Part shown: positions 1 through 64,000 of the stretch, in pieces
How the letters are laid out: each line of letters begins with the position of its first letter
Numbering within the stretch: position 1 is the stretch's first letter
From: Tannerellaceae bacterium
GTDB lineage: Bacteria; Bacteroidota; Bacteroidia; Bacteroidales; Tannerellaceae
Direction of reading: 5' to 3'
Assembly (NCBI GenBank): GCA_031257015.1
Contig: JAIRPK010000017.1
Location: forward strand, 1-64,000
Length of the DNA stretch: 64,000 nucleotides
Position numbers and translations under genes: made by a program
The notes under the pieces: generated by a model
What the model was told of the DNA's origin: nothing
The model's input: only the letters and a program-made list of their open reading frames with translations
Databases searched by the model: none

Positions 1-168
1 CGGGTAATCAGAAAACCGGAACTGCAGGAATACGCCAACACGTGGAAAGCCGACCGGCACACAGCCAACAGCCGAATACTGAGTTCAACGATTTCCAACG
101 AACGGCTGAAACGGGCGGGTTGCATCTTCTTTACCGGTTATGCCACCAAGGAAATTCCTATAAATTAA
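1..168 (+). CDS. C-terminal fragment of an unrecognised protein (5' end outside window)
   Basis: Frame 1 is open from the first base to a TAA at 166-168 and gives about 55 residues, ending in a basic stretch (SNERLKRAGC) followed by FFTGYATKEIPIN. I do not recognise the family. The fragment is followed by roughly 1 kb with no convincing gene, so it is probably the tail of an upstream gene on the same strand, though a decayed piece is also possible. No function is claimed. Confidence 0.35.
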   Translation, partial: RVIRKPELQEYANTWKADRHTANSRILSSTISNERLKRAGCIFFTGYATKEIPIN

Positions 169-1100
169 AGAACCGCCGTCGGCCGGCCAGTACGCACGGC
201 GGTGGGAGAGGGCGGAATGGGGGAGATTTATGTTTTGATTGCGAGATTGTGTTGGGCCTCCTCTCCCACTGACAGAGGAAAGTCTTTGGATGCGCCATGC
301 TGACAGGATGCGTTAGCGGAATGGCAATGGTGTTCGGGGCGCCCCAAAATCTGAAGGAAGCAACAGTCAAAGGCAAGGTTATGACGCACGGAATTGAAGG
401 ATTTAGAAATCGCCTACCTGGAACAATATAAACGTTCCGCCGGCAAAACCTGATATAAGGCCGAACAGAGGATGCGAATCGAGCAATAGATTGAGAAAGC
501 ACGAAAATTAATCGTAGCCTCTTACAGTAATCAGATGTGAGCTGCCCAAAGCGTTCTCGTGAGTTTATCCCATTGTTCTTGCAGGATACAGGGATTCCGC
601 TATGGGGCTGGCGACAGGTAAAGAAGATCTGCAAGACGTCGGCAGATGTCACAATAGTTTATGTGTTGCAAAACGGAGTAACAGACTTGAGTTGTGGATT
701 TCAGGAACAGAAGAGAAAAGACATGGCCGATTAACGCTTCAGCGTTGCAAGTACCTTCGCGGAGTCGTCTTTCGCAGTCCTAAGATACCGGACAATTCCA
801 CTTGCTATCAGGAGAGTTTCGGACATACTAACTTTAGTGCTGCGCATTGGTTGAGAGGCCAACAGAAAAAAGTCCACTGCTCGTCTAGCCCAATCGTAAC
901 GCAATAAGAATCATGCAGGCAGAAGGAAGACGCGCAAAGATGCTTCTTTCGAACTTACCCCAATTATACAAGCTACATTCAGATGCTCAAAAGGCCGACG
1001 GCTGCATCAAAAGACGAGAACGAAAAAGCGTGCAGATGAAGTCAAGATTAATAAGAATTCATCAATTTAAAGGCAGGCAATCCGAAAAAAAAGAGTTGCA
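169..1100. other. About 930 bp without a recognisable gene
   Basis: Several short open frames exist on both strands, but they overlap one another, have no recognisable motif and no upstream -7 box, and their composition looks non-coding. I see no tRNA, tandem repeat or strong terminator here. The stretch may be decayed coding sequence. Confidence 0.5.
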
Positions 1101-1103
1101 GGT

Positions 1104-1133
1104 ATTGTATGAGAAAAAATATGTATATATTTG
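1104..1133 (+). promoter_or_regulatory. Bacteroidota-type promoter for tRNA-Thr/tuf
   Basis: A perfect -7 box TATATTTG (consensus TAnnTTTG) lies at 1126-1133, with ATTG (-33 region) at 1104-1107, 18 nt upstream. Transcription would start near 1140, about 40 nt before tRNA-Thr. This is the only good promoter I see ahead of the tRNA-tuf-rpo block. Confidence 0.65.
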
Positions 1134-1179
1134 CAGCCAGAAAAGCGGAAGGCGCTCATTTTGTGCTTATGGAAGTTAT

Positions 1180-1251
<72 letters not shown>

Positions 1252-1305
1252 CAAAGGATATAGAAAATGAATATGAACACTAATAAAAAAAAGAATATTT
1301 AAGCT

Positions 1306-2493
1306 ATGGCAAAAGAACATTTTGACAGAACAAAGCCTCATGTGAACATTGGCACAATAGGCCATGTTGACCACGGTAAAACAACTTTAACAGCAGCTAT
1401 TACAACAGTCTTAGCGAAGAAAGGACTTTCCGAAATACGTTCCTTCGATTCTATAGACAATGCACCAGAAGAAAAAGAACGCGGTATAACAATTAACACG
1501 GCTCACGTTGAATATCAAACAGCGAATAGACATTATGCGCATGTTGATTGTCCGGGTCACGCGGATTATGTGAAGAATATGGTAACGGGAGCAGCTCAGA
1601 TGGACGGCGCAATAATAGTTGTTGCGGCAACTGACGGACCAATGCCTCAAACGCGTGAACATATTTTATTGGCTCGACAGGTGAATGTACCGAAGCTTGT
1701 AGTTTTCATGAACAAATGTGATTCTGTTGATGACGAAGAAATGCTTGAGCTGGTAGAGATGGAGATGAGAGAACTCCTTTCATTCTATGAGTTTGACGGT
1801 GACAATACTCCAGTTATTCGAGGTTCGGCATTAGGAGCTTTAAATGGCGATGCTAAATGGGAGGATAAAGTTGTAGAATTAATGGACGCATGTGATAAAT
1901 GGATTCCTCTGCCACCTCGTGAAATAGACAAGCCCTTCCTGATGCCGGTAGAAGATGTTTTCTCTATCCAAGGGCGTGGAACAGTTGCAACAGGACGTGT
2001 AGAGACCGGTATTATCAAAACTGGAGAAGAAGTTCAGATTATAGGATTAGGTGCTGATGGACTGAAATCTGTTGTTACAGGTGTTGAAATGTTCCGGAAA
2101 ATACTTGACGAAGGTCAGGCCGGAGACAATGTTGGCTTGTTACTTCGTGGTATAGACAAACATGAAGTTAAGCGCGGCATGGTTATAACCCATCCGAATA
2201 AAGTGAAACCCCATTCCAAGGTTAGAGCGGAGGCTTATATATTAAAGAAAGAAGAAGGTGGTCGTCATACCCCTTTTCATAACAAATATCGTCCTCAGTT
2301 TTACATCCGGACATTGGATGTAACAGGAGAAATTACTCTTCCTGAAGGTACGGAAATGGTAATGCCAGGAGATAACGTATCAATGATAATTGATTTGATT
2401 TATCCGGTAGCATGTAGTGAAGGTTTACGTTTTGCCATTCGTGAAGGAGGACGCACAGTTGGTGCTGGGCAGATCACAGAGTTGCTAGATTAA
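1306..2493 (+). CDS. tuf: Elongation factor Tu
   Basis: EF-Tu is the GTPase that delivers aminoacyl-tRNA to the ribosomal A site. The 395-residue product has the usual length and all G motifs: P-loop GHVDHGKT (G1), the RGITI segment of switch I, DCPGH (G3) and NKCD (G4), followed by the two beta-barrel domains ([19 protein letters not shown], then the C-terminal [15 protein letters not shown]). The ATG follows an A-rich leader and, as usual in this phylum, there is no Shine-Dalgarno site. It sits between tRNA-Thr and tRNA-Trp at the head of the secE-rpoC block. Nothing is missing or odd in the coding sequence. Confidence 0.98.
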
Positions 2494-2497
2494 AGAA

Positions 2498-2524
2498 TTC
2501 TCCCTTTTTTGAGGGGGGGGGGAA
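2498..2524 (+). other. Hairpin containing a 10-G homopolymer between tuf and tRNA-Trp
   Basis: TTCTCCC (2498-2504) can pair with GGGGGAA at the end of a run of ten G (2513-2522). The G run makes the stem length variable. It begins four bases after the tuf stop and ends just before tRNA-Trp, so it could be a processing or attenuation structure. No T run follows. Confidence 0.4.
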
Positions 2525-2526
2525 AC

Positions 2527-2599
2527 ACGGATGTAGCTCAGTTGGTAGAGCACTGGTCTCCAAAACCAGGTGTCGGGAGTTCGAGTCTCTCTATCCGTG
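2527..2599 (+). tRNA. tRNA-Trp (anticodon CCA)
   Basis: Acceptor ACGGATG pairs with TATCCGT, with G as discriminator base. The D stem is GCTC/GAGC, the anticodon stem CTGGT/ACCAG with loop CTCCAAA (anticodon CCA), and the T stem GGGAG/CTCTC. The position between tuf and secE is conserved in many Bacteroidota. Confidence 0.95.
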
Positions 2600-2617
2600 C
2601 TAAAATGTGCAATGTAA

Positions 2618-2812
2618 ATGAATAAAATTACAAATTATTTCAAAGAATCTTATAACGAACTAGTTTATAAAGTTTCTTGGCCAAGCAGGAATGAGCTTTC
2701 GAGTAGTGCTGTTGTAGTAATGTTTGCTTCCCTTATTATAGCAGTGTTGATATTTCTGGTTGATTTTGCGTTTGAAAATATTATTCGTATGATTTATAGA
2801 GTTTTACTTTAA
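2618..2812 (+). CDS. secE: Preprotein translocase subunit SecE
   Basis: SecE is the small inner-membrane subunit that clamps SecY in the SecYEG channel. The 64-residue protein has the single-helix bacterial layout: an amphipathic N-terminal segment with the conserved KVSWPSRNEL (about residues 18-27), then one membrane helix (VVVMFASLIIAVLIFLVDFAF, split by no charges). It starts 18 nt after tRNA-Trp and precedes nusG by 21 nt, the standard secE-nusG pair, and is probably cut out of a transcript shared with the tRNA. Confidence 0.95.
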   Translation: MNKITNYFKESYNELVYKVSWPSRNELSSSAVVVMFASLIIAVLIFLVDFAFENIIRMIYRVLL

Positions 2813-2833
2813 ACCGATCAATAAGTTAAGGAT

Positions 2834-3376
2834 ATGTCTGACGTTGAAAAGAAATTTTATGTTTTACGTGCTGTTAGTGGTAAGGAAAACAAAGTTAGAG
2901 AATATCTGGAGGCTGAATTGAAGAATACAGACTTGAAGGACTATGTTTCTCAAGTGCTGATACCAACGGAGCGGTCTTATGTCATGCGTAACGGGAAAAA
3001 AGTATTGAAAGAAAAAGCATATCTTCCCGGTTATGTAGTGATAGAAGCTGTCTTGCTTGGAGAAGTAGCTCATAGGTTAAAGAATATTCCCAATGTAATC
3101 GGTTTTCTTGGTGATTCTGACGTTCCGATACCATTGCGCCAAACAGAAGTAAGTAGGATTTTAGGTACGGTAGGCGAATTACACGATCTTCCGAATGAGT
3201 TGGATGTTCAGTATTACATAGGCGAAAGCATCAAAGTAATATATGGACCATTTAACGGTTTTACGGGTGTAATAGAAGAAACGAATGCAGAGAGAAAAAA
3301 AATGAAGGTTATGGTTAAAATCTTTGGCAGGAAAACTCCTGTGGAGTTGGGGTATATGCAAGTAGAGAAAGAATAA
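2834..3376 (+). CDS. nusG: Transcription termination/antitermination factor NusG
   Basis: NusG binds RNA polymerase, increases processivity and links it to the ribosome or Rho. The 180 residues contain the NGN domain (FYVLRAVSGKENKVREYLE at the start; LPGYVVIEA near residue 64) and a C-terminal KOW domain (VIYGPFNGFTGVIEE, about residue 135). It sits between secE and rplK, the universal order. An ordinary NusG rather than the phylum's UpxY-type paralogues, judged by this position. Confidence 0.95.
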   Translation: MSDVEKKFYVLRAVSGKENKVREYLEAELKNTDLKDYVSQVLIPTERSYVMRNGKKVLKEKAYLPGYVVIEAVLLGEVAHRLKNIPNVIGFLGDSDVPIPLRQTEVSRILGTVGELHDLPNELDVQYYIGESIKVIYGPFNGFTGVIEETNAERKKMKVMVKIFGRKTPVELGYMQVEKE

Positions 3377-3434
3377 AATGTTTGTTACGGAGCTTATTAT
3401 TCTGTTATAGGTATTATAAAAAAGTTAAGAAAAA

Positions 3435-3872
3435 ATGGCAAAAGAAATTGCAGGACAAGTTAAATTGCAAGTCAAGGGAGGAGGCGCAAACCCGTCTCCC
3501 CCTGTAGGTCCAGCTTTAGGGTCTAAGGGTATCAATATCATGGAATTTTGTAAGCAGTTCAATGCCAGGACCCAAGACAAAGCAGGTAAAATTTTACCTG
3601 TTGTTATTACTTACTATGTTGATAAATCATTTGAGTTTGTTGTAAAAACACCTCCTGTGGCGATTCAATTATTAGACTTGGCTAAACTAAAAGGAGGCTC
3701 TGCAGAACCCAACCGTAAGAAGTTAGCTGAGATAACGTGGGAGCAAGTTAAATCTATTGCAGAAGATAAACTTGTAGATTTGAACTGCTTTACGATTGAA
3801 GCTGCAATGAAAATGGTTGCAGGTACGGCTAGAAGCATGGGAATAACAGTTAAGGGGGCATTCCCTAAATAA
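3435..3872 (+). CDS. rplK: 50S ribosomal protein L11
   Basis: L11 forms the base of the L7/L12 stalk at the GTPase-associated centre. The 145 residues show the N-terminal signature [20 protein letters not shown] and the C-terminal rRNA-binding domain ending [13 protein letters not shown]. It is 18 bp ahead of rplA, with which L11 is normally co-transcribed. Normal length. Confidence 0.97.
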
Positions 3873-3890
3873 GATAAAAACTTCAATCTA

Positions 3891-4592
3891 ATGAGTAAAC
3901 TTACAAAAAAACAAAAGTCAATTTCAGGTAAAATTGAAGCAGGGAAAGCATATACATTAAAAGAAGCATCAGTGTTGATAAGGGAAATTACTACGGTGAA
4001 ATTTGATGCGTCTGTTGATGTTGATGTCCGTTTAGGTGTAGATCCTCGTAAAGCAAACCAAATGGTAAGAGGTGTTGTTTCATTACCTCATGGGACAGGT
4101 AAGCGAATCAGGGTTCTTGCGTTGTGTACTCCTGATAAAGAAGAGGAGGCTACAGTTGCAGGGGCTGATTATGTCGGATTGGATGAATACATTGACAAAA
4201 TCAAAAATGGCTGGACAGATATCGATGTTATAATAACATTGCCTTCCATCATGGGGAAAATTGGTGCATTAGGACGAATATTAGGACCTCGTGGTTTAAT
4301 GCCCAACCCTAAAAGCGGAACAGTAACCAATGATATAGGGCAGGCAATCAAGGAAGTGAAGCATGGTAAAATAGATTTTAAAGTGGATAAAACAGGCATT
4401 GTTCATACTTCAATAGGTAAAGTTTCGTTTAGCCCTGAATTTATCTCTGATAATGTCAAGGAGTTTGTTTCTACTTTAATAAAATTGAAGCCTGCCGCGA
4501 CAAAAGGAACTTATATAAAAAGTATTTATCTTTCAAGTACGATGAGTATAGGTATTAAAATTGATCCTAAGTCTATTGATGAAATTAGTTAA
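3891..4592 (+). CDS. rplA: 50S ribosomal protein L1
   Basis: L1 builds the mobile stalk that guides E-site tRNA exit; in many bacteria it also represses its own operon by binding mRNA. The 233-residue protein carries the signature [19 protein letters not shown] (about residues 129-147) and the C-terminal [12 protein letters not shown]. It lies 18 bp after rplK and 8 bp before rplJ. Length is typical. Confidence 0.97.
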
Positions 4593-4600
4593 CGATTAAG

Positions 4601-5134
4601 ATGAAAAAAGAAGACAAAGGTAAAATAGTAGAACAATTGACGGTAGTCATAAAAAAATATCCGAATTTCTATTTGACGGATATTGAAACATTAAATGCCG
4701 AGAGAACTAGTATATTGAGGCGTGAGTGTTTCAAGCAGAACGTAAAGTTGATAGTAGTAAAGAATACATTACTAAAGAAGACTTTTGAAAAATTGGAAGG
4801 CGATTATTTAATCTTAGATGACTCATTGAAAGGCCAGACTGCTATAATGTTATCGCATTCGGCGAATACACCTGCTCGTTTAATATTCGAATTCGCTAAA
4901 TCCTCTAAAAAGCGAAACGAGACAATTAAACCAGAATTGAAAGCTGCATACGTACACGGAAGTTTTTATATTGGAGCTGAGTACTTGGATGCTTTGGTGA
5001 ATATAAAAGGTAAGGATGAGCTTTTAGGAGATGTGATTATGTTATTGCAATCTTCTTCAAAAAATGTAATTTCAGCATTGTTATCGTCAAAAGAAACTAT
5101 TGGAGGGACGTTGAAAGCCCTAGAAAGAAGATAA
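4601..5134 (+). CDS. rplJ: 50S ribosomal protein L10
   Basis: L10 anchors the L7/L12 dimers to the ribosome. The 177-residue product starts [13 protein letters not shown] and contains the L10 core [11 protein letters not shown] (about residues 48-58). The C-terminal helix that binds L7/L12 is present ([15 protein letters not shown] onwards). It is flanked by rplA and rplL in the usual order. Confidence 0.95.
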
Positions 5135-5175
5135 TTTTTATTTTTATCATATTAATAATCATTAAATCATACAAA

Positions 5176-5550
5176 ATGGCAGATTTAAAAGCTTTTGCAG
5201 AGCAATTAGTTAACTTGACCGTAAAAGAAGTAAGTGAGTTAGCAATAATTTTAAAAGAGGAATATGGAATTGAACCAGCGACTGCAGCTGTTGCAGTAGC
5301 AGCTCCAGTAGTTGCCGCCGCAGAGGTTGCTGAGGAAAAAACTTCTTTTGATGTAGTACTTAAAGGAGCTGGCGCCAATAAATTAGCTGTTATAAAGTTA
5401 GTAAAAGAACTTACAGGGCTTGGATTGAAAGACGCTAAAGATTTGGTGGATGGAGTTCCTAATATTATAAAGGAAGGTATAGCGAAGGCTGATGCTGAAG
5501 GTTTAAAGAAGAGCTTAGAAGAAGCAGGAGCAGAGGTTGAGCTTAAATAG
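5176..5550 (+). CDS. rplL: 50S ribosomal protein L7/L12
   Basis: L7/L12 is the multicopy stalk protein that recruits translational GTPases. The 124 residues show an N-terminal dimerisation domain, an alanine/valine-rich hinge ([19 protein letters not shown]) and a C-terminal domain with the signature [20 protein letters not shown] and [15 protein letters not shown]. It follows rplJ by 41 bp and is separated from rpoB by a 100-bp gap that holds a hairpin. Confidence 0.97.
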
Positions 5551-5570
5551 TTTATGCTTGTTTAGCAAAA

Positions 5571-5612
5571 AAATAGTTGAGAATCTCAATAAACAGAGAT
5601 TCTTGACTATTT
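5571..5612 (+). terminator. Hairpin between rplL and rpoB (attenuator or partial terminator)
   Basis: Arms AAATAGTTGAGAATCTC (5571-5587) and GAGATTCTTGACTATTT (5596-5612) pair apart from a short central mismatch (TGA against TTG), around an 8-nt loop. Only a short T run follows. An attenuator or RNase III-type processing site between rplL and rpoB is known in E. coli and would let the ribosomal genes be expressed above rpoBC; the same role here is inference. Confidence 0.6.
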
Positions 5613-5650
5613 GTATATATAGAGATCAAGTTCAATTAACATTCTAACAA

Positions 5651-8600
5651 ATGCCTTCAATAATAGTAAATAACAGAATTAATTTTGCATCAGTTAAGCA
5701 ATTGTATCCCTATCCAGATTTTTTAGAGATCCAATTGAAATCTTTTCATGACTTTCTTCAGATAGATACTCCTACGGAAAAAAGAAAAAAAGAGGGTTTA
5801 TATAAAGTTTTTGCAGAGAATTTTCCTATTGCAGATACTCGTAACAATTTCGTGTTGGAGTTTTTAGACTATTATATAGATCCACCTCGTTATTCAATAA
5901 ATGAATGTATGGCACGAGGGCTTACATATAGTGTTCCGTTAAAAGCGAAACTAAAATTGTATTGCACAGATCCTGATCATGAAGATTTTGACACAGTTGT
6001 ACAAGATGTTTATTTAGGACCGATTCCATATATGACGGAAAAAGGAACGTTTGTTATCAATGGAGCAGAGCGGATAGTCGTTTCACAACTGCATCGTTCA
6101 CCAGGAGTTTTTTTCGGACAAAGTGTACATGCTAATGGTACAAAGTTATATTCGGCAAGAATCATCCCATTTAAGGGGGCGTGGATTGAATTTGCCACAG
6201 ATATTAACAATGTTATGTATGCGTATATCGATCGAAAAAAGAAGTTGCCTGTTACGACTCTCCTAAGAGCCATTGGCTTTGCTAGCGATCGGAATATTCT
6301 TGAAATATTTAATCTGGCAGAGGAGGTTAAGGTTAATAGAGTTAATTTAAAGAAGTCGGTCGGACGCAGATTGGCTGCTCGCGTACTAAAGACTTGGATG
6401 GAGGACTTTGTAGACGAGGATACAGGAGAAGTAGTCTCGCTAGAGCGGAATAATGTAATTATAGATAGAGAATCAATATTGGACAACGATAATATTGAAG
6501 CTATATTAGAATCGGGAACACAAGAAGTGCTACTGCATCGTGAAGATTTAAATCTCTTTGACTATGCTATAATTTATAATACACTACAAAAAGACCCAAG
6601 CAATTCAGAGAAGGAAGCTGTCTTATATATATATAGGCAATTAAGAAATGCTGAACCCGCCGATGAAACTAGTGCGCGTGAAGTGATAACCAATTTGTTT
6701 TTTTCAGAGAAACGCTACGATTTAGGTGAAGTAGGCCGTTATCGAATTAATAGAAAATTGGGAATTAATAAGAGTGACGATGTAAAAGTTCTTACCAAGG
6801 AAGACATTATAGGGATCATTAAACATTTGATAGAGTTGATCAATTCAAAAACTATTGTTGATGATATTGACCATTTAAGTAATAGGCGTGTTCGTACAGT
6901 AGGTGAGCAATTATATAATCAGTTTGGGGTAGGGTTAGCAAGGATGTCAAGAACAGTTCGAGAACGGATGAATGTAAGAGACAATGAGGTTTTTACTCCG
7001 ATTGATCTTATAAATGCGAAGACAATATCTTCTGTGGTCAACTCTTTTTTCGGAACGAATGCGTTGTCACAGTTTATGGATCAAACTAATCCGTTAGCAG
7101 AGATCACTCACAAACGCCGTTTATCTGCATTAGGCCCTGGCGGATTGTCCAGAGAACGAGCAGGTTTTGAAGTACGAGACGTACATTATACTCACTATGG
7201 ACGCTTATGCCCCATTGAAACTCCCGAAGGACCTAATATAGGATTAATTTCTTCACTTTGCGTATATGCAAAAATTAACAACTTGGGGTTTATTTCTACT
7301 CCATATAGGAAAGTAAGCAATGGAAAAGTGGATTTCTCAGATGAAAGTATACAGTATTATACTGCTGAAGAGGAGGAAAAGAAGACTATTGCTCAAGGCA
7401 ACGCTCCCTTGGATAATGGATGGCGCTTTACAGATGAAAGAATAAAAGCAAGACACGAAGCTGATTTTCCACAAGTTTCGCCCAATGAAATTGATTTGAT
7501 GGATGTGTCACCAACACAAATCGCTTCCATTGCCGCCTCTCTAATTCCTTTTCTTGAGCACGATGATGCAAACCGTGCGCTAATGGGGTCTAATATGATG
7601 CGTCAAGCGGTTCCTTTGCTATGTCCAGAATCTCCTATCGTCGGTACAGGTATAGAGGCACAGGTCGCAAAAGATTCTCATACACAAATTATAGCGGAGC
7701 ATGACGGAGTGATAACATTTGTAGATGCAACATGTATAAAAATCAAATATGATCGCACCGAAAATGAGGATTTTGTAAACTTTGAAAGCGCTGAACATAC
7801 TTATTCTATTCCTAAATGGCGAAAAACAAACCAAAGCACAACCGTAGATCTTCGTCCTATATGTGAATGTGGTGAACGTATTAAAGCAGGACAAATACTG
7901 ACGGAGGGTTATTCAACGCAGAACGGAGAATTGGCCTTGGGACGCAATGTTAAAGTTGCTTACATGCCATGGAAGGGATATAACTATGAAGATGCGATTG
8001 TTTTGAACGAACGAATGGTAAAAGAAGATATATTTACGTCTGTACATGTGGATGAATATATCTTAGAAGTACGAGAAACTAAGCGTGGAATGGAGGAATT
8101 GACATCTGATATACCCAATGTGAGCGAAGAAGCGACTCGTAATCTTGACGAACGGGGAATAGTGCGGATTGGTGCACGTATAGAGCCTGGAGACATATTA
8201 ATTGGTAAAATCACGCCCAAAGGAGAAACGGATCCTTCACCAGAGGAGAAACTTTTACGAGCAATTTTTGGAGATAAAGCAGGAGATGTTAAGGATGCTT
8301 CTCTGAAAGCTCCGCCGTCGCTGTCGGGGGTTGTTATAGAAACAAACCTGTTCTCAAAAGCTATAAAAAAACGAAAATCTCGCTTGACAGACAAAGCTCT
8401 TCTGCCTAAACTTGATGAAGAGTATGAAAAAAAAATGTCGGAATTAAAAGATATACTTGTCGACAAATTATTGGTATTGGTTAATGGTAAAGTATCACAA
8501 GGAGTAAAAGATATTTCAAGCAATACTGAAATAATTGCAAAAGGACTAAAATTTACGCGTAAAGATCTGGACATACTAGATTATAGCTTAGTGCAGATGA

Positions 8601-9466
8601 CACGGTGGACAGCAGATCCTATCAAGAACGAATTAATAAAGGATGTAATTCAGAATTATATAAAAAAGCATAAAGAACTTGATGCCGAATTAAAAAGACA
8701 AAAGTTTGATCTGACAATAGGTGACGAACTACCAACTGGTATTATTCAAATGGCGAAAGTATATATTGCAAAAAAACGCAAAATACAAGTGGGGGATAAA
8801 ATGGCTGGACGCCATGGAAACAAGGGTATTGTATCTAAAATTGTGCGCCAAGAAGATATGCCTTTTCTTGAAGATGGAACTCCTGTTGATATTTGTTTAA
8901 ATCCTTTGGGGGTGCCATCACGTATGAATTTAGGGCAAATTTTTGAAGCCGTACTTGGATGGGCAGGATATGCTATGAATGTCAAATTTGCCACACCTAT
9001 TTTTGATGGGGCGTCGTTGAGTGATTTAAATGAATGGATGGAAAAGGCCAATTTGCCCCGTTATGGAAAAACTTATTTATACGACGGTGGAACCGGAGAG
9101 CGCTTTGATCAGCCCGCTACTGTAGGAGTAACGTATTTCCTTAAATTGGGGCACATGGTTGATGATAAAATGCATGCCCGTTCAATTGGTCCATATTCTC
9201 TTATTACACAACAGCCGTTGGGTGGAAAGGCGCAATTTGGAGGGCAACGTTTCGGAGAAATGGAAGTTTGGGCATTAGAAGCTTTTGGAGCTGCACATAT
9301 TTTGCAAGAAATACTTACGATAAAATCGGACGATGTTGTAGGGCGATCAAAAGCCTATGAAGCTATAGTAAAAGGTGAGCCTATGCCAAATTCCGGTATT
9401 CCAGAATCGCTGAATGTTCTTCTACATGAATTGAGAGGGCTTGGTTTGAGTTTTATACTTGATTAA
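5651..9466 (+). CDS. rpoB: DNA-directed RNA polymerase subunit beta
   Basis: This subunit forms one pincer of the polymerase and half of the catalytic cleft. The 1271-residue product is of normal length for the phylum. The rifampicin-binding cluster is visible ([20 protein letters not shown], then [12 protein letters not shown]), followed by [14 protein letters not shown]. The C-terminal lobe has the conserved [14 protein letters not shown] and [20 protein letters not shown] blocks. The rifampicin region looks wild type (D, H and S present at the usual positions). It is transcribed from the ribosomal protein block and followed 23 bp later by rpoC. Confidence 0.98.
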
Positions 9467-9489
9467 TTAACAACTCTAAAAAACAGAGT

Positions 9490-12400
9490 ATGGCTTTTAG
9501 AAAAGAGAACAGGATTAGAAATATTTTTTCAAAAATAACTATCGGATTAGCTTCGCCGGAAGAGATACTTGAAAATTCGAGTGGAGAGGTTTTGAAACCG
9601 GAAACAATAAATTATCGTACTTATAAACCGGAACGCGACGGGTTGTTTTGTGAACGCATCTTTGGCCCAATAAAGGATTATGAATGTCATTGTGGCAAAT
9701 ACAAAAGAATTCGTTATAAAGGCATTGTATGTGATCGTTGTGGTGTTGAAGTTACAGAAAAAAAAGTACGGCGTGAGCGTATGGGGCATATTCATTTGGT
9801 CGTTCCTGTCGCTCACATATGGTATTTTCGTTCATTGCCTAATAAAATAGGTTACTTATTGGGGCTTTCGACAAAAAAACTAGATTCTATTATCTACTAT
9901 GAACGATATGTTGTAATACAGCCTGGTATTGCGTCTTCTGTGGAATATTTAGATCTTCTTACAGAGGAAGAGTACTTACAAAATGTAGACAGCCTGCCCA
10001 AAGAAAACCATTTATTAGAAGACTCCGACACCAATAAGTTTATAGCAAAGATTGGCGCTGAGGCTATTTATGACTTGCTAATGCGTCTGGACTTGGATTC
10101 TCTTTCTTATGGATTACGACACAAAGCAAGTACAGACACATCCCAACAAAGAAAGAACGAAGCTTTAAAACGCCTTCAAATTGTAGAAGCTTTCCGTGCA
10201 TCGCGGGGGCGTAATCGTCCAGAATGGATGATCGTTCAAGTAGTGCCAGTTATTCCGCCAGAATTACGCCCATTAGTCCCTTTGGATGGAGGTCGCTTTG
10301 CAACCTCTGATTTAAATGATCTTTATCGACGAGTTATTATTCGTAATAATCGACTGAAAAGATTGATGGATATAAAGGCCCCTGAAGTAATACTTCGTAA
10401 TGAAAAAAGAATGCTTCAAGAAGCCGTCGATTCTCTATTTGACAATTCAAGAAAATCAAGTGCAGTTAAGACAGATGCCAATCGTCCGCTCAAATCCCTT
10501 TCTGACAGTTTGAAGGGAAAACAAGGACGCTTTCGTCAGAATTTGCTTGGTAAACGCGTTGACTATTCTGCTCGTTCTGTTATTGTTGTTGGCCCAGAGC
10601 TTAAAATGCACGAATGTGGTATTCCTAAAAATATGGCAGCAGAATTGTATAAGCCGTTTATAATACGCAAACTTATTGAGAGAGGCATTGTGAAGACAGT
10701 GAAATCGGCAAAAAAAATTGTAGACCGAAAGGAGCCAGTAGTTTGGGATATTTTGGAATATGTGATGAAAGGGCATCCTGTTTTACTAAATCGTGCTCCG
10801 ACTTTGCATAGACTTGGGATTCAAGCTTTTCAACCCAAATTAATCGAAGGAAAAGCAATTCAGTTGCATCCTCTCTCTTGTACGGCGTTTAATGCAGATT
10901 TCGATGGAGATCAAATGGCAGTACATCTCCCGTTAGGGAATGAAGCAATATTGGAAGCACAAATGTTAATGCTAGCCTCACACAACATACTAAATCCGGC
11001 AAATGGAGCACCTATTACTGTTCCTTCTCAAGATATGGTGTTGGGATTGTATTATATAACCAAATTACGCAGAGGTGCTAAGGGCGAAGGCTTACTTTTT
11101 TATGGTGTTGAAGAGGCTATAATTGCATATAATGAAGGAAAAATTAGTATTCATGCGCCAATAAAAGTTCTCGTAAGTACCTTGGATGAATCTGGATATC
11201 CAGTAAAAAAAATACTGGAAACGTCCGTTGGCCGTGTTATGGTTAATGAATATATTCCACAAGAAGTGGGGTTCATTAATGAACTGCTAGGGAAGAAAGC
11301 GCTTCGCGACATAATTGGTCAAGTTATAAAAATCTGTGGAGTAGCACGAACTGCACAATTTCTTGACGATATAAAAAATTTGGGCTACCAAATGGCCTTT
11401 AGAGGAGGTTTGTCGTTCAACCTTTCAGATGTGCTTATTCCTGATGAAAAAGATCGTCTGGTGGAAGAAGGTTATCAAGAAGTTGAGCAAATCATGTCGA
11501 ACTACAGTATGGGATTCATCACTTTTAATGAGCGATATAACCAGATTATTGACACATGGACACATGTGAACAGCCGTCTGTCTGAAAGCCTTATAAAGAA
11601 ATTAACCGCCGATAATGATGGATTCAACTCCGTATTTATGATGATGGATTCTGGTGCGCGTGGTTCCAAAGAGCAAATTCGCCAACTTTCAGGCATGCGT
11701 GGATTGATGGCCAAGCCGCAAAAGAGTGGTTCTGACAGTGGACAGATTATTGAGAATCCAATTCTGTCTAATTTTAAAGAAGGCCTATCTGTTCTTGAAT
11801 ACTTCATATCTACTCACGGAGCACGCAAAGGTTTGGCTGATACCGCTCTTAAAACAGCAGACGCCGGTTATTTGACACGCCGCTTAGTAGATGTTTCACA
11901 TGATGTGATTATTAATGAAGAAGACTGCGGCACGCTCCGAGGTTTAGTCTGTACGGAGTTAAAGAATAATGAAGAAGTTATTGCGCCTTTATATGAGCGC
12001 ATACTAGGTCGTGTGTCAGTTCACAATATACAGCATCCTCTCACGGGCGAAATAATTGTAGAAGCAGGAGAAGAAATTAGAGAAGAAGCTGCGAACAAAA
12101 TACAAGAATCGCCTATGGAAAGCATAGAGATTCGTTCTGTTCTAACATGTGAATCTAAAAAGGGAGTTTGTGCCAAGTGCTATGGACGTAACCTGGCAAC
12201 AGGTCAAATGGTGCAAAAAGGAGAAGTCGTCGGTGTTATCGCGGCACAGTCAATCGGAGAGCCGGGTACTCAGCTAACATTACGTACTTTCCATGTCGGA
12301 GGTATTGCTTCTAATATTGTTGCGGAAAGCAGTATAATATCCAAATATGATGGCATTTTGGAAATAGATGAACTTCGTGCTGTAACTTCCGTTGACCCAC

Positions 12401-13788
12401 AAGATAAAAAACATTTAGTCGTAGTAAGTCGTTTAGCTGAAATGCGCATAATCGATCCAAACACAAAGATCGTATTGCTCACTCATAACATCCCTTACGG
12501 TTCAAAGTTGTATTTCAACAACAAAGACATGGTTAAGAAAGGCGATGTCATTATTGAATGGGACCCCTTCAATGCCGTCATAGTGTCGGAAGTCGCTGGT
12601 ACGATTGAGTTTGAAAATGTGCTGGAAGGAATAACTTATATGATAGAAAGTGATGATACAACCGGACTAAAGGAAAAAATCATCATTGAATCCAAGGATA
12701 AAACCAAAATTCCTATGGTGCATATCAAGAACAGTGAAGGTGATTACATCAAGAACTACACTCTTCCACTCAGTTCTCACGTTATCAAAGACAATAACGA
12801 CACCATAAAAGCCGGCGATGTATTGGCCAAAATTCCTCGCGCAGTAGGAAAAACGGGCGATATAACCGGTGGTTTGCCTCGTGTGACCGAATTGTTTGAA
12901 GCCCGTAACCCTTCTAATCCGGCGGTTGTTTCGGAAATAGACGGAGAGGTTGGATTTGGAAAAGTGAAGCGAGGAAACCGTGAGATAACTATTACGTCCA
13001 AACTTGGAGAAGTAAAGAAATACATGGTTCCGCTTTCAAAGCAATTACTTGTTCAGGAAAGCGATTACATCCGCGCAGGTATGCCATTATCGGACGGAGC
13101 TATTACTCCTTCAGACATCCTTGCAATCAAAGGGCCAACGGCTGTACAGGAATACATTGTTAATGAAGTACAGGATGTTTATCGCCTCCAAGGTGTGAAG
13201 ATTAACGACAAGCACTTTGAAGTTATCGTAAGGCAAATGATGCGCAAAGTAGAAGTCGTCGATCCGGGCGACACCAGATTTCTCGAACAGCAAGTGGTTG
13301 ATAAACTTGAGATAATGGACGAAAATGATCGAATATGGGGAAAGAAAGTAGTTGTTGACGCTGGTGATTCTCAAACTCTACACGCTGGCCAAATAGTTAC
13401 GGCACGCAAGCTTAGAGATGAAAACAGCATGTTGAAACGTCGTGATCTTCGCTTAATCGAAGCCCGCGACGCTGTTCCTGCTACTTCCAACCAAATTCTT
13501 CAAGGTATCACTCGTGCTGCCTTACAAACCAACAGCTTCATGTCGGCGGCATCCTTTCAAGAAACAACTAAAGTTCTTAATGAAGCTGCAATTAACGGCA
13601 AAGTTGATCGACTGGAAGGCTTGAAAGAAAATGTTATTTGCGGTCATTTGATCCCTGCTGGAACCGGTCAGCGAGACTTTGACAAGCTTGTCGTAGGCAC
13701 CAAAGATGAGTTTGAACGTATTTTTGCCAACCGCAAAAATGCTGAAGAACTTAATATGATGGACAGAATGGTTTATCGGAGAGAATAA
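9490..13788 (+). CDS. rpoC: DNA-directed RNA polymerase subunit beta'
   Basis: This subunit carries the polymerase active site. The 1432-residue product includes the N-terminal zinc ribbon (CHCGKYKR then CDRCGVEV, about residues 59-80), the catalytic Mg-binding motif [15 protein letters not shown], the second zinc cluster [16 protein letters not shown], and the trigger-loop region [16 protein letters not shown]. The C terminus has the conserved [20 protein letters not shown] block. A strong terminator follows the stop by 28 bp, so this is the last gene of the transcription unit. Confidence 0.98.
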
Positions 13789-13816
13789 TCAGACGTCTTT
13801 CTCTCTATAAAATGCC

Positions 13817-13862
13817 AAAAGAACTCCTGCAGCCAAACAATGCAGGAGTTCTTTTATTTTTT
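13817..13862 (+). terminator. Rho-independent terminator after rpoC
   Basis: A perfect 15-bp stem (AAAAGAACTCCTGCA at 13817-13831 with its complement at 13841-13855) encloses a 9-nt loop and is followed by a T-rich tail. This ends the tuf-rpoC block. Confidence 0.92.
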
Positions 13863-14132
13863 AAGCCTGCTGTTATGAACGTCCGAAAACAGAGATGTTT
13901 CAAACGGCTTGCTTCTACTCCAACTTGACATTATTATCATCAAAAACAGGAAAACAGCGGACGTTTTTCATCTCGTTGGAAAAATGCAAAAGTCCGTCTG
14001 ACGCTTTTTTTTATCGCTGCAACGTTTCAAAAGCTTCGTCGAACATGTTTCTCTATTCTCTGTAAAATCATATATCGGAGTTCGGAATAAGCAAACTGAA
14101 AAAATCAGATAGAAAAAGGGGCAAGTTTCAAA

Positions 14133-14480
14133 TATTCGTATTATAAACTTTATGCAAATGAGAGGTTCATTTTATCTTCTCTTTTTGAAGCCTTTTTAAA
14201 GAATCTAATTCATTTGGAAACAGGTATTAAGAGTGACGAAAAAAATCGCTTAATGAGTTGGAGAAATAGAATATCATTGCGAAAAAGTCCTGTAATGGAA
14301 ACGGTAAATGATGAATTGGAAAATATCTGTCAAATCGACTATTCCGGGCGCCGAAATACGGGCATTTCCCTTATGAACAGGATACCTGCTCTTGTTTCTC
14401 ACAACTTTTTCACTGACAGAAAGCGCTCCTTTAAATTTGAGAGGAAAGTTCCAGAGGAGCAACAGTATCGATTTTATTAA
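14133..14480 (+). pseudogene. IS982-family transposase remnant (C-terminal part)
   Basis: Reading in the frame that ends at the TAA of 14478-14480 gives ANERFILSSLFEAFLKNLIH, then LETGIKSDEKN, then LRKSPVMETVNDELENICQI. These match, in order, the C-terminal third of IS982-type DDE transposases, whose usual pattern is a GYIS..LF..L segment, a (I/H)L(V/I)TKI..NMKN segment and LRKRA(I/L)IETVNDELKNI. The remnant keeps METVNDEL intact, but the following RHRS-like block has decayed to GRRNT, and no N-terminal two thirds is visible. It is a dead fragment beside the first tandem array. Confidence 0.8.
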
Positions 14481-14776
14481 ATACGGGACGGGGGCTGCCG
14501 GCGATAGCTATTCTTTATGAAGCGTTTGGAGATTGGACAACAATTATGGCTTAGACTAAACTCAAGTTGAGAAACATAACTATATCATATCCGGAGAATA
14601 ATCGTATGAAAATTGGGGCAATGCTTTGTTCTTCTTTATGAATCTTTTTAATTATGAGAAAACGATTTCTTTCTTTACTCTTTGGGGAGAGGGAAACACG
14701 GTTAATTTCACGAACTGTTATATTATGAAAATCACGTCTGGTATTCAACCAAAATTCAGATATTCTTTTTTGTCCT

Positions 14777-15231
14777 GACATGTTTGCCACATTTTTAAAG
14801 ATGTTCGCCACGTCTTTTGACATGTGACTTACATCTTTAAAGATGTTCGTTACGTCTTTTGACATGTGACTTACATCTTTAAAGATGTTCGCCACGTCTT
14901 TTGACATGTGACTTACGTCTTTAAAGATGTTCGCCACGTCTTTTGACATGTGACTTACGTCTTTAAAGATGTTCGTTACGTCTTTTGACATGTGACTTAC
15001 ATCTTTAAAGATGTTCGTTACGTCTTTTGACATGTGACTTACGTCTTTAAAGGTGTTCGCCACGTCTTTTTACATGTGACTTACGTCTTTAAAGGTGTTC
15101 GCCACGTCTTTTGACATGTGACTTACGTCTTTAAAGGTGTTCGTCACGTCTTTTGACATGTGACTTACGTCTTTAAAGATGTGAGTTACGTCTTTTGACA
15201 TGTGACTTACGTCTTTAAAGGTGTTCGCTAC
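14777..15231 (+). repeat. Tandem array 1: about 11 copies of a 42-bp unit
   Basis: Unit starts fall at 14777, 14819, 14861 and every 42 bp to 15197, with no insertion or deletion; the last unit is partial. Each unit is two diverged 21-bp halves: read on the minus strand it gives the 14-residue period FKDVSHM-SKDVTNI. The plus-strand core CATGTGACTTACGTCTTTAA recurs in array 2 in the opposite orientation. An open frame runs through on the minus strand, but I see no sign that it is a gene. The array lies between the IS982 remnant and the pheS promoter. About 200 bp on either side (14481-14776, 15232-15425) hold nothing I recognise. Confidence 0.95.
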
Positions 15232-15425
15232 GGGAATGGTGCTGTTTTTTGCTTACTGATATGTTTCGCTTGACGATGGTGAGAGGAGGCGTGAAACAAA
15301 ACTGTTTCAGTGTTTATTCCGGGAGAGTTTATTATTCACGGAATTGGACTGGAGGAGATTGAAAGAGGCGTTTGAATGGCTTCGGCCATCTCTCTGCCTG
15401 CGTGGATTAACTCAAAATAAAAGTC

Positions 15426-15433
15426 TATTTTTG
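15426..15433 (+). promoter_or_regulatory. -7 box upstream of pheS
   Basis: TATTTTTG matches TAnnTTTG, 26 bp before the pheS ATG. No clear TTTG is seen at the -33 distance. Confidence 0.4.
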
Positions 15434-15459
15434 CATTCGTAATTATATAAGCAGCAAGA

Positions 15460-16500
15460 ATGATAAACGAAATTAAACGACTCCTGAAAGAGGTAGAAGA
15501 ATTGACTGCCGCGAATGCCGGCGAAATCGAGGCTTTGAGAATAAAGTATCTTAGCAAGAAAGGTGAAATCGCACGGATGATGAATAACTTCCGCGAAATA
15601 GCGGCGGAACAAAAAAAGGAAGTGGGGCAGCATCTTAATATACTGAAGGAAAAGGCCCACGAGAAAATTAATGAATTACGCGAGAAGTTTGTCGAACCGG
15701 AAGGTGCAGGCGGGGATTTTGATCTTACGCGAACCTCCTACCCCATCGCTTTAGGTTCGCGGCATCCGCTATCTATTGTGCAAAAAGAAATTTGCGACAT
15801 CTTCGGACGTCTTGGATTTAATATTGCGGCAGGACCGGAAATTGATGATGACGAACATGTTTTCTCAATGCTCAATTTTCCTGACGACCATCCGGCGCGA
15901 GACATGCAGGACACGTTTTTTATTGAGAACAAACAGGTTGACGAACCTGCCGGACGGGAAATTATCCTGCGGACGCATACTTCGTCTGTGCAAATACGGG
16001 TGATGAACGCGCAAGAGCCGCCTATACGAATTATCTGCCCCGGTCGCGTTTATCGGAATGAGGCGATTTCTTATCGTGCACATTGTTTCTTTCATCAAGT
16101 TGAGGCTTTGTATGTTGACCGGAATGTTTCGTTTGCGGACTTGAAACAGGCTCTTGACTTCTTTGCCAAAGAGATGTTCGGCAAGGAGACGCAAATTCGC
16201 TTGCGACCTTCTTATTTTCCATTCACCGAACCTTCGGGCGAGATGGACATATCTTGTAACCTTTGCGGAGGACGGGGGTGTTCGTTCTGCAAGCATACGG
16301 GATGGGTGGAAATACTCGGATGTGGAATGGTTGACCCGGCTGTGCTGGCCAATTGCGGTATTAATCCGGACGAATATTCTGGTTATGCGTTGGGAATGGG
16401 CATTGAGAGGATTGCGAACCTGAAATACAGAGTGAACGACCTCCGACTTTTCTCCGAGAATGATCTCCGCTTCCTCAAACAATTCACTTCTGCTTACTAA
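15460..16500 (+). CDS. pheS: Phenylalanyl-tRNA synthetase alpha subunit
   Basis: The alpha subunit carries the class II catalytic core that charges tRNA-Phe, working as an alpha2-beta2 tetramer with PheT, which is not in this window. The 346-residue protein has the N-terminal coiled coil that binds tRNA (about residues 1-85), motif 1 in HPLSIVQKEICDIFGRLGF, the motif 2 segment ICPGRVYRNEA and the motif 3 segment SGYALGMGIERIANLKY. A cysteine-rich insert (CNLCGGRGCSFC, about residue 260) is present, as in many alpha subunits. Start chosen at the ATG 26 bp after the -7 box. nth follows 32 bp downstream. Confidence 0.97.
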   Translation: MINEIKRLLKEVEELTAANAGEIEALRIKYLSKKGEIARMMNNFREIAAEQKKEVGQHLNILKEKAHEKINELREKFVEPEGAGGDFDLTRTSYPIALGSRHPLSIVQKEICDIFGRLGFNIAAGPEIDDDEHVFSMLNFPDDHPARDMQDTFFIENKQVDEPAGREIILRTHTSSVQIRVMNAQEPPIRIICPGRVYRNEAISYRAHCFFHQVEALYVDRNVSFADLKQALDFFAKEMFGKETQIRLRPSYFPFTEPSGEMDISCNLCGGRGCSFCKHTGWVEILGCGMVDPAVLANCGINPDEYSGYALGMGIERIANLKYRVNDLRLFSENDLRFLKQFTSAY

Positions 16501-16532
16501 ACAGTTTTTGGACGCTTGTCTCGACGGCAATA

Positions 16533-17174
16533 ATGAACAAAAAGGCTCGGTACAACAATATCATCCAGTGGTTCCAGGCCAATATGCCGTTGGCGAAAAG
16601 CGAATTGAACTACCGCAATCCTTATGAGCTGCTGGTGGCTGTTATATTGTCAGCTCAATGTACGGATAAGCGGGTGAATATGATTACGCCTGCTCTGTTG
16701 GAAAGTTTTCCGGATCCGGCATCGCTTGCGGCGGCTTCTCCAGAAACGGTTTATGAGTACATACGGTCTATTTCGTATCCTAACAATAAGGCTAAGCATC
16801 TGGTGGGAATGGCAAAGGCTTTGGTGGAAAATTATGATGGACATGTGCCTTCCGAAATAAAGGAACTTCAAAAACTGCCGGGCGTCGGGCGAAAGACTGC
16901 GAATGTCATTGCTTCCATAGTGTTCGACAAACCGGCCATGGCGGTTGATACTCACGTATTCCGCGTTGCAAACCGCATCGGACTGACCAATAATAGCCGA
17001 ACGCCGCTGGAAACTGAGAAGACGCTCGTCGCCAACATCCCTGTCGAGCTTATTGCACGGGCACATCACTGGCTAATCTTGCATGGCAGATATGTTTGCA
17101 CGGCGAGGAATCCGAAATGCAATGAGTGTGGAATTGCAGCATGGTGTGAATTTCATTCTAAGAACGGGAAATGA
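16533..17174 (+). CDS. nth: Endonuclease III (DNA glycosylase/AP lyase)
   Basis: Endonuclease III removes oxidised pyrimidines and nicks the resulting abasic site in base excision repair. The 213-residue protein has the helix-hairpin-helix LQKLPGVGRKTANVI (about residues 110-124) with the catalytic Lys, the catalytic Asp in VDTHVFRVANRIGL, and the C-terminal 4Fe-4S cluster with spacing C-x6-C-x2-C-x5-C. Length is normal. Its TGA overlaps the ATG of the next gene by 4 bp, so the two are translationally coupled. Confidence 0.97.
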   Translation: MNKKARYNNIIQWFQANMPLAKSELNYRNPYELLVAVILSAQCTDKRVNMITPALLESFPDPASLAAASPETVYEYIRSISYPNNKAKHLVGMAKALVENYDGHVPSEIKELQKLPGVGRKTANVIASIVFDKPAMAVDTHVFRVANRIGLTNNSRTPLETEKTLVANIPVELIARAHHWLILHGRYVCTARNPKCNECGIAAWCEFHSKNGK

Positions 17175-18010
17175 GGTCTTACAGTAAGGAGATTGTCATA
17201 AGTTTTGCGGCACTTGTGCTCCTCGTCTTTGCAGTCGTCGCCTTCCTGCGAACAGTTCGTGTTCAACAAAATAATTTAGATGTAAATATATTCTCTCTCA
17301 TCCCTCCTAATGCAGAGGTGACATTCACTATCAATCGCCCTGACATGTTCCGGAAAATACCTGGACTATATGCAGCTCTCGGCGATGAAATTCCTTCCGT
17401 TTATTTATCCATATTACAGAATCTTAGCCTCGAATCGGCTGTTATATCCTTCTATCCGCAAGGCTCTCTTTGCTGTGTGCAAACACAAGCGCCTGGTGAC
17501 ATTGTCGATTTTCTGTTTGACAGATTTAAAGAATATGCGCCTCTGAAGCAGGAAGCGAACAAATTGGAGTTTTATTATCTCCCTGACGCTGAAAACCGTT
17601 TCCTGGGATATTATACATATAAGAATGTGTGGGTCGGGAGTTATAGCAGCAAACTTCTTGAACGGACGGGCGCACGGCAAAGGCGGAGTGAAATGATGTT
17701 GCCAAACGAAATGCTCGACTTGTTTGAAAAGGCTGACAAGAACTCGCCGGCGAATATTATCTTCCCTGTCTCCCTTGTTGGACTGGAGCTTCTGCCGGAA
17801 TTTGCTGAAACAAACTATCTCGCTGCCGACTTGTTCGTAAGCGAGGGTAATCTTTGCGCATACATGTATCTTCCGGCATACGACGAAAAAATAGAAATGC
17901 TTCTCAAGAATTTCCTTGAAAAGCATTTTCCTATGTTATTGTTCTCCTTCCAAATCTCGGTTGATGGCGGGAAGGTAGCGTTGACGGCTTGCGCTCCGGT
18001 GGGGAATTAG
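17171..18010 (+). CDS. Hypothetical membrane-anchored protein
   Basis: I do not recognise this 279-residue protein. One N-terminal membrane segment (about residues 9-27, ISFAALVLLVFAVVAFLR) is followed by a soluble part that should lie in the periplasm. The soluble part has a mixed alpha/beta look and no visible catalytic motif. Its start overlaps nth by 4 bp (ATGA), which favours co-transcription. Its 3' end overlaps the convergent oxidoreductase gene by 4 bp. Similar anchored proteins with poorly conserved sequence are common in Bacteroidota. Confidence 0.75.
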   Translation: MRSYSKEIVISFAALVLLVFAVVAFLRTVRVQQNNLDVNIFSLIPPNAEVTFTINRPDMFRKIPGLYAALGDEIPSVYLSILQNLSLESAVISFYPQGSLCCVQTQAPGDIVDFLFDRFKEYAPLKQEANKLEFYYLPDAENRFLGYYTYKNVWVGSYSSKLLERTGARQRRSEMMLPNEMLDLFEKADKNSPANIIFPVSLVGLELLPEFAETNYLAADLFVSEGNLCAYMYLPAYDEKIEMLLKNFLEKHFPMLLFSFQISVDGGKVALTACAPVGN

Positions 18011-19080
18011 CTTGGAGATAGGGCTATTGCGTTATATTCTTTTCGGCTTGTTCCCGTATTCCCGTTTTCTTTTAATATGTATATCCGCCTGATTATATCG
18101 ACTACTTTCAGGCCTTCTAGCACATTGGTTGTGATCGTTTCCTCCGACGAGCCGGACAGGACATTGACAACGTTACGAATGACCATGTCGTGGTTCTGTG
18201 CCGAGCCTTTGTATGAGCCGTAATCGTTTCCGGGCTTTGTTGGAGGGAGAACAGGCATGTTGTAATCCTTGATGTGGCAGTATTCAACTTTGTCCATGTA
18301 TTGACCGCCTATCTTGACACTTCCTTTTTCTGCGATTATGATCATGCTGCTTTCCATGTTCCTGTCCCAGACAGATGTGGAATAGGCAAGCGTGCCTATG
18401 CCGCCGTTCAGGAAACGAAAGTTGATTAGGCCAGTGTCCTCGAAGTCGGTAAGATTGCTGTGGTTGAAATCGGCAAAGCACCCTTGTATGTCGGTTATGT
18501 CGCCGAATAGCCAATACATGATGTCGATGAAATGCGAGAATTGGGTGAACAGTGTGCCGCCATCCAACTCCGCGTCGCCATGCCAGCCGCCGGGTTTGTA
18601 ATAACGCTCGTCCCGATTCCAGAAGCAATTGAGCTGTACGACGTAAATATCGCCCAGCCTGCCGGTTGTCACCATCTCTTTTATCCATGCTGATGGAGGT
18701 GAATAGCGGTTTTGCATGACACAAAAAACCTGACGGCGGCACTTGAGAGAGACATAAACGACACGCTCCGCATCGGCCAAGCTTAACGATAACGGCTTCT
18801 CAACTACGACATGACAACCGGCTTCGAGAGCCTGTATGGCCATTGACGCATGAAGACCGTTGGGCGTGCAAATATTAACTACGTCGATCGGCAGGTTGCT
18901 CTGGAAAAGCTCAGCCATGCTGCCGAAAAACGGGACGTCTTGCAAGTCTATGCCCAGTTCGCTTCGCGGACGGATGTCGCATAGTGCAGATAAATGAGAA
19001 CGCTCGTCGCGCATGATCATCTCCGCATGGCGTTTGCCTATATGTCCGCAACCTACGACGGCGAAATGGATCTTATTCAT
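18007..19080 (-). CDS. Gfo/Idh/MocA-family NAD(P)-dependent sugar oxidoreductase
   Basis: The 357-residue protein begins with a Rossmann motif (FAVVGCGHIGKRHAEMI), has the family EKPLSLSLADAERV motif with the conserved Lys (about residue 93), and a substrate-binding domain containing WHGDAELDGGTLFTQFSHFI with the conserved His. Family members oxidise or epimerise sugars or nucleotide sugars. The exact substrate cannot be read from sequence; a UDP-sugar acid dehydrogenase of surface polysaccharide synthesis is one candidate. It is the last gene of the lgt operon, and the nagB stop TAA directly abuts its ATG. Confidence 0.88.
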   Translation of the reverse strand: MNKIHFAVVGCGHIGKRHAEMIMRDERSHLSALCDIRPRSELGIDLQDVPFFGSMAELFQSNLPIDVVNICTPNGLHASMAIQALEAGCHVVVEKPLSLSLADAERVVYVSLKCRRQVFCVMQNRYSPPSAWIKEMVTTGRLGDIYVVQLNCFWNRDERYYKPGGWHGDAELDGGTLFTQFSHFIDIMYWLFGDITDIQGCFADFNHSNLTDFEDTGLINFRFLNGGIGTLAYSTSVWDRNMESSMIIIAEKGSVKIGGQYMDKVEYCHIKDYNMPVLPPTKPGNDYGSYKGSAQNHDMVIRNVVNVLSGSSEETITTNVLEGLKVVDIIRRIYILKENGNTGTSRKEYNAIALSPS

Positions 19081-19893
19081 TTAAATCAGCAGGCCGGAGG
19101 GCAAGAGGTTGTTCTTTTCTATATCCTTGAAATAATTGTACGTGCCGACTTTTATTTCGGAGCAGGCGGCCTCGTCGGCAACAATGATTCCTTTCGGATG
19201 CAACTGAAGGGCAGAGATTGTCCACATCTGGCTGACCGATCCTTCGATGGCTTGCTGTAATGCACGAGCCTTGTTGTGCCCATTGACGAGGATGAGAACT
19301 TCGCGAGCGTCAAGAATCGTGCCGACGCCGACGGTGAGGGCCGTTTTCGGAACCTGGTTGACATCGTTGCCAAAGAAGCGGGAATTGGCGATGATTGTGT
19401 CTGTCGTCAGGGTCTTTATCCGTGTCCGTGAACTTAATGACGAACCTGGCTCATTGAAAGCTATGTGCCCGTCGGGGCCTACGCCGCCAATGAAGAGGTC
19501 GATGCCGCCTGATTCTTTCATGCAGGCTTCGTAAGATAAACACTCTGCTTCCATATCAGAGGCATTGCCGTTAAGAATGTGGACGTTCTCCGGCAATATG
19601 TCTATATGGCTGAAGAAGTTGTTCCACATGAAGGAGTGATAGCTCTCAGGATGCTCCTGGGGAAGGCCGACGTATTCGTCCATGTTAAAAGTGACGACAT
19701 GGTTGAACGAAACGTATCCTTTATGACATAGTTCTATCAGCCGGGCGTACATGCCAAGGGGCGACGAGCCGGTAGGCAATCCCAGCACAAAAGGTTTTTT
19801 TCCACTGCAAACAGCCCGGTTGATCCGAACTGCTACATAATTGGCTGCCCATTCGGAGAGGGCAGCGTAATCCGGTTCTATAATCAGTCTCAT
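19081..19893 (-). CDS. nagB: Glucosamine-6-phosphate deaminase
   Basis: NagB converts glucosamine-6-phosphate to fructose-6-phosphate and ammonia, the entry of amino sugars into glycolysis. The 270-residue protein has [16 protein letters not shown] (phosphate binding), the catalytic Asp segment FNMDEYVGL, the HPESYHSFM segment and [17 protein letters not shown] with the catalytic His. Length matches the single-domain enzyme. It lies 13 bp after fprA and abuts the oxidoreductase gene. With fucosidase and GH13 elsewhere in the window this fits growth on mucin-like or other amino-sugar glycans (inference). Confidence 0.96.
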
Positions 19894-19906
19894 TTAAGTA
19901 TATCTA

Positions 19907-21097
19907 TTAATTATCGTTTAGTTTTTGCGCCATTAACTTGCCTAGTTCAAGGCAACGGTTATATGTGTCGGCTGTCATGCCTTGCTTTTGCTCTACGGCA
20001 GAGCCAACGGTTTCCCATTTCATGCGCAAGGCGTATTCCTCCAGTTTTTTAACGGCGGCGCCAGCCCATGTAAATGTTCCGAAAATGCCAAATAGCCGGT
20101 TCTTGACGTCGCGCGTCTCGACCTTCATCAACAGAGATTCTATTTCAGGGAATAACTGGTTTGAATATGTCGGGCTGCCGACAATAAGGCCGCGGTATTT
20201 GAAAACGTCGCGGAGAATATATGAGGAATGACTGCGGCTAGCGTTGTGCATGGCGATGTTCTTGATACCGTGCTCTACCAGCGAAGTAGCGACAGCCTCG
20301 GCCATCTGCTCCGTATGACCGTACATGCTGCCGTAAACGATTGTGGCGCCGGACTTGCCTTCGTAGCGGCTCATGCGCTCATAGACGGAAACGGCATCAT
20401 TAATGTATCGCTTCCATACTGGGCCGTGAGTGGAACAGATCATCTGAATGTCGAGCGAAGAAACTTTATTTATCGCTTTCTGTACCGGCGAGCCGTATTT
20501 GCCGACTATATTGGAGTAATAGCGTTCCATCTCATCCCAAAAGCCGTCTAACAAAAGCTCGTCGTCAATTATGCCGCCGTCCAGTGTGCCGTATGTGCCG
20601 AAGGCATCGGCGGAGAACAGGACTTTGCTCACAGCGTCGTAAGTAAACATGACTTCAGGCCAGTGAACCATCGGGGCAGTGTGAAAAAACAGAGAGCGGG
20701 AGCCGATCGGCAGAGAATCGCCGTCCTTAACCTCGTGAAGCCCGTCTTTTATGCCGTAAAAACCGTCGAGCATTCCGAATGTCTTGCCGTTACCGACTAT
20801 CTTCATGCCGGGATACTGACGGCGGAGCTGACGTATGCTGCCGGAATGATCCGGCTCCATGTGATTGACTATTAAATATTCCAGCGGACGATCGCCAAGA
20901 ATGTCGCTCAACCGTTGAAGGTATATGTCGGAGAAGCTTGCATCAACAGTATCAACCAGCGTCGCCTTTTCATCCATTATAAGGTACGAATTGTACGATA
21001 CTCCATGCGGCAGCGGCCAGAGGTTCTCAAACAGCGACTTGCTGCGGTCGTTGACGCCGACGTAATAAATCTTATTTGCTATTTCTTTTGCTTTCAT
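19907..21097 (-). CDS. FprA-type flavodiiron protein
   Basis: Flavodiiron proteins reduce O2 to water or NO to N2O and protect anaerobes. The 396 residues comprise an N-terminal metallo-beta-lactamase-like domain with the diiron ligand motif NHMEPDHSGS (about residue 77) and further ligands (STHGPVW), and a C-terminal flavodoxin domain with the FMN phosphate loop VYGSMYGHTEQMAEA (about residue 256). There is no C-terminal rubredoxin domain, so an external electron donor is expected. Its start overlaps the end of lgt by 26 bp. Confidence 0.94.
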   Translation of the reverse strand: MKAKEIANKIYYVGVNDRSKSLFENLWPLPHGVSYNSYLIMDEKATLVDTVDASFSDIYLQRLSDILGDRPLEYLIVNHMEPDHSGSIRQLRRQYPGMKIVGNGKTFGMLDGFYGIKDGLHEVKDGDSLPIGSRSLFFHTAPMVHWPEVMFTYDAVSKVLFSADAFGTYGTLDGGIIDDELLLDGFWDEMERYYSNIVGKYGSPVQKAINKVSSLDIQMICSTHGPVWKRYINDAVSVYERMSRYEGKSGATIVYGSMYGHTEQMAEAVATSLVEHGIKNIAMHNASRSHSSYILRDVFKYRGLIVGSPTYSNQLFPEIESLLMKVETRDVKNRLFGIFGTFTWAGAAVKKLEEYALRMKWETVGSAVEQKQGMTADTYNRCLELGKLMAQKLNDN

Positions 21098-21917
21098 ATT
21101 GCTGAGGTTGTTTTTTCAGTGCACGCCATACAAAATAAACTCCGGCAAGAATGAACGGGAGGCTGAGAAGTTGCCCCATCTTCAGTATCATGCCGACCTC
21201 AAAATCTTCCTGAACGTTCTTCAGGTATTCAATGAAAAAGCGGGAGGCGAAGATACATATCATGAATATGCCGAAAATGAAGCCTTCTCTCTTATATGCG
21301 TCTTTCTTGAAGTAAAGCCACATGCAGAGGACGAAGGTTAGCATGTAACACGCCGCTTCGTAAATCTGCGTCGGGTGGCTCGGCGGACTAAAAATCGGTT
21401 CCTGTCCCTGCTTCCATGAATATATATTCTGGATGAACTTGAACGCCCAGGGGACGTCAGTCGCATGTCCGTATATCTCATGATTCATTAAGTTGCCCAG
21501 GCGGATGAGGGCAGCGACGAGGCCTGTCGGGACTACCAGCCGGTCGAATGTCCACAGCATACTTTTGTGCGTATATTTTCGGGAGAAGAAGTATATCGCG
21601 ATGATAATGCCCAGAACGCCGCCGTGACTGGCCAAACCGCCACCGCGAATGTTGATGAACGCAAGCGGATCGGTCAACAGCGAGGGCTGGTAGAACAGAC
21701 AGTGCCCCAGACGTGCGCCCAAAACAGTCCCCAGGATAGTGTACCAGAATAGTGGATATATCCATTCGCGGTTCAGCTTCTCTTTTTTCCACATCTGCAC
21801 GGCTATCAAATCGCCGATATAAAAACCGACGGCAAAGGCCAAGCCGTACCATCGCACTTCTATTGTGCCGACTTGGAAAAGCGCCGGGTCGGCTGTCCAT
21901 GTTATAAAGTTTAGCAT
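21072..21917 (-). CDS. lgt: Prolipoprotein diacylglyceryl transferase
   Basis: Lgt adds diacylglycerol from phosphatidylglycerol to the lipobox Cys of prelipoproteins in the inner membrane. The product has about seven membrane segments, an R/Y-containing first helix block (VRWYGLAFAVGFYIG), SHGGVLGIIIA, the Lgt signature RLGNLMNHEIYG, and HPTQIYEAACYM. I place the start at 21917 (MLNFITW..., 281 residues) rather than at an upstream ATG at 21983, because the -7 box TATCTTTG occupies 21990-21983 on this strand and would overlap that upstream codon. It is the first gene of a four-gene minus-strand operon. Confidence 0.95.
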   Translation of the reverse strand: MLNFITWTADPALFQVGTIEVRWYGLAFAVGFYIGDLIAVQMWKKEKLNREWIYPLFWYTILGTVLGARLGHCLFYQPSLLTDPLAFINIRGGGLASHGGVLGIIIAIYFFSRKYTHKSMLWTFDRLVVPTGLVAALIRLGNLMNHEIYGHATDVPWAFKFIQNIYSWKQGQEPIFSPPSHPTQIYEAACYMLTFVLCMWLYFKKDAYKREGFIFGIFMICIFASRFFIEYLKNVQEDFEVGMILKMGQLLSLPFILAGVYFVWRALKKQPQQYESKRNSK

Positions 21918-21982
21918 AAATTTAATTGGAGATATTATATGTATATTACAATTATTGAGAAAACTCCGGTTCGGAATCGCCA

Positions 21983-21990
21983 CAAAGATA
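21983..21990 (-). promoter_or_regulatory. -7 box of the lgt-fprA-nagB operon
   Basis: CAAAGATA on the plus strand is TATCTTTG on the minus strand, the exact box seen upstream of porX, fba and trpS here. The start site would be near 21976, leaving a leader of about 60 nt before the lgt ATG at 21917. Confidence 0.6.
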
Positions 21991-22170
21991 GCAATTTCCG
22001 AGTATCTCCTTCCCCGCCGCCGCGCTGATGTTCAGACTTGCCGGAGGGGGCGCCGCGCTCGATTGGAGAACCTGGAATTTTCCGGACTGGGAATGACATC
22101 TTGTTCATAATATGGAGGCGAAGGGCAATTGAAGTGTACTGAAGTTTTTTCAAATCGTCTGGGAACCAGG

Positions 22171-22510
22171 TTGAATATATGCTGAAGAGAATAAAGGAAA
22201 CACTGTGGTTGTTTGAATATATCTTAAACTGCATAAACTTATTTTATTTATTGAGTGTATATATGTTAAATTATACAAGCTATTTTTTATTGATTGTTTG
22301 AATATGTATTAAAATATATGAACTCATTTTATTGATTAAATTATTTATGTGAATAAGCATATATAACTGTTCAATTAATTGAATCGGCTTATGTATAACA
22401 AAAGATAATCATTAAATTGGTTGAATGATATTTATCTAAAGCTAAATATTGTCGTTCAATCGGTTGAATGTCTTTATCTTGGATTGTAACTAATTATTCA
22501 ATTACAGTTT
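22171..22510. repeat. Decayed 42/43-bp tandem repeat region
   Basis: The motif TTGAAT recurs at 22171, 22213, 22298, 22379, 22421 and 22464: intervals of 42, 85, 81, 42 and 43 bp. The segments from 22211 and 22296 align over more than 40 bp (GTTTGAATAT at the start of both, then ATTTTATT near the end). Three dyads occur 42 and 43 bp apart: TTCAATTAATTGAA (22370), the imperfect TTAAATTGGTTGAA (22412) and TTCAATCGGTTGAA (22455). The rest of the 700-bp gap between lgt and the next gene is AT-rich and shows no gene. Confidence 0.65.
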
Positions 22511-22607
22511 TTATTTCACGAGAATGAATTTTGGGCAGCACCGGTGGCTGGACGTGTTGCGCAACGGGCGAAGGAAGGCGAACGGGTGGATGACTGGGAA
22601 TAATACG

Positions 22608-22641
22608 AAAAACGAGAGCCTATGCAGGTGCATGGCCCTCG
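22608..22641 (-). terminator. Terminator of the beta-helix lipoprotein gene
   Basis: A hairpin spans 22613-22641 (CGAG.GCC.ATGC against GCAT.GGC.CTCG, with one mismatch and one bulge). On the minus strand it is followed by a run of five T (complement of 22608-22612). It lies 41 bp beyond the stop at 22682. Confidence 0.7.
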
Positions 22642-22681
22642 TCGTCAAAAAAAACATTTAAAACATGTCTTGGTTTGGCGT

Positions 22682-24694
22682 TTAATAATCTGCGTTCTGA
22701 GGGTCAAATTCTGCCCAGCCTTGCGTCCAGTTGTCAGCTTCGGAATCGCTCGCGAAGGCGCCAACGTATGGGACTTTAGTAAAGAAGGCGTCGTTCAGCA
22801 AGGCGTCGGCAAAGGAGGCGGCATTGAGCAGGGGACTGCCGGCTGTCGGGCTGAAATTAGCCGAGGGGTCATTGGGGGAGTAGCCGGTTGAGAGGAGGGG
22901 ACGGCGCTTGCTGAAGGGGTGCTTCAGTTTAAGGGAGGCGATGTCGGGAATGACTGTATTGTTGAGGTCTGGTTTCTTGAAATAGTTTGAGGAGAAGTCG
23001 CCACTCCAGTCTTCGGGTTTCTTTTTGTCGGCATCGGCTCCGATGAGGTTCATGCCTGCGAAGAAGATGTTTTTGAGCTTGAGATGGCCGTCTGTGGCTG
23101 CTCCCTGCGTGTTGCCCTTTTCGTTGGACAGCATCAGGCCGACGGGAAAACCGGCGAAGACGGAGTTGAAACAGCAGAGGCGGGAGTTGCGGCGTATTTG
23201 CAGGGCGGCTTGGAAGATGCCGGGACGGATGGGATAGGCTGCGTCGGTTGAGGTTCCCCAGTTGTAGCCGTTGATGTAGCCGGAGCTGCCGGATTCGTTT
23301 CTGAAGTCATTATCCTGACCGATGGGGCCGATAACGGTGACGTTGCTGAAAGTTACGGTTGTGAAGGGAGATTTCGTGTCGCCGTCAGCATTGTTATCTG
23401 ATTCAAAGCTGTTGGAGTTCGACTGGTCGGCCAGCTTGGGGTCGCGGACGGAGAGGAGGAACTGCAGCTTGCCTGAGTAGCCGAAGTCGGTATCAAAGTC
23501 GTCATCCCATCCGTGCCATGCGATGAGATACTTGCAATTGACTGTTCCGCCGAACCATTCAAAGGAATCGTCGCCGGAGTAGGAGACCTGGATGTGGTCT
23601 ATCGTTGTGCCGCGACCGACGGAGCCGAGTGTCAGGCCGTTTATCTCGTTGTCGAGGGCGTAGGGATAGCCGGCAAATTCAATGCGGACATAGCGGAGAG
23701 TGCCGGAGTTGTCGTTGTCATCGTCGCCTCCGTAGTCTGCTTCTATACCTCCTTCGACGGTAGCTTTGGTCTGGTTGTTACGGGCTTTACCGCAGATGAT
23801 GATGCCTCCCCAGTCGGTGGCCTGGCGTTGGCCTTTCTTCTTGGCGGATGTGAAGATGATGGGGGATGTGGGGGTGCCTTCGGCGTGTATCCTGGCTCCG
23901 CGCTTGATGATGAGGGAGGAGCCGGTGGCGGATTCGATGTTGTTGTAGTCGAAGTTGCTGCCTTTGATGATTGTTCCGGGTTCGATGGTCAGTGTGGCGC
24001 CTTCTTCGACGTATATCCAGCCTACCATCGTGTAAACGCCTTTCTTCAGCGTGTGTGATTTCTTGATGGTGAAGCGTTTCTGTCCATTGCCGAGCTGGGT
24101 CTTGTCCGGGCCGAAGAGGATTTGCTCGTCGCTTACGCTAACGGCGAACGTGGCTGTGGCCTTGTCTGAACCGCTGACGGTTATGAGGGCTGTCCCGCCT
24201 GCGATGCCCTTGACGGTAACGACGGAACCTTCAACGCTGACGGAGGCAACCGTGGGGGCGGAGCTGACGGCTGTGAAGGATGGGGCGCCGCCGGTGATGG
24301 CGACGGTGGCTGTTGCATCAATGTCTATTTCTATGGCCTGGGCACTGAGCTGGGGGGAGTTGGCGGATTTACGACTGACCATGACGGCCATCTTGGCTGT
24401 TGCATTGTCCTTGCCTGTGACGGTTAGCATGGCTTGGCCTTCGGCAATGGCTGTGATGGTGATGATGCGGTCGTTAATCTTTGCGGTTGCGGAGCTGGGG
24501 GCGGAGCTGGCGACGGTGAAGGGAGGTGTTCCGCTTGTTATTTGGGCAGTGGCGGAGGAACCGGCTTCAACGGTGATGGTTTCGGGGGAGAGGACAGGGG
24601 GAACTGGCGCCGGCTCATCGTTTTTGCTGCATCCGGCGAGAGCGAGGGCTGTACATACGGACATTAGAAGAATTGATTGCTTAATTGTTTTCAT
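22682..24694 (-). CDS. Surface lipoprotein with Ig-like repeats and a parallel beta-helix domain
   Basis: The 670-residue protein starts with a lipoprotein signal peptide ending LALAGC-SKN (Cys about residue 22). Two Ig-like (BIG_2-type) repeats of about 80 residues follow; each has the pattern ..ASSAP..A... then ITV.GI..G.A.LTV. From about residue 200 comes a right-handed parallel beta-helix-like region with glycine-rich turns (TLTIEPGTIIKGS, DWGGIIICGKA, TTIDHIQVSYSGDDSFEWFG, the acidic WHGWDDDFDTDFGYSG). Such proteins are widespread in Bacteroidota next to TonB-dependent receptors; their substrate is not known to me. It lies 36 bp downstream of the receptor gene and probably acts with it on the outer surface. 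Confidence 0.88.
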   Translation of the reverse strand: MKTIKQSILLMSVCTALALAGCSKNDEPAPVPPVLSPETITVEAGSSATAQITSGTPPFTVASSAPSSATAKINDRIITITAIAEGQAMLTVTGKDNATAKMAVMVSRKSANSPQLSAQAIEIDIDATATVAITGGAPSFTAVSSAPTVASVSVEGSVVTVKGIAGGTALITVSGSDKATATFAVSVSDEQILFGPDKTQLGNGQKRFTIKKSHTLKKGVYTMVGWIYVEEGATLTIEPGTIIKGSNFDYNNIESATGSSLIIKRGARIHAEGTPTSPIIFTSAKKKGQRQATDWGGIIICGKARNNQTKATVEGGIEADYGGDDDNDNSGTLRYVRIEFAGYPYALDNEINGLTLGSVGRGTTIDHIQVSYSGDDSFEWFGGTVNCKYLIAWHGWDDDFDTDFGYSGKLQFLLSVRDPKLADQSNSNSFESDNNADGDTKSPFTTVTFSNVTVIGPIGQDNDFRNESGSSGYINGYNWGTSTDAAYPIRPGIFQAALQIRRNSRLCCFNSVFAGFPVGLMLSNEKGNTQGAATDGHLKLKNIFFAGMNLIGADADKKKPEDWSGDFSSNYFKKPDLNNTVIPDIASLKLKHPFSKRRPLLSTGYSPNDPSANFSPTAGSPLLNAASFADALLNDAFFTKVPYVGAFASDSEADNWTQGWAEFDPQNADY

Positions 24695-24730
24695 ACAAAA
24701 GACATTTTAGATTGTTACACATATATATTA

Positions 24731-27514
24731 TTATAAATTGAGCTTGATGGACAGGGCGAGGTTTTGACCTGGCTTATATTCCTTCGTGGTCTGCTCGCGC
24801 TTGAGGAGGCGGCCGTTAGCGTCTGCGAATACTGGGAATTGCTTGTAGGTCATCGGGGCGGCAAGTATGTCGCGTATGCCGGCGCTTAGCTCTATGTTCT
24901 TCCCCAGCTTGTAGCTGAAGTTGAAGTCGATTACGTGGCGGGGCATCTCGTACATGTCAGGGATGTTATTATCTATTGAGCCGCCATGGCTGCTATCGGT
25001 GCGACCAATGCCGACAATTCTCTTCCCGATGATGTTGTACATAAGCCCGGCGCTAACAGCATTATGCTGGTAGAAAACGCCGGCGTTCACCAAATAGGGG
25101 GATTGTCCCTGCATGGGGCGGTCGTGCTCCGTACTGCCGGCGTCGAACATGACATGGCTGCTGATTAGAGCGCCATTGAAGGTGAGGCTAAGCATCGGGA
25201 GACCGAGAATGTCAAGACTCTTTCTTACGTCCAGCTCGATGCCGTAGTTGTCTGCGCGACGGGCATTCTCGAAGGTGAATGTATAGGAGCCGCCAGCGTC
25301 TATATATGTCCATTCTATCGGATTGACGAAGCGTTTGTAAAATAGAGCGAAGGAAATAACCTCCGAAGAAGACGGGTATATCTCATAACGCAAGTCAAGG
25401 TTATCTATACCGGCAGGGCGCAATTCCCTGTTCCCGCGAACGAAGCTGAACAAATCAAAATCATAGTACGTCGAGGGGGAGACTTCGCGAAACTCCTGGC
25501 GGTTGACAGATTTGCCGTATGCAAAGCGAAGGAGATGGGTCGCGCTTAATTTAAAGGTTGCATTGACGGAGGGAAAAATGTCGCTGCCTGGATATGTATA
25601 GACTTCGGTTGCATCGGTATTAATCGTCGTATGATTAGTGAGCATCATGCGGTTATTCTCATAGCGGAGGCCTGCATAGATACTAAACCTGCCAATGGGC
25701 ATGTTGAGGCCGAGGTAAGCGCTACCAAGGCGGTTTGTCCCGGAATAGTCATTAGTGCGGTCAGTTGCATCGGAGACGTAGAACTTGTCGGCGGACAGGT
25801 ATTCGTCGAGCATCATCTCCGGAGCAGAGCGATAGAGGAAGTCGGCGGGAAGGTTGTCGGTATTCGCTTTGTAAAGAAAGTAACGAGTGGAGTACGAACG
25901 GCTGCGCCAATCCACGTATGCGCCGCCCTTGAGAGAGGGAGAGAAGCGACCGAACTCGAACGTCCGACTGTAATTGACGCCGGCGGAGAGAATGTCTTCT
26001 CCCAGGCGATTAAAGTCGCGTATGATGCTGTTCATGGCATACTTCTCGCGGTCTTCTTCACGGTCGATGATTCTGCGATCGGGCTGATGCTTGTTGGCGA
26101 AGGAATAGCCGAGTGTCCAGTCAAGCCTGCCGGCGCCAAGAGCATGGAAACCGCCAAGCTGACCGGTATAGGAGCCGCGGCTGTTATAATAGTACTCTTC
26201 CTTTTCCTGTGTATAGAGAGCGCTGATGTTCTGCCAGCCGTCGCGGAAAGTATAGCGGTCGCGCCCTTGCTGGTTAAACAGGTTGCGGAACTCAAGGCGA
26301 TGGTCAGCAGAGAGCATCCATACCACGTTGAGCATGGCGCCTAACCTGGATGTCTGGGTATATTGATCATCGGCGTATTTATAATAGTACTCCGGGCGGT
26401 CTTCAACCTTGTTATATATTCCGAAGCGGGAATTAGTCATGTTCATATAAGTCTGGTATGACCGGCTGTAATTCAGGGCGAAGACCAATCCCAGCCGACC
26501 ACGGCTCACGGGAATGAGGCGATTGAGCAACAGGGAAAAACGATGGTCCGCTGACGGACGAATGTCGTTCAGCGACCAGTCATTGTTGAAGCCTCTGCGA
26601 GATATTTCAGTCACCTGCTCTGGATTGGTATTGTCCATCCTGCGGGCAGGAACAATGCTGCGCATCGCACGGAAACCGTTGTCGAAACCTAAAAAGTCCG
26701 TCGAACTGCCATGGGCGCGGCGGAAGGAGCGAAAGTGGGTCGACGTATTGATATTCACTCCACAGGAGGCTTGCAGAACATTCTCGTCAGGCATGTTCTT
26801 TGTCGAAATTGAAACGAAACCGCCAGTGAAGTCGGCAGGAAGCTCCGGGGCGGGAGACTTGATGATCATTATATTATCTATCTGCCCGCTTGGAATCATG
26901 TCGAAGGAAAAGGCACGGGAATCGGCCTCGCTGCTTGGCACGGAATTGTTATTTATCCATACATTATTGTAACGCTGGCCCAGACCTCTGGCGACAATGA
27001 AGCGATTGTCCGTAACGGCAATGCCGGGGATGCGCTTGAGAGCCTCCGACGCATCCCTGTCTTGCGAAAGCGCAATTTGCCGGGAGGAAATGCCGCTGAT
27101 AACCATCGAGGAGGTTTTCATCGCGTTGAGCAGCGAAACCTCGGTGTTCATCTTCCGGACGGCATATACCGTTACTTCATCTATCCCCATTGCAGACTCT
27201 TCCATCATTGCACTGGCAGCTGTCTTCTGACCGGCTTCTACTTTCACGCCGGTCAACTCTACGGTTTTGAAGGATATGAAAGAGAACTTCATGGAATATA
27301 CGCCTTGCGGAAGCTTTATGCAGTAATTCCCGTCAATATCCGTCGTTGCGCCGGTATTAAGAGTTTCAATAATGACGTTTACGCCCACAACAGGCTCGCC
27401 GGTGGTCTTCTCTATCACCTGCCCGCAAACCTCGCCGACCTGGGCGAACGTGCTCGCGGAGATGCTCCAGCTTAAAATTATTAGAATGGTTGCAATTCGA
27501 TATTTCTTTAACAT
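24731..27514 (-). CDS. TonB-dependent outer-membrane receptor with carboxypeptidase-regulatory N domain
   Basis: The 927-residue protein has a signal peptide (cleavage near ASTFAQ-VGE), a CarboxypepD_reg-like domain (GEPVVGVNVIIETLNTGATT onward, about residues 30-110), a plug domain (ALSQDRDASEALKRIPGI, then RGLGQRYNNVWINN) and a long beta-barrel ending LALSIKLNL. Such receptors import large substrates with energy from TonB-ExbBD. There is no SusD partner; instead a beta-helix lipoprotein follows. The substrate is unknown. The plus-strand sequence CAAAGGAA at 27535-27542 gives a near-consensus -7 box (TTCCTTTG) 20 bp upstream of its ATG. Confidence 0.93.
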   Translation of the reverse strand: MLKKYRIATILIILSWSISASTFAQVGEVCGQVIEKTTGEPVVGVNVIIETLNTGATTDIDGNYCIKLPQGVYSMKFSFISFKTVELTGVKVEAGQKTAASAMMEESAMGIDEVTVYAVRKMNTEVSLLNAMKTSSMVISGISSRQIALSQDRDASEALKRIPGIAVTDNRFIVARGLGQRYNNVWINNNSVPSSEADSRAFSFDMIPSGQIDNIMIIKSPAPELPADFTGGFVSISTKNMPDENVLQASCGVNINTSTHFRSFRRAHGSSTDFLGFDNGFRAMRSIVPARRMDNTNPEQVTEISRRGFNNDWSLNDIRPSADHRFSLLLNRLIPVSRGRLGLVFALNYSRSYQTYMNMTNSRFGIYNKVEDRPEYYYKYADDQYTQTSRLGAMLNVVWMLSADHRLEFRNLFNQQGRDRYTFRDGWQNISALYTQEKEEYYYNSRGSYTGQLGGFHALGAGRLDWTLGYSFANKHQPDRRIIDREEDREKYAMNSIIRDFNRLGEDILSAGVNYSRTFEFGRFSPSLKGGAYVDWRSRSYSTRYFLYKANTDNLPADFLYRSAPEMMLDEYLSADKFYVSDATDRTNDYSGTNRLGSAYLGLNMPIGRFSIYAGLRYENNRMMLTNHTTINTDATEVYTYPGSDIFPSVNATFKLSATHLLRFAYGKSVNRQEFREVSPSTYYDFDLFSFVRGNRELRPAGIDNLDLRYEIYPSSSEVISFALFYKRFVNPIEWTYIDAGGSYTFTFENARRADNYGIELDVRKSLDILGLPMLSLTFNGALISSHVMFDAGSTEHDRPMQGQSPYLVNAGVFYQHNAVSAGLMYNIIGKRIVGIGRTDSSHGGSIDNNIPDMYEMPRHVIDFNFSYKLGKNIELSAGIRDILAAPMTYKQFPVFADANGRLLKREQTTKEYKPGQNLALSIKLNL

Positions 27515-27630
27515 GTCTATTTTGATTTATGGCGCAAAGGAAGATGTGGAATATTACTAAACCGTGACGTATAGATTAAATAATTGTTTCATTTCGGTGT
27601 CAAAACATTACCCAAAGGCTTAATGACATG

Positions 27631-28015
27631 TTCTTCACGTCTTTAAAGACGTAAGTCACATGTCTTGAGACGTAAGTCACGTCTTTAAAGACGTAAGTTA
27701 CATGTCTTGAGACGTAAGTCACGTCTTTAAAGACGTAAGTCACATGTCTTGAGACGTAAGTCACGTCTTTAAAGACGTAAGTCACATGTCTTGAGACGTA
27801 AGTCACGTCTTTAAAGGCGTAAGTCACATGTCTTGAGACGTAAGTCACGTCTTTAGAGACGTAAGTCACATGTCTTGAGACGTAAGTCACGTCTTTAAAG
27901 ACGTAAGTCACATGTCTTGAGACGTAAGTCACGTCTTTAAAGACGTAAGTCACATGTTTTGAGACGTAAGTTACGTCTTTAAAGATGTAAGTCACATGTT
28001 TAAAGATGTTCGTTG
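27631..28015 (-). repeat. Tandem array 2: about nine copies of a 42-bp unit
   Basis: Complete units begin at 27661, 27703, 27745, 27787, 27829, 27871, 27913 and 27955, exactly 42 bp apart, with partial units at both ends. Each unit is two 21-bp halves; read on the minus strand it gives FKDVTYV-SRHVTYV. The unit contains the perfect palindrome ACGTCTTTAAAGACGT. Its minus strand carries the same CATGTGACTTACGTCTTTAA core that array 1 has on the plus strand. The array lies in the leader region between the receptor gene and the next promoter. Confidence 0.95.
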
Positions 28016-28073
28016 CGTGTCTTGACATCTTTTGAGGGAAATAAATCATGATTGTCTGTATTTTTCTGCCCCG

Positions 28074-28103
28074 TTTGTTTTTCAGGAAGAGAATTTATCT
28101 TTG
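28074..28103 (+). promoter_or_regulatory. Promoter upstream of the interrupted gene at 28137
   Basis: TTTG at 28074-28077, an 18-nt spacer, and TATCTTTG at 28096-28103. This is one of the best matches to the Bacteroidota promoter consensus in the window. Start expected near 28110. Confidence 0.7.
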
Positions 28104-28136
28104 TGCAATAGCATAAATATTGCCTTCGTTAATCAA

Positions 28137-28568
28137 ATGAACGGCTTCAAACACATAGAACTATTGTTGGCCTTTGGATTTATATATGGTTATGATTTAT
28201 CTGGTAAATTCATTCAAAAGCATCATGTTACAAATGATTATTTGCGTGCCGTTCATGAATTAAATTCGCTAAATAAGGATACTGTTATTTTATAGGATGA
28301 TTTTAGAAATCCTTTCAGAATGTTGCATATACATTGGATATGTGTATTGTTCGGCAAAAGCATTCAAGAAAGCAATCTGGCGGATGGTTTTGTTATTCAT
28401 CCCCGTATTGTAAGCAATTCGCATATTTTTAGTTATTGCCATGCAGGAGAATTAAAAGCTCTCATTCCTGTTAATCTTCCGGACAATAAAAACAGGAGTC
28501 TGTACGAAGAATTTATTAACGCAGATGGAGATATAAATCCAATAATTGTGAAATTTAATTTCAAATAG
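28137..28568 (+). pseudogene. Unrecognised gene interrupted by one in-frame TAG
   Basis: From the ATG at 28137 (MNGFKHIELLLAFGFIYGYD) the frame is open for 52 codons to a TAG at 28293-28295. It then continues in the same frame with no further stop to TAG at 28566-28568. The joined product would be about 143 residues. A good promoter sits 34 bp upstream of the ATG. I do not recognise the family. Possible readings: a recently inactivated gene, a short 52-residue gene followed by chance open frame, or a sequencing error at the TAG. Confidence 0.4.
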
Positions 28569-28964
28569 AGAGGGGTAAAGAATAATTAATATTATCCGGT
28601 ATTTCTATTTTTCTTTTACTGATTAATTATCGCCGGTTCAGTAAAAATGTCCCAAAACATAATTTGCCTGTTTCGTTATAAAGGGATTGTGAAAGGGGAA
28701 GAACGAATTTTCGCTTATGAGAATGGTAAGCGGGTGTTCCGGTGAGAAATCGTGCCGGATAAATAACTTGACGAAAGTGGATACTTGCCCTGCCTTTTAA
28801 TATAATTTATTATGTATAAAAATGGAACTTTCAGAAGAAATCATCTGTTAGTGTTTTTCATGCTGGGAGCTGGAATTGATTTTGTTAGCAGCAACGGCGC
28901 CATTTTTTATTCTCAAGTCTTGCGTGGAACTGCACGCGATGGTTTCCCTTAATGTTTTTCCGCC
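28569..28964. other. Gap of about 400 bp, no convincing gene
   Basis: AT-rich sequence between the interrupted gene and purN. The only candidate is a 46-codon frame at 28812-28952 (MYKNGTFRRNHLLVFFMLGA...), which has a hydrophobic start but neither a promoter nor a recognisable motif. Confidence 0.5.
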
Positions 28965-29540
28965 TCAGTCTTTGTGCAGCAATATATTTTCAATTGTAAG
29001 TGGGTACCATTTATATTCAAGCTCGTGAACCTTGGCTGCCAGAGTTTCCGGAGTATCGCTTTCGAGTACGGGGCAGGTGGCTTGAAAAATGATATTGCCT
29101 TCGTCGTAGTTCTCATTGATATAATGTATGGTGATGCCGGATTGTTTTTCGCCGGCTTCGATTACGGCCTTGTGGACATTCATTCCGTACATGCCTTTCC
29201 CTCCGTATTTTGGCAGCAGGGCGGGATGAATGTTGACAATCCTGTTGTGGAAAGTGTCAAGGATTGGGCTGGTCACTTTGTTCATAAATCCGGCAAGGAC
29301 AATGAAATCTGTTTTATACTCTCTTAGCTTTTCCAATACGACAGTCTCTGTGCCGGCAAATGCCTCGCGGGGAAAAGCGAATGAGGGGACGTTCCATTGC
29401 ATGGCTCGAACGAGTGCTCCGGCATTTGAATTGTTGGAAAGAACCAAGGCGACATTAACCTTGTCATTTGAGTGGAAGTATTTAATAATGTTTTCGGCAT
29501 TAGTGCCGGCTCCTGATGCGAGAATGGCTATGTTTATCAT
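28965..29540 (-). CDS. purN: Phosphoribosylglycinamide formyltransferase
   Basis: PurN transfers the formyl group of 10-formyl-THF to GAR in purine synthesis. The 191-residue protein begins IAILASGAGTNAENIIKYF (phosphate loop), has LAGFMNKVTSPIL, and the signature IVNIHPALLPKYGGKGMYG, which includes the catalytic Asn and His. GITIHYINENYDEGNII supplies the conserved His and Asp. Length is normal. It is divergent from acpP, with a 158-bp shared upstream region. Confidence 0.95.
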   Translation of the reverse strand: MINIAILASGAGTNAENIIKYFHSNDKVNVALVLSNNSNAGALVRAMQWNVPSFAFPREAFAGTETVVLEKLREYKTDFIVLAGFMNKVTSPILDTFHNRIVNIHPALLPKYGGKGMYGMNVHKAVIEAGEKQSGITIHYINENYDEGNIIFQATCPVLESDTPETLAAKVHELEYKWYPLTIENILLHKD

Positions 29541-29612
29541 ATTCTATACTGGTTTGTTAATGCACAAGGAAAGGGAAAATGTGCATTCGCAAGTAATTTT
29601 TAGCTTCATTTA

Positions 29613-29645
29613 TTTGCGTAGTTAGACAAAAATTGCTTTCCTTTG
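29613..29645 (+). promoter_or_regulatory. Likely promoter of acpP-fabF-rnc
   Basis: TTTG at 29613-29616 and TTCCTTTG at 29638-29645 (one mismatch to TAnnTTTG), with a 21-nt spacer. The same -7 variant precedes the TonB-dependent receptor gene. Start expected near 29652, 47 nt before the acpP ATG. Confidence 0.45.
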
Positions 29646-29698
29646 CACTGCAAATTTAAAAAGTATATATCATATTATTAATCTAAATTCAAAAAGTT

Positions 29699-29935
29699 AT
29701 GTCTGAAATTGCATCCAGAGTGAAAGCTATTATCGTTGATAAATTAAGCATTGAAGAAACAGAAATCACAAACGAAGCGAGTTTTACCAATGATTTAGGT
29801 GCGGATTCTCTTGATACGGTAGAGTTGATAATGGAGTTCGAAAGAGAGTTCGACATTTCAATTCCTGATGACCAAGCAGAAAAGATTGTTACGGTAGGCG
29901 ATGCTATCGCTTATGTAGAAAATCATGCGAAGTAA
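29699..29935 (+). CDS. acpP: Acyl carrier protein
   Basis: ACP carries growing fatty acyl chains on a 4'-phosphopantetheine arm. The 78-residue acidic protein has the attachment motif [10 protein letters not shown] with Ser37. It is followed 15 bp later by fabF and then rnc, the usual Bacteroidota order. Confidence 0.97.
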
Positions 29936-29950
29936 TCCGCTTTATTACGT

Positions 29951-31210
29951 ATGGAATTAAAAAGAGTTGTAGTAACCGGGCTGGAAGCCATCACCCCATT
30001 AGGTCTTACCATTTCTGAAACATGGGAAGGCCTAATTGACGGACGAAGTGGCGCCGGCCCGATTACTTTGTTTGACTCGTCCAAATTCAAAACTCGCTTT
30101 GCCTGCGAAGTTAAGCGGTTTGATTCGTTACAGGTAATGGAACGCAAAGAAGCTCGCAAATGTGATCGTTATACGCTGTTTGCTTTAGCGGCGGCTAAAG
30201 GCGCGATCACAGATGCAGCCTTTGACTTGGACAAAGAAAACCTTGACCGTATTGGCGTAATCTTCGCCTCTGGCATAGGCGGCATTAAGACATTTGAAGA
30301 GGAGCTTTTGGGATACAATGAAGAGCGTGGCCCACGTTTCAATCCTTTTTTTATTCCCAAAATGATTGCTGACATCGCCGCTGGACAAATATCCATGCTG
30401 TATGGTTTCAGAGGACCTAACTTCGCAACTGTTTCGGCTTGCGCATCGTCCACCAATGCTATTTCTGACGCATTTAACTATATACGGTTAGGGAAAGCGA
30501 ACGCTATTATCACAGGAGGAGCAGAAGCGGCCATTTCGATTGCCGGCGTCGGAGGATTTAATGCGATGAATGCACTTTCTACTCGTAATGACGCACCTGA
30601 AACGGCTTCGCGACCTTTCAGTGCCAGCCGCGACGGCTTTGTGCTGGGCGAAGGAGCCGCTTGTCTGGTTCTTGAAGAGCTGGAACATGCAAAAGCCAGA
30701 GGAGCTAAGATATATTGCGAAGTTGCAGGGGCTGGATTGTCGGCTGACGCACACCATCTCACGGCTTCACATCCGCAGGGGCTTGGAGCAAAACTTGTTA
30801 TGATTAACGCTCTTGATGATGCGAATATGCAACCGGAGGAGATTGATTATATAAATGTACACGGGACATCGACTCCAATAGGCGACATATCGGAGGCGAG
30901 AGCGATAAAGGAAGTCTTCGGAGAACATGCGTACCAATTAAACATCAGTTCTACCAAGTCTATGACAGGCCACTTGCTTGGCGCAGCCGGTGCGCTGGAA
31001 GCTATCGCTTGTTCCTTGGCTGTAAAAAATGACATTGTCCCGCCTACAATTAATCATGAAGATGGCGATGATGATCCCGAAATTGACTACAAGTTGAACT
31101 TTACTTTCAACAAGGCGCAGAAAAGAACCGTAAGAGCGGCTCTCTCAAATACATTCGGCTTTGGGGGGCATAACGCCAGCATTATCGTCAAAAAGTTTGC
31201 GGACAATTAG
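29951..31210 (+). CDS. fabF: Beta-ketoacyl-ACP synthase II
   Basis: FabF condenses malonyl-ACP with acyl-ACP during fatty-acid elongation. The 419-residue protein begins with RVVVTGLEAITPLGLTISET and has the active-site Cys in TVSACASSTNAI (about residue 164). The two catalytic His lie in NVHGTSTPIGD and KSMTGHLLGAAGALE. NTFGFGGHNASIIVKK is at the end. Length and motif spacing are typical. It is encoded between acpP and rnc. Confidence 0.97.
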   Translation: MELKRVVVTGLEAITPLGLTISETWEGLIDGRSGAGPITLFDSSKFKTRFACEVKRFDSLQVMERKEARKCDRYTLFALAAAKGAITDAAFDLDKENLDRIGVIFASGIGGIKTFEEELLGYNEERGPRFNPFFIPKMIADIAAGQISMLYGFRGPNFATVSACASSTNAISDAFNYIRLGKANAIITGGAEAAISIAGVGGFNAMNALSTRNDAPETASRPFSASRDGFVLGEGAACLVLEELEHAKARGAKIYCEVAGAGLSADAHHLTASHPQGLGAKLVMINALDDANMQPEEIDYINVHGTSTPIGDISEARAIKEVFGEHAYQLNISSTKSMTGHLLGAAGALEAIACSLAVKNDIVPPTINHEDGDDDPEIDYKLNFTFNKAQKRTVRAALSNTFGFGGHNASIIVKKFADN

Positions 31211-31224
31211 CAAAATATATTAAC

Positions 31225-31986
31225 GTGTTTAAGTATATACATGGAAAAATAAGGCTTCTGAAATTAAAAAACAAGGAGCCTTATTTGTCTTTATATAAGA
31301 TAATGGGATTCTATCCCGACAATATTAAACTTTATGAAGAAGCCTTCCTGCATAAATCATCAACTCTGGGAAGAAACAACGGAAAACAAGCAAATAACGA
31401 ACGCCTGGAATTTCTCGGCGATGCCATCCTGGACGCTGTTATAGCCGACATCCTCTACAAACATTTCCCGGACAGAAATGAGGGATACCTTACTAATACC
31501 CGCTCCAAAATCGTGCAGCGAGATAACCTCAATCGTCTAGCCGTTGAACTCGGAATAAACAAACTTGTTGTATATGCTACACGGCTGTCTCACAACAATT
31601 ACCTTTACGGGAACGCTTTTGAAGCTTTCATTGGAGCTATTTATCTTGACAAAGGATACAAAAAATGCTACCAATTCATAGAGAACAAGATCATTAAAAA
31701 ATATATCGACCTGGACAGGGTCGCTCGAAAGGAAGTCAACTTTAAATCATCACTGATCGAATGGAGCCAAAAACATAAACTGGATATTAAGTTCGACCTT
31801 ATCGAATCTTTCAACGACTGCGACGGCAACCCTGTCTTCCAAAGCGAAGTCATCATGATGGGCAAACAGCTTGGAATCGGCACCGGATACTCCAAGAAAG
31901 AATCGCAACAGCAAGCCGCCAGAATGGCCATGAAAAAACTGCGAACCAACAAAAAACTCCTCAACGTCAAATCGGAGGAAAAATAA
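31225..31986 (+). CDS. rnc: Ribonuclease III
   Basis: RNase III cuts double-stranded RNA in rRNA and mRNA processing. The 253-residue protein has the catalytic signature NNERLEFLGDAILDAVIADI (about residues 57-76) and the second acidic cluster NAFEAFIGAIYLDKGY, followed by a C-terminal double-stranded RNA-binding domain (NFKSSLIEWSQKHKL ... SKKESQQQAARMAMKKL). The N terminus is about 25 residues longer than in E. coli. It starts 14 bp after fabF and ends the operon. Confidence 0.96.
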   Translation: MFKYIHGKIRLLKLKNKEPYLSLYKIMGFYPDNIKLYEEAFLHKSSTLGRNNGKQANNERLEFLGDAILDAVIADILYKHFPDRNEGYLTNTRSKIVQRDNLNRLAVELGINKLVVYATRLSHNNYLYGNAFEAFIGAIYLDKGYKKCYQFIENKIIKKYIDLDRVARKEVNFKSSLIEWSQKHKLDIKFDLIESFNDCDGNPVFQSEVIMMGKQLGIGTGYSKKESQQQAARMAMKKLRTNKKLLNVKSEEK

Positions 31987-32115
31987 TCGGCTTCCCGGTT
32001 CGCATTTGCCACAAAAAAACTCTCGCTACACATCCTCTTCTCCCCGAACGCTTCGATAAGAACCGCGCTTTGCTATTATCATTTACCAACAAATAAATTC
32101 ATAATCATTTTCACA

Positions 32116-33687
32116 ATGAAGAATATCACCGCATTCTCGCTCATCTTCGCGAGCCTGCTCATCTGCTTTAACCGGCAGGCGGCGGCGCAGAAGATAAACG
32201 CCCCGGCGCAACGCGAATTGCTGCCGGGTATGATCTCTGACAAAATTATTTCCCCGCAGGAACGGAAACCGGGAACGATCTCGATCTACGGGCCTTATCG
32301 GCCAACCATCAGCTCTATTCGCAAACACAAATGTCCAGAATGGTTCAGAGATGCCAAATTTGGAATGTTCATCGACTGGGGGATATACTCCGTGCCGGGA
32401 TGGGCGCCGAAGCAAGAGGAAGGCTCAATGTATCCAGACGGTTATCTGAACCACATCCTGCATCGAGAGGCTGACAGGGAATATCATGAAAAGACATGGG
32501 GGAAAGATTTTATGCCGGATGACTTTATCCCTTTGTTCACAGCAGAAAACTATAATCCGCAATGGCTCGCTGACCTCGCCAAAGAGGCCGGAATGAAATA
32601 TGTCATACCATTCTGCAAGCATCACGACGGATTCTGCCTCTGGCCAAGCAGCTATACAGACAGAAACGCATTGCGGATGGGGCCGCACAAAGACCTTATA
32701 CGCCCTCTCGTCGAAGCCTGCAACAAAAACGGATTGAAGTTCGGATTCTATTTCTCCGTCGAGGAATGGAGATCGCTTATGATCGAGGACGGCGTGAAAA
32801 AAGTGCGCGTCTGGAACGGACAGCCGGAGAAATGGAACGCCTCAACAAAACAAATCAAAACAATGCTCAGCGGAAAACCATTCATCAACGGGGATTTCTT
32901 CGCCGATTACATCGCACCGCAGGCTATCGAATTTATCGACTTGTATGACCCGGACATCCTCTGGTTCGACGGAGAATGGGACTACCTCATGGAGCAGCAG
33001 CACACGCCCGACATCATCTCATATTTCTTCAACAGGGCGGAGGGACGGAAGGATGTCGCGCTGAATGACCGCAATGGACAGGCCAGGCATAAGATCGGCG
33101 ATTTTTTTACCAGCGAGTACCACTCTTTAACGCACGAAATGAAACTGCTCTTCCCATGGGAGGAGAACAGGGGCATCAGCCAATCCTTCGGATACAACTG
33201 GCAGGACACCGAGGAGAACGTCCTGACCGTCGATGAGTTCATTGACTTGTTCGTGAGAACCGTCAGCGAGAACGGGAACCTGCTGCTCATCGTCAACCTC
33301 GACGGCAAAGGCGGACTGCCACCAGTGCAGGAACGCAGGCTGCGCGAAATAGGCAAATGGTTGCAAATAAACGGCGAAGCCATCTACGACAGCAGACCGT
33401 GGATAGTCAATAGCGAAAACAACGGCAAAATCCGATACACGCAGAGCAAAGCGGGAGACGCAGTCTATGCCGTCTGCACCGATTTTCCCGTCGGTGAACT
33501 CACGCTCAAGTCCCTCTATATCGGCAAGGAATCGACCGTGACAATGCTCGGAGCCGAACACATGAAACTCAACTGGACGATGAAGCCAGGCGTCTGGAGT
33601 GAGCGCGACCTGGTCGTCTCTATCCCAGACTCTCTTTACAATATGCGCAAGAATGAATATGCGTGGGTGTTCAAAATATCGCTTTAA
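32116..33687 (+). CDS. GH29 alpha-L-fucosidase, secreted
   Basis: GH29 enzymes release L-fucose from glycans by a retaining mechanism. The 523-residue protein has a signal peptide (MKNITAFSLIFASLLICFNR..., cleavage near AAA-QK). A GH29 barrel follows: DAKFGMFIDWGIYSVPGWAP (about residue 77), the KHHDGFCLWPS motif and the FYFSVEEW segment. The nucleophile lies in DILWFDGEW, where Asp285 fits. The acid/base residue is less conserved in this family and I cannot assign it. A C-terminal beta domain closes the protein. Without a lipobox it is expected in the periplasm or outside. It is a stand-alone gene; no polysaccharide-utilisation locus is visible around it. Confidence 0.93.
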   Translation: MKNITAFSLIFASLLICFNRQAAAQKINAPAQRELLPGMISDKIISPQERKPGTISIYGPYRPTISSIRKHKCPEWFRDAKFGMFIDWGIYSVPGWAPKQEEGSMYPDGYLNHILHREADREYHEKTWGKDFMPDDFIPLFTAENYNPQWLADLAKEAGMKYVIPFCKHHDGFCLWPSSYTDRNALRMGPHKDLIRPLVEACNKNGLKFGFYFSVEEWRSLMIEDGVKKVRVWNGQPEKWNASTKQIKTMLSGKPFINGDFFADYIAPQAIEFIDLYDPDILWFDGEWDYLMEQQHTPDIISYFFNRAEGRKDVALNDRNGQARHKIGDFFTSEYHSLTHEMKLLFPWEENRGISQSFGYNWQDTEENVLTVDEFIDLFVRTVSENGNLLLIVNLDGKGGLPPVQERRLREIGKWLQINGEAIYDSRPWIVNSENNGKIRYTQSKAGDAVYAVCTDFPVGELTLKSLYIGKESTVTMLGAEHMKLNWTMKPGVWSERDLVVSIPDSLYNMRKNEYAWVFKISL

Positions 33688-33908
33688 GCGAGGACTGAGC
33701 CGACGGCTTTAAGCGAAAATACAGGATTAAAATTCGAGAATTATTTGTTTCAAATCAAGAAATTGCCTTGGAACAATTCGGCAGGGATGCGGAGCATCGC
33801 GTCCCTGCATTTACAACTGTCGACCTCCATTTTCCGAATAAACAAGTCAAAATGGAGAACGGAAAATCTTTTGCCTGTAAACTTCCTCTTGAAATAAAAA
33901 AACAGGAA
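33688..33908. other. Spacer after the fucosidase gene
   Basis: No gene, terminator or repeat unit is apparent in this stretch. It leads into the duplication that starts at 33909. Confidence 0.5.
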
Positions 33909-34391
33909 CACAAAGTCGCGAAACATTAATCTCCAAACACTCCCACTAATACCGACGGTCTCCAACATTCATAACCGCGTACCAGCCGGCAGGAGCTGTG
34001 CGGAGGACGCGGCTCCCCTACCCTGTTCGGGGACTTCAACGGCCTCAAACGTTCTGTTAATTTCGCATCCGTTATTAATCATGATTTATAACAAAATGCT
34101 CATCCCGATTTGCAGGGAGCCTTTGTCACATCTCAAAACAATGAACGGAAAGCGAAAAGGCACAAAGTCGCGAAACATTAATCTCCAAACACTCCTACTA
34201 ACGCCGACAGCCTCCAACATTCATAACCGCGCACCAACCGGCAGGCACAATACAAAGAACATGGCTCCCCTACCCTGTTCGGAGACTTCGACGGCGTCCA
34301 GCTTACGGTTCATTTTACACCTGCAATTCATCATGATTTACGACAAAATACTCATTCAGGTTTGCAGAAAGCCTTTGTTCTCGATCAAAAC
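33909..34391 (+). repeat. Direct duplication of about 230 bp, offset 252 bp
   Basis: Segment 33909-34139 is repeated at 34161-34391, with the offset of exactly 252 bp (6 x 42) holding from the first to the last match: CACAAAGTCGCGAAACATTA at 33909 and 34161, ATGATTTA at 34081 and 34333, CTTTG at 34121 and 34373. The copies differ by scattered point changes only. The segment starting at ATGATTTA reads like a single unit of array 3 in the opposite orientation. Confidence 0.9.
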
Positions 34392-34806
34392 CTTCACGGA
34401 AACCTGGAAAATGGTTTTGTCATAGATCATGACCGTTTCCGGAACTTGAAAAACGGTTTTGTCAGAGATCATGACCATTTTCGGAAACCGGGAAATGGTT
34501 TTGTCATAGATCAAAACCATTCCCGGAAACTGGAAAATGGTCTTGTCATAGATCAAAACCATTTCCGGAAACTGAAAAATGGTTTTGTCAGAGATCATGA
34601 CCGTTCCGGAAACCTGGAAAATGGTTTTGTCAGAGATCATGACCATTTCCGGAAACTGAATGATGGTTTTGTCATAAAACATGGCTAAGCGCGGCTGCAA
34701 AATGAACCGAAAGTTGAACGCCTTCGTATTCACTGAAAATGGGAGGATGACCGCGTGCCCGGCGATGCAGCTGTCGGCCTGTTCGGGATTATGAATGTTG
34801 GAGAGC
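34212..34806. repeat. Imperfect inverted arms flanking array 3
   Basis: The left arm (34212-34350) begins CTCCAACATTCATAA and contains CGGTTCATTTT near 34307. The right arm (about 34665-34806), read on the minus strand, also begins CTCCAACATTCATAA and contains CGGTTCATTTT, and then runs into TATGACAAAA, the start of the array 3 unit. The whole array therefore lies inside a large imperfect palindrome. Confidence 0.75.
34396..34680. repeat. Tandem array 3: seven copies of a 42-bp unit
   Basis: The mark ATGGTTTTGTC (or ACGG..., ATGGTCTTG...) falls at 34411, 34453, 34495, 34537, 34579, 34621 and 34663: six steps of exactly 42 bp. The sequence is unrelated to arrays 1 and 2. Frames stay open on both strands (plus NGFVIDHDRFRNLK-type period, minus MISDKTIFQVPETV-type period). 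Confidence 0.95.
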
Positions 34807-34810
34807 TTCG

Positions 34811-35140
34811 ACATCCGGGGGAACGGGGAATTGTTCATGCTGCGTGGCGCCGTGTATTCGTGTTAAAATTTGAAACGAAAGTTCAACAACAAGGTGTTGA
34901 GACATGAATATTTTTAATTCATGCCGTGCGCCGCCGAGTTGCCGTGTTTGAAATCCAGCTGAAAAACCACCGACAAATTATTCTTCCTTAATTCACAAAT
35001 CATAAATTTCAATTAATTTAAGCTTTCGGAGATGAATTTTAACATCGCGACAGACGGCGGCTCTTTATTCGTGAATTAAATGAGGCCTGCAAGCGGCGAC
35101 GGCTTTATGCAACAGGCAGCAGTAGAATGGTATTTTTGCG
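34811..35140. other. Spacer upstream of porX
   Basis: About 330 bp of mostly AT-rich sequence between the inverted arm and the porX -7 box. I see no gene, tRNA or clear hairpin terminator. Confidence 0.5.
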
Positions 35141-35148
35141 TATCTTTG
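35141..35148 (+). promoter_or_regulatory. -7 box of porX-tsaE
   Basis: TATCTTTG matches the consensus perfectly. No TTTG is found at the expected -33 distance. The start would be near 35155, 18 nt before the porX ATG. Confidence 0.55.
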
Positions 35149-35172
35149 GGAAAATATTAATTTTTAAGCCGG

Positions 35173-36720
35173 ATGACGAAGCGAACTTTTATACTTTGGG
35201 CGGATGATGAAATCGACTTGCTGAAACCGCATATTCTTTTCCTGCAGGACAGACACTGTGAGGTGGATGCTGTCTTTAGCGGGCAGGATGCGATTGACCG
35301 ATGCAGGGAGAACCGGTATGATATTATTTTTCTGGATGAGAACATGCCCGGACTTTCGGGTCTGGAAACGCTGTCGATTATCAAGGAACTCGAACCGTCA
35401 GTTCCCGTCGTTATGGTTACGAAAAGCGAGGAAGAACGCATAATGGAGCAGGCGATCGGGAATAAAATTGCCGATTATCTTATCAAGCCGGTTAATCCGA
35501 ATCAGCTTCTGCTGACGATCAAAAAGAATGTCCACCAGCATATTTTTATATCCGAGACTGCAACTGCTGGTTATCAGCAGGAATTTGCACGCATCGGCAT
35601 GCAAATTCAGGATTCGCTCGCTGCCTGCGAATGGATAGAAATTTACAAAAAGCTCGTGCATTGGGAATTGGAGCTGGAGAGCGGCAACGCACAGTGGAGC
35701 GAAATGCTGAGGGTACAAAAGAGGGAGGCCAACCAGAGCTTTGGAAAGTTCGTGAAGCGCAATTATGCGGACTGGGTGGCAAATCCAAACGGGAGGCCGA
35801 CAATGAGCGTTGACTTGATGAAGAAAATCGTTTTCCCGATGCTCGATAACGGCGAAAATGTCTTTTTTATCCTTATCGACAACTTCAGGCTTGACCAGTG
35901 GAGGGTGGTGAAGGATGCGCTGACCGATGTGTTCGCGTTCGACGAATCGCTTTACTATTCAATATTGCCCACGGCGACGCAATATGCGCGTAACGCAATC
36001 TTTTCCGGACTTATGCCGGCGCAAATCGAGAAGCTTTTCCCTGAACTCTGGGTCGATGAGGAGAGCGAGGAAGGTAAAAACCTGAACGAGGAGCCGCTGA
36101 TCAGGACACAGATAGAACGGTTCCGCAAAAAGTACTCGTTTTCATATACCAAAATCAACGATTCGCAACAGGGGGAGCGGCTGGTTGGCAACATTGCAGA
36201 CCTTGCGCACAACCGGCTGAACGTGATCGTGCTCAATTTTATCGACATGCTCTCACATGCGCGGACGGAGATGAAAATGATTCGCGAACTGGCGCAAAGC
36301 GAGGCGGCGTACCGCAGCCTGACCAAGTCGTGGTTTCAGCACTCCTTCGCGCTGGAACTCTTTCACCGTATCGCCGAGAAAGGGGGATCTATTATCCTTA
36401 CTACCGACCACGGGACGATACGGGTGGACGACCCTGTGAAGATCATCGGGGACAAGAATACGAATACGAATTTGAGGTATAAGGTTGGGAGAAATCTGAG
36501 TTATAATGCCAAGGAGGTGTTCGAGATCCGCGAGCCGGACAAGGTCGGATTGCCAACGCCTAACTTGAGCAGCCGCTATATTTTTGCACTGAACGACGGT
36601 TTTTTCGCCTACCCAAACAACTATAATTATTACGTTTCATATTATAAAAACACCTTTCAGCACGGGGGAATCTCAATGGAGGAAATGCTCGTGCCGCTAA
36701 TCACTCTGCGACCGAAATGA
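35173..36720 (+). CDS. porX: PorX-type response regulator with PglZ domain
   Basis: In Porphyromonas, PorX works with the sensor PorY and a sigma factor to control type IX secretion; its PglZ domain is a zinc-dependent alkaline-phosphatase-type phosphodiesterase. The 515-residue product has an N-terminal receiver domain (acidic pair D11 D12, phospho-acceptor Asp55 in FLDENMPG, T83, K105 in LIKPV), a helical linker, and a C-terminal PglZ domain with [13 protein letters not shown] and metal-site residues in [12 protein letters not shown]. No DNA-binding domain is present. The sensor is not adjacent. Its stop overlaps the tsaE start by 4 bp (ATGA). Confidence 0.93.
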
Positions 36721-37148
36721 AACGCTTTGATACCGTACATATCGCTCAATTGCGGGAAGCCGCAAGAAACTTCGTCAGCTTAATCGGCCAACGCACCGTC
36801 TTTGCCTTTCACGGCGAGATGGGAGCCGGAAAAACAACTTTCATCAAAGCTGTTTGCGAAGAACTTGGCGTTACCGACGTCATAAACAGCCCCACTTTCG
36901 CCATAATTAATGAATATGCCGGCGGAGGAGATGACAATATTTCCAAACGAGATATTTATCACTTCGATTTCTACCGCCTCGGCGAGAAACAGGAGGCTGC
37001 CGATCTCGGCGTGGAGGACTATTTTTATAGCGGAGCGCTTTGTTTCATCGAGTGGCCGGAAATTGTTGAAGAACTTTTGCCTGAAAATGCTACGCATATA
37101 TATATATATGTAAATGCGGATGGTTCCCGGAGATTTGAGATTCGTTGA
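36717..37148 (+). CDS. tsaE: tRNA threonylcarbamoyladenosine biosynthesis ATPase TsaE
   Basis: TsaE is the ATPase that assists TsaBD in making t6A37 of ANN-decoding tRNAs. The 143-residue protein has a Walker A motif [12 protein letters not shown] (about residues 34-45), [10 protein letters not shown], the Walker B-like HFDFYRL and the C-terminal [12 protein letters not shown]. It overlaps porX by 4 bp, and this coupling is known from other Bacteroidota. Confidence 0.94.
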
Positions 37149-37291
37149 AGCGGGGGATTTTGGGGTTAACGAGCCTGTTTTTTAACGTTTTTTTGACTAC
37201 TTGAATGATAATTAGATTAATTCAAAGTAGCAATATTAAAATTGTAAACACATTTATCGTTTTTGAAAACAATAGGTAGCAAACCTTGCTT

Positions 37292-37299
37292 TAATTTTG
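37292..37299 (+). promoter_or_regulatory. Possible -7 box of the AraC-type gene
   Basis: TAATTTTG matches TAnnTTTG, but the nearest TTTG (37262-37265) is 26 nt upstream, longer than usual. The start would lie about 120 nt before the ATG, giving a long AT-rich leader. Confidence 0.35.
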
Positions 37300-37429
37300 C
37301 AATGTTTTTTGATAGCAATGTATAACTGCAAAAAAAGAAAACGCCATAGGCAGTATCGTTTTTTTAGCACGATTGCAAAATAAATAACGAAGGATGAAAT
37401 ATTAACTATTAATAAACTAAAAAACAGAA

Positions 37430-38329
37430 ATGACTAATTCGCTTAATCTTACTGAGCAAACGTTTAGCTCCAACGAACCGCAAGCCGGATTCAGATATTT
37501 TGCTACTGACGAAAATACGCAAATCAACTTCCAAAACAACAACCATCACCACCTTGTTTTCATTCTTGAGGGACTGGCTACTGCTAATTGCAATGAATTT
37601 AAAGAACAAGCAGTTCAATCCAAGGAATTTATTTTCCTGCCAAAACTATCCAATTCATTCCTTATGACAACAACGCCCTGCAAAGTCGTTGTGTTCTCTT
37701 TTACTAATCTCAAATCAACTAATGAGAAACAAGCATTCCAATCATATTGGCGATTATTCCCAAACGTGAATTACAGCTTTGAACCACTGCCATTCCGTAG
37801 CCCGCTAATCGAATTTTTTGACCTCGTGCTGCTTTATCTGGGGAAAAATATAAACTGCACTTACCTGCATGAACTCAAGCATCAGGAACTATTCCTTATT
37901 CTGCACTTCCAATATCCCAAAGAAGAACTCGCCAGATTCTTCTACCCCATCATCGGCAAATCCTTTGACTTCAGAAGCATGGTCATGGATAACTACCTAA
38001 AGATTCGACATATCGACGAGCTAGCACGAATGTCAGGAATGGGACGCACCAATTTCGACAACAAATTCAAAGAAGAGTTCGGATCCTCGCCTCACCAATG
38101 GATATTAAAACAAAAGGGCAAACTCATCAAGCAATGCCTGATGGAACCAAATATGACATTCAGCGACATAATGCGCAAATTCGGACTGAACTCCGCAACA
38201 CACTTCACGCGCTTTTGCAAACAACAATTCGGATGCACACCCACCGAACTCGCCAGGCAAATGAAACGGGAAGCCCTGGAAAAAACACTGAACGGACCGG
38301 AACTTAACAGCGAAGAAGAAGATATTTAA
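37430..38329 (+). CDS. AraC-family transcriptional regulator
   Basis: The 299-residue protein has a C-terminal double helix-turn-helix of the AraC/XylS type: MDNYLKIRHIDELARMSGM, then NKFKEEFGSSPHQWILKQK, then the second motif FSDIMRKFGLNSATHFTRFC and KQQFGCTPTELARQ. The N-terminal half (about residues 1-185) looks like a cupin-type sensor domain (VFILEGLATANCNEF, FIFLPKLSNSF). The ligand and target are unknown. The gene is alone between two hairpins, so it may control a distant locus. Confidence 0.92.
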   Translation: MTNSLNLTEQTFSSNEPQAGFRYFATDENTQINFQNNNHHHLVFILEGLATANCNEFKEQAVQSKEFIFLPKLSNSFLMTTTPCKVVVFSFTNLKSTNEKQAFQSYWRLFPNVNYSFEPLPFRSPLIEFFDLVLLYLGKNINCTYLHELKHQELFLILHFQYPKEELARFFYPIIGKSFDFRSMVMDNYLKIRHIDELARMSGMGRTNFDNKFKEEFGSSPHQWILKQKGKLIKQCLMEPNMTFSDIMRKFGLNSATHFTRFCKQQFGCTPTELARQMKREALEKTLNGPELNSEEEDI

Positions 38330-38335
38330 AACGCA

Positions 38336-38373
38336 CGCATAGCCTCGGATTTCCGGGGCTATGCGCTTTTTTA
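38336..38373 (+). terminator. Rho-independent terminator after the AraC-type gene
   Basis: CGCATAGCC pairs with GGCTATGCG, extended by TCGG/CCGG with one wobble, over 38336-38365, and is followed by C and six T. It may also serve the convergent porE-like gene weakly, but its T run is on the plus side. Confidence 0.85.
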
Positions 38374-38428
38374 TGCAACCTTATGTCTTGAAGAATGGAA
38401 AGCAGTGAACCACGACACCAATAAACCA

Positions 38429-40402
38429 CTAATACATATTATAATTGGTGCGGAGAACTTTAAACTCCGTCCGGCGGTTAATCTGATCAGCAATGTCCTG
38501 CAACGCGGGAGGAAGGGACGAAACAAACTCCTCGGTAAGAACATCGCCCTCGTTAAGGAAATTATATTGCGCAGCGGTCTTACGGTCCACCTCCTTCGGA
38601 ACACTTTTGCCGTAACCCTTAGCTTCCATACGACTGATGGAGATGCCACTCTCAACCAGATAATCAACAACTGACTGAGCACGCCGCTGAGCAAGATTCC
38701 TGTTATACGCCTCGGAACCCTTGCGGTCAGTATGCGCTCCAAGTTCTATCGTAACATTCGGATTGTCGTTCAGCATCTTTACAAGCTCGTCAAGAGCAGC
38801 CCTGGACTCGGTGCGCAATGTGGCCTTGTCGTAATCATAAAAAATATTGTCAATTACAACCGGACGATAAACTGGAGAAAGAAAAAAATCAACCGTATAA
38901 GTCTCATTCTTCTCCTCCGGATTGGTCTTCAACTCGAAATTCTGATTAAGGAAGCCTCTGGCGCTGGCCATCATTACGTAGCTGATGTCGCGCTGAAGCT
39001 CAATCCTGTAAGAACCGTTCTTCTTGGCAACAACCTTCTCGTTCATACCGTCGTAACCAACAATGCGAATGACGGCGCCTTCCAGGGGATTCTCGTCAAT
39101 GTCCGATACGATGCCTTCAATAGAAATAACATAAGAAGGAAGTTCAAAAGAATAAATATGGTCATAACCTCGCGCATCGCCACGGTTGGAACTGAAAAAA
39201 CCATGCTCCGCGCTGCCGGCAAAGGTGATGCCGAAATCGTCCGCCATGGAATTGACCGGAGGCTTCATGTTCGTCACCTCCCATGAGCCGGAGCCATCCT
39301 GAACAGCCTCGAACAAATCAAGGCCGCCCATGCCGGGATGCCCGTCAGAGGCAAAGTATAGACGGGCAGAATCGCGAACGTAAGGAAACAGCTCGTCGCC
39401 GGGAGTATTAATCCTGTCGCCAAGGTTCTCAACAGGGCCGAAATCATTGCCGACAATCCTCGCCCGGAAAATGTCCTTGCCTCCATAACCGCCTAAACCG
39501 TCGGATACGAAGTACAGGTATTTGCCGTCAGGGGAGACAGACGGATGGGCTATCGTCGTAACGGAATCCTTAATCAAACTTATGCGGGAGCCTTTTTCCC
39601 ATGAAGCGGAACTGCGAGCCGAAGTATATATTTCAGCCGTGCGGGCGCCGCTCTCATCATCGGCACAATAGGTGTAAAACATAGTGCCGCCGTCAGACGT
39701 AAAACTGGGCGTACCCTCGTCGGCAGCAGTATTCACAGCGTCATCTATCTCGACGGGGGCTTGCCAGACACCTTTCTCGTCCTGCTTGGCCAAAAAGAAA
39801 TTGTTCGTGCTGAGGCCTGTTATGCCGCTCACCTTACCGTTACGGTCTTTCTGGCGGGAAGAGGTGAAATATAACTGGTCATAGTTCTCGCCGTAGAGCA
39901 TGGGGGCAAACTCCGCATAGCGGGAATTAAACTTTTCCATGCGCCTGACTATATAACGGGAGGGATTTTTCTTCCATTCAAGAGCCTGCTCGCAACCTCT
40001 GATGCCTTTAAGAGCCATCTCGTCGCCAGGGCTTGACTTTAAGTACTCATTGTAGTATTTTATGGCCTCGGCATACTGCCCGCGCTTCTGGCTGACCTGA
40101 CCAAGCCAGAACGTAACAGAGCTGTCAGGGTATTGATAGCGCAAAGCGCCGGAATAATCGCTAAATGCACGGGCGACGTTATTAATTATCCTGTTGCACT
40201 CGCCCATACGGTAGGCTATATAGCCGCGTGTGAAACGATCCTTGGGCGAAGTTTTTGCATATACCTTCTTATATATTGCCGCCGCCTCGAAATATTCTCC
40301 GATTCGATGTTTCTCTTCAGCCGTTGACAATTTTGCCGTTTTGCATGAGTACAAAATAGCAGCAGAGAAAATAAAAATGATATAAATGTAAGCTCTCTTC
40401 AT
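38429..40402 (-). CDS. porE: PorE-like T9SS lipoprotein (TPR, PD40, CRD, OmpA)
   Basis: PorE is a periplasmic, outer-membrane-attached T9SS component that binds peptidoglycan. From the ATG at 40402 (MKRAYIYIIFIFSAAILYSC) the product is 657 residues. A lipoprotein-type signal with Cys20 is followed by TPR-like helices (EYFEAAAIYKKVYAKTSPKD and RGQYAEAIKYYNEYLKSSPG), a PD40-like beta-propeller (LYFTSSRQKDRNG, MFYTYCADD, YLYFVSDGLGGYGGKDIF, LYFASDGHPGMGGLDLFE), a carboxypeptidase-regulatory domain (ISIEGIVSDIDENPLEGAVI) and an OmpA C domain (NVTIELGAHTDRKGSEAYN, LAQRRAQSVVDYLV). This domain order is that of PorE. The frame stays open 169 codons further upstream through array 4, but the lipoprotein signal fixes the start. 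Confidence 0.86.
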   Translation of the reverse strand: MKRAYIYIIFIFSAAILYSCKTAKLSTAEEKHRIGEYFEAAAIYKKVYAKTSPKDRFTRGYIAYRMGECNRIINNVARAFSDYSGALRYQYPDSSVTFWLGQVSQKRGQYAEAIKYYNEYLKSSPGDEMALKGIRGCEQALEWKKNPSRYIVRRMEKFNSRYAEFAPMLYGENYDQLYFTSSRQKDRNGKVSGITGLSTNNFFLAKQDEKGVWQAPVEIDDAVNTAADEGTPSFTSDGGTMFYTYCADDESGARTAEIYTSARSSASWEKGSRISLIKDSVTTIAHPSVSPDGKYLYFVSDGLGGYGGKDIFRARIVGNDFGPVENLGDRINTPGDELFPYVRDSARLYFASDGHPGMGGLDLFEAVQDGSGSWEVTNMKPPVNSMADDFGITFAGSAEHGFFSSNRGDARGYDHIYSFELPSYVISIEGIVSDIDENPLEGAVIRIVGYDGMNEKVVAKKNGSYRIELQRDISYVMMASARGFLNQNFELKTNPEEKNETYTVDFFLSPVYRPVVIDNIFYDYDKATLRTESRAALDELVKMLNDNPNVTIELGAHTDRKGSEAYNRNLAQRRAQSVVDYLVESGISISRMEAKGYGKSVPKEVDRKTAAQYNFLNEGDVLTEEFVSSLPPALQDIADQINRRTEFKVLRTNYNMY

Positions 40403-40618
40403 CGCAGATAATTTATTAGCATATAACGTAGCCTGGCCTCTCTTATTGCCGCCTCGCGCTTTTACGCCCACTGTTTTTAAAGCCTCCCGCAAGATGCGCG
40501 AAAGCCGGTTTTGACATTCGGAAGATGCCGGCGAAGCATCGGAAGCGCCAAGCCTATGGGGAAATTTACTGCCTCTTGATGTAGTTGGCTTTCTCGTGAT
40601 GTTACAACATGTTCCAAA

Positions 40619-40870
40619 AGCCAGCGCACCATTTCCGAAAGCCAGCGCACCATTTCCGAAAGTCAGCGCGCCATTTCCGAAAGTCAGCGCGCCATTTCCG
40701 AAAGTCAGCGCGCCATTTCCGAAAGTCAGCGCGCCATTTCCGAAAGTCAGCGCACCATTTCCGGAAGTCAGCGCACCATTTCCGGAAGTCAGCGCACCAT
40801 TTCCGAAAGTCAGCGCACCAGAGCCGGAATCGCCGGCACCAGAGCCGGAACTGTCGGCGCCGGCATATAT
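40619..40870. repeat. Tandem array 4: about ten copies of a 21-bp unit plus decayed copies
   Basis: Units of AGTCAGCGCACCATTTCCGA plus A start at 40619, 40640, 40661 and every 21 bp to 40808; two diverged units follow to about 40870. The period is exactly half that of the other arrays. The array sits between the divergent porE-like and patatin-GH13 genes. It reads as a 7-residue period on both strands (plus APFPKVS; minus GNGALTF). Confidence 0.95.
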
Positions 40871-40932
40871 CCGAAAGGGAGGGGAGGGAGGCGGGGCGGA
40901 TGCCGGCATGTTCGGAGGGGCACGGGAAGAGA

Positions 40933-40965
40933 TTTGCGATAAAACGGCTAACTTCTGTACTTTTG
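40933..40965 (+). promoter_or_regulatory. Promoter of the patatin-GH13 gene
   Basis: TTTG at 40933-40936, a 21-nt spacer and TACTTTTG at 40958-40965, a perfect -7 box. The start is expected near 40972, 46 nt upstream of the ATG. The promoter begins about 60 bp after the end of array 4. Confidence 0.65.
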
Positions 40966-41017
40966 CGTTGAAAATTTCTTAATCTTTGAGTATTATTTTA
41001 CTGTTAAAAGAACGGCT

Positions 41018-43519
41018 ATGATGGTTTCAAATAAAAAATACAGGATCGGACTGGCTCTTAGCGGCGGCGGGGCTAAGGGGTTTGCGCATATCGGCGCTCT
41101 GAGGCTGATGGAGGAATATAATATTGTGCCGGACGTTATTGCCGGGACGAGCGCCGGCTCTATCGCGGGGGTTTTGTTTGCCGACGGATATTCGTCTGCC
41201 GAAATACAGGAGATTTTCACGGGGAGGGAACTCTCGGAGTTTGCGCGTTTGAAATTCCCAAAGGATGGGCTGCTGGACAGCGAGAGGTTTCGCCGATTCC
41301 TGGAAAAGCATCTGAGGGCAAGGCGTTTTGAGGAGCTGAAAATACCGCTTGTCGTCGTGGCTACCGACCTTGACAACGGGAGAAGCCATGAGTTCCGGAA
41401 GGGGCCGATTGCGGATGCCGTCGCTGCATCGTGCAGCATCCCGGTTGTCTTCAGTCCTGTCGAAATTGACGGGGTGCATTATGTGGACGGTGGTGTGTTC
41501 CGCAATTTCCCCGTATCGGTTATTCGCCGCGAGTGCGAATATGTTATCGGCGTTAATGTTTCGCCTTTTATTCCGGCCAGGTATCGACCGACTATTATTG
41601 GTATCGCCGAGCGTTCGTTTCATTATCTCTTCCGCGCCAATACGATTGAGGACCGCCGGCTGTGCGACGTGCTGATTGAAACGGAGGAGGCGGGGACTTA
41701 CCGGACGTTCGACCTGGAAAGCGTCGCTGCTATTGCCGATATTGGGTATGATGCTGCCGTCGCTGCTTTTAACAAAGCTATTGCGGAGCAATGTCCGCCT
41801 TTCCTTAAATATAAATCCCGGCTCAACCGCCATAAATACAATAATGATGAAATGAAAAAGACAATTATCTATCAAACTCTGCCGCGTCTGTTCGGCAATA
41901 TGAATCCTTCGCCGGTCAGGAATGGCGACCTGGCAAGGAATGGAGCAGGCAAATTTTCGGCTTTCTCGCCTGCGGTATTAAATGACTTGAAAGCTTTAGG
42001 TATAACTCACGTCTGGTTTACCGGCGTCATCGAACATGCTACGCAAACGGATTATTCCTTTTGCGGCATCGCCAAGGACCATCCTGCTATCGTAAAGGGG
42101 AAGGCCGGTTCGCCTTATGCCATTAAGGATTATTACGATGTTGATCCTGACCTGGCTGAAAATCCGCATCGGCGAATGGCGGAATTTGAGGAGCTGGTCA
42201 GACGTTCGCATGAGGCGGGGCTAAGGGTTATTATTGACTTTGTTCCTAATCATGTCGCACGGCAATATAAATCGGATGTGCACGTGGGGTTTGTTGACGA
42301 CCTGGGGGAGAAGGATGATGTTTCCATTGCCTTCTCGCCGCGCAATAACTTTTATTATATTCCGGGACAACCGTTTGCGCTTAATTTCTTTGCGCATAAT
42401 GAGGGGGTGGCATATGGTGAATTTCCTGCACGCGCAACGGGGAACAATTTGTTTAGCCCTGCTGCGGGAAAGGACGACTGGTATGAAACGGTAAAGCTTA
42501 ATTATGGGGTTAATTATGCCGACGGCGGCTCGAAGCATTTTGAGCCTGTTCCGGATACATGGAGGAAAATGCTCGACATTCTACGGTTCTGGGCGTCGAA
42601 GGGCGTTGACGGTTTCCGTTGCGACATGGCGGAGATGGTGCCCGTAGAGTTTTGGGCATGGGTTATTCCTGAAATCCGGAAGGAGTATTCTATTGTTTTT
42701 ATCGGGGAGGTTTATAATCCTGCCGAGTATCGGAATTTTATCGCCAACGGGCAGTTTGATTTCCTGTATGACAAGGTGGGGCTTTATGATATTCTTCGTG
42801 ACGTCATCTGTCGGCGGGTGGCGCCCAGGGAAATAACCAGGGCATGGCAGTCTATTGACGGACTTCAGCCTTCGATGCTTAATTTCCTCGAAAATCATGA
42901 TGAGCAGCGTATTGCTTCGGATTTTTTTGCTGCCGACCCATGGGCGGCTATCCCTGCCATGATTGTGGCGGCTTTCATTAATTCCGGGCCTGTGATGATT
43001 TATAACGGCCAGGAGCTGGGCGAACGTGGAATGGACGAAGAGGGGTTCAGCGGTCGCGACGGACGGACAAGCATTTTTGATTACTGGAGCATGGAAAGCG
43101 TTCGCGAATGGCTTAAGGATGAACTCCCGGAGGATCGGAAACGGCTCCGGGCAATGTATGCCTGCATATTAAATGCGGCTCAGTCGGAGCAGACTGTTGT
43201 TCAGGGGAGCTTCTTTGATTTAATGTATGCCAACGAGGGGAATCCGAGGTTTGATGCGGGATGTCTGTACGCTTTCATGAGGGCTTTCCAGAACGAAGCG
43301 ATGCTTGTTGCCGTCAATTTCGGATTAACGGAGCAGAGGGCTTTTATTCGCATTCCCCGCGAGGCGTTCGACGTCCTCAACATAAAGGATAACGGGGCGG
43401 CACGGACGCTCGAACTGTTCGGGGGCGAAACATCTATTGCCGCTTTGACATCTGTTTATCCATTTGAGACGGTTATTCCGCCCAGGGGGGGAGTGGCTGT
43501 GAAGTTTACGTATCTATAA
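41018..43519 (+). CDS. Fusion of a patatin-like phospholipase and a GH13 alpha-amylase-family protein
   Basis: The 833-residue frame holds two complete modules. Residues 1-278 are a patatin: glycine-rich oxyanion loop LALSGGGAKGFAHIGAL, nucleophile elbow GTSAG with Ser45, and catalytic Asp157 in YVDGGVF. Residue 279 onward is a GH13 enzyme that begins like a free-standing protein (MKKTIIYQTLPRLFGN). It has region I DFVPNH, region II GFRCDMAEM with nucleophile Asp536, region III FIGEVYNP with acid/base Glu564, and region IV ENHDEQR with Asp628. No linker or signal peptide is seen, so it should be cytoplasmic. Both catalytic sets look intact. I infer either a real fusion or two genes joined by loss of a stop; translation could also start at the ATG at 41852. 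Confidence 0.88.
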   Translation: MMVSNKKYRIGLALSGGGAKGFAHIGALRLMEEYNIVPDVIAGTSAGSIAGVLFADGYSSAEIQEIFTGRELSEFARLKFPKDGLLDSERFRRFLEKHLRARRFEELKIPLVVVATDLDNGRSHEFRKGPIADAVAASCSIPVVFSPVEIDGVHYVDGGVFRNFPVSVIRRECEYVIGVNVSPFIPARYRPTIIGIAERSFHYLFRANTIEDRRLCDVLIETEEAGTYRTFDLESVAAIADIGYDAAVAAFNKAIAEQCPPFLKYKSRLNRHKYNNDEMKKTIIYQTLPRLFGNMNPSPVRNGDLARNGAGKFSAFSPAVLNDLKALGITHVWFTGVIEHATQTDYSFCGIAKDHPAIVKGKAGSPYAIKDYYDVDPDLAENPHRRMAEFEELVRRSHEAGLRVIIDFVPNHVARQYKSDVHVGFVDDLGEKDDVSIAFSPRNNFYYIPGQPFALNFFAHNEGVAYGEFPARATGNNLFSPAAGKDDWYETVKLNYGVNYADGGSKHFEPVPDTWRKMLDILRFWASKGVDGFRCDMAEMVPVEFWAWVIPEIRKEYSIVFIGEVYNPAEYRNFIANGQFDFLYDKVGLYDILRDVICRRVAPREITRAWQSIDGLQPSMLNFLENHDEQRIASDFFAADPWAAIPAMIVAAFINSGPVMIYNGQELGERGMDEEGFSGRDGRTSIFDYWSMESVREWLKDELPEDRKRLRAMYACILNAAQSEQTVVQGSFFDLMYANEGNPRFDAGCLYAFMRAFQNEAMLVAVNFGLTEQRAFIRIPREAFDVLNIKDNGAARTLELFGGETSIAALTSVYPFETVIPPRGGVAVKFTYL

Positions 43520-43544
43520 AGGGCTTTATGAAAATTCATATTCG

Positions 43545-44369
43545 ATGAAAAAAATGACACTGGTTCCTTTCGGAGGGCTTTCCAACAGGATATTTGCAAT
43601 TACTTCGGCTATTGGTTTCTGCCGTGATAATGGTTTCAGGCTGAAAGTAGTCTGGTTTAAGGATTGGGGAATGGGCGCCGGGTTTCATCAATTAATGGAG
43701 GTTCTTCCTACGGATGTGGAGATTGTTGATGCGCAATGGACGGACTACCGGTTTGACAGGCCGAGGAAAAGAAATCTGTGGATGCCGGCTATTTATCAGT
43801 ATTTTGCGTTTGACCGACGGCTTTACGAAAAGGAGATGTTCGGGAATATGAATTATGATTCTTATGGGGAGATGTTCCGACCGTTTGACGCGGTTTATAT
43901 GAATCATTGCGGTCTTTTTTACGAGTATCCAGGCATGTTCCGCGAATTGAAACCGACGAAATCTATTCAAGCGGAAATTAATCGGCTGACGGAGCCGTTC
44001 TTGTCGCAACGGACGGTCGGTATTCATATTCGTCGGGGCGACCTGGCTGAATACAGCGAAAAAAAAAGCCCGCTTTCTCTTTTCATCAGCAAAATGGAGG
44101 ATGAATTAAAGATTGACGGGCGGACGAAATTCTTTGTTGCTTCGGATTCAACGGACGAAAAAAAGCGGCTGGCGGAACGGTTTGGGGATGCTGTAATTAC
44201 GTCTTTCAAGGAAGTGAGGAGGGATACGAAAGAGGGAATTATCGACGCTTTGATTGAGTTATACCGACTGTCGGCGACAATTAAGATATATGGAACTCAT
44301 TATAGTACGTATTCTCAACTGTCTGCCAAATTATCGAATATTCCGCTGGAAGTTTTGTTGAACGAATAG
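43545..44369 (+). CDS. Fucosyltransferase-like glycosyltransferase
   Basis: The 274-residue protein starts with a donor-domain motif FGGLSNRIFAITSAIGFC (about residues 9-26) and has the signature GIHIRRGDL (about residue 165), the HxRRGD peptide I of the alpha-1,2/alpha-1,6/O-fucosyltransferase superfamily. A later FFVASDSTDEKKRL and the C-terminal GTHYSTYSQLSA fit peptides II and III. Fucose transfer from GDP-fucose is therefore likely, but the acceptor is unknown. No membrane segment is seen. It is 25 bp downstream of the patatin-GH13 gene and probably co-transcribed. Confidence 0.7.
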   Translation: MKKMTLVPFGGLSNRIFAITSAIGFCRDNGFRLKVVWFKDWGMGAGFHQLMEVLPTDVEIVDAQWTDYRFDRPRKRNLWMPAIYQYFAFDRRLYEKEMFGNMNYDSYGEMFRPFDAVYMNHCGLFYEYPGMFRELKPTKSIQAEINRLTEPFLSQRTVGIHIRRGDLAEYSEKKSPLSLFISKMEDELKIDGRTKFFVASDSTDEKKRLAERFGDAVITSFKEVRRDTKEGIIDALIELYRLSATIKIYGTHYSTYSQLSAKLSNIPLEVLLNE

Positions 44370-44392
44370 TGGATTTTGCATTAATTGTCATG

Positions 44393-44431
44393 CTCGGAAG
44401 TCCTTACGGGGGTTTCCGGGCGTTTGTTTTT
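44393..44431 (+). terminator. Probable terminator after the glycosyltransferase gene
   Basis: CTCGGAA (44393-44399) pairs with TTCCGGG (44414-44420, one wobble), with a few inner pairs, followed by CGTTTGTTTTT. It lies between two convergent genes. Confidence 0.5.
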
Positions 44432-44434
44432 AAT

Positions 44435-46171
44435 TTATTTTTCTTCGTCCTTCTTTGTGTTTGTTGTGTTATTTAGAAAGCCGACAGGAGGCTTTTTTTT
44501 GAGTTTGCGTTCATGTTGCTTTTTAATTTCTGCCTCCAAAATTTCCATAGTAATACGCGAGTCATTTGTAATGCCATCTATTTTCCTTCCGATCGCTTCT
44601 CGTGAAGCCTCATCGCAAACAAACGGGATGTCGCTGGAAACAAACTGTTCAGAGAGAGTTGCCAATTTTTCGTAATTAATCCCGAAATCAAGCGGTTTAC
44701 GTTTGAGATAGAGTTCAAACATTGCCTTTCGCATCTCAAAATCGGGCGCCTTGATCTCAATCTTCTTTTCTAAACGTCCACTCCGAAGTATGGCTGGGTC
44801 TATCGTCTCTACTTTATTTGTAGAGGCCATTACGAACACGCGGCTATTGCCGATATTGTTCAACTGCACCAGAAATTCATTTACTTCTGCGCTTTGCTGT
44901 GTATTATCGCGCTTTGGCACCATTGCATCAAATTCGTCGAAGTAGAGAATTGTGGGCGCCTTTTCCTTGGCTTTATCAAATATTTCTTTGATTTTTTCCT
45001 GCGTACCATGAATATATATGCTTGCAATATCCGAGGGCTTTATTTTCATGAAATGAAAGCCTGTTTCTTCTGCAAAACACTCGGCAAAAAAAGTTTTTCC
45101 GCAGCCCGGCTCTCCGTAAAGCAATATTCCGTTGGGCAGTCCAAGTTCGTGTCGCTGGTATTCTTCGGGGTTGCGGATAACATTAATCACAGTCCTTTGC
45201 AGCTCTTTTTTAAGGTCTTGCATACCGGCAATGGCGGCGAAGCCTCCTTTTTTACTTACACTGTTTTTTTCTTCCGGCACTGACTTGTAGTCAACTACTA
45301 TTTCGCCATTCAGAGCTTGCAAAAATTCTGTTGCCGTTTGAAAACGCTTGTCGGGATTGCTTTGCAATGCTTTATGCAGAATATTCAGAATGGCATCATT
45401 GCAATCTACGACACGTGTTATATTAGGAAACAGTAACTTTTTTTTGCGTTGCTCCAATATTCTTTCGCCGATTCCAGCATCGTTCACATCCGAAATTGCA
45501 TCTTGATAAGGAAACATTCTGAACAGCATTTGATACAATATAACCCCAACTGAAAACGAATCGCTTTGCGGAGAGAATGCTCCGGGCGCAATACATTCAC
45601 TGGCTATATATCGCAGGGACGAATAATCATTTGGCCTTACATACGATTCTGAAGATTGGCCTGTTGTTCTCGCATTTCCGAGATCAATGATTTTCGCAAT
45701 CGGACTGCCCGACAGGTCAAGCATAATGTTATGCGGCGTGATTTCGTTGTGAATAATCGGTGTCGGCAAGGAGTGCAGATATTGCAAGCCGTTCAAAACC
45801 CCTGATAATATTTGCCGAATATCATAAAGATCAATAAGCGGATCACGCGCAAGACATTCTGCCAGTGTTTCTCCTCTTATAAAATCCGATACGAGGTATA
45901 AATATTTGCGGTTCTCTATAATGATTTCGCCGCTGTCTTTATATGCTGCAATATTCGGATGATTGACGGTTTTCAGAAATTCAATTTCGAATAAATTCCC
46001 GTTTGCATCAAAATCGTTCCGGTGAATTTGCTCTACATTAAACAGTTTCAGGCAATACGGTTTATTGTCTTTCCCACGCACGCGGTATGCTTCGGCATTT
46101 CGCCCCTTTTTGATAAAAAGCATGATTTCATACTTCCCATCAAACATTGATTTTTTTGTTAATGTACTCAT
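44435..46171 (-). CDS. Protein kinase-like domain fused to an AAA+ ATPase
   Basis: The 578 residues join a Ser/Thr kinase fold (about 14-290) to an AAA+ module (about 311-520). The kinase part has Lys42 (CLKLF), the metal-binding motif as DLG (163-165) and the SE of the APE-like motif at 191-192. The catalytic loop reads HNEITPHN (141-148) where active kinases have HRD.KPxN, so the catalytic Asp is Glu143 and the Lys is Thr. The glycine loop is also weak (KKGRNAEAY). The AAA+ part is complete: Walker A GEPGCGKT (353-360), Walker B ILYFDE (408-413), sensor Asn452, arginine finger Arg466. It looks like an FtsH/Cdc48-class ATPase controlled by a pseudokinase or unusual kinase. It lies downstream of the Hsp70-like gene by 110 bp. 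Confidence 0.88.
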   Translation of the reverse strand: MSTLTKKSMFDGKYEIMLFIKKGRNAEAYRVRGKDNKPYCLKLFNVEQIHRNDFDANGNLFEIEFLKTVNHPNIAAYKDSGEIIIENRKYLYLVSDFIRGETLAECLARDPLIDLYDIRQILSGVLNGLQYLHSLPTPIIHNEITPHNIMLDLSGSPIAKIIDLGNARTTGQSSESYVRPNDYSSLRYIASECIAPGAFSPQSDSFSVGVILYQMLFRMFPYQDAISDVNDAGIGERILEQRKKKLLFPNITRVVDCNDAILNILHKALQSNPDKRFQTATEFLQALNGEIVVDYKSVPEEKNSVSKKGGFAAIAGMQDLKKELQRTVINVIRNPEEYQRHELGLPNGILLYGEPGCGKTFFAECFAEETGFHFMKIKPSDIASIYIHGTQEKIKEIFDKAKEKAPTILYFDEFDAMVPKRDNTQQSAEVNEFLVQLNNIGNSRVFVMASTNKVETIDPAILRSGRLEKKIEIKAPDFEMRKAMFELYLKRKPLDFGINYEKLATLSEQFVSSDIPFVCDEASREAIGRKIDGITNDSRITMEILEAEIKKQHERKLKKKPPVGFLNNTTNTKKDEEK

Positions 46172-46281
46172 TGTTTTAACTATGATTTTTATTAATAATT
46201 CTCACCCCGCAGACGAGTTTTTTTTACTTGCCTGCAAGGTGAGGATTATTGCTGTATTGTTTAATAAATGACTGAATAAAA

Positions 46282-49068
46282 TTATATTACGACTATTCTG
46301 CGACGAAGCTGTCCCACTATTGCTATTACCTCATTTTCTATCAATTGGCCGCTGTTGTGCATCGGCCAAGCTTTATCAATTAATGCTTTAGCTTTGTCCC
46401 TGCTTTTCCATTCAATCTCATCAAAATTGTTTGTGAAATATGCTAAATATTTCAACGGGAAGAAAGTTATCTTCGCATACTCCTCCTGTATTGTCTTCCG
46501 ATTTAATTTTTTTGCCCTCGTAATATTTTCTTCTTTAATTACTAATTCAATTTTTTGTCTTAAATCGAGAAGCATATTGTCTATCTTCCCACTTTCTAAT
46601 AATTGTATTGTATAACTAAACAACATATTCAACTCTCTCCACGAAGACGGAGGCTGTTTCTTGAGAGTATTACAGACCTCTTCTAATTCAAAATATGCGT
46701 CGCGCAGTCCTTTCTTATGTGGCGGCCAAAATGTCTCCAGATTCAAAAGTATTTTACGCAAGTCGTTTTGGATTTCCAGCCTTCCATCTGCAGAGCCTCG
46801 TTTATTTTCTAGTTTTTCTTCAAGTTCAGTCAACTCTTTTAAAATATCCTCGGCCTTTTCAACTTTGTCCAGCCTGCTTTTAGTGGCATCAATTTTTGCC
46901 TGCAAGTCATCGGTCTCGGGGACATTCATATTTTTGATTTCAATCTTAACCTCTTCGGAGTGTTCCAGCGCCGGGAAAAATACTTCAACCGTCATTTGGC
47001 TTGAGCGATCTATCTTAACTTTAAGATCAACAGAGCTGCCTTTCGGCAAGAGAGCCGGCAAATGTTCGCCTGTGATAATAACCTCGCTCACAAGATTGTT
47101 CAATTCAGGGTTGCTTTTGGCCTTAGCGTACTTATCGCCTTGATAAATTGGGATGTGGATATTATCGCTCCTGCCAGGACGAACGTCCTCGCTGGTTTTT
47201 AAGTTATTTATCACTCCTTTCACTCCTTCTGGTGAAATTTCCCTGTTCTTTTCTAATCCTTTGATTGGAAAGATCAGTTCTTCATCTTCATCTTCAAAAT
47301 ACTTAACGATGCAGTAGTCATACTGCAGAACCGGCACTATGATCGGCTGAACGACAATTTTAGCCGGTTCGCAGCCAATGCGGTTGCCATTATTGTCATA
47401 GACATTTATTGTAAACTCGTTCCTAGCACCTTGTTTTAAAGGGATTTTTAACGAAGCAAATCTTTCGCCAGTAATTGGCATTTTTGCGCTCCTCCATCCC
47501 CGATCTGCACGGACCAGCTCCGCTTCGTATTTCGATGAGAATTGGCCTGTTGTATCCTTCACTTTTATATCTATATCGGTTTCTGCTGCAGGCGTTTCCG
47601 GGTCGTATATAAGCTGGAGCTGTATTGTCTCCGATGCGTCAACGCCAAAGTTGATAATGTTTGGCTTGCAGTCAATGCGCTCACCGTTACTACCATATAC
47701 ATTTATTGTAAACGTGTTGGATACATTTTTCTTCAAAGGAACGTCGTTAAACAAAGCTGCTCTTCTTCCACCAAGCGAAATTTTATTGCTTGTCCATCCC
47801 CCGTCAGAACGAACAAGTTCTGCTTCGTATTTCGACGAGGAGCTGCCTGTTGGTTGCTCCATCACTTTTATACTGACATCGGTGAAATCATCTGTAGTTT
47901 TCGGTCGGTAATTAACTTCGAGCTGTATGGATTCCTCCGGAAAAACAATACTGGAAGCATATAAGGCCGCACCGGAAGCGACAATAGTCATCGGGTCTAT
48001 AGAAGTATCAACATTTTTAGTAATCTGCTCTTTTAGCATGCTTCGCAAAATAGAAGAATGTGTCGGGCCACCAACTAATATCAGCTTATCCAAGTCACTT
48101 CCTTGCATGTTGTTTCTTTTCAACAAGGCTTTGGTAATTTCGATAGCATCCTGAAAAATGGGAGCTACAACTTTTTCCAAATTCTCTCTCGTAATAACCA
48201 TATTAATCTCCGGTTGTATGCCGTTCTCGTCTTTAAAATGCAGGTCGTCAAGATTAGTACAAATGCCATGTGACTGCTTAAAAGATAATTGATTTTTTGC
48301 CTCTTCAGCGAACCTCTTTAATGCATCGCGAAGTATTTGCTTTTTACGGGACGAAGTTAAAATTTCGTTAAGGGCATAATGTTTACGCAAGTACGGCAAG
48401 ATTAGCTGATCTACGATTGCCTCATCCAGGTTCTTGCCGCCAAGCCAGTTATCTCCTTCAGTATCCTTGACTTTCAAAGAGCCATCTTCTACCTTTAATA
48501 ACGCGGCATCAAATGTTCCACCTCCAAAGTCAAACACAAGCCAATAGCCGTTTTTATCATGCGCTTTCAATCCATAGGCTGTAGCCGCCGCAATAGGTTC
48601 CTGCAATAGAACGATATTCTTAAAACCGGCCAACTTCGCCGCCTCCATGGTAGCACTGCATTGCTGACTGGTGAATTTAGCAGGAATCGTTATTACGATC
48701 GAGGATATATTCTCGTCCAAGACTAACGATTTGAGCTTCTTCAGAACTTCGGCTGAAAGCTCAACACTATTCAACGATCTACCAAGGTTTTTACAGTAGT
48801 AAGTCGTATTCGTCCCCATTGTGCGCTTAAACTCGATAAAAGTATTCTGCTCGCCCTCGTTGAAGTTTTCCAATGCTCTCGCATAGTCGTTTCTCAGCGC
48901 ACCGATAGCGGGTTCTCCAACCAACAAGAACCCGCGGTGGTTATAACCCACACATGAAGGCACGGTATCTCTCAAAGAATCGGATTTAATAACCCGTGGT
49001 ACTCCGTCCTCTATCATAACTATAGCGGAGTTTGTTGTTCCTAGATCTATTCCGAATTGTTTACTCAT
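46282..49068 (-). CDS. Divergent Hsp70-like chaperone with duplicated beta-rich insert
   Basis: The 928-residue protein has an Hsp70 ATPase domain (about 1-375): IDLGTTNSAIV (phosphate 1), VFDFGGGTFDAAL (phosphate 2, 178-190) and LILVGGPTHSSILRSML (adenosine, 329-345). Two copies of a beta-rich segment of about 80 residues follow, exactly 100 residues apart: SSKYEAELVR at 411 and 511, FTINVY at 453 and 552. A substrate-binding-like beta region (about 612-715) contains TGEHLPALLPKGSSVDL, and a coiled-coil tail of 200 residues ends the protein. It is longer than DnaK (about 640 residues) and lacks the EEVD/lid-type end. Its neighbours suggest its own co-chaperones. Confidence 0.9.
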   Translation of the reverse strand: MSKQFGIDLGTTNSAIVMIEDGVPRVIKSDSLRDTVPSCVGYNHRGFLLVGEPAIGALRNDYARALENFNEGEQNTFIEFKRTMGTNTTYYCKNLGRSLNSVELSAEVLKKLKSLVLDENISSIVITIPAKFTSQQCSATMEAAKLAGFKNIVLLQEPIAAATAYGLKAHDKNGYWLVFDFGGGTFDAALLKVEDGSLKVKDTEGDNWLGGKNLDEAIVDQLILPYLRKHYALNEILTSSRKKQILRDALKRFAEEAKNQLSFKQSHGICTNLDDLHFKDENGIQPEINMVITRENLEKVVAPIFQDAIEITKALLKRNNMQGSDLDKLILVGGPTHSSILRSMLKEQITKNVDTSIDPMTIVASGAALYASSIVFPEESIQLEVNYRPKTTDDFTDVSIKVMEQPTGSSSSKYEAELVRSDGGWTSNKISLGGRRAALFNDVPLKKNVSNTFTINVYGSNGERIDCKPNIINFGVDASETIQLQLIYDPETPAAETDIDIKVKDTTGQFSSKYEAELVRADRGWRSAKMPITGERFASLKIPLKQGARNEFTINVYDNNGNRIGCEPAKIVVQPIIVPVLQYDYCIVKYFEDEDEELIFPIKGLEKNREISPEGVKGVINNLKTSEDVRPGRSDNIHIPIYQGDKYAKAKSNPELNNLVSEVIITGEHLPALLPKGSSVDLKVKIDRSSQMTVEVFFPALEHSEEVKIEIKNMNVPETDDLQAKIDATKSRLDKVEKAEDILKELTELEEKLENKRGSADGRLEIQNDLRKILLNLETFWPPHKKGLRDAYFELEEVCNTLKKQPPSSWRELNMLFSYTIQLLESGKIDNMLLDLRQKIELVIKEENITRAKKLNRKTIQEEYAKITFFPLKYLAYFTNNFDEIEWKSRDKAKALIDKAWPMHNSGQLIENEVIAIVGQLRRRIVVI

Positions 49069-49296
49069 TGTTTTTTTCTATTGTTTAATTATTATTTAAT
49101 GATCCTTTATGTATATATCGACAATATGATTCCCTTTGGAGTCAAAAATGTTGTACTTATCAATGGGATGCATGATTTTGGAATGATGTGTGCTGCCTTC
49201 TCGATTCTATCTTAAGGACATCCATCTGGCGTCCGTAATCTGCGTAAACAAACAATGTTAAGTACTGCCTCTGGTTAAATTAAAGAATCCAATATT

Positions 49297-50193
49297 TTAT
49301 CGTTTTGTTGCTCCTACTCTAAGCTCTATCTGCGCCGCTTGTATCATTATTCCCTTATAATCTACTTGTGGCTTTACGATTTTAGAAATTATTTCCATTC
49401 CTTTTTCCAAGCTCTCGTCAAAGACGCTGCTTATGACAATCACGTTCAGTCCTTCGACGTAACGTTTGCCGAGCAGTGTGGGTATTTCATAGCCGTATGC
49501 CGAGAGATTGTCTTTGAGTCTTTCGGCTGAGTGCTTTATTTGGTTCACTCCTCTTATGCCTGGTTCCATTAGTGAAAGATTTCTCTCGATAAGCGTGATC
49601 TCATCGGCCAGCTTAAGTGGAATAGAATGGTCAAGTTCGGCTGGTGGAGGCGAGGAGCCTTTCTGTAAAGCTAAGTCTTTAAGGCTCCCCAAAATATCTG
49701 TTTGCAGCGCTAATCCCCCTGCTACTTTTTCATCCAAATCAAACTTGTATTTCTCAAACTGCCCGATAATATCATAACAGTCTTTTTTCCGGTAGATGTA
49801 GAGCCATGCGAACAAAGCTCCTTGTATCAACAATAATAATGCGACGCTAACCAGCGACCATCGTAAGACGGTACGCCGCGTTTCCGAAACCTCGACTTGC
49901 GAAGTTTCGGATATTGCTACTAATTCGGAGTGGGTGATTTTGGCATCTAAACTGTCGGTAAGAGCGACGATTTTTGCTTTTTCGACTCGAAGCTGCGATT
50001 GCAATTGCTGAATATCCTTGCCTGCCGCCGTGAGCTGCCTTTGAAAAAAGACCCTTTGATTTTTCAGTTCTGTTTGTAACGCCTCGACGCGCCTTTGCAG
50101 GTTAACAAAGGCATGGCTGTCGGACGACTGCGAAAATACTGTAACTGCGAACAGCACAAGAACGAGTGTTAATTTTATTTTATCCATAACCAT
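49297..50193 (-). CDS. Membrane-anchored GrpE-like nucleotide-exchange protein (predicted)
   Basis: The 298 residues begin with a signal peptide or first membrane helix (about 5-20, cleavage possible near VFSQ-SSD). A coiled coil (about 28-95) and a membrane segment (111-134, RWSLVSVALLLLIQGALFAW) followed by RKKD come next; the positive charges predict a cytoplasmic C-terminal part. Residues 190-294 resemble GrpE: a helix with IERNLSLMEPGIRGVNQI, then YGYEIPTLLGKRY, then the beta part ending YKGIMIQAAQIELRVG, which parallels the end of GrpE (KGY...R.A.V.V). The similarity is by eye and not strong. The gene lies 23 bp after the J-like gene and 228 bp before the Hsp70-like gene. Confidence 0.6.
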   Translation of the reverse strand: MVMDKIKLTLVLVLFAVTVFSQSSDSHAFVNLQRRVEALQTELKNQRVFFQRQLTAAGKDIQQLQSQLRVEKAKIVALTDSLDAKITHSELVAISETSQVEVSETRRTVLRWSLVSVALLLLIQGALFAWLYIYRKKDCYDIIGQFEKYKFDLDEKVAGGLALQTDILGSLKDLALQKGSSPPPAELDHSIPLKLADEITLIERNLSLMEPGIRGVNQIKHSAERLKDNLSAYGYEIPTLLGKRYVEGLNVIVISSVFDESLEKGMEIISKIVKPQVDYKGIMIQAAQIELRVGATKR

Positions 50194-50216
50194 ATATATT
50201 TAATAATTTGTATTAT

Positions 50217-52106
50217 TTACTTGCTTGCTGCTTTCACTATCCATCCAAGAACAATTCCGGCAGTAACTCCAATGATAATAGGACCGGTTCCGCCAACTAT
50301 TACCCCTATTACTCCGCCTATAAAACCAAATATCCACCACGCATTTGAAAGGAACCAGGGTATCTTTTTCCACCATTTCAAATAACTCACTTCAGGAACG
50401 CATGGCTGGTATAAAAGTTTAAAAACTGTGTCAACTAGCTTTTTATACTTGGAGAGTTGTTTATTATTTGTTGATTCTTTAATTATCCCAACTATTTGAT
50501 CGGGGAACTGCATTTGTATCGACTTCACAACATTCCGGCTCAATGATTCATACCGGGACATATTATTGTTATGGAGCCAATCGAGCATTTTTTTTACTTC
50601 TTTCAAGAACGCTATTTTCTGTAATAATGCCGTTTCTTTTACCTTTTTTAGCAAGGCTAATATTTGCTTCTTATTACTATCGTCAGCAATGCTCTTTGCC
50701 ATATCCAGCAAGTGGATAACTTTCACATAAAAGTCTTCATTTTGAACGTTTTTATGACAGTAGTCAAAAAAAAGACCCGAACATAACACGAGTTCCTGTA
50801 CAACTTCGTTAGCCATTTTCATTAACGTCTTGCGAAAATCATTCATGTTTGGGATTTTCTCAACACTGTCTGCTAATTCGTTTAACAGACGAAGTATGTC
50901 TTTGGTGTTTTCGTATAGTGTTTTCCCTGCATCGTAAGCGGCAGCGGCTTTATCTTCGCGTTTTTTTCTACAAATAGCTATTTCAGCTTCGATATTTATT
51001 TTACCCTCTGGCTTTTCACCTATTGGAGCTTTTTTCTTTCCATTCCCTGGCTCCTCTTCCTTTCTCCCACCTCCAATATCATCAAGATTTTTCATGTCAT
51101 TCTCTATTTGCACTTTCAGTTGCATCCCCGCAGCAGTATCCTTCGCAAAAGTTATCAGCTCCTTCGCTTTTTTATAGTCGTTGCTTTTGTTAAAAAAATC
51201 AATTGAGCAAAGTCTGAGTTCTATTGCGACTTCATCGGCAACAGATGTATAGTGAAGCTCTTCGCAGTATGCTTTTATTTGATCCAATTGTTTTTTTGTG
51301 TTCTCATGAAGCGCCTTGCCGGCAGTGTAGGTATCGGAGGGTTTTTCTTCTCTCTTGCTCTTTGCTCTCTTGCTCTTTGCTTTTTGTATTTCAGCTTTGA
51401 CATCTTCTGTCGTTTGCGTGGAGTGCAACTGTTTGAAGAAATCGTCTTTGGATACAAATTTAAGGCCTTGCAACAGCGATCTGAATCTAGGCAAAGTTAA
51501 AATTGAGTTTTTTTGTTTTATCTCCTTTCCAACTTCTTCCAAAAAATAGTATTGCTGCTCTTTGGCTGTGGTTTTGAAGTACTTGTCGATCGCCTTCTCT
51601 GTAAACGAGCTGAAATACCCACTTTCAATAAATTTGAGATTGGCAACGATTGCGTGCTCTTTATTGCCGTTCTGGCGAAGCATCTCAAGCACAAACAGAT
51701 TGTGATAAGCTGAAAAGTTACGCTCTGTTATATCTCGCCAGTATCGCTTCCCACCTCTGGTTTCGGCAACAACGTTGTTCCAGACGTTAAATGCGTGTTC
51801 AATATCCATGTTGTTGTCTTTCAAACTTTCAAAGGCGGCTTCGTCGGTAATATCATAGCCGTTCCAGAACCAGAAAAGCGACCATTGCATTTTTTGTGTA
51901 TCCGTGTCGAGATTTGAACGTGCTTCTTGAACAGTATCAACAGTACGGTTTAACGTTCCGAGTGAAGGGAAACTGAAATCGATAGGCAGCGGTATCCCTG
52001 CTTTAATAAGCTGTATCAGACGGTTGGCAGCTTCTCTAATTTGATTGTTACTTGCACCGGCAAGGATGCCGAGGATGCGGTAGGGGTTGTTTAAAATGTT
52101 CTCCAT
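50217..52106 (-). CDS. J-like membrane protein of the Hsp70 cluster
   Basis: The 629-residue protein starts NNPYRILGILAGASNNQIRE, which matches helices I-II of a J-domain (..YYEILGV...AS..EIK.AY). No HPD follows at the expected place (KAGIPLPIDFS instead), so it may not stimulate Hsp70 in the usual way. Two related helical repeats follow: AGKALHENTKKQLDQI (about residue 265) and AGKTLYENTKDILRLL (about residue 390), each preceded by a charged linker. The C-terminal end has two membrane segments (about 580-600 and 605-623, GFIGGVIGVIVGGTGPIII and VTAGIVLGWIV). First gene of the minus-strand group. J-like proteins with this start are known next to Hsp70-like genes in this phylum. Confidence 0.75.
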   Translation of the reverse strand: MENILNNPYRILGILAGASNNQIREAANRLIQLIKAGIPLPIDFSFPSLGTLNRTVDTVQEARSNLDTDTQKMQWSLFWFWNGYDITDEAAFESLKDNNMDIEHAFNVWNNVVAETRGGKRYWRDITERNFSAYHNLFVLEMLRQNGNKEHAIVANLKFIESGYFSSFTEKAIDKYFKTTAKEQQYYFLEEVGKEIKQKNSILTLPRFRSLLQGLKFVSKDDFFKQLHSTQTTEDVKAEIQKAKSKRAKSKREEKPSDTYTAGKALHENTKKQLDQIKAYCEELHYTSVADEVAIELRLCSIDFFNKSNDYKKAKELITFAKDTAAGMQLKVQIENDMKNLDDIGGGRKEEEPGNGKKKAPIGEKPEGKINIEAEIAICRKKREDKAAAAYDAGKTLYENTKDILRLLNELADSVEKIPNMNDFRKTLMKMANEVVQELVLCSGLFFDYCHKNVQNEDFYVKVIHLLDMAKSIADDSNKKQILALLKKVKETALLQKIAFLKEVKKMLDWLHNNNMSRYESLSRNVVKSIQMQFPDQIVGIIKESTNNKQLSKYKKLVDTVFKLLYQPCVPEVSYLKWWKKIPWFLSNAWWIFGFIGGVIGVIVGGTGPIIIGVTAGIVLGWIVKAASK

Positions 52107-52158
52107 GTTGTATATCGGTTTGTGTAGAGGTTGGCTCTACGGTGAGTATTATTCCTTG

Positions 52159-52187
52159 CAGTCAGCCATTTCGGAAATGGCTGACTG
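52159..52187. promoter_or_regulatory. Perfect 29-bp dyad upstream of the Hsp70 cluster
   Basis: CAGTCAGCCATTTC and GAAATGGCTGACTG flank a single central G. The dyad ends 53 bp before the ATG of the J-like gene. It could be an operator for a dimeric repressor or a hairpin in the leader. No -7 box is obvious next to it. Confidence 0.6.
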
Positions 52188-52838
52188 TGTCTTCGTCAAG
52201 AGAGAGGATAAATGGCCAGTTGCATTTGCTTCGCTGCCTGTGTTGACAGAAACAACTCGTAGAGCGTTTCGGACGTTCTGCGATATGATTAGCGATTTCC
52301 TTCGCCTAGCGGAGGAACATCGTGCGGCAATTTTCGAGTTCGGAAAGCTGCCTGTTTGTGGTTCGGATGTCATGTTCGTCTAAAAAATTAACTGCACATA
52401 GGTACTAATTTGATGGCTTGAGTCAGTATTGAATATTTAAAGGAACGTTTAAATATTCAATGATGTAAAGTTAGGAAAAAATTGAAACGGCCTATTCTGA
52501 ACACGATTTTTTTATTGAAAAACGATCTTCAATCATGTTAATTTAAACGTTCGTTTTTGCCGACATAGCTTTTTAGGATGTAACAATCTGGCAGCCAGCT
52601 ATTTTTACTCATTTTTTTTGCAAAATCAGAGCAGTTTCGAGGCTTCCCGAAGCAGTTCTTTTTTCTTCATTGAATATAATTCCATGCTCCGAAGGTGTTT
52701 AGACATCTTCGGAAAATGCTAGGAGATGTTTGGGAGGCATTGGCATGTTTAGCGGACAACATGTTTGGAACAATCGTTGCCGACGATAAATATGCTGGCT
52801 CCAAGGCTTTTATGAAACGAGAAAAGACGGGGGGGGGG
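52188..52838. other. 650-bp region between the Hsp70 cluster and sprA, no convincing gene
   Basis: It contains the inverted repeat at 52429-52460 and a run of ten G (52829-52838) that directly abuts the sprA stop. A plus-strand frame at 52087-52383 is open but starts inside the J-like gene and has no recognisable motif. Nothing else is evident. Confidence 0.55.
52429..52460. repeat. 13-bp perfect inverted repeat
   Basis: TTGAATATTTAAA (52429-52441) and TTTAAATATTCAA (52448-52460) are separated by 6 bp (GGAACG). It is AT-rich and lies in the non-coding gap. It may be a terminator or a protein-binding dyad, but no T run follows. Confidence 0.6.
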
Positions 52839-55800
52839 TTATTGGGTGAGGGAGAAGCGGATGCTGACGCCGTAGTCGGCATTTGAGGTGGGGTATGCGG
52901 CAGCGGATATGAGGGGATTGTTCCTTTGGAGGTTGTAGAAGGCGCGGAGGTTGAGGGAGCGGCTGACACCATAGTCAGCGGAGAATTGGATGGTTTGCCC
53001 GATGTTTCCGCTGGTGGCTTGCGCGGATGCGTCCTGAATCTTGCGGATGAGGGATTGCATCTTTGTGTATTTATAGTCAATGCGGAGGTTGAGGTCGTTG
53101 CTGAAATCTTGGCTGGCTTTTATTCTTAGCAGCTTGTTAAACTCAGTAAGCTTATATCCCAGTCCGACGGTGATGCCGTTGGTTATGGCTTCGACGAGAT
53201 GGAAGGAAGAGATGTTAAGGTTTAACATTCTTGTCCGGTCGTAGCTTGTGCGCATGGTGATGTTGTTGACGAGGGTTCCGTCAAGGCCAAGGAGTGGACT
53301 GAATCCTTCGGATATGGATACGCCGACGATGCTGTTTTGTGCGGAGGGGGCTGGATTGCCTGTGAATGGGTCCTGGATGAATCCGAATCCATTGTTTCCG
53401 ACACTGACCCAGTTGAGCTGGGAAGAGTATGCGCCGACGTTATATGTGCTGCGGTATTGATGGCTAAGTACGAGGCTTTTGAAATGCTGCTTGATGAGAG
53501 GTATTTTGCCCAGGCCGTCGTAGCTTATCCTCCAATTGGGGAGGATGGAGAGGAGGCTGGGGAATGGGGAGAGGGAAATGCTTGATGCGGAGCGACCGCC
53601 GTAGGCTGCAAGGAAGGCGGGGATGAGAACTTCGGTGGAGTTTATATTGACATTGCCGTTGGCAAGGGATGGATTGTATGGTTGTCCGGCCAGTGATGAG
53701 CCTTGGAGGAAGCCGGCGTTGGGGTAGTTGAGGGCGGAGTAGTTTCTTTCCAGTCTTGCAGCTATGGCGTTGCGGTTGGCGAGGAATTTAGCGAAGGTTT
53801 TGGAGGCGTAGTTATTGCTTGCATCGCCCATGCTTTCAAATGCGGAGCCAATGGAGAGCATACTTATTGAGAAGCTTCCTCCTCGGAGTTCGGGCATCCC
53901 GTTGTACATGTACTGTATTTCGGTGTTCCTTGTGTCTGTGCGGTTGGCGGAGAGGTCTATTTTAAGCCCGGAGAAGGGTTCGAGGCTTACATTGGCGACG
54001 AGGGTTGCTGCGTTATTTATCATTGCGGGCGTTATGTTGTTACGGTTCATGACGAGCCAGTCTTTTTGGGAGAGTTCGTCTATGTAGCGTCTGCTGACGT
54101 TGCCAAAGGCGAATCCCAGACCTGGAGCCAGGCCTGAGGATGAACTCCCTTGTCCGAACATGCCGCCTATTGCGGGGCGATAACCGGGTATCATCATTCC
54201 GTCCGTGATGGTGTATTGCAGGTTCAGCCGTTTGAGCATCATCATGAAGAGGAGGGCGTTCTCGCCGACTTGCCTAGCAATGCCATCTCCTTTTGGGGGA
54301 GCGTATGTGAGGGTAACGGTGAGGGTAACGGTGTCGCGGTTTTCTATTTTGAGCTTGTTGTAATCAACAGTTTTGTGTTTTAGCCGGTATATTCGGCCAG
54401 CGGATGTTCTGGCACGGATGTTTACGTCTTTGGTTAACATGCCGTGTTCAAGGATGGTTGCACTGTCTGGGCTTAGCTTGATGGTGCGTTCGATTTTTGT
54501 GCCGTTTGTTTTTTTTATGGGGACAGCTCGGTTGTTTCCGTTATGTTTTTGGTTAAGTTCTTTCAGGGGCTTTATTTTATTATAGAGAGAACTGAAATTA
54601 ACGTTGGCAGTGGCTCCGATTATTCTTTGGTTTTTTATAGTGTTTCCGATTTCGATTCTGTCTTCAACGGCGGCTCCTCTGTCCCAATTGTATGTTGCGG
54701 AGTATTCTGCCTGCGCGTTTATCCATTCGAGGGCGGGTATATAGGTAAACGGGAGAGTATAAGAGGCTTTGAATGTTTGGTCATAGCGTAGGGGGGTTCC
54801 CATTTGTGCGATGCTTTGGCGGACGGAATCTTTCCATATTTCGTACTGGTCGGGGTTGAGTTGTTTGTTGACTTGGATGCGAGGCTCTTCGATGCGGGCG
54901 TTAGTACCTGAAGTGAAGGTGGCTTTGAGATTGTTGGTGAAATTCCATGAGAGGCTGAAGGCGCGATCCCAGAGGAAGTTCTGACTGAAGGAGAGAAGGT
55001 TTCTTTTATCTTGAGCGGATTGTACTATGCTGTTAAGATTGCGCATTTGTATTTCGTAGTAGTTGCGCATCATTGAGGTCTGGAAGCTGATGTTGGAGGG
55101 AAGGTAGCTGAAAGCTAATTGTTTTATATATCGCGTGTATCCGTTGCTTTTGGAGATGTTCGCGAATGGGCGGTAGGGGGGGATATAGGGACTGTATGCG
55201 TATGCGAAATTGCCTCGGTAGTCGAGGGTGGTTTCATATTCGACATCTGGGCGGTAGCGATTGTTTTCGCTAAATGCGTATCCAATACTGAAGTTTGCCG
55301 GATCGTACGGCATGGGGGTTTTGCTTCGAATATCGACTTTTACGTTGTTAAACGAAATGCTTCGGACGATGGATTTTTCGCGGGCAAAGCTTAGGATGGA
55401 ATCTTTTTCTGATTTTTTTGCTACGGCGTCTAAGGCTTCGCTTAGGGTTATGTCCTGGTCAAGTGGATTGTATTTGGGGTCGGTTATTTCTTTTGCGAGG
55501 GTGTAGTAGAGTGGTATGCTTACTTTGGCTTCTTTGGGAAAGAATTTGCCCAGCTCTACATTTGTGGCGATGCTATATTGGGTGTAATCGTCCATTCGCC
55601 GCTGATTGACGGACTGTTCCAATCCTCCGAAGCCGGATGTTTCGATGCGTCCGGAGAGATTCACGGTTCCCAGGTCGGAGAGAGCCAGATTTAATGAGGC
55701 GTTGGCAGCCCATCCTCCTTCTTCGTTGAAATCGGTCAGCCGGAGTTCATTTATCCATACTTCAGCGCTTTTGGGGGCTTTTGCATTGTTGCGGACGCCG

Positions 55801-58800
55801 ACCATTATTACTTTGACTTCAGAAAGGGTGGGATTGCCGACTACAGTGATTTTGTTGTTGATATTATCGGGGTCGAAGTCGGAGTAAGGTATTTGATAAC
55901 CTACACCTGATAGCCCCATACGCTTGTCACGGTTTCGCTTTAACTTGAGGTTAGTAAGTATTTCAAAGCGGAAGTCCAACATGTTTTGTCTAGGCCAGAC
56001 TGTTTCCTGATCAGAGACATTGTAACTATTATAGTTATCTCTATGCGGCGTCATTTTGAGGGGAACTTCGTACTCGTAATAATTATTCCTGTAATCAGAG
56101 CCAAGGCGAATGAAGACGGATAGTTCCGAATCGTCCGGCCTGGTAAATTCATCGTTGATGAGCGTTTCTGCATGACTGAAGAGTTGCATGCGTTTGTATT
56201 GCCTCATGTCGTAAAACGCACTTTTGTATATAGCTCTTGCGTCTTGCGAACCGAGGTTCATGATTTTCATGGATAGAGATTGCTCGTTTTGCTGCACGAG
56301 GTTAGGCTGCCCGGGGTCAATCATGCGGGTTACTCCTGGAGGAAGGACGTAATTAACCGGCTGGCGACTGCTATTTTCTTCTATGTTTACTGACGATACG
56401 TCGAGCGTGGCTCCTGCAGAGGGAGCTGCGGACGGACTTGATAAATCCTGCGTGTATGTTCTCCATTCACTTCTGACTAGCTGAAATGTGCCGAAGCGCA
56501 GAATGGTAGTGTCCCGGAAGCCTGTCATGTACATGCGCATGAAACGGATGGTTTTAAAGTCGCGTATGGAACCTATCGCTTTTGTGTATTGCTTTACGGG
56601 AATTTTGAACTGGTACCAGCGGACGGTCTCCGTTTTGCCGTTTTCCAATCTTACGTTTGCATCGTGTGCATCTACGATAAAATTGTTTCCGACTTTCATA
56701 TTTTCAGGACGAAGTGATATTTTGTATTGAAAATATCGTTCGTTTTCGTTCATGGTATTGTCTTGGTTGAGGTCTTCCACATCAGGGGTGGTGCGGGCAG
56801 CCATGTTGTAGTTTTGCCCTTCGGATATGGCGCTGTTGCCTTCGGTGCCGTTGTAGTACTTGTATCTTTCGATGATGCCGGCTTCGTCGCGGTCAAGGTC
56901 AGCGCCACGGTAATGACGGAAGTTGTCGCCGGCCGGGTCGCTTAGGAATGGGGTTAATGCTTCGGGTGTCAACTTGGACTGAAGTTTTATCAGATAATCG
57001 CGGTAAGCAGGATATTGAGCCTCTTCTTCAGATGATAGTCCGTTTAAGCCCACATCTTGAAGACGGCGTGAACCGACAGAGTTGTCAAAAGCGTAAACTG
57101 TGCTTTGTAGGCGGGGTACTTTTCCCCAAACGGTGTAATCCACCTTGGATGTGTCTCCGTCTATTGGAAGGCCGTTCTCAAAGAACTTCTTTTCATCCTT
57201 CAGTACATCCTCGGATATTTCTCCCAAGTTGAAATACAGCTCGCCACCGGTAGATTGAGGCTTATATATAAACGGGTCGAGCACCCAGAACTCGATGAAC
57301 TCGATGTTGGCGGTTTCAAAATCGCTTTGGTCGATCTTGCGCATCATTCCTCCCCAACGCTTTTCTGGATTCATCAACGTGCCATCGGGGTTAATTCCTT
57401 CGGCGTCCAAATTGTAGGGACCTCTTGTATTGGGATAGAAGGCGACGTTGAGGGACTGGATGGTATTAGCTTCGTTCATGGTAAGGTTTCGGTTTGGGAA
57501 CAACTCGTCAACATATATGGCACGAACATAATGGTTGGACAGCTGCTCCTTGTCTCTCTTTATGTGGGCGGGAACTTGTGTCGAGTTCGGGCGAGTGAAG
57601 AGACCGTCGATATAATACCATGCCATGAGCGCTCTGTTCTTTCCATAGTCGATATTATTAACTAATGACGCTTCTTGGAAACGCTTGTCCGCGCCGTCCT
57701 CCAAAGGAACGCTGGAGAGATTCCATGGATACGGGTCGCGGAGTTCAAAACCGTTTTGCGTTGATTCAAAGTCGTCTAGATAAGTATATTTCCCTGTGTA
57801 TTGGTTCTCATAATGCCCGGCTATGAGGTGAGCGAACTCGGCGTTGAAGGATATTTGGCTGGGGGCGGTCAGTTCCAGCAAGGGGATTTTGTCCAGCACA
57901 TTCGTGAGCCACTGACTTTCTGTTTTGAATGAAGTATTCATGCCCCATAAAGTATTTCGCACAGATTCGTCTCCAAAAGTTGTTTTAGTAGTGAGCGGCA
58001 TTTCGGAGAGGTGCATGATTGTTGCTCCGAGGCTGAAGTTTTTGCTGAATTGATAATTCATGTCTAAACCAAGCATGGTTTTGCGCTGGCGGTTATAGAA
58101 GGATTGGTTTTCAAGATCGACATTAATGGGTGTTCCACTTGCTACGACGCCGTCGTTTAGGATAGTGACTATGCCTGATGCGTAATCGACTATGTAGTCA
58201 ACATTCTCGATCAGAGTTTGCCCGCCGGCTGTGACTCTTACTGAACCTCTGGCGACGTTACCCATGCCTAACTGTATTTCCGAGCCAGACGAGGCTTTAT
58301 ATTCGCCACGGAGGATAAACTTGTTCTTCTCTGCTATTTGGCTTGCATAGTTTAATGTCGAATCGTAGAGTTCCTGAAAGACATATTTGTCAGCTATGGA
58401 TGGATTGCCTATCTTTTTATGCAGATGAGAGCCAAATGGCTCTACTACGGGGAAGATTATTTTGCCGCTGGTTGGCAATATAGTTACGCCTTCTACAAAA
58501 TCGTAGAAGCCATCTGGAAACGGCTCATTCCTCTGGTCTAGCCTGTCAAGACTCAATACGCGCAACAACAGCTGATCTTTGATGTCGCCCTCTGATATAT
58601 AATTAAGATATGTACCAGTTGTATCGTTTTGGTAGAGAACGTCGAGGCGGAAACGGTCTTTCTGGACGGAATAGGCATCGAGGGAGTAAACGTTTTTCAT
58701 CATCAAATCCCAGAATATCATATCGGGCGACATGGATGTGCCTTTGAGCAGTTTAACATAGAGGTTTTCGGTCGTCCCTCTGGCATTGTCGGTGGAAAAC

Positions 58801-60254
58801 TCGCCGACTTTATAGGCTGTACCATTATATTGAAAGTCGTATGCGACAGCTAAGACTTCGTCTGGTTGCAGGGAAGTATTCAGAGAAATATATCCCAACT
58901 GACGATTTACGGTATAATCAGCTTCCGACAGAAGGCGGGCGTTTTCTATCTTCTCATAATCTCTGGCGCCAACCATAATTGGCGATAATACCTGATTAAC
59001 GCTGCTGCCTGAACGAGCATCGGCAAACTCAGAGAGCAAGCGGTTATAGAGCGTGTTTGCATTGTTATATGGTATCTCAAGCGTTCCTTGGGGGGTAACC
59101 ACTGTCACATTGCCTATTTTGTTATGCTCGCCGAGGTCGGTAAAGGCTACTACATTGCGTGCCTGATCGAAGCTGCTCCTCTTATTGGTTATCCATACTT
59201 CGACGCGGTTAATGGTTACGGAGGAACGTATGTAAGGAAGTTTTTCAAGAGCGTAATCGTAATTATCGCGGAAATAATGGCCTAGAAAAAAATGGCGGTT
59301 CTCGTCGTATTTGTCAATACGTATCTCAAAAGGGCGAGTCTGGGCGCCGCCCTTTGACTTTACGCTCTGTGATTGCGTTGACTGCTGGGCAAACAAGGCA
59401 TTTAGGCGGAGCTTGCCGAATTGAAGATCCGTCTTGACTCCAAATAACGAGGCTCCGCCGTGAATTAGGGAATTATTTGTGCGCATGCTCACGTTGCCGG
59501 CTTCCAGGGACTTGATTATTTCGTCTTCTTCGCCGTTGTAGGCCAAGCGTAGCTGCTTGGAATCGAAATCGAATGATGTTTCGGTGTTGTAGTTCATATT
59601 GAACTTGATTTTTGTCCCTACGCTCGCCTGGACGTTGAACTGTATGTCCTGGTCGAAGTTGAAATAAGTGCGGCTGCGTGCTCTTAGCGGTAACGAGGGA
59701 TTACTTGTTTTGTTTTGCTTCAATCCGAGCTTAATTTCAGCCGAACCTTGGGGGCGAAGATGAACTCCTCCTTTGCCGAAGAGGCGTTCGCCTATACTAC
59801 CAAGGTCAAACTGCATGTCCATGAGATTAAACTCCTTGCTGGCTTCTTGAAGAAATGCTTCTTCGTTTTTCCTCTTAAAGTACATGCGAAGAGATTGGTG
59901 CATGTCGTAATCACGATATTCCTCCGGCGTCAACATCAGCGGGGTTCCGATGTCCATATCGCCTATCTTAGTGCGGAACAGATAAACACCTGTGTTTATA
60001 TCGTATTCGACACTGGTCTTTACATTTTCCGGTTCCTTTAGATCTGCTGGTGATTGCTGCAGAATGTCTTCATATTTATCAGGCATGGTTTTGGAAACGG
60101 GATAGCGTGCCGGTGGGACTGTGTCTTCGCTGTGAACGATTGGCGCCCGGAGAGCAGGAAAAACCAAACCGGTACCGGCGTTGAGCGTGAATACAACGAC
60201 CGTGAAAAGCACAACTATCGTCAGGCTTATATATATTATTATGCGGACTTTCAT
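52839..60254 (-). CDS. sprA: T9SS outer-membrane translocon SprA/Sov
   Basis: SprA (Sov in Porphyromonas) is the very large outer-membrane barrel through which type IX cargo crosses. The 2471-residue protein has the expected size. It has an N-terminal hydrophobic signal (MKVRIIIYISLTIVVLFTVV) and SprA-type segments: YDINTGVYLFRTKIGDMDIG, GSAEIKLGLKQNKTSNPSLP, FNFDQDIQFNVQASVGTKI, and EIRIDKYDENRHFFLGHYFR. The C terminus ends in an aromatic barrel-type strand (YGVSIRFSLTQ). It is encoded directly after ruvA (stop TAA abutting ATG), the conserved ruvA-sprA pair. A run of ten C in the transcript follows the stop codon. Confidence 0.96.
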   Translation of the reverse strand: MKVRIIIYISLTIVVLFTVVVFTLNAGTGLVFPALRAPIVHSEDTVPPARYPVSKTMPDKYEDILQQSPADLKEPENVKTSVEYDINTGVYLFRTKIGDMDIGTPLMLTPEEYRDYDMHQSLRMYFKRKNEEAFLQEASKEFNLMDMQFDLGSIGERLFGKGGVHLRPQGSAEIKLGLKQNKTSNPSLPLRARSRTYFNFDQDIQFNVQASVGTKIKFNMNYNTETSFDFDSKQLRLAYNGEEDEIIKSLEAGNVSMRTNNSLIHGGASLFGVKTDLQFGKLRLNALFAQQSTQSQSVKSKGGAQTRPFEIRIDKYDENRHFFLGHYFRDNYDYALEKLPYIRSSVTINRVEVWITNKRSSFDQARNVVAFTDLGEHNKIGNVTVVTPQGTLEIPYNNANTLYNRLLSEFADARSGSSVNQVLSPIMVGARDYEKIENARLLSEADYTVNRQLGYISLNTSLQPDEVLAVAYDFQYNGTAYKVGEFSTDNARGTTENLYVKLLKGTSMSPDMIFWDLMMKNVYSLDAYSVQKDRFRLDVLYQNDTTGTYLNYISEGDIKDQLLLRVLSLDRLDQRNEPFPDGFYDFVEGVTILPTSGKIIFPVVEPFGSHLHKKIGNPSIADKYVFQELYDSTLNYASQIAEKNKFILRGEYKASSGSEIQLGMGNVARGSVRVTAGGQTLIENVDYIVDYASGIVTILNDGVVASGTPINVDLENQSFYNRQRKTMLGLDMNYQFSKNFSLGATIMHLSEMPLTTKTTFGDESVRNTLWGMNTSFKTESQWLTNVLDKIPLLELTAPSQISFNAEFAHLIAGHYENQYTGKYTYLDDFESTQNGFELRDPYPWNLSSVPLEDGADKRFQEASLVNNIDYGKNRALMAWYYIDGLFTRPNSTQVPAHIKRDKEQLSNHYVRAIYVDELFPNRNLTMNEANTIQSLNVAFYPNTRGPYNLDAEGINPDGTLMNPEKRWGGMMRKIDQSDFETANIEFIEFWVLDPFIYKPQSTGGELYFNLGEISEDVLKDEKKFFENGLPIDGDTSKVDYTVWGKVPRLQSTVYAFDNSVGSRRLQDVGLNGLSSEEEAQYPAYRDYLIKLQSKLTPEALTPFLSDPAGDNFRHYRGADLDRDEAGIIERYKYYNGTEGNSAISEGQNYNMAARTTPDVEDLNQDNTMNENERYFQYKISLRPENMKVGNNFIVDAHDANVRLENGKTETVRWYQFKIPVKQYTKAIGSIRDFKTIRFMRMYMTGFRDTTILRFGTFQLVRSEWRTYTQDLSSPSAAPSAGATLDVSSVNIEENSSRQPVNYVLPPGVTRMIDPGQPNLVQQNEQSLSMKIMNLGSQDARAIYKSAFYDMRQYKRMQLFSHAETLINDEFTRPDDSELSVFIRLGSDYRNNYYEYEVPLKMTPHRDNYNSYNVSDQETVWPRQNMLDFRFEILTNLKLKRNRDKRMGLSGVGYQIPYSDFDPDNINNKITVVGNPTLSEVKVIMVGVRNNAKAPKSAEVWINELRLTDFNEEGGWAANASLNLALSDLGTVNLSGRIETSGFGGLEQSVNQRRMDDYTQYSIATNVELGKFFPKEAKVSIPLYYTLAKEITDPKYNPLDQDITLSEALDAVAKKSEKDSILSFAREKSIVRSISFNNVKVDIRSKTPMPYDPANFSIGYAFSENNRYRPDVEYETTLDYRGNFAYAYSPYIPPYRPFANISKSNGYTRYIKQLAFSYLPSNISFQTSMMRNYYEIQMRNLNSIVQSAQDKRNLLSFSQNFLWDRAFSLSWNFTNNLKATFTSGTNARIEEPRIQVNKQLNPDQYEIWKDSVRQSIAQMGTPLRYDQTFKASYTLPFTYIPALEWINAQAEYSATYNWDRGAAVEDRIEIGNTIKNQRIIGATANVNFSSLYNKIKPLKELNQKHNGNNRAVPIKKTNGTKIERTIKLSPDSATILEHGMLTKDVNIRARTSAGRIYRLKHKTVDYNKLKIENRDTVTLTVTLTYAPPKGDGIARQVGENALLFMMMLKRLNLQYTITDGMMIPGYRPAIGGMFGQGSSSSGLAPGLGFAFGNVSRRYIDELSQKDWLVMNRNNITPAMINNAATLVANVSLEPFSGLKIDLSANRTDTRNTEIQYMYNGMPELRGGSFSISMLSIGSAFESMGDASNNYASKTFAKFLANRNAIAARLERNYSALNYPNAGFLQGSSLAGQPYNPSLANGNVNINSTEVLIPAFLAAYGGRSASSISLSPFPSLLSILPNWRISYDGLGKIPLIKQHFKSLVLSHQYRSTYNVGAYSSQLNWVSVGNNGFGFIQDPFTGNPAPSAQNSIVGVSISEGFSPLLGLDGTLVNNITMRTSYDRTRMLNLNISSFHLVEAITNGITVGLGYKLTEFNKLLRIKASQDFSNDLNLRIDYKYTKMQSLIRKIQDASAQATSGNIGQTIQFSADYGVSRSLNLRAFYNLQRNNPLISAAAYPTSNADYGVSIRFSLTQ

Positions 60255-60845
60255 TTATAACATTCTTAGGGCACTTTTGATCACCTGCTCAACCGGCAAG
60301 GCGGGAGAACCTTTTAGAATGGAGATGACAACTTTCTGCGAGGCGGCTTTCTGAAAGCCCAGCATGACAAGAGCTGCTACGGCCTCTTCAACTACGTGCG
60401 CATTGCCCATGGCACTGGCTCCGAGCGTCGATACTGCCGTATCGGATGTCTTTACCTTGTTTTTTAGATCGACGATGATACGCTGTGCAGTCTTTTGGCC
60501 TATACCCTTGACGGAGGTCAGAGCCGATTCGTTATTACCAGCTATGATTTGCTCTACTTCGGAAGGGGGATAAGCAGATAGAATCATTCGTGCCGCGTTG
60601 GGGCCTACGCCAGATACGGATGTAAGTAAAAGGAATATTTCGCGCTCATTCTTCGTCGCGAATCCATATAAAAGGTGGGCGTCTTCACGTATGATTTCGT
60701 GGACATAAACCTTGGCGGACTTGTTAACTACATATGCACTATAACTATGAAGCGAGAGGTTCAATTCATAACCGATTCCGGAACATTCAATTACCATTCT
60801 TGCCGGAGACAACTCAGATATTTCTCCTTTTATATATTCTATCAT
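60255..60845 (-). CDS. ruvA: Holliday junction branch migration protein RuvA
   Basis: RuvA binds four-way junctions and loads the RuvB helicase. The 196-residue protein has an N-terminal OB domain ([20 protein letters not shown]), two helix-hairpin-helix motifs ([17 protein letters not shown], about residue 76, and [20 protein letters not shown], about residue 108) and a C-terminal domain III ([12 protein letters not shown]...) that contacts RuvB. ruvB and ruvC are not in the window. It is the first gene of the ruvA-sprA unit. Confidence 0.96.
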
Positions 60846-61071
60846 CGTTTCTTCTGTTTAACGCTGTTAATAACGCGAATCTGCCCTCCTTTATTATTGA
60901 TGATAGCGAAAAAAGGGCGCCAATCTCACAATCCAAGTCTTGCTACACCAAAATCGTATCGCGTTCTCCCTCATTCAGACGTTTTCCTGAACGGCTGAAT
61001 ACGACAGATATAAAGTTCTTACAAACAACGAAAATAAGCCGAAATCATCGCCGATTTGTCACGAGATAACT

Positions 61072-61079
61072 TATCTTTG
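61072..61079 (+). promoter_or_regulatory. -7 box of fba
   Basis: TATCTTTG, a perfect consensus. TTTG at 61055-61058 is only 13 nt upstream, closer than usual, so the -33 element is unsure. The ATG lies 38 nt further on. Confidence 0.5.
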
Positions 61080-61116
61080 TCCTGATTTTAATTATAAACA
61101 ATTAATATATTAGACA

Positions 61117-62130
61117 ATGGAAAAGGACAATTCAAAGGTAAGTTTCAAAACTTTAGGGCTGGTAAACACTAAGGCTATGTTTGCTAATGCCATGTCAGGT
61201 AAATACGCCATCCCCGCATTCAACTTCAATAATATGGAACAACTGCAAGCCATTATCCAGGCCGCAGTAGAAACAAAATCGCCCGTCATACTCCAAGTAT
61301 CAAGTGGAGCACGGAAATATGCAAATTCAACATTACTTCGCTACATGGCAGAAGGAGCAGTTGCTTACGCTAAAGAACTGGGATGTCCCAACCCGCAAAT
61401 CGTACTGCATCTTGATCATGGCGATACGTTTGAACTATGCAAGAGCTGCGTGGATTCCGGGTTTTCTTCAGTAATGATCGACGGCTCACACCTTAAATAC
61501 GACGAAAACGTAGCTCTTACAAAGCAGGTCGTCGAGTATGCACACAAATTCGATGTCTGCGTTGAAGGCGAACTTGGCGTGCTCGCTGGTGTGGAAGACG
61601 AAGTAAGCGCTGAACATCACACTTACACCGAACCGGATGACGTGATTGACTTCGTCACCAAAACCGGATGCGATTCCTTGGCTATCTCGATAGGCACATC
61701 GCATGGAGCTAACAAATTCACGCCTAAACAATGTACTCTCGATAAAGATGGCAACCTGGTGCCCCCACCGCTGAGATTCGACATTCTCAAAGAAATCGAA
61801 AGTCGTATTCCAGGATTTCCCATCGTTCTGCACGGAGCTTCATCCGTACCGCAGGAATACGTCAAAATAATTAATAGCAACGGAGGAGCGCTCAAAGATG
61901 CCATCGGCATACCTGAAGAACAGCTTAGACAAGCTGCTGCATCGGCCGTCTGCAAAATCAATATCGACTCCGATAGTCGCCTGGCCATGACTGCTGCTAT
62001 CCGCGAAGTTTTCGCTCTCAAGCCTGCTGAATTTGACCCGCGTAAATACCTGGGACCGGCTCGCGAGCTGGCAAAGCAATTATACAAGCACAAAATTGAA
62101 AATGTGTTGGGGTCAGCAGACAAACTGTAA
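61117..62130 (+). CDS. fba: Class II fructose-bisphosphate aldolase
   Basis: This zinc enzyme interconverts fructose-1,6-bisphosphate with DHAP and glyceraldehyde-3-phosphate. The 337-residue protein has IVLHLDHGDTFELC with catalytic Asp and zinc His (about residues 105-118), the second His/Glu set in VEGELGVLAGVEDE, the zinc ligands in AISIGTSHGANKF and LHGASSVPQEY, and a DHAP-binding KINIDSDSRLAMT. The length is typical of the class II subgroup that is common in Bacteroidales. It is a single gene with its own promoter and terminator. Confidence 0.97.
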   Translation: MEKDNSKVSFKTLGLVNTKAMFANAMSGKYAIPAFNFNNMEQLQAIIQAAVETKSPVILQVSSGARKYANSTLLRYMAEGAVAYAKELGCPNPQIVLHLDHGDTFELCKSCVDSGFSSVMIDGSHLKYDENVALTKQVVEYAHKFDVCVEGELGVLAGVEDEVSAEHHTYTEPDDVIDFVTKTGCDSLAISIGTSHGANKFTPKQCTLDKDGNLVPPPLRFDILKEIESRIPGFPIVLHGASSVPQEYVKIINSNGGALKDAIGIPEEQLRQAAASAVCKINIDSDSRLAMTAAIREVFALKPAEFDPRKYLGPARELAKQLYKHKIENVLGSADKL

Positions 62131-62160
62131 GCTTTTATTGTAAGCAATGAATGAATGAAT

Positions 62161-62190
62161 AGCTGCAATGCAATGTTGCAGCTATTTTTT
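62161..62190 (+). terminator. Rho-independent terminator after fba
   Basis: AGCTGCAA (62161-62168) pairs with TTGCAGCT (62176-62183), with a 7-nt loop, followed by A and seven T. Confidence 0.85.
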
Positions 62191-62245
62191 TGCTCTTGTT
62201 CCTGATCTCTTACGTGAAAATATTGCAGCATCCTCATGAAAATGT

Positions 62246-62617
62246 CACTACTTCAGTAACGAACGTCGCATCGAGCTGTTCACCGAAGGCTTCCGATGGT
62301 TCGACCTTCGCCGCTGGCGCCTGTTCACCGATCCGATCAACGGCTACAAGCTCAACGGCACGATGAGGCATACGCTCAAAGCACGACCGAAAGTGGAAAT
62401 CACGCCGGAGGTACTCGCGACAATTGACTCAGCAAACGACCCTGATTCATACTTTGCCGTATTCAACAACGAAATTCACGCAATCGACGCAAGCCCGTTC
62501 TCGGTCGGCGAGCGACAGTATTTCTATCGAATCAGCTTTGAATCGCATCTCCGTAAAAATCCCAAACTCACGCAAACCCTCAACTGGGAAGACGGAACTT
62601 TCAATCCATACGAATAA
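62246..62617 (+). pseudogene. C-terminal remnant of a SusD/RagB-family lipoprotein
   Basis: In the frame ending at TAA 62615-62617 the sequence reads YFSNERRIELFTEGFRWFDL then RRW, the SusD motif (NERR.EL..EG.R..DLRRW). Near the end comes NPKLTQTLNWEDGTFNPYE, like the SusD C-terminal NP.L.QN.GW. Only about 123 residues remain of a protein usually 450-600 long; an in-frame stop lies at 62237, upstream of the motif. No start codon is near, so this is a fragment. No SusC partner is present. Confidence 0.78.
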
Positions 62618-62704
62618 AAGAATACGGTTACATTACCGTATATCTTAAAAAGATTCAAACGGCAGCGACAGGGGCAAGGCTTATCTTGCCCCTGTTTTGC
62701 GACC

Positions 62705-63200
62705 GGAGGTTTTGCAACCATGCAAAACCTTCAACTTCTTCCGGACGGAGCTTTCGTAACCATGCAAAAGCCTCAGCCTCTTCCGGACGGAGCTTTCGTA
62801 ACTATGCAAAACCTTCAACTTCTTTCGGACGGAGCTTTCGTAACTATGCAAAACCTTCAACTTCTTCAGGACGGAGCTTTCGTAACTATGCAAAACCTTC
62901 AACTTCTTTCGGATGGAGCTTTCGTAACTATGCAAAACCTTCAACTTCTTCAGGATGGAGCTTTCGTAACTATGCAAAACCTTCAACTTCTTTCGGATGG
63001 AGCTTTCGTAACTATGCAAAACCTTCAACTTCTTTCGGATGGAGCTTTCGTAACTATGCAAAACCGTCAACTTCTTTCGGACGGAGCTTTTGCAACTATG
63101 CAAAACCTTCAGCTTCTTTCGGACGGAGCTTTTGCAACTATGCAAAACCTTCAACTTCTTCCGGACGGAGCTTTTGCAACTATGCGAAAGGCTCCGCCGG
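62705..63200 (+). repeat. Tandem array 5: eleven full copies of a 42-bp unit
   Basis: ATGCAAAA (or a near variant) recurs at 62720, 62762, 62804, 62846 and every 42 bp to 63182, over 462 bp. Units read on the plus strand as QNLQLLSDGAFVTM-type 14-residue periods. Frames on both strands stay open. The sequence is unrelated to the other arrays. It lies between the SusD remnant and trpS. The remaining 215 bp to the trpS promoter show nothing recognisable. Confidence 0.95.
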
Positions 63201-63414
63201 AAAAGGTTGGAGGAAAGTGCGTCATATAAATAATTGCGGGAATGTTTTAAGGCATAATCGAAAAGACACATCTTTTAGCGCCAGGCTGTTGGCAACTGTT
63301 CGTTTATCATGCAGCCGGCCAAGTGCGCCGGGGGTGTGCGTCAATGTCAGGACTTTTCATCGCTCCCGAATATAACCGGCTGACAATATTATAAACAGCT
63401 TCTCCCAAAAAAAC

Positions 63415-63422
63415 TATCTTTG
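63415..63422 (+). promoter_or_regulatory. -7 box of trpS
   Basis: TATCTTTG, perfect consensus, 30 nt upstream of the trpS ATG. No TTTG at the -33 distance. Confidence 0.5.
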
Positions 63423-63451
63423 CGGCTAAAATAAGAATAGATTAACGAATT

Positions 63452-64000
63452 ATGGAAATAGTATTAAGCGGCATTCGGCCAACCGGCAATTTGCACTTGG
63501 GGAATTATTTCGGTGCAGTTCAAAGTTTTGTGCAGTTACAGCATGATTATAAATGTTTTTTCTTCATTGCCGACTGGCATTCGTTGACGACGCACCCAAA
63601 GCCGGAAAACATCCGCCGGAGCGTAAAAACCATCCTCGCGGAATATCTTGCATGTGGAATTGATCCTGAAAAGGCTACCATATATGTGCAAAGCGACGTG
63701 CCCGAAGTTCTGGAACTCTATCTCTACATCAACATGAACGCATATCTGGGCGAACTCCAGAGAGTAACATCCTTCAAGGACAAGGCTCGTCAACAACCGG
63801 ACAACATTAATGCCGGGCTTTTGACATATCCAAGTCTCATGGCTGCTGACATATTAATCCATAAAGCCAACTACGTTCCGGTCGGCAAAGACCAGGAGCA
63901 AAACATGGAAATGGCCCGCCGTTTCGCCCGACGCTTTAATATGATGTATGGAACGGAATATTTCATTGAGCCGGCCTCATTCCATCTTTCGGAAAAGGCT
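63452..64000 (+). CDS. trpS: Tryptophanyl-tRNA synthetase (3' end beyond window)
   Basis: TrpRS charges tRNA-Trp (the tRNA at 2527 is its likely substrate). The visible 183 residues start MEIVLSGIRPTGNLHLGNYF, containing the class I HIGH-type motif as HLGN. They also have FFFIADWHSLTTHP, the LLTYPSLMAADIL segment and VPVGKDQEQNMEMARRF, all typical of TrpRS. The KMSKS region lies outside the window. The start is set by the ATG 30 bp after the -7 box and by alignment of the first motif. Confidence 0.95.
   Translation, partial: MEIVLSGIRPTGNLHLGNYFGAVQSFVQLQHDYKCFFFIADWHSLTTHPKPENIRRSVKTILAEYLACGIDPEKATIYVQSDVPEVLELYLYINMNAYLGELQRVTSFKDKARQQPDNINAGLLTYPSLMAADILIHKANYVPVGKDQEQNMEMARRFARRFNMMYGTEYFIEPASFHLSEKA

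Follow-up and report, generated by a model that had tools for sequence, protein, structure and literature searches.

The ClpB/Hsp104-DnaK bichaperone disaggregase combines an Hsp70 and its J and GrpE partners with an AAA+ threading ring. Among the specialised Hsp70s, HscC of E. coli is patchily distributed and works with the tail-anchored J proteins DjlB and DjlC (PMC8215388), while the DjlA-DnaK-GrpE system is marked by a membrane J protein, a TerB-like domain and dependence on GrpE (PMC11709261). Predicted conflict systems centred on GAP1-N2/GTPases contain Hsp70, GrpE and DnaJ domains (Kaur et al. 2020, PMC7159879), and Type III CoCoNuT systems include the Hsp70-like CnuD, with Hsp70 homologues occurring in defence superoperons (PMC11090510). 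No described system with the gene set presented here was found in the open-access literature, in agreement with the earlier note on this DNA, which knew of none with this exact set.

The window, i.e. the whole stretch of 64,000 nucleotides from a Tannerellaceae bacterium that was analysed, contains four neighbouring genes that form a real operon encoding a J-like protein, a GrpE-like protein, an Hsp70 and a pseudokinase-AAA+ fusion. An ORF check of the window found all four minus-strand reading frames intact:

50217..52106, minus strand: gene 1, J-like protein, 629 aa (ORF)
51867..52106, minus strand: predicted J-fold domain of gene 1, residues 1-80, with NPYR...LFWF motifs and no HPD (AF2, VIA, Foldseek)
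50223..50351, minus strand: two C-terminal transmembrane segments of gene 1, residues 586-604 and 610-628 (hydropathy)
49297..50193, minus strand: gene 2, membrane-anchored GrpE-like protein, 298 aa (ORF)
49876..50193, minus strand: N-terminal hydrophobic segment or signal peptide of gene 2 (about residues 1-21) and predicted periplasmic coiled coil (residues 26-106) (hydropathy; model)
49795..49851, minus strand: transmembrane helix of gene 2, residues 115-133 (hydropathy)
49312..49632, minus strand: cytoplasmic GrpE-like domain of gene 2, about residues 188-294 (Foldseek, VIA)
46282..49068, minus strand: gene 3, divergent Hsp70, 928 aa (ORF; PF00012)
47944..49068, minus strand: Hsp70 nucleotide-binding domain of gene 3, ATPase residues kept, HPD-contact residues replaced (sequence comparison)
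47335..47934, minus strand: two Ig-like repeats of gene 3 in place of the VLLLD linker (sequence comparison)
46915..47334, minus strand: SBD-beta-like domain of gene 3 (hhalign)
44435..46171, minus strand: gene 4, pseudokinase-AAA+ fusion, 578 aa (Pfam Pkinase and AAA)
45302..46147, minus strand: kinase-fold domain of gene 4, HNE in place of HRD, with Glu143 at the catalytic Asp position (alignment of homologues)
44552..45244, minus strand: classical-clade AAA+ domain of gene 4 with Walker A/B, arginine fingers and aromatic pore loop (alignment of homologues)

The gene set and its order are kept in most of 80 Bacteroidota loci that were found via the GrpE-like protein and retained out of 139 confirmed ones. 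Hsp70 is present in 75 of these loci, the J-like protein in 73 and the kinase-AAA+ protein in about 58, and contig ends account for many of the missing genes. Order and strand are alike in nearly all of them, and the median intergenic gaps are 0.5, 17 and 9.5 bp. Because co-occurrence, order, strand and short gaps coincide across the 80 loci, the grouping of the four genes is not due to chance, and the four kinds of minus-strand gene named in the earlier note hold; neighbours that fail to stay together in other genomes, which it gave as one refutation, are not what is seen. A fifth, TerB-like gene frequently accompanies the set and is present in most complete relatives; it is absent from the window, and no TerB was found elsewhere in the Tannerellaceae bacterium genome (93% completeness). 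Upstream of gene 1 lies a perfect palindrome, which was rejected as a part of the system because it is missing from relatives.

Sequence searches of the J-like protein with Pfam, NCBIfam and PADLOC gave no significant or usable match, and when 65 J-like relatives were scanned with Pfam one sequence at a time, DnaJ was not among the families listed. The AF2 model of residues 1-80 (pLDDT 81.9) nevertheless has J domains as its top matches in both Foldseek, with an E-value of only 0.084, and VIA (Z 6.9 against a J domain, rmsd 2.7 over 63 residues). For the GrpE-like protein of the window, PF01025 gave no match, and Pfam, NCBIfam and PADLOC returned only chance-level coiled-coil matches; the PF01025 model matched 11 of 67 homologues at E <= 0.1 (best 7.4e-7), a result confounded by the coiled coil. 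Its C-terminal domain, in contrast, has GrpE as all of its 12 best Foldseek matches in the PDB (best E 2.9e-5, probability 1.00) and a VIA Z of 8.7 against 1dkg. Profile comparison by sequence was weak for canonical J domains (37%, helix 1 only) and for GrpE (9%), so that both assignments rest on predicted folds. The other two refutations named in the earlier note, a 298-residue protein unrelated to GrpE and a 629-residue protein without a J fold, are likewise not borne out, and hydropathy places transmembrane segments in both proteins, as it had suggested.

The 629-residue protein is predicted to be a J-fold protein with a membrane anchor; at the same C-terminal site, other members carry either a transmembrane segment or, going by the annotation of a relative, a box of CFI-box-CTERM type. 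Residues 1-340 are conserved in 15 of 125 family genomes and in 73 of the 80 loci. In the 298-residue protein, a hydrophobic segment at residues 2-20 and a modelled helix at residues 26-100 in the coiled-coil region precede the internal transmembrane helix, which hydropathy recovers in 71 of 72 homologues. In this protein, one membrane helix thus connects a predicted coiled coil in the periplasm with a domain of GrpE fold.

The Hsp70 matches PF00012 (E 7.5e-69) in its nucleotide-binding domain only, at residues 5-372. In a tree with a small outgroup sample, the Hsp70s of this system are set apart from DnaK, HscA and HscC by a branch of 1.23 with support of 1.00, and form a separate clade with intact ATPase residues, the equivalents of D8, K70, P143, E171 and T199 all being retained. 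The VLLLD interdomain linker is missing, and an insert judged Ig-like from sequence, not from folding, follows the nucleotide-binding domain instead, as one copy in most relatives and two in the window. The region behind it is colinear with the canonical DnaK substrate-binding domain by hhalign (E 6e-4, probability only 28%), and a PDB profile search matched it weakly to DnaK (E 0.67).

While DnaK, HscA and HscC retain all four residues with which DnaK contacts the HPD of its J protein (R167, N170, T173 and Q378; PMC8215388), these are all replaced in the Hsp70 of this system, and HPD itself occurs in none of 69 J-like relatives. The earlier note's claim of a full three-part Hsp70 cycle is only half borne out, as the residues by which a J protein stimulates DnaK are gone from both sides of the interface. 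With HPD and R167 both missing, the J-Hsp70 contact may itself have disappeared rather than been re-wired. In a rival reading, the Hsp70-like protein could be an ATP-driven switch or scaffold and not a chaperone, with J stimulation lost, GrpE only resetting it and the AAA+ ring as effector. Both sides of the altered interface and the missing linker would fit this, as would the Hsp70 homologues of CoCoNuT systems, which are also believed to lack chaperone function (PMC11090510). Those homologues, however, have a degenerate Walker A-like and an only usually conserved Walker B-like motif, whereas the five ATPase residues are kept here, the weakly matched SBD-beta-like domain is retained, and the J-like gene remains in the operon with its fold, all of which makes a pure switch unlikely.

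Gene 4 was matched by Pfam to Pkinase (1.8e-36) and AAA (1.9e-33), and in PADLOC to generic kinase and AAA models. The Walker A Lys, Walker B Glu, both arginines and the pore-loop aromatic are each present in 58 of 58 homologues, and the Walker B Asp in 56. Judging from this alignment, the AAA+ motor motifs are essentially invariant and the fused kinase fold is degenerate: the catalytic Asp of HRD is Glu in the window, non-Asp in 49 of the 58 homologues (window included) and Asp in nine. Catalysis by the kinase half is predicted to be impaired and, as the catalytic Asp is lacking in 49 of 58 homologues, kinase-type control of an unfoldase is unlikely to mean phosphorylation, contrary to that reading of the earlier note. 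Unlike ClpB/Hsp104-DnaK, the machine carries one AAA+ domain, which is of the classical clade and fused with a kinase fold, is membrane-tethered and, in relatives, lies in defence islands.

Among the described chaperones, HscC with DjlB/DjlC resembles the locus as a patchily distributed specialised Hsp70 with a membrane-tethered J protein. HscC nevertheless belongs to another Hsp70 clade and is thought to be GrpE-independent, whereas the window operon includes a GrpE fold and an AAA+ protein, and its J domain is without HPD. The DjlA-DnaK-GrpE system shares the membrane J protein, GrpE and, in relatives, the TerB-like domain. TerB is a separate gene in those relatives, however, GrpE is itself membrane-anchored, and the Hsp70 and its J-like partner are dedicated copies. 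These parallels raise the possibility of membrane-protein or envelope quality control instead of defence, in which the Hsp70 would extract damaged membrane proteins and the AAA+ protein unfold them, as with DjlA or HscC/DjlC. The membrane anchors of the J-like and GrpE-like proteins, the TerB-like partner known from DjlA and the precedent of HscC with its tail-anchored partners (PMC8215388) would favour such a role, and in one genome an AAA_2+AAA+Peptidase_M41 protein similar to FtsH/Clp proteases occupies the AAA+ slot. Genes for envelope housekeeping, however, should be retained more widely than this rare and patchy system, whose repeated location in defence islands and beside Tn7-like genes also speaks against it, and we regard this role as improbable.

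The operon occurs in 15 of 125 genomes of the family and, counting only genomes with the GrpE-like C-terminal domain, in six of 395 in the phylum, including the Tannerellaceae bacterium genome; the GrpE-like profile as such picked out 122 genomes across the phylum, nearly all of them coiled-coil noise. The window copy sits between sprA and a glycosyltransferase-like/amylase locus, with no defence genes adjoining it. In the three congeners that carry the operon in whole or in part (G005, G018, G020), operon and sprA lie on different contigs, and an empty insertion site next to sprA is not demonstrable, as relatives have sprA and the amylase gene on separate contigs. Elsewhere, a relative on plasmid pHALHY02 has BREX and SIR2 alongside, operons in separate genomes adjoin GajA (Gabija), HsdR (twice), HsdM (Type I restriction), PbeA and an RT-NERD-helicase, and Pseudomonadota relatives are accompanied by Tn7-like transposon genes and Zorya and, in E. 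coli HeN100 (NZ_CP044443.1, relative at about 4115537-4122320), by RADAR and DptF. The 115 flanking proteins matched 167 PADLOC families against seven matched by 113 random Bacteroidota proteins, although these families overlap and the figures therefore overstate the number of defence proteins. The Hsp70 and J-like proteins themselves matched no PADLOC model, and no relatives were found in phage and viral collections, where absence proves little. The machine is best read as mobile and horizontally spread, with relatives recurring inside defence islands and Tn7-like elements, although island residence suits other mobile cargo too. Of the jobs that the earlier note had left side by side, namely stress repair, envelope quality control and defence, the last has by far the most genomic support, from these neighbour genes.

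Both described conflict systems with Hsp70 relatives were rejected as identities for the locus. A GAP1-N2/GTPase system does not match, as no GTPase, tubulin, MoxR, VWA or FNIII is found among the four products, which instead include the AAA+/pseudokinase and transmembrane GrpE, with TerB in relatives. CoCoNuT Type III likewise places an Hsp70 homologue in a defence context, but neither McrB/McrC nor HEPN is among the four products, and the window Hsp70 has intact ATPase residues as well as dedicated GrpE- and J-like partners. The operon encodes neither a nuclease nor an obvious effector. The conserved AAA+ threading motifs and the defence-island context might also fit an abortive-infection or toxin-like module, in which the AAA+ ring would unfold a host protein of essential function once a phage disturbs the membrane; as neither a toxin domain nor any hint of a matching antitoxin is seen, this seems very unlikely.

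Our preferred reading, which we hold with about even confidence, is a horizontally spread, defence-linked and re-wired Hsp70/AAA+ machine held at the inner membrane, with a role that may lie in anti-phage or anti-plasmid defence. The J-like protein would bring Hsp70 and client together at the membrane by way of a re-wired contact private to the system, and the transmembrane GrpE domain would tie the release of ADP by Hsp70 to events sensed outside the membrane, such as damage to the envelope or the entry of phage DNA. Perhaps, going by topology, the periplasmic coiled coil is the signal sensor, but this is a guess. Hsp70 may then pass its client to the AAA+ ring for unfolding, with the pseudokinase as adaptor or nucleotide sensor of the ring. 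That this amounts to an undescribed class of immune machine, a self-contained Hsp70 system with an envelope-sensing transmembrane exchange factor, a J-Hsp70 interface without HPD and R167 and a pseudokinase-steered AAA+ unfoldase that stops phages by pulling proteins apart and not by cutting nucleic acid, is a more tentative suggestion.

HPD counts as the hallmark through which J proteins act on Hsp70, with R167 as its partner on the Hsp70 side. A family that lacks both yet keeps the folds and the operon would offer a natural test of the ways in which such a contact may be remade or become unnecessary. Control of Hsp70 from the cell exterior by a membrane-spanning GrpE protein would be a novel mode of regulation and, if the defence link is real, a chaperone/unfoldase mode would be added to bacterial immunity. 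That link is directly testable in one genome, E. coli HeN100, where the relative adjoins RADAR and DptF.

In a 3.1 Mb Bacteroidota genome (93% complete), a single block of four intact minus-strand genes forms a real operon, listed here in transcription order:

44435-52106, minus strand: genes for a J-like protein (629 aa), a GrpE-like protein (298 aa), an Hsp70 (928 aa) and a putative pseudokinase-AAA+ protein (578 aa)

Among the four products Pfam matched an Hsp70 nucleotide-binding domain (7.5e-69), a kinase (1.8e-36) and an AAA domain (1.9e-33), and it identified nothing significant in the 629-aa and 298-aa proteins. Within the family, 15 of 125 genomes encode a counterpart of residues 1-340 of the 629-aa protein, and most neighbourhoods fetched from these carry J-like, GrpE-like, Hsp70 and kinase-AAA genes in identical order. 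When an alignment of the 298-aa protein was scanned against 84,980 species genomes, 139 relatives were confirmed and 80 loci kept, nearly all from Bacteroidota; Hsp70 is found in 75 of them, the J-like protein in 73 and kinase-AAA in about 58, with intergenic gaps mostly <20 bp. A TerB-like gene is an additional member in 45 of the 80 and is found neither in the window nor in its genome at 93% completeness; in two loci TerB is fused to kinase-AAA. In about 15 loci (L055-L114) a DUF6804-type membrane protein, about 100 aa after TERB, follows the TerB-like gene and may be a sixth component. Some Bacteroidales encode a 307-aa protein lacking a Pfam match between Hsp70 and pseudokinase-AAA+ (L039:8502-9425, L082:12369-13292), and a Tannerella genome (L028 / L078) has two Hsp70 genes in the operon. 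Two features of the window stand out:

49069-49296: GrpE-like/Hsp70 gap of 228 bp versus a median of 17 bp elsewhere, resembling leftover sequence
52159-52187: perfect 14-bp palindrome CAGTCAGCCATTTC n GAAATGGCTGACTG immediately upstream of the J-like gene, absent at that position in relatives

The first gene product is best modelled as a J-like protein without HPD, the J-domain signature motif. For the model of residues 1-120 (pLDDT 81.9) essentially every top match was a J domain (Foldseek: probability 0.98 with a best E of 0.084; VIA: Z 6.9, with 63 residues aligned at rmsd 2.7), and HPD occurs in 0 of 69 relatives. Its C-terminus carries a TM pair in the window; among relatives, 31 have TM segments and 20 a CFI-type box. 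In DnaK, R167 and Q378 are contacted by D35 of HPD (PMC8215388). DnaK, HscA and HscC keep R167, N170, T173 and Q378, all on the HPD-contact side. At the R167 position, 51 of 69 Hsp70s of the operon family carry Glu, 11 carry Gln and only 2 Arg (Val in the window). A comparison of 20 sequences with E. coli shows N170 replaced by Gln in 19, T173 by Ile, Val or Tyr, and Q378 by Phe or Tyr. HPD is absent from the J-like proteins and its partner residues are replaced in Hsp70; therefore both losses go together. Judged from its sequence, this is a separate Hsp70: its ATPase motifs are intact, and a small NBD tree splits the family from DnaK, HscA and HscC with support 1.00. The VLLLD linker gives way to an Ig-like stretch, of which the window has two copies, and then comes a weakly recognised SBD-beta-like domain. 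A rival explanation is an ATP switch without chaperone activity.

The 298-aa protein is, according to its model, a membrane GrpE. AlphaFold2 (67 sequences, pLDDT 85.9) predicts long helices that lead into a small beta domain. GrpE accounts for all 12 best Foldseek matches in the PDB (best E 2.9e-5; first non-GrpE match E 0.89), and the assignment leans on Foldseek because VIA-align scores GrpE (Z up to 8.7) much like BAG domains and further helical proteins. An N-terminal hydrophobic segment is joined by a single internal TM at 115-133, the latter kept in 71 of 72 homologues. The predicted layout, its topology inferred, is a periplasmic coiled coil, a TM and a cytoplasmic GrpE domain. Envelope quality control would be a rival role for the set.

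The fourth product appears from its residues to be a pseudokinase-AAA+. All 58 homologues retain the AAA+ Walker A Lys, Walker B Glu, both arginine fingers and the pore-loop aromatic. At the position of the kinase catalytic Asp, 38 of them carry Glu and 9 Asp, and the other 11 have a different residue. In the Tannerella genome with two Hsp70 genes an AAA_2+AAA+Peptidase_M41 protein occupies the AAA+ slot, which hints, from a single genome, at unfolding or proteolysis as the output. The analysis shows folds, motifs, operon and context; in the mechanism that we infer for the set, the J-like protein and transmembrane GrpE would tether a private Hsp70 to the membrane, the GrpE domain would relay an outside signal to nucleotide exchange, and the AAA+ ring would unfold a client.

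Relatives of the operon repeatedly lie beside defence genes. The only plasmid match for the GrpE-like protein, pHALHY02, carries a full five-gene operon flanked by SIR2/WD40 genes on one side and BrxL, PglZ and a 5-methylcytosine restriction gene on the other. At the remaining loci, a scan with PADLOC defence models (E <= 1e-15) matched 167 families among the 115 nearest flanking proteins versus 7 among 113 control proteins encoded in 20 arbitrarily chosen Bacteroidota genome stretches. Because these families overlap, 20 large flanking proteins, picked by size and so not an unbiased sample, were inspected singly; clear defence neighbours are HsdR (L090, L074), HsdM (L072), GajA (L076), PbeA (L089) and an RT-NERD-helicase (L087). 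Alternatively to the membrane chaperone mechanism, the set could be an abortive-infection unfoldase.

On Pseudomonadota plasmids, related Hsp70s (2e-88 to 1.7e-131 against the family profile) are accompanied by a soluble GrpE-like protein of 115-124 aa with a modest GrpE match (four reach E 6e-7 to 2e-4, others score worse). In some cases the set extends to an AAA+ (3e-50 to 5e-44) and a J-like partner that lacks HPD, its J-likeness judged by eye and a weak profile only. Shewanella and Aeromonas relatives adjoin Tn7-like transposition genes, a Polaromonas relative lies near Zorya, and in E. coli a relative occurs in 1 of 5,426 genomes (HeN100), adjoining RADAR RdrB and DptF.

Hsp70 has been found in GTPase-centred conflict systems (PMC7159879) and in CoCoNuTs (PMC11090510), and membrane J proteins have been described (PMC8215388, PMC11709261). 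Full-text searches of the open-access literature, outside subscription journals and most preprints, turned up no system with the four-gene set. We rate it as akin to the known chaperone-centred conflict systems, and it may well deserve more than that. The window's genome also holds a second unusual Hsp70 cluster (L040; G000:C37, 33000-52500), which encodes GrpE, two Hsp70s (one VWA-fused), a TPR protein that weakly matches DO-GTPase2, and a zinc-ribbon protein. This cluster resembles the systems that Kaur et al. 2020 described.

Other genes of the window were recorded as follows; its PglZ protein is no BREX gene.

35173-36720: receiver-PglZ protein (PF00072 + PF08665), PorX-like, type IX secretion component
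40590-40910: OmpA/TPR gene ORF, 5' end, short tandem repeat that encodes repeated GALTFGN units
41018-43519: patatin-like and alpha-amylase-like parts in a single fused gene, two adjacent genes in several congeners
52839-60254: SprA-like protein, type IX secretion component
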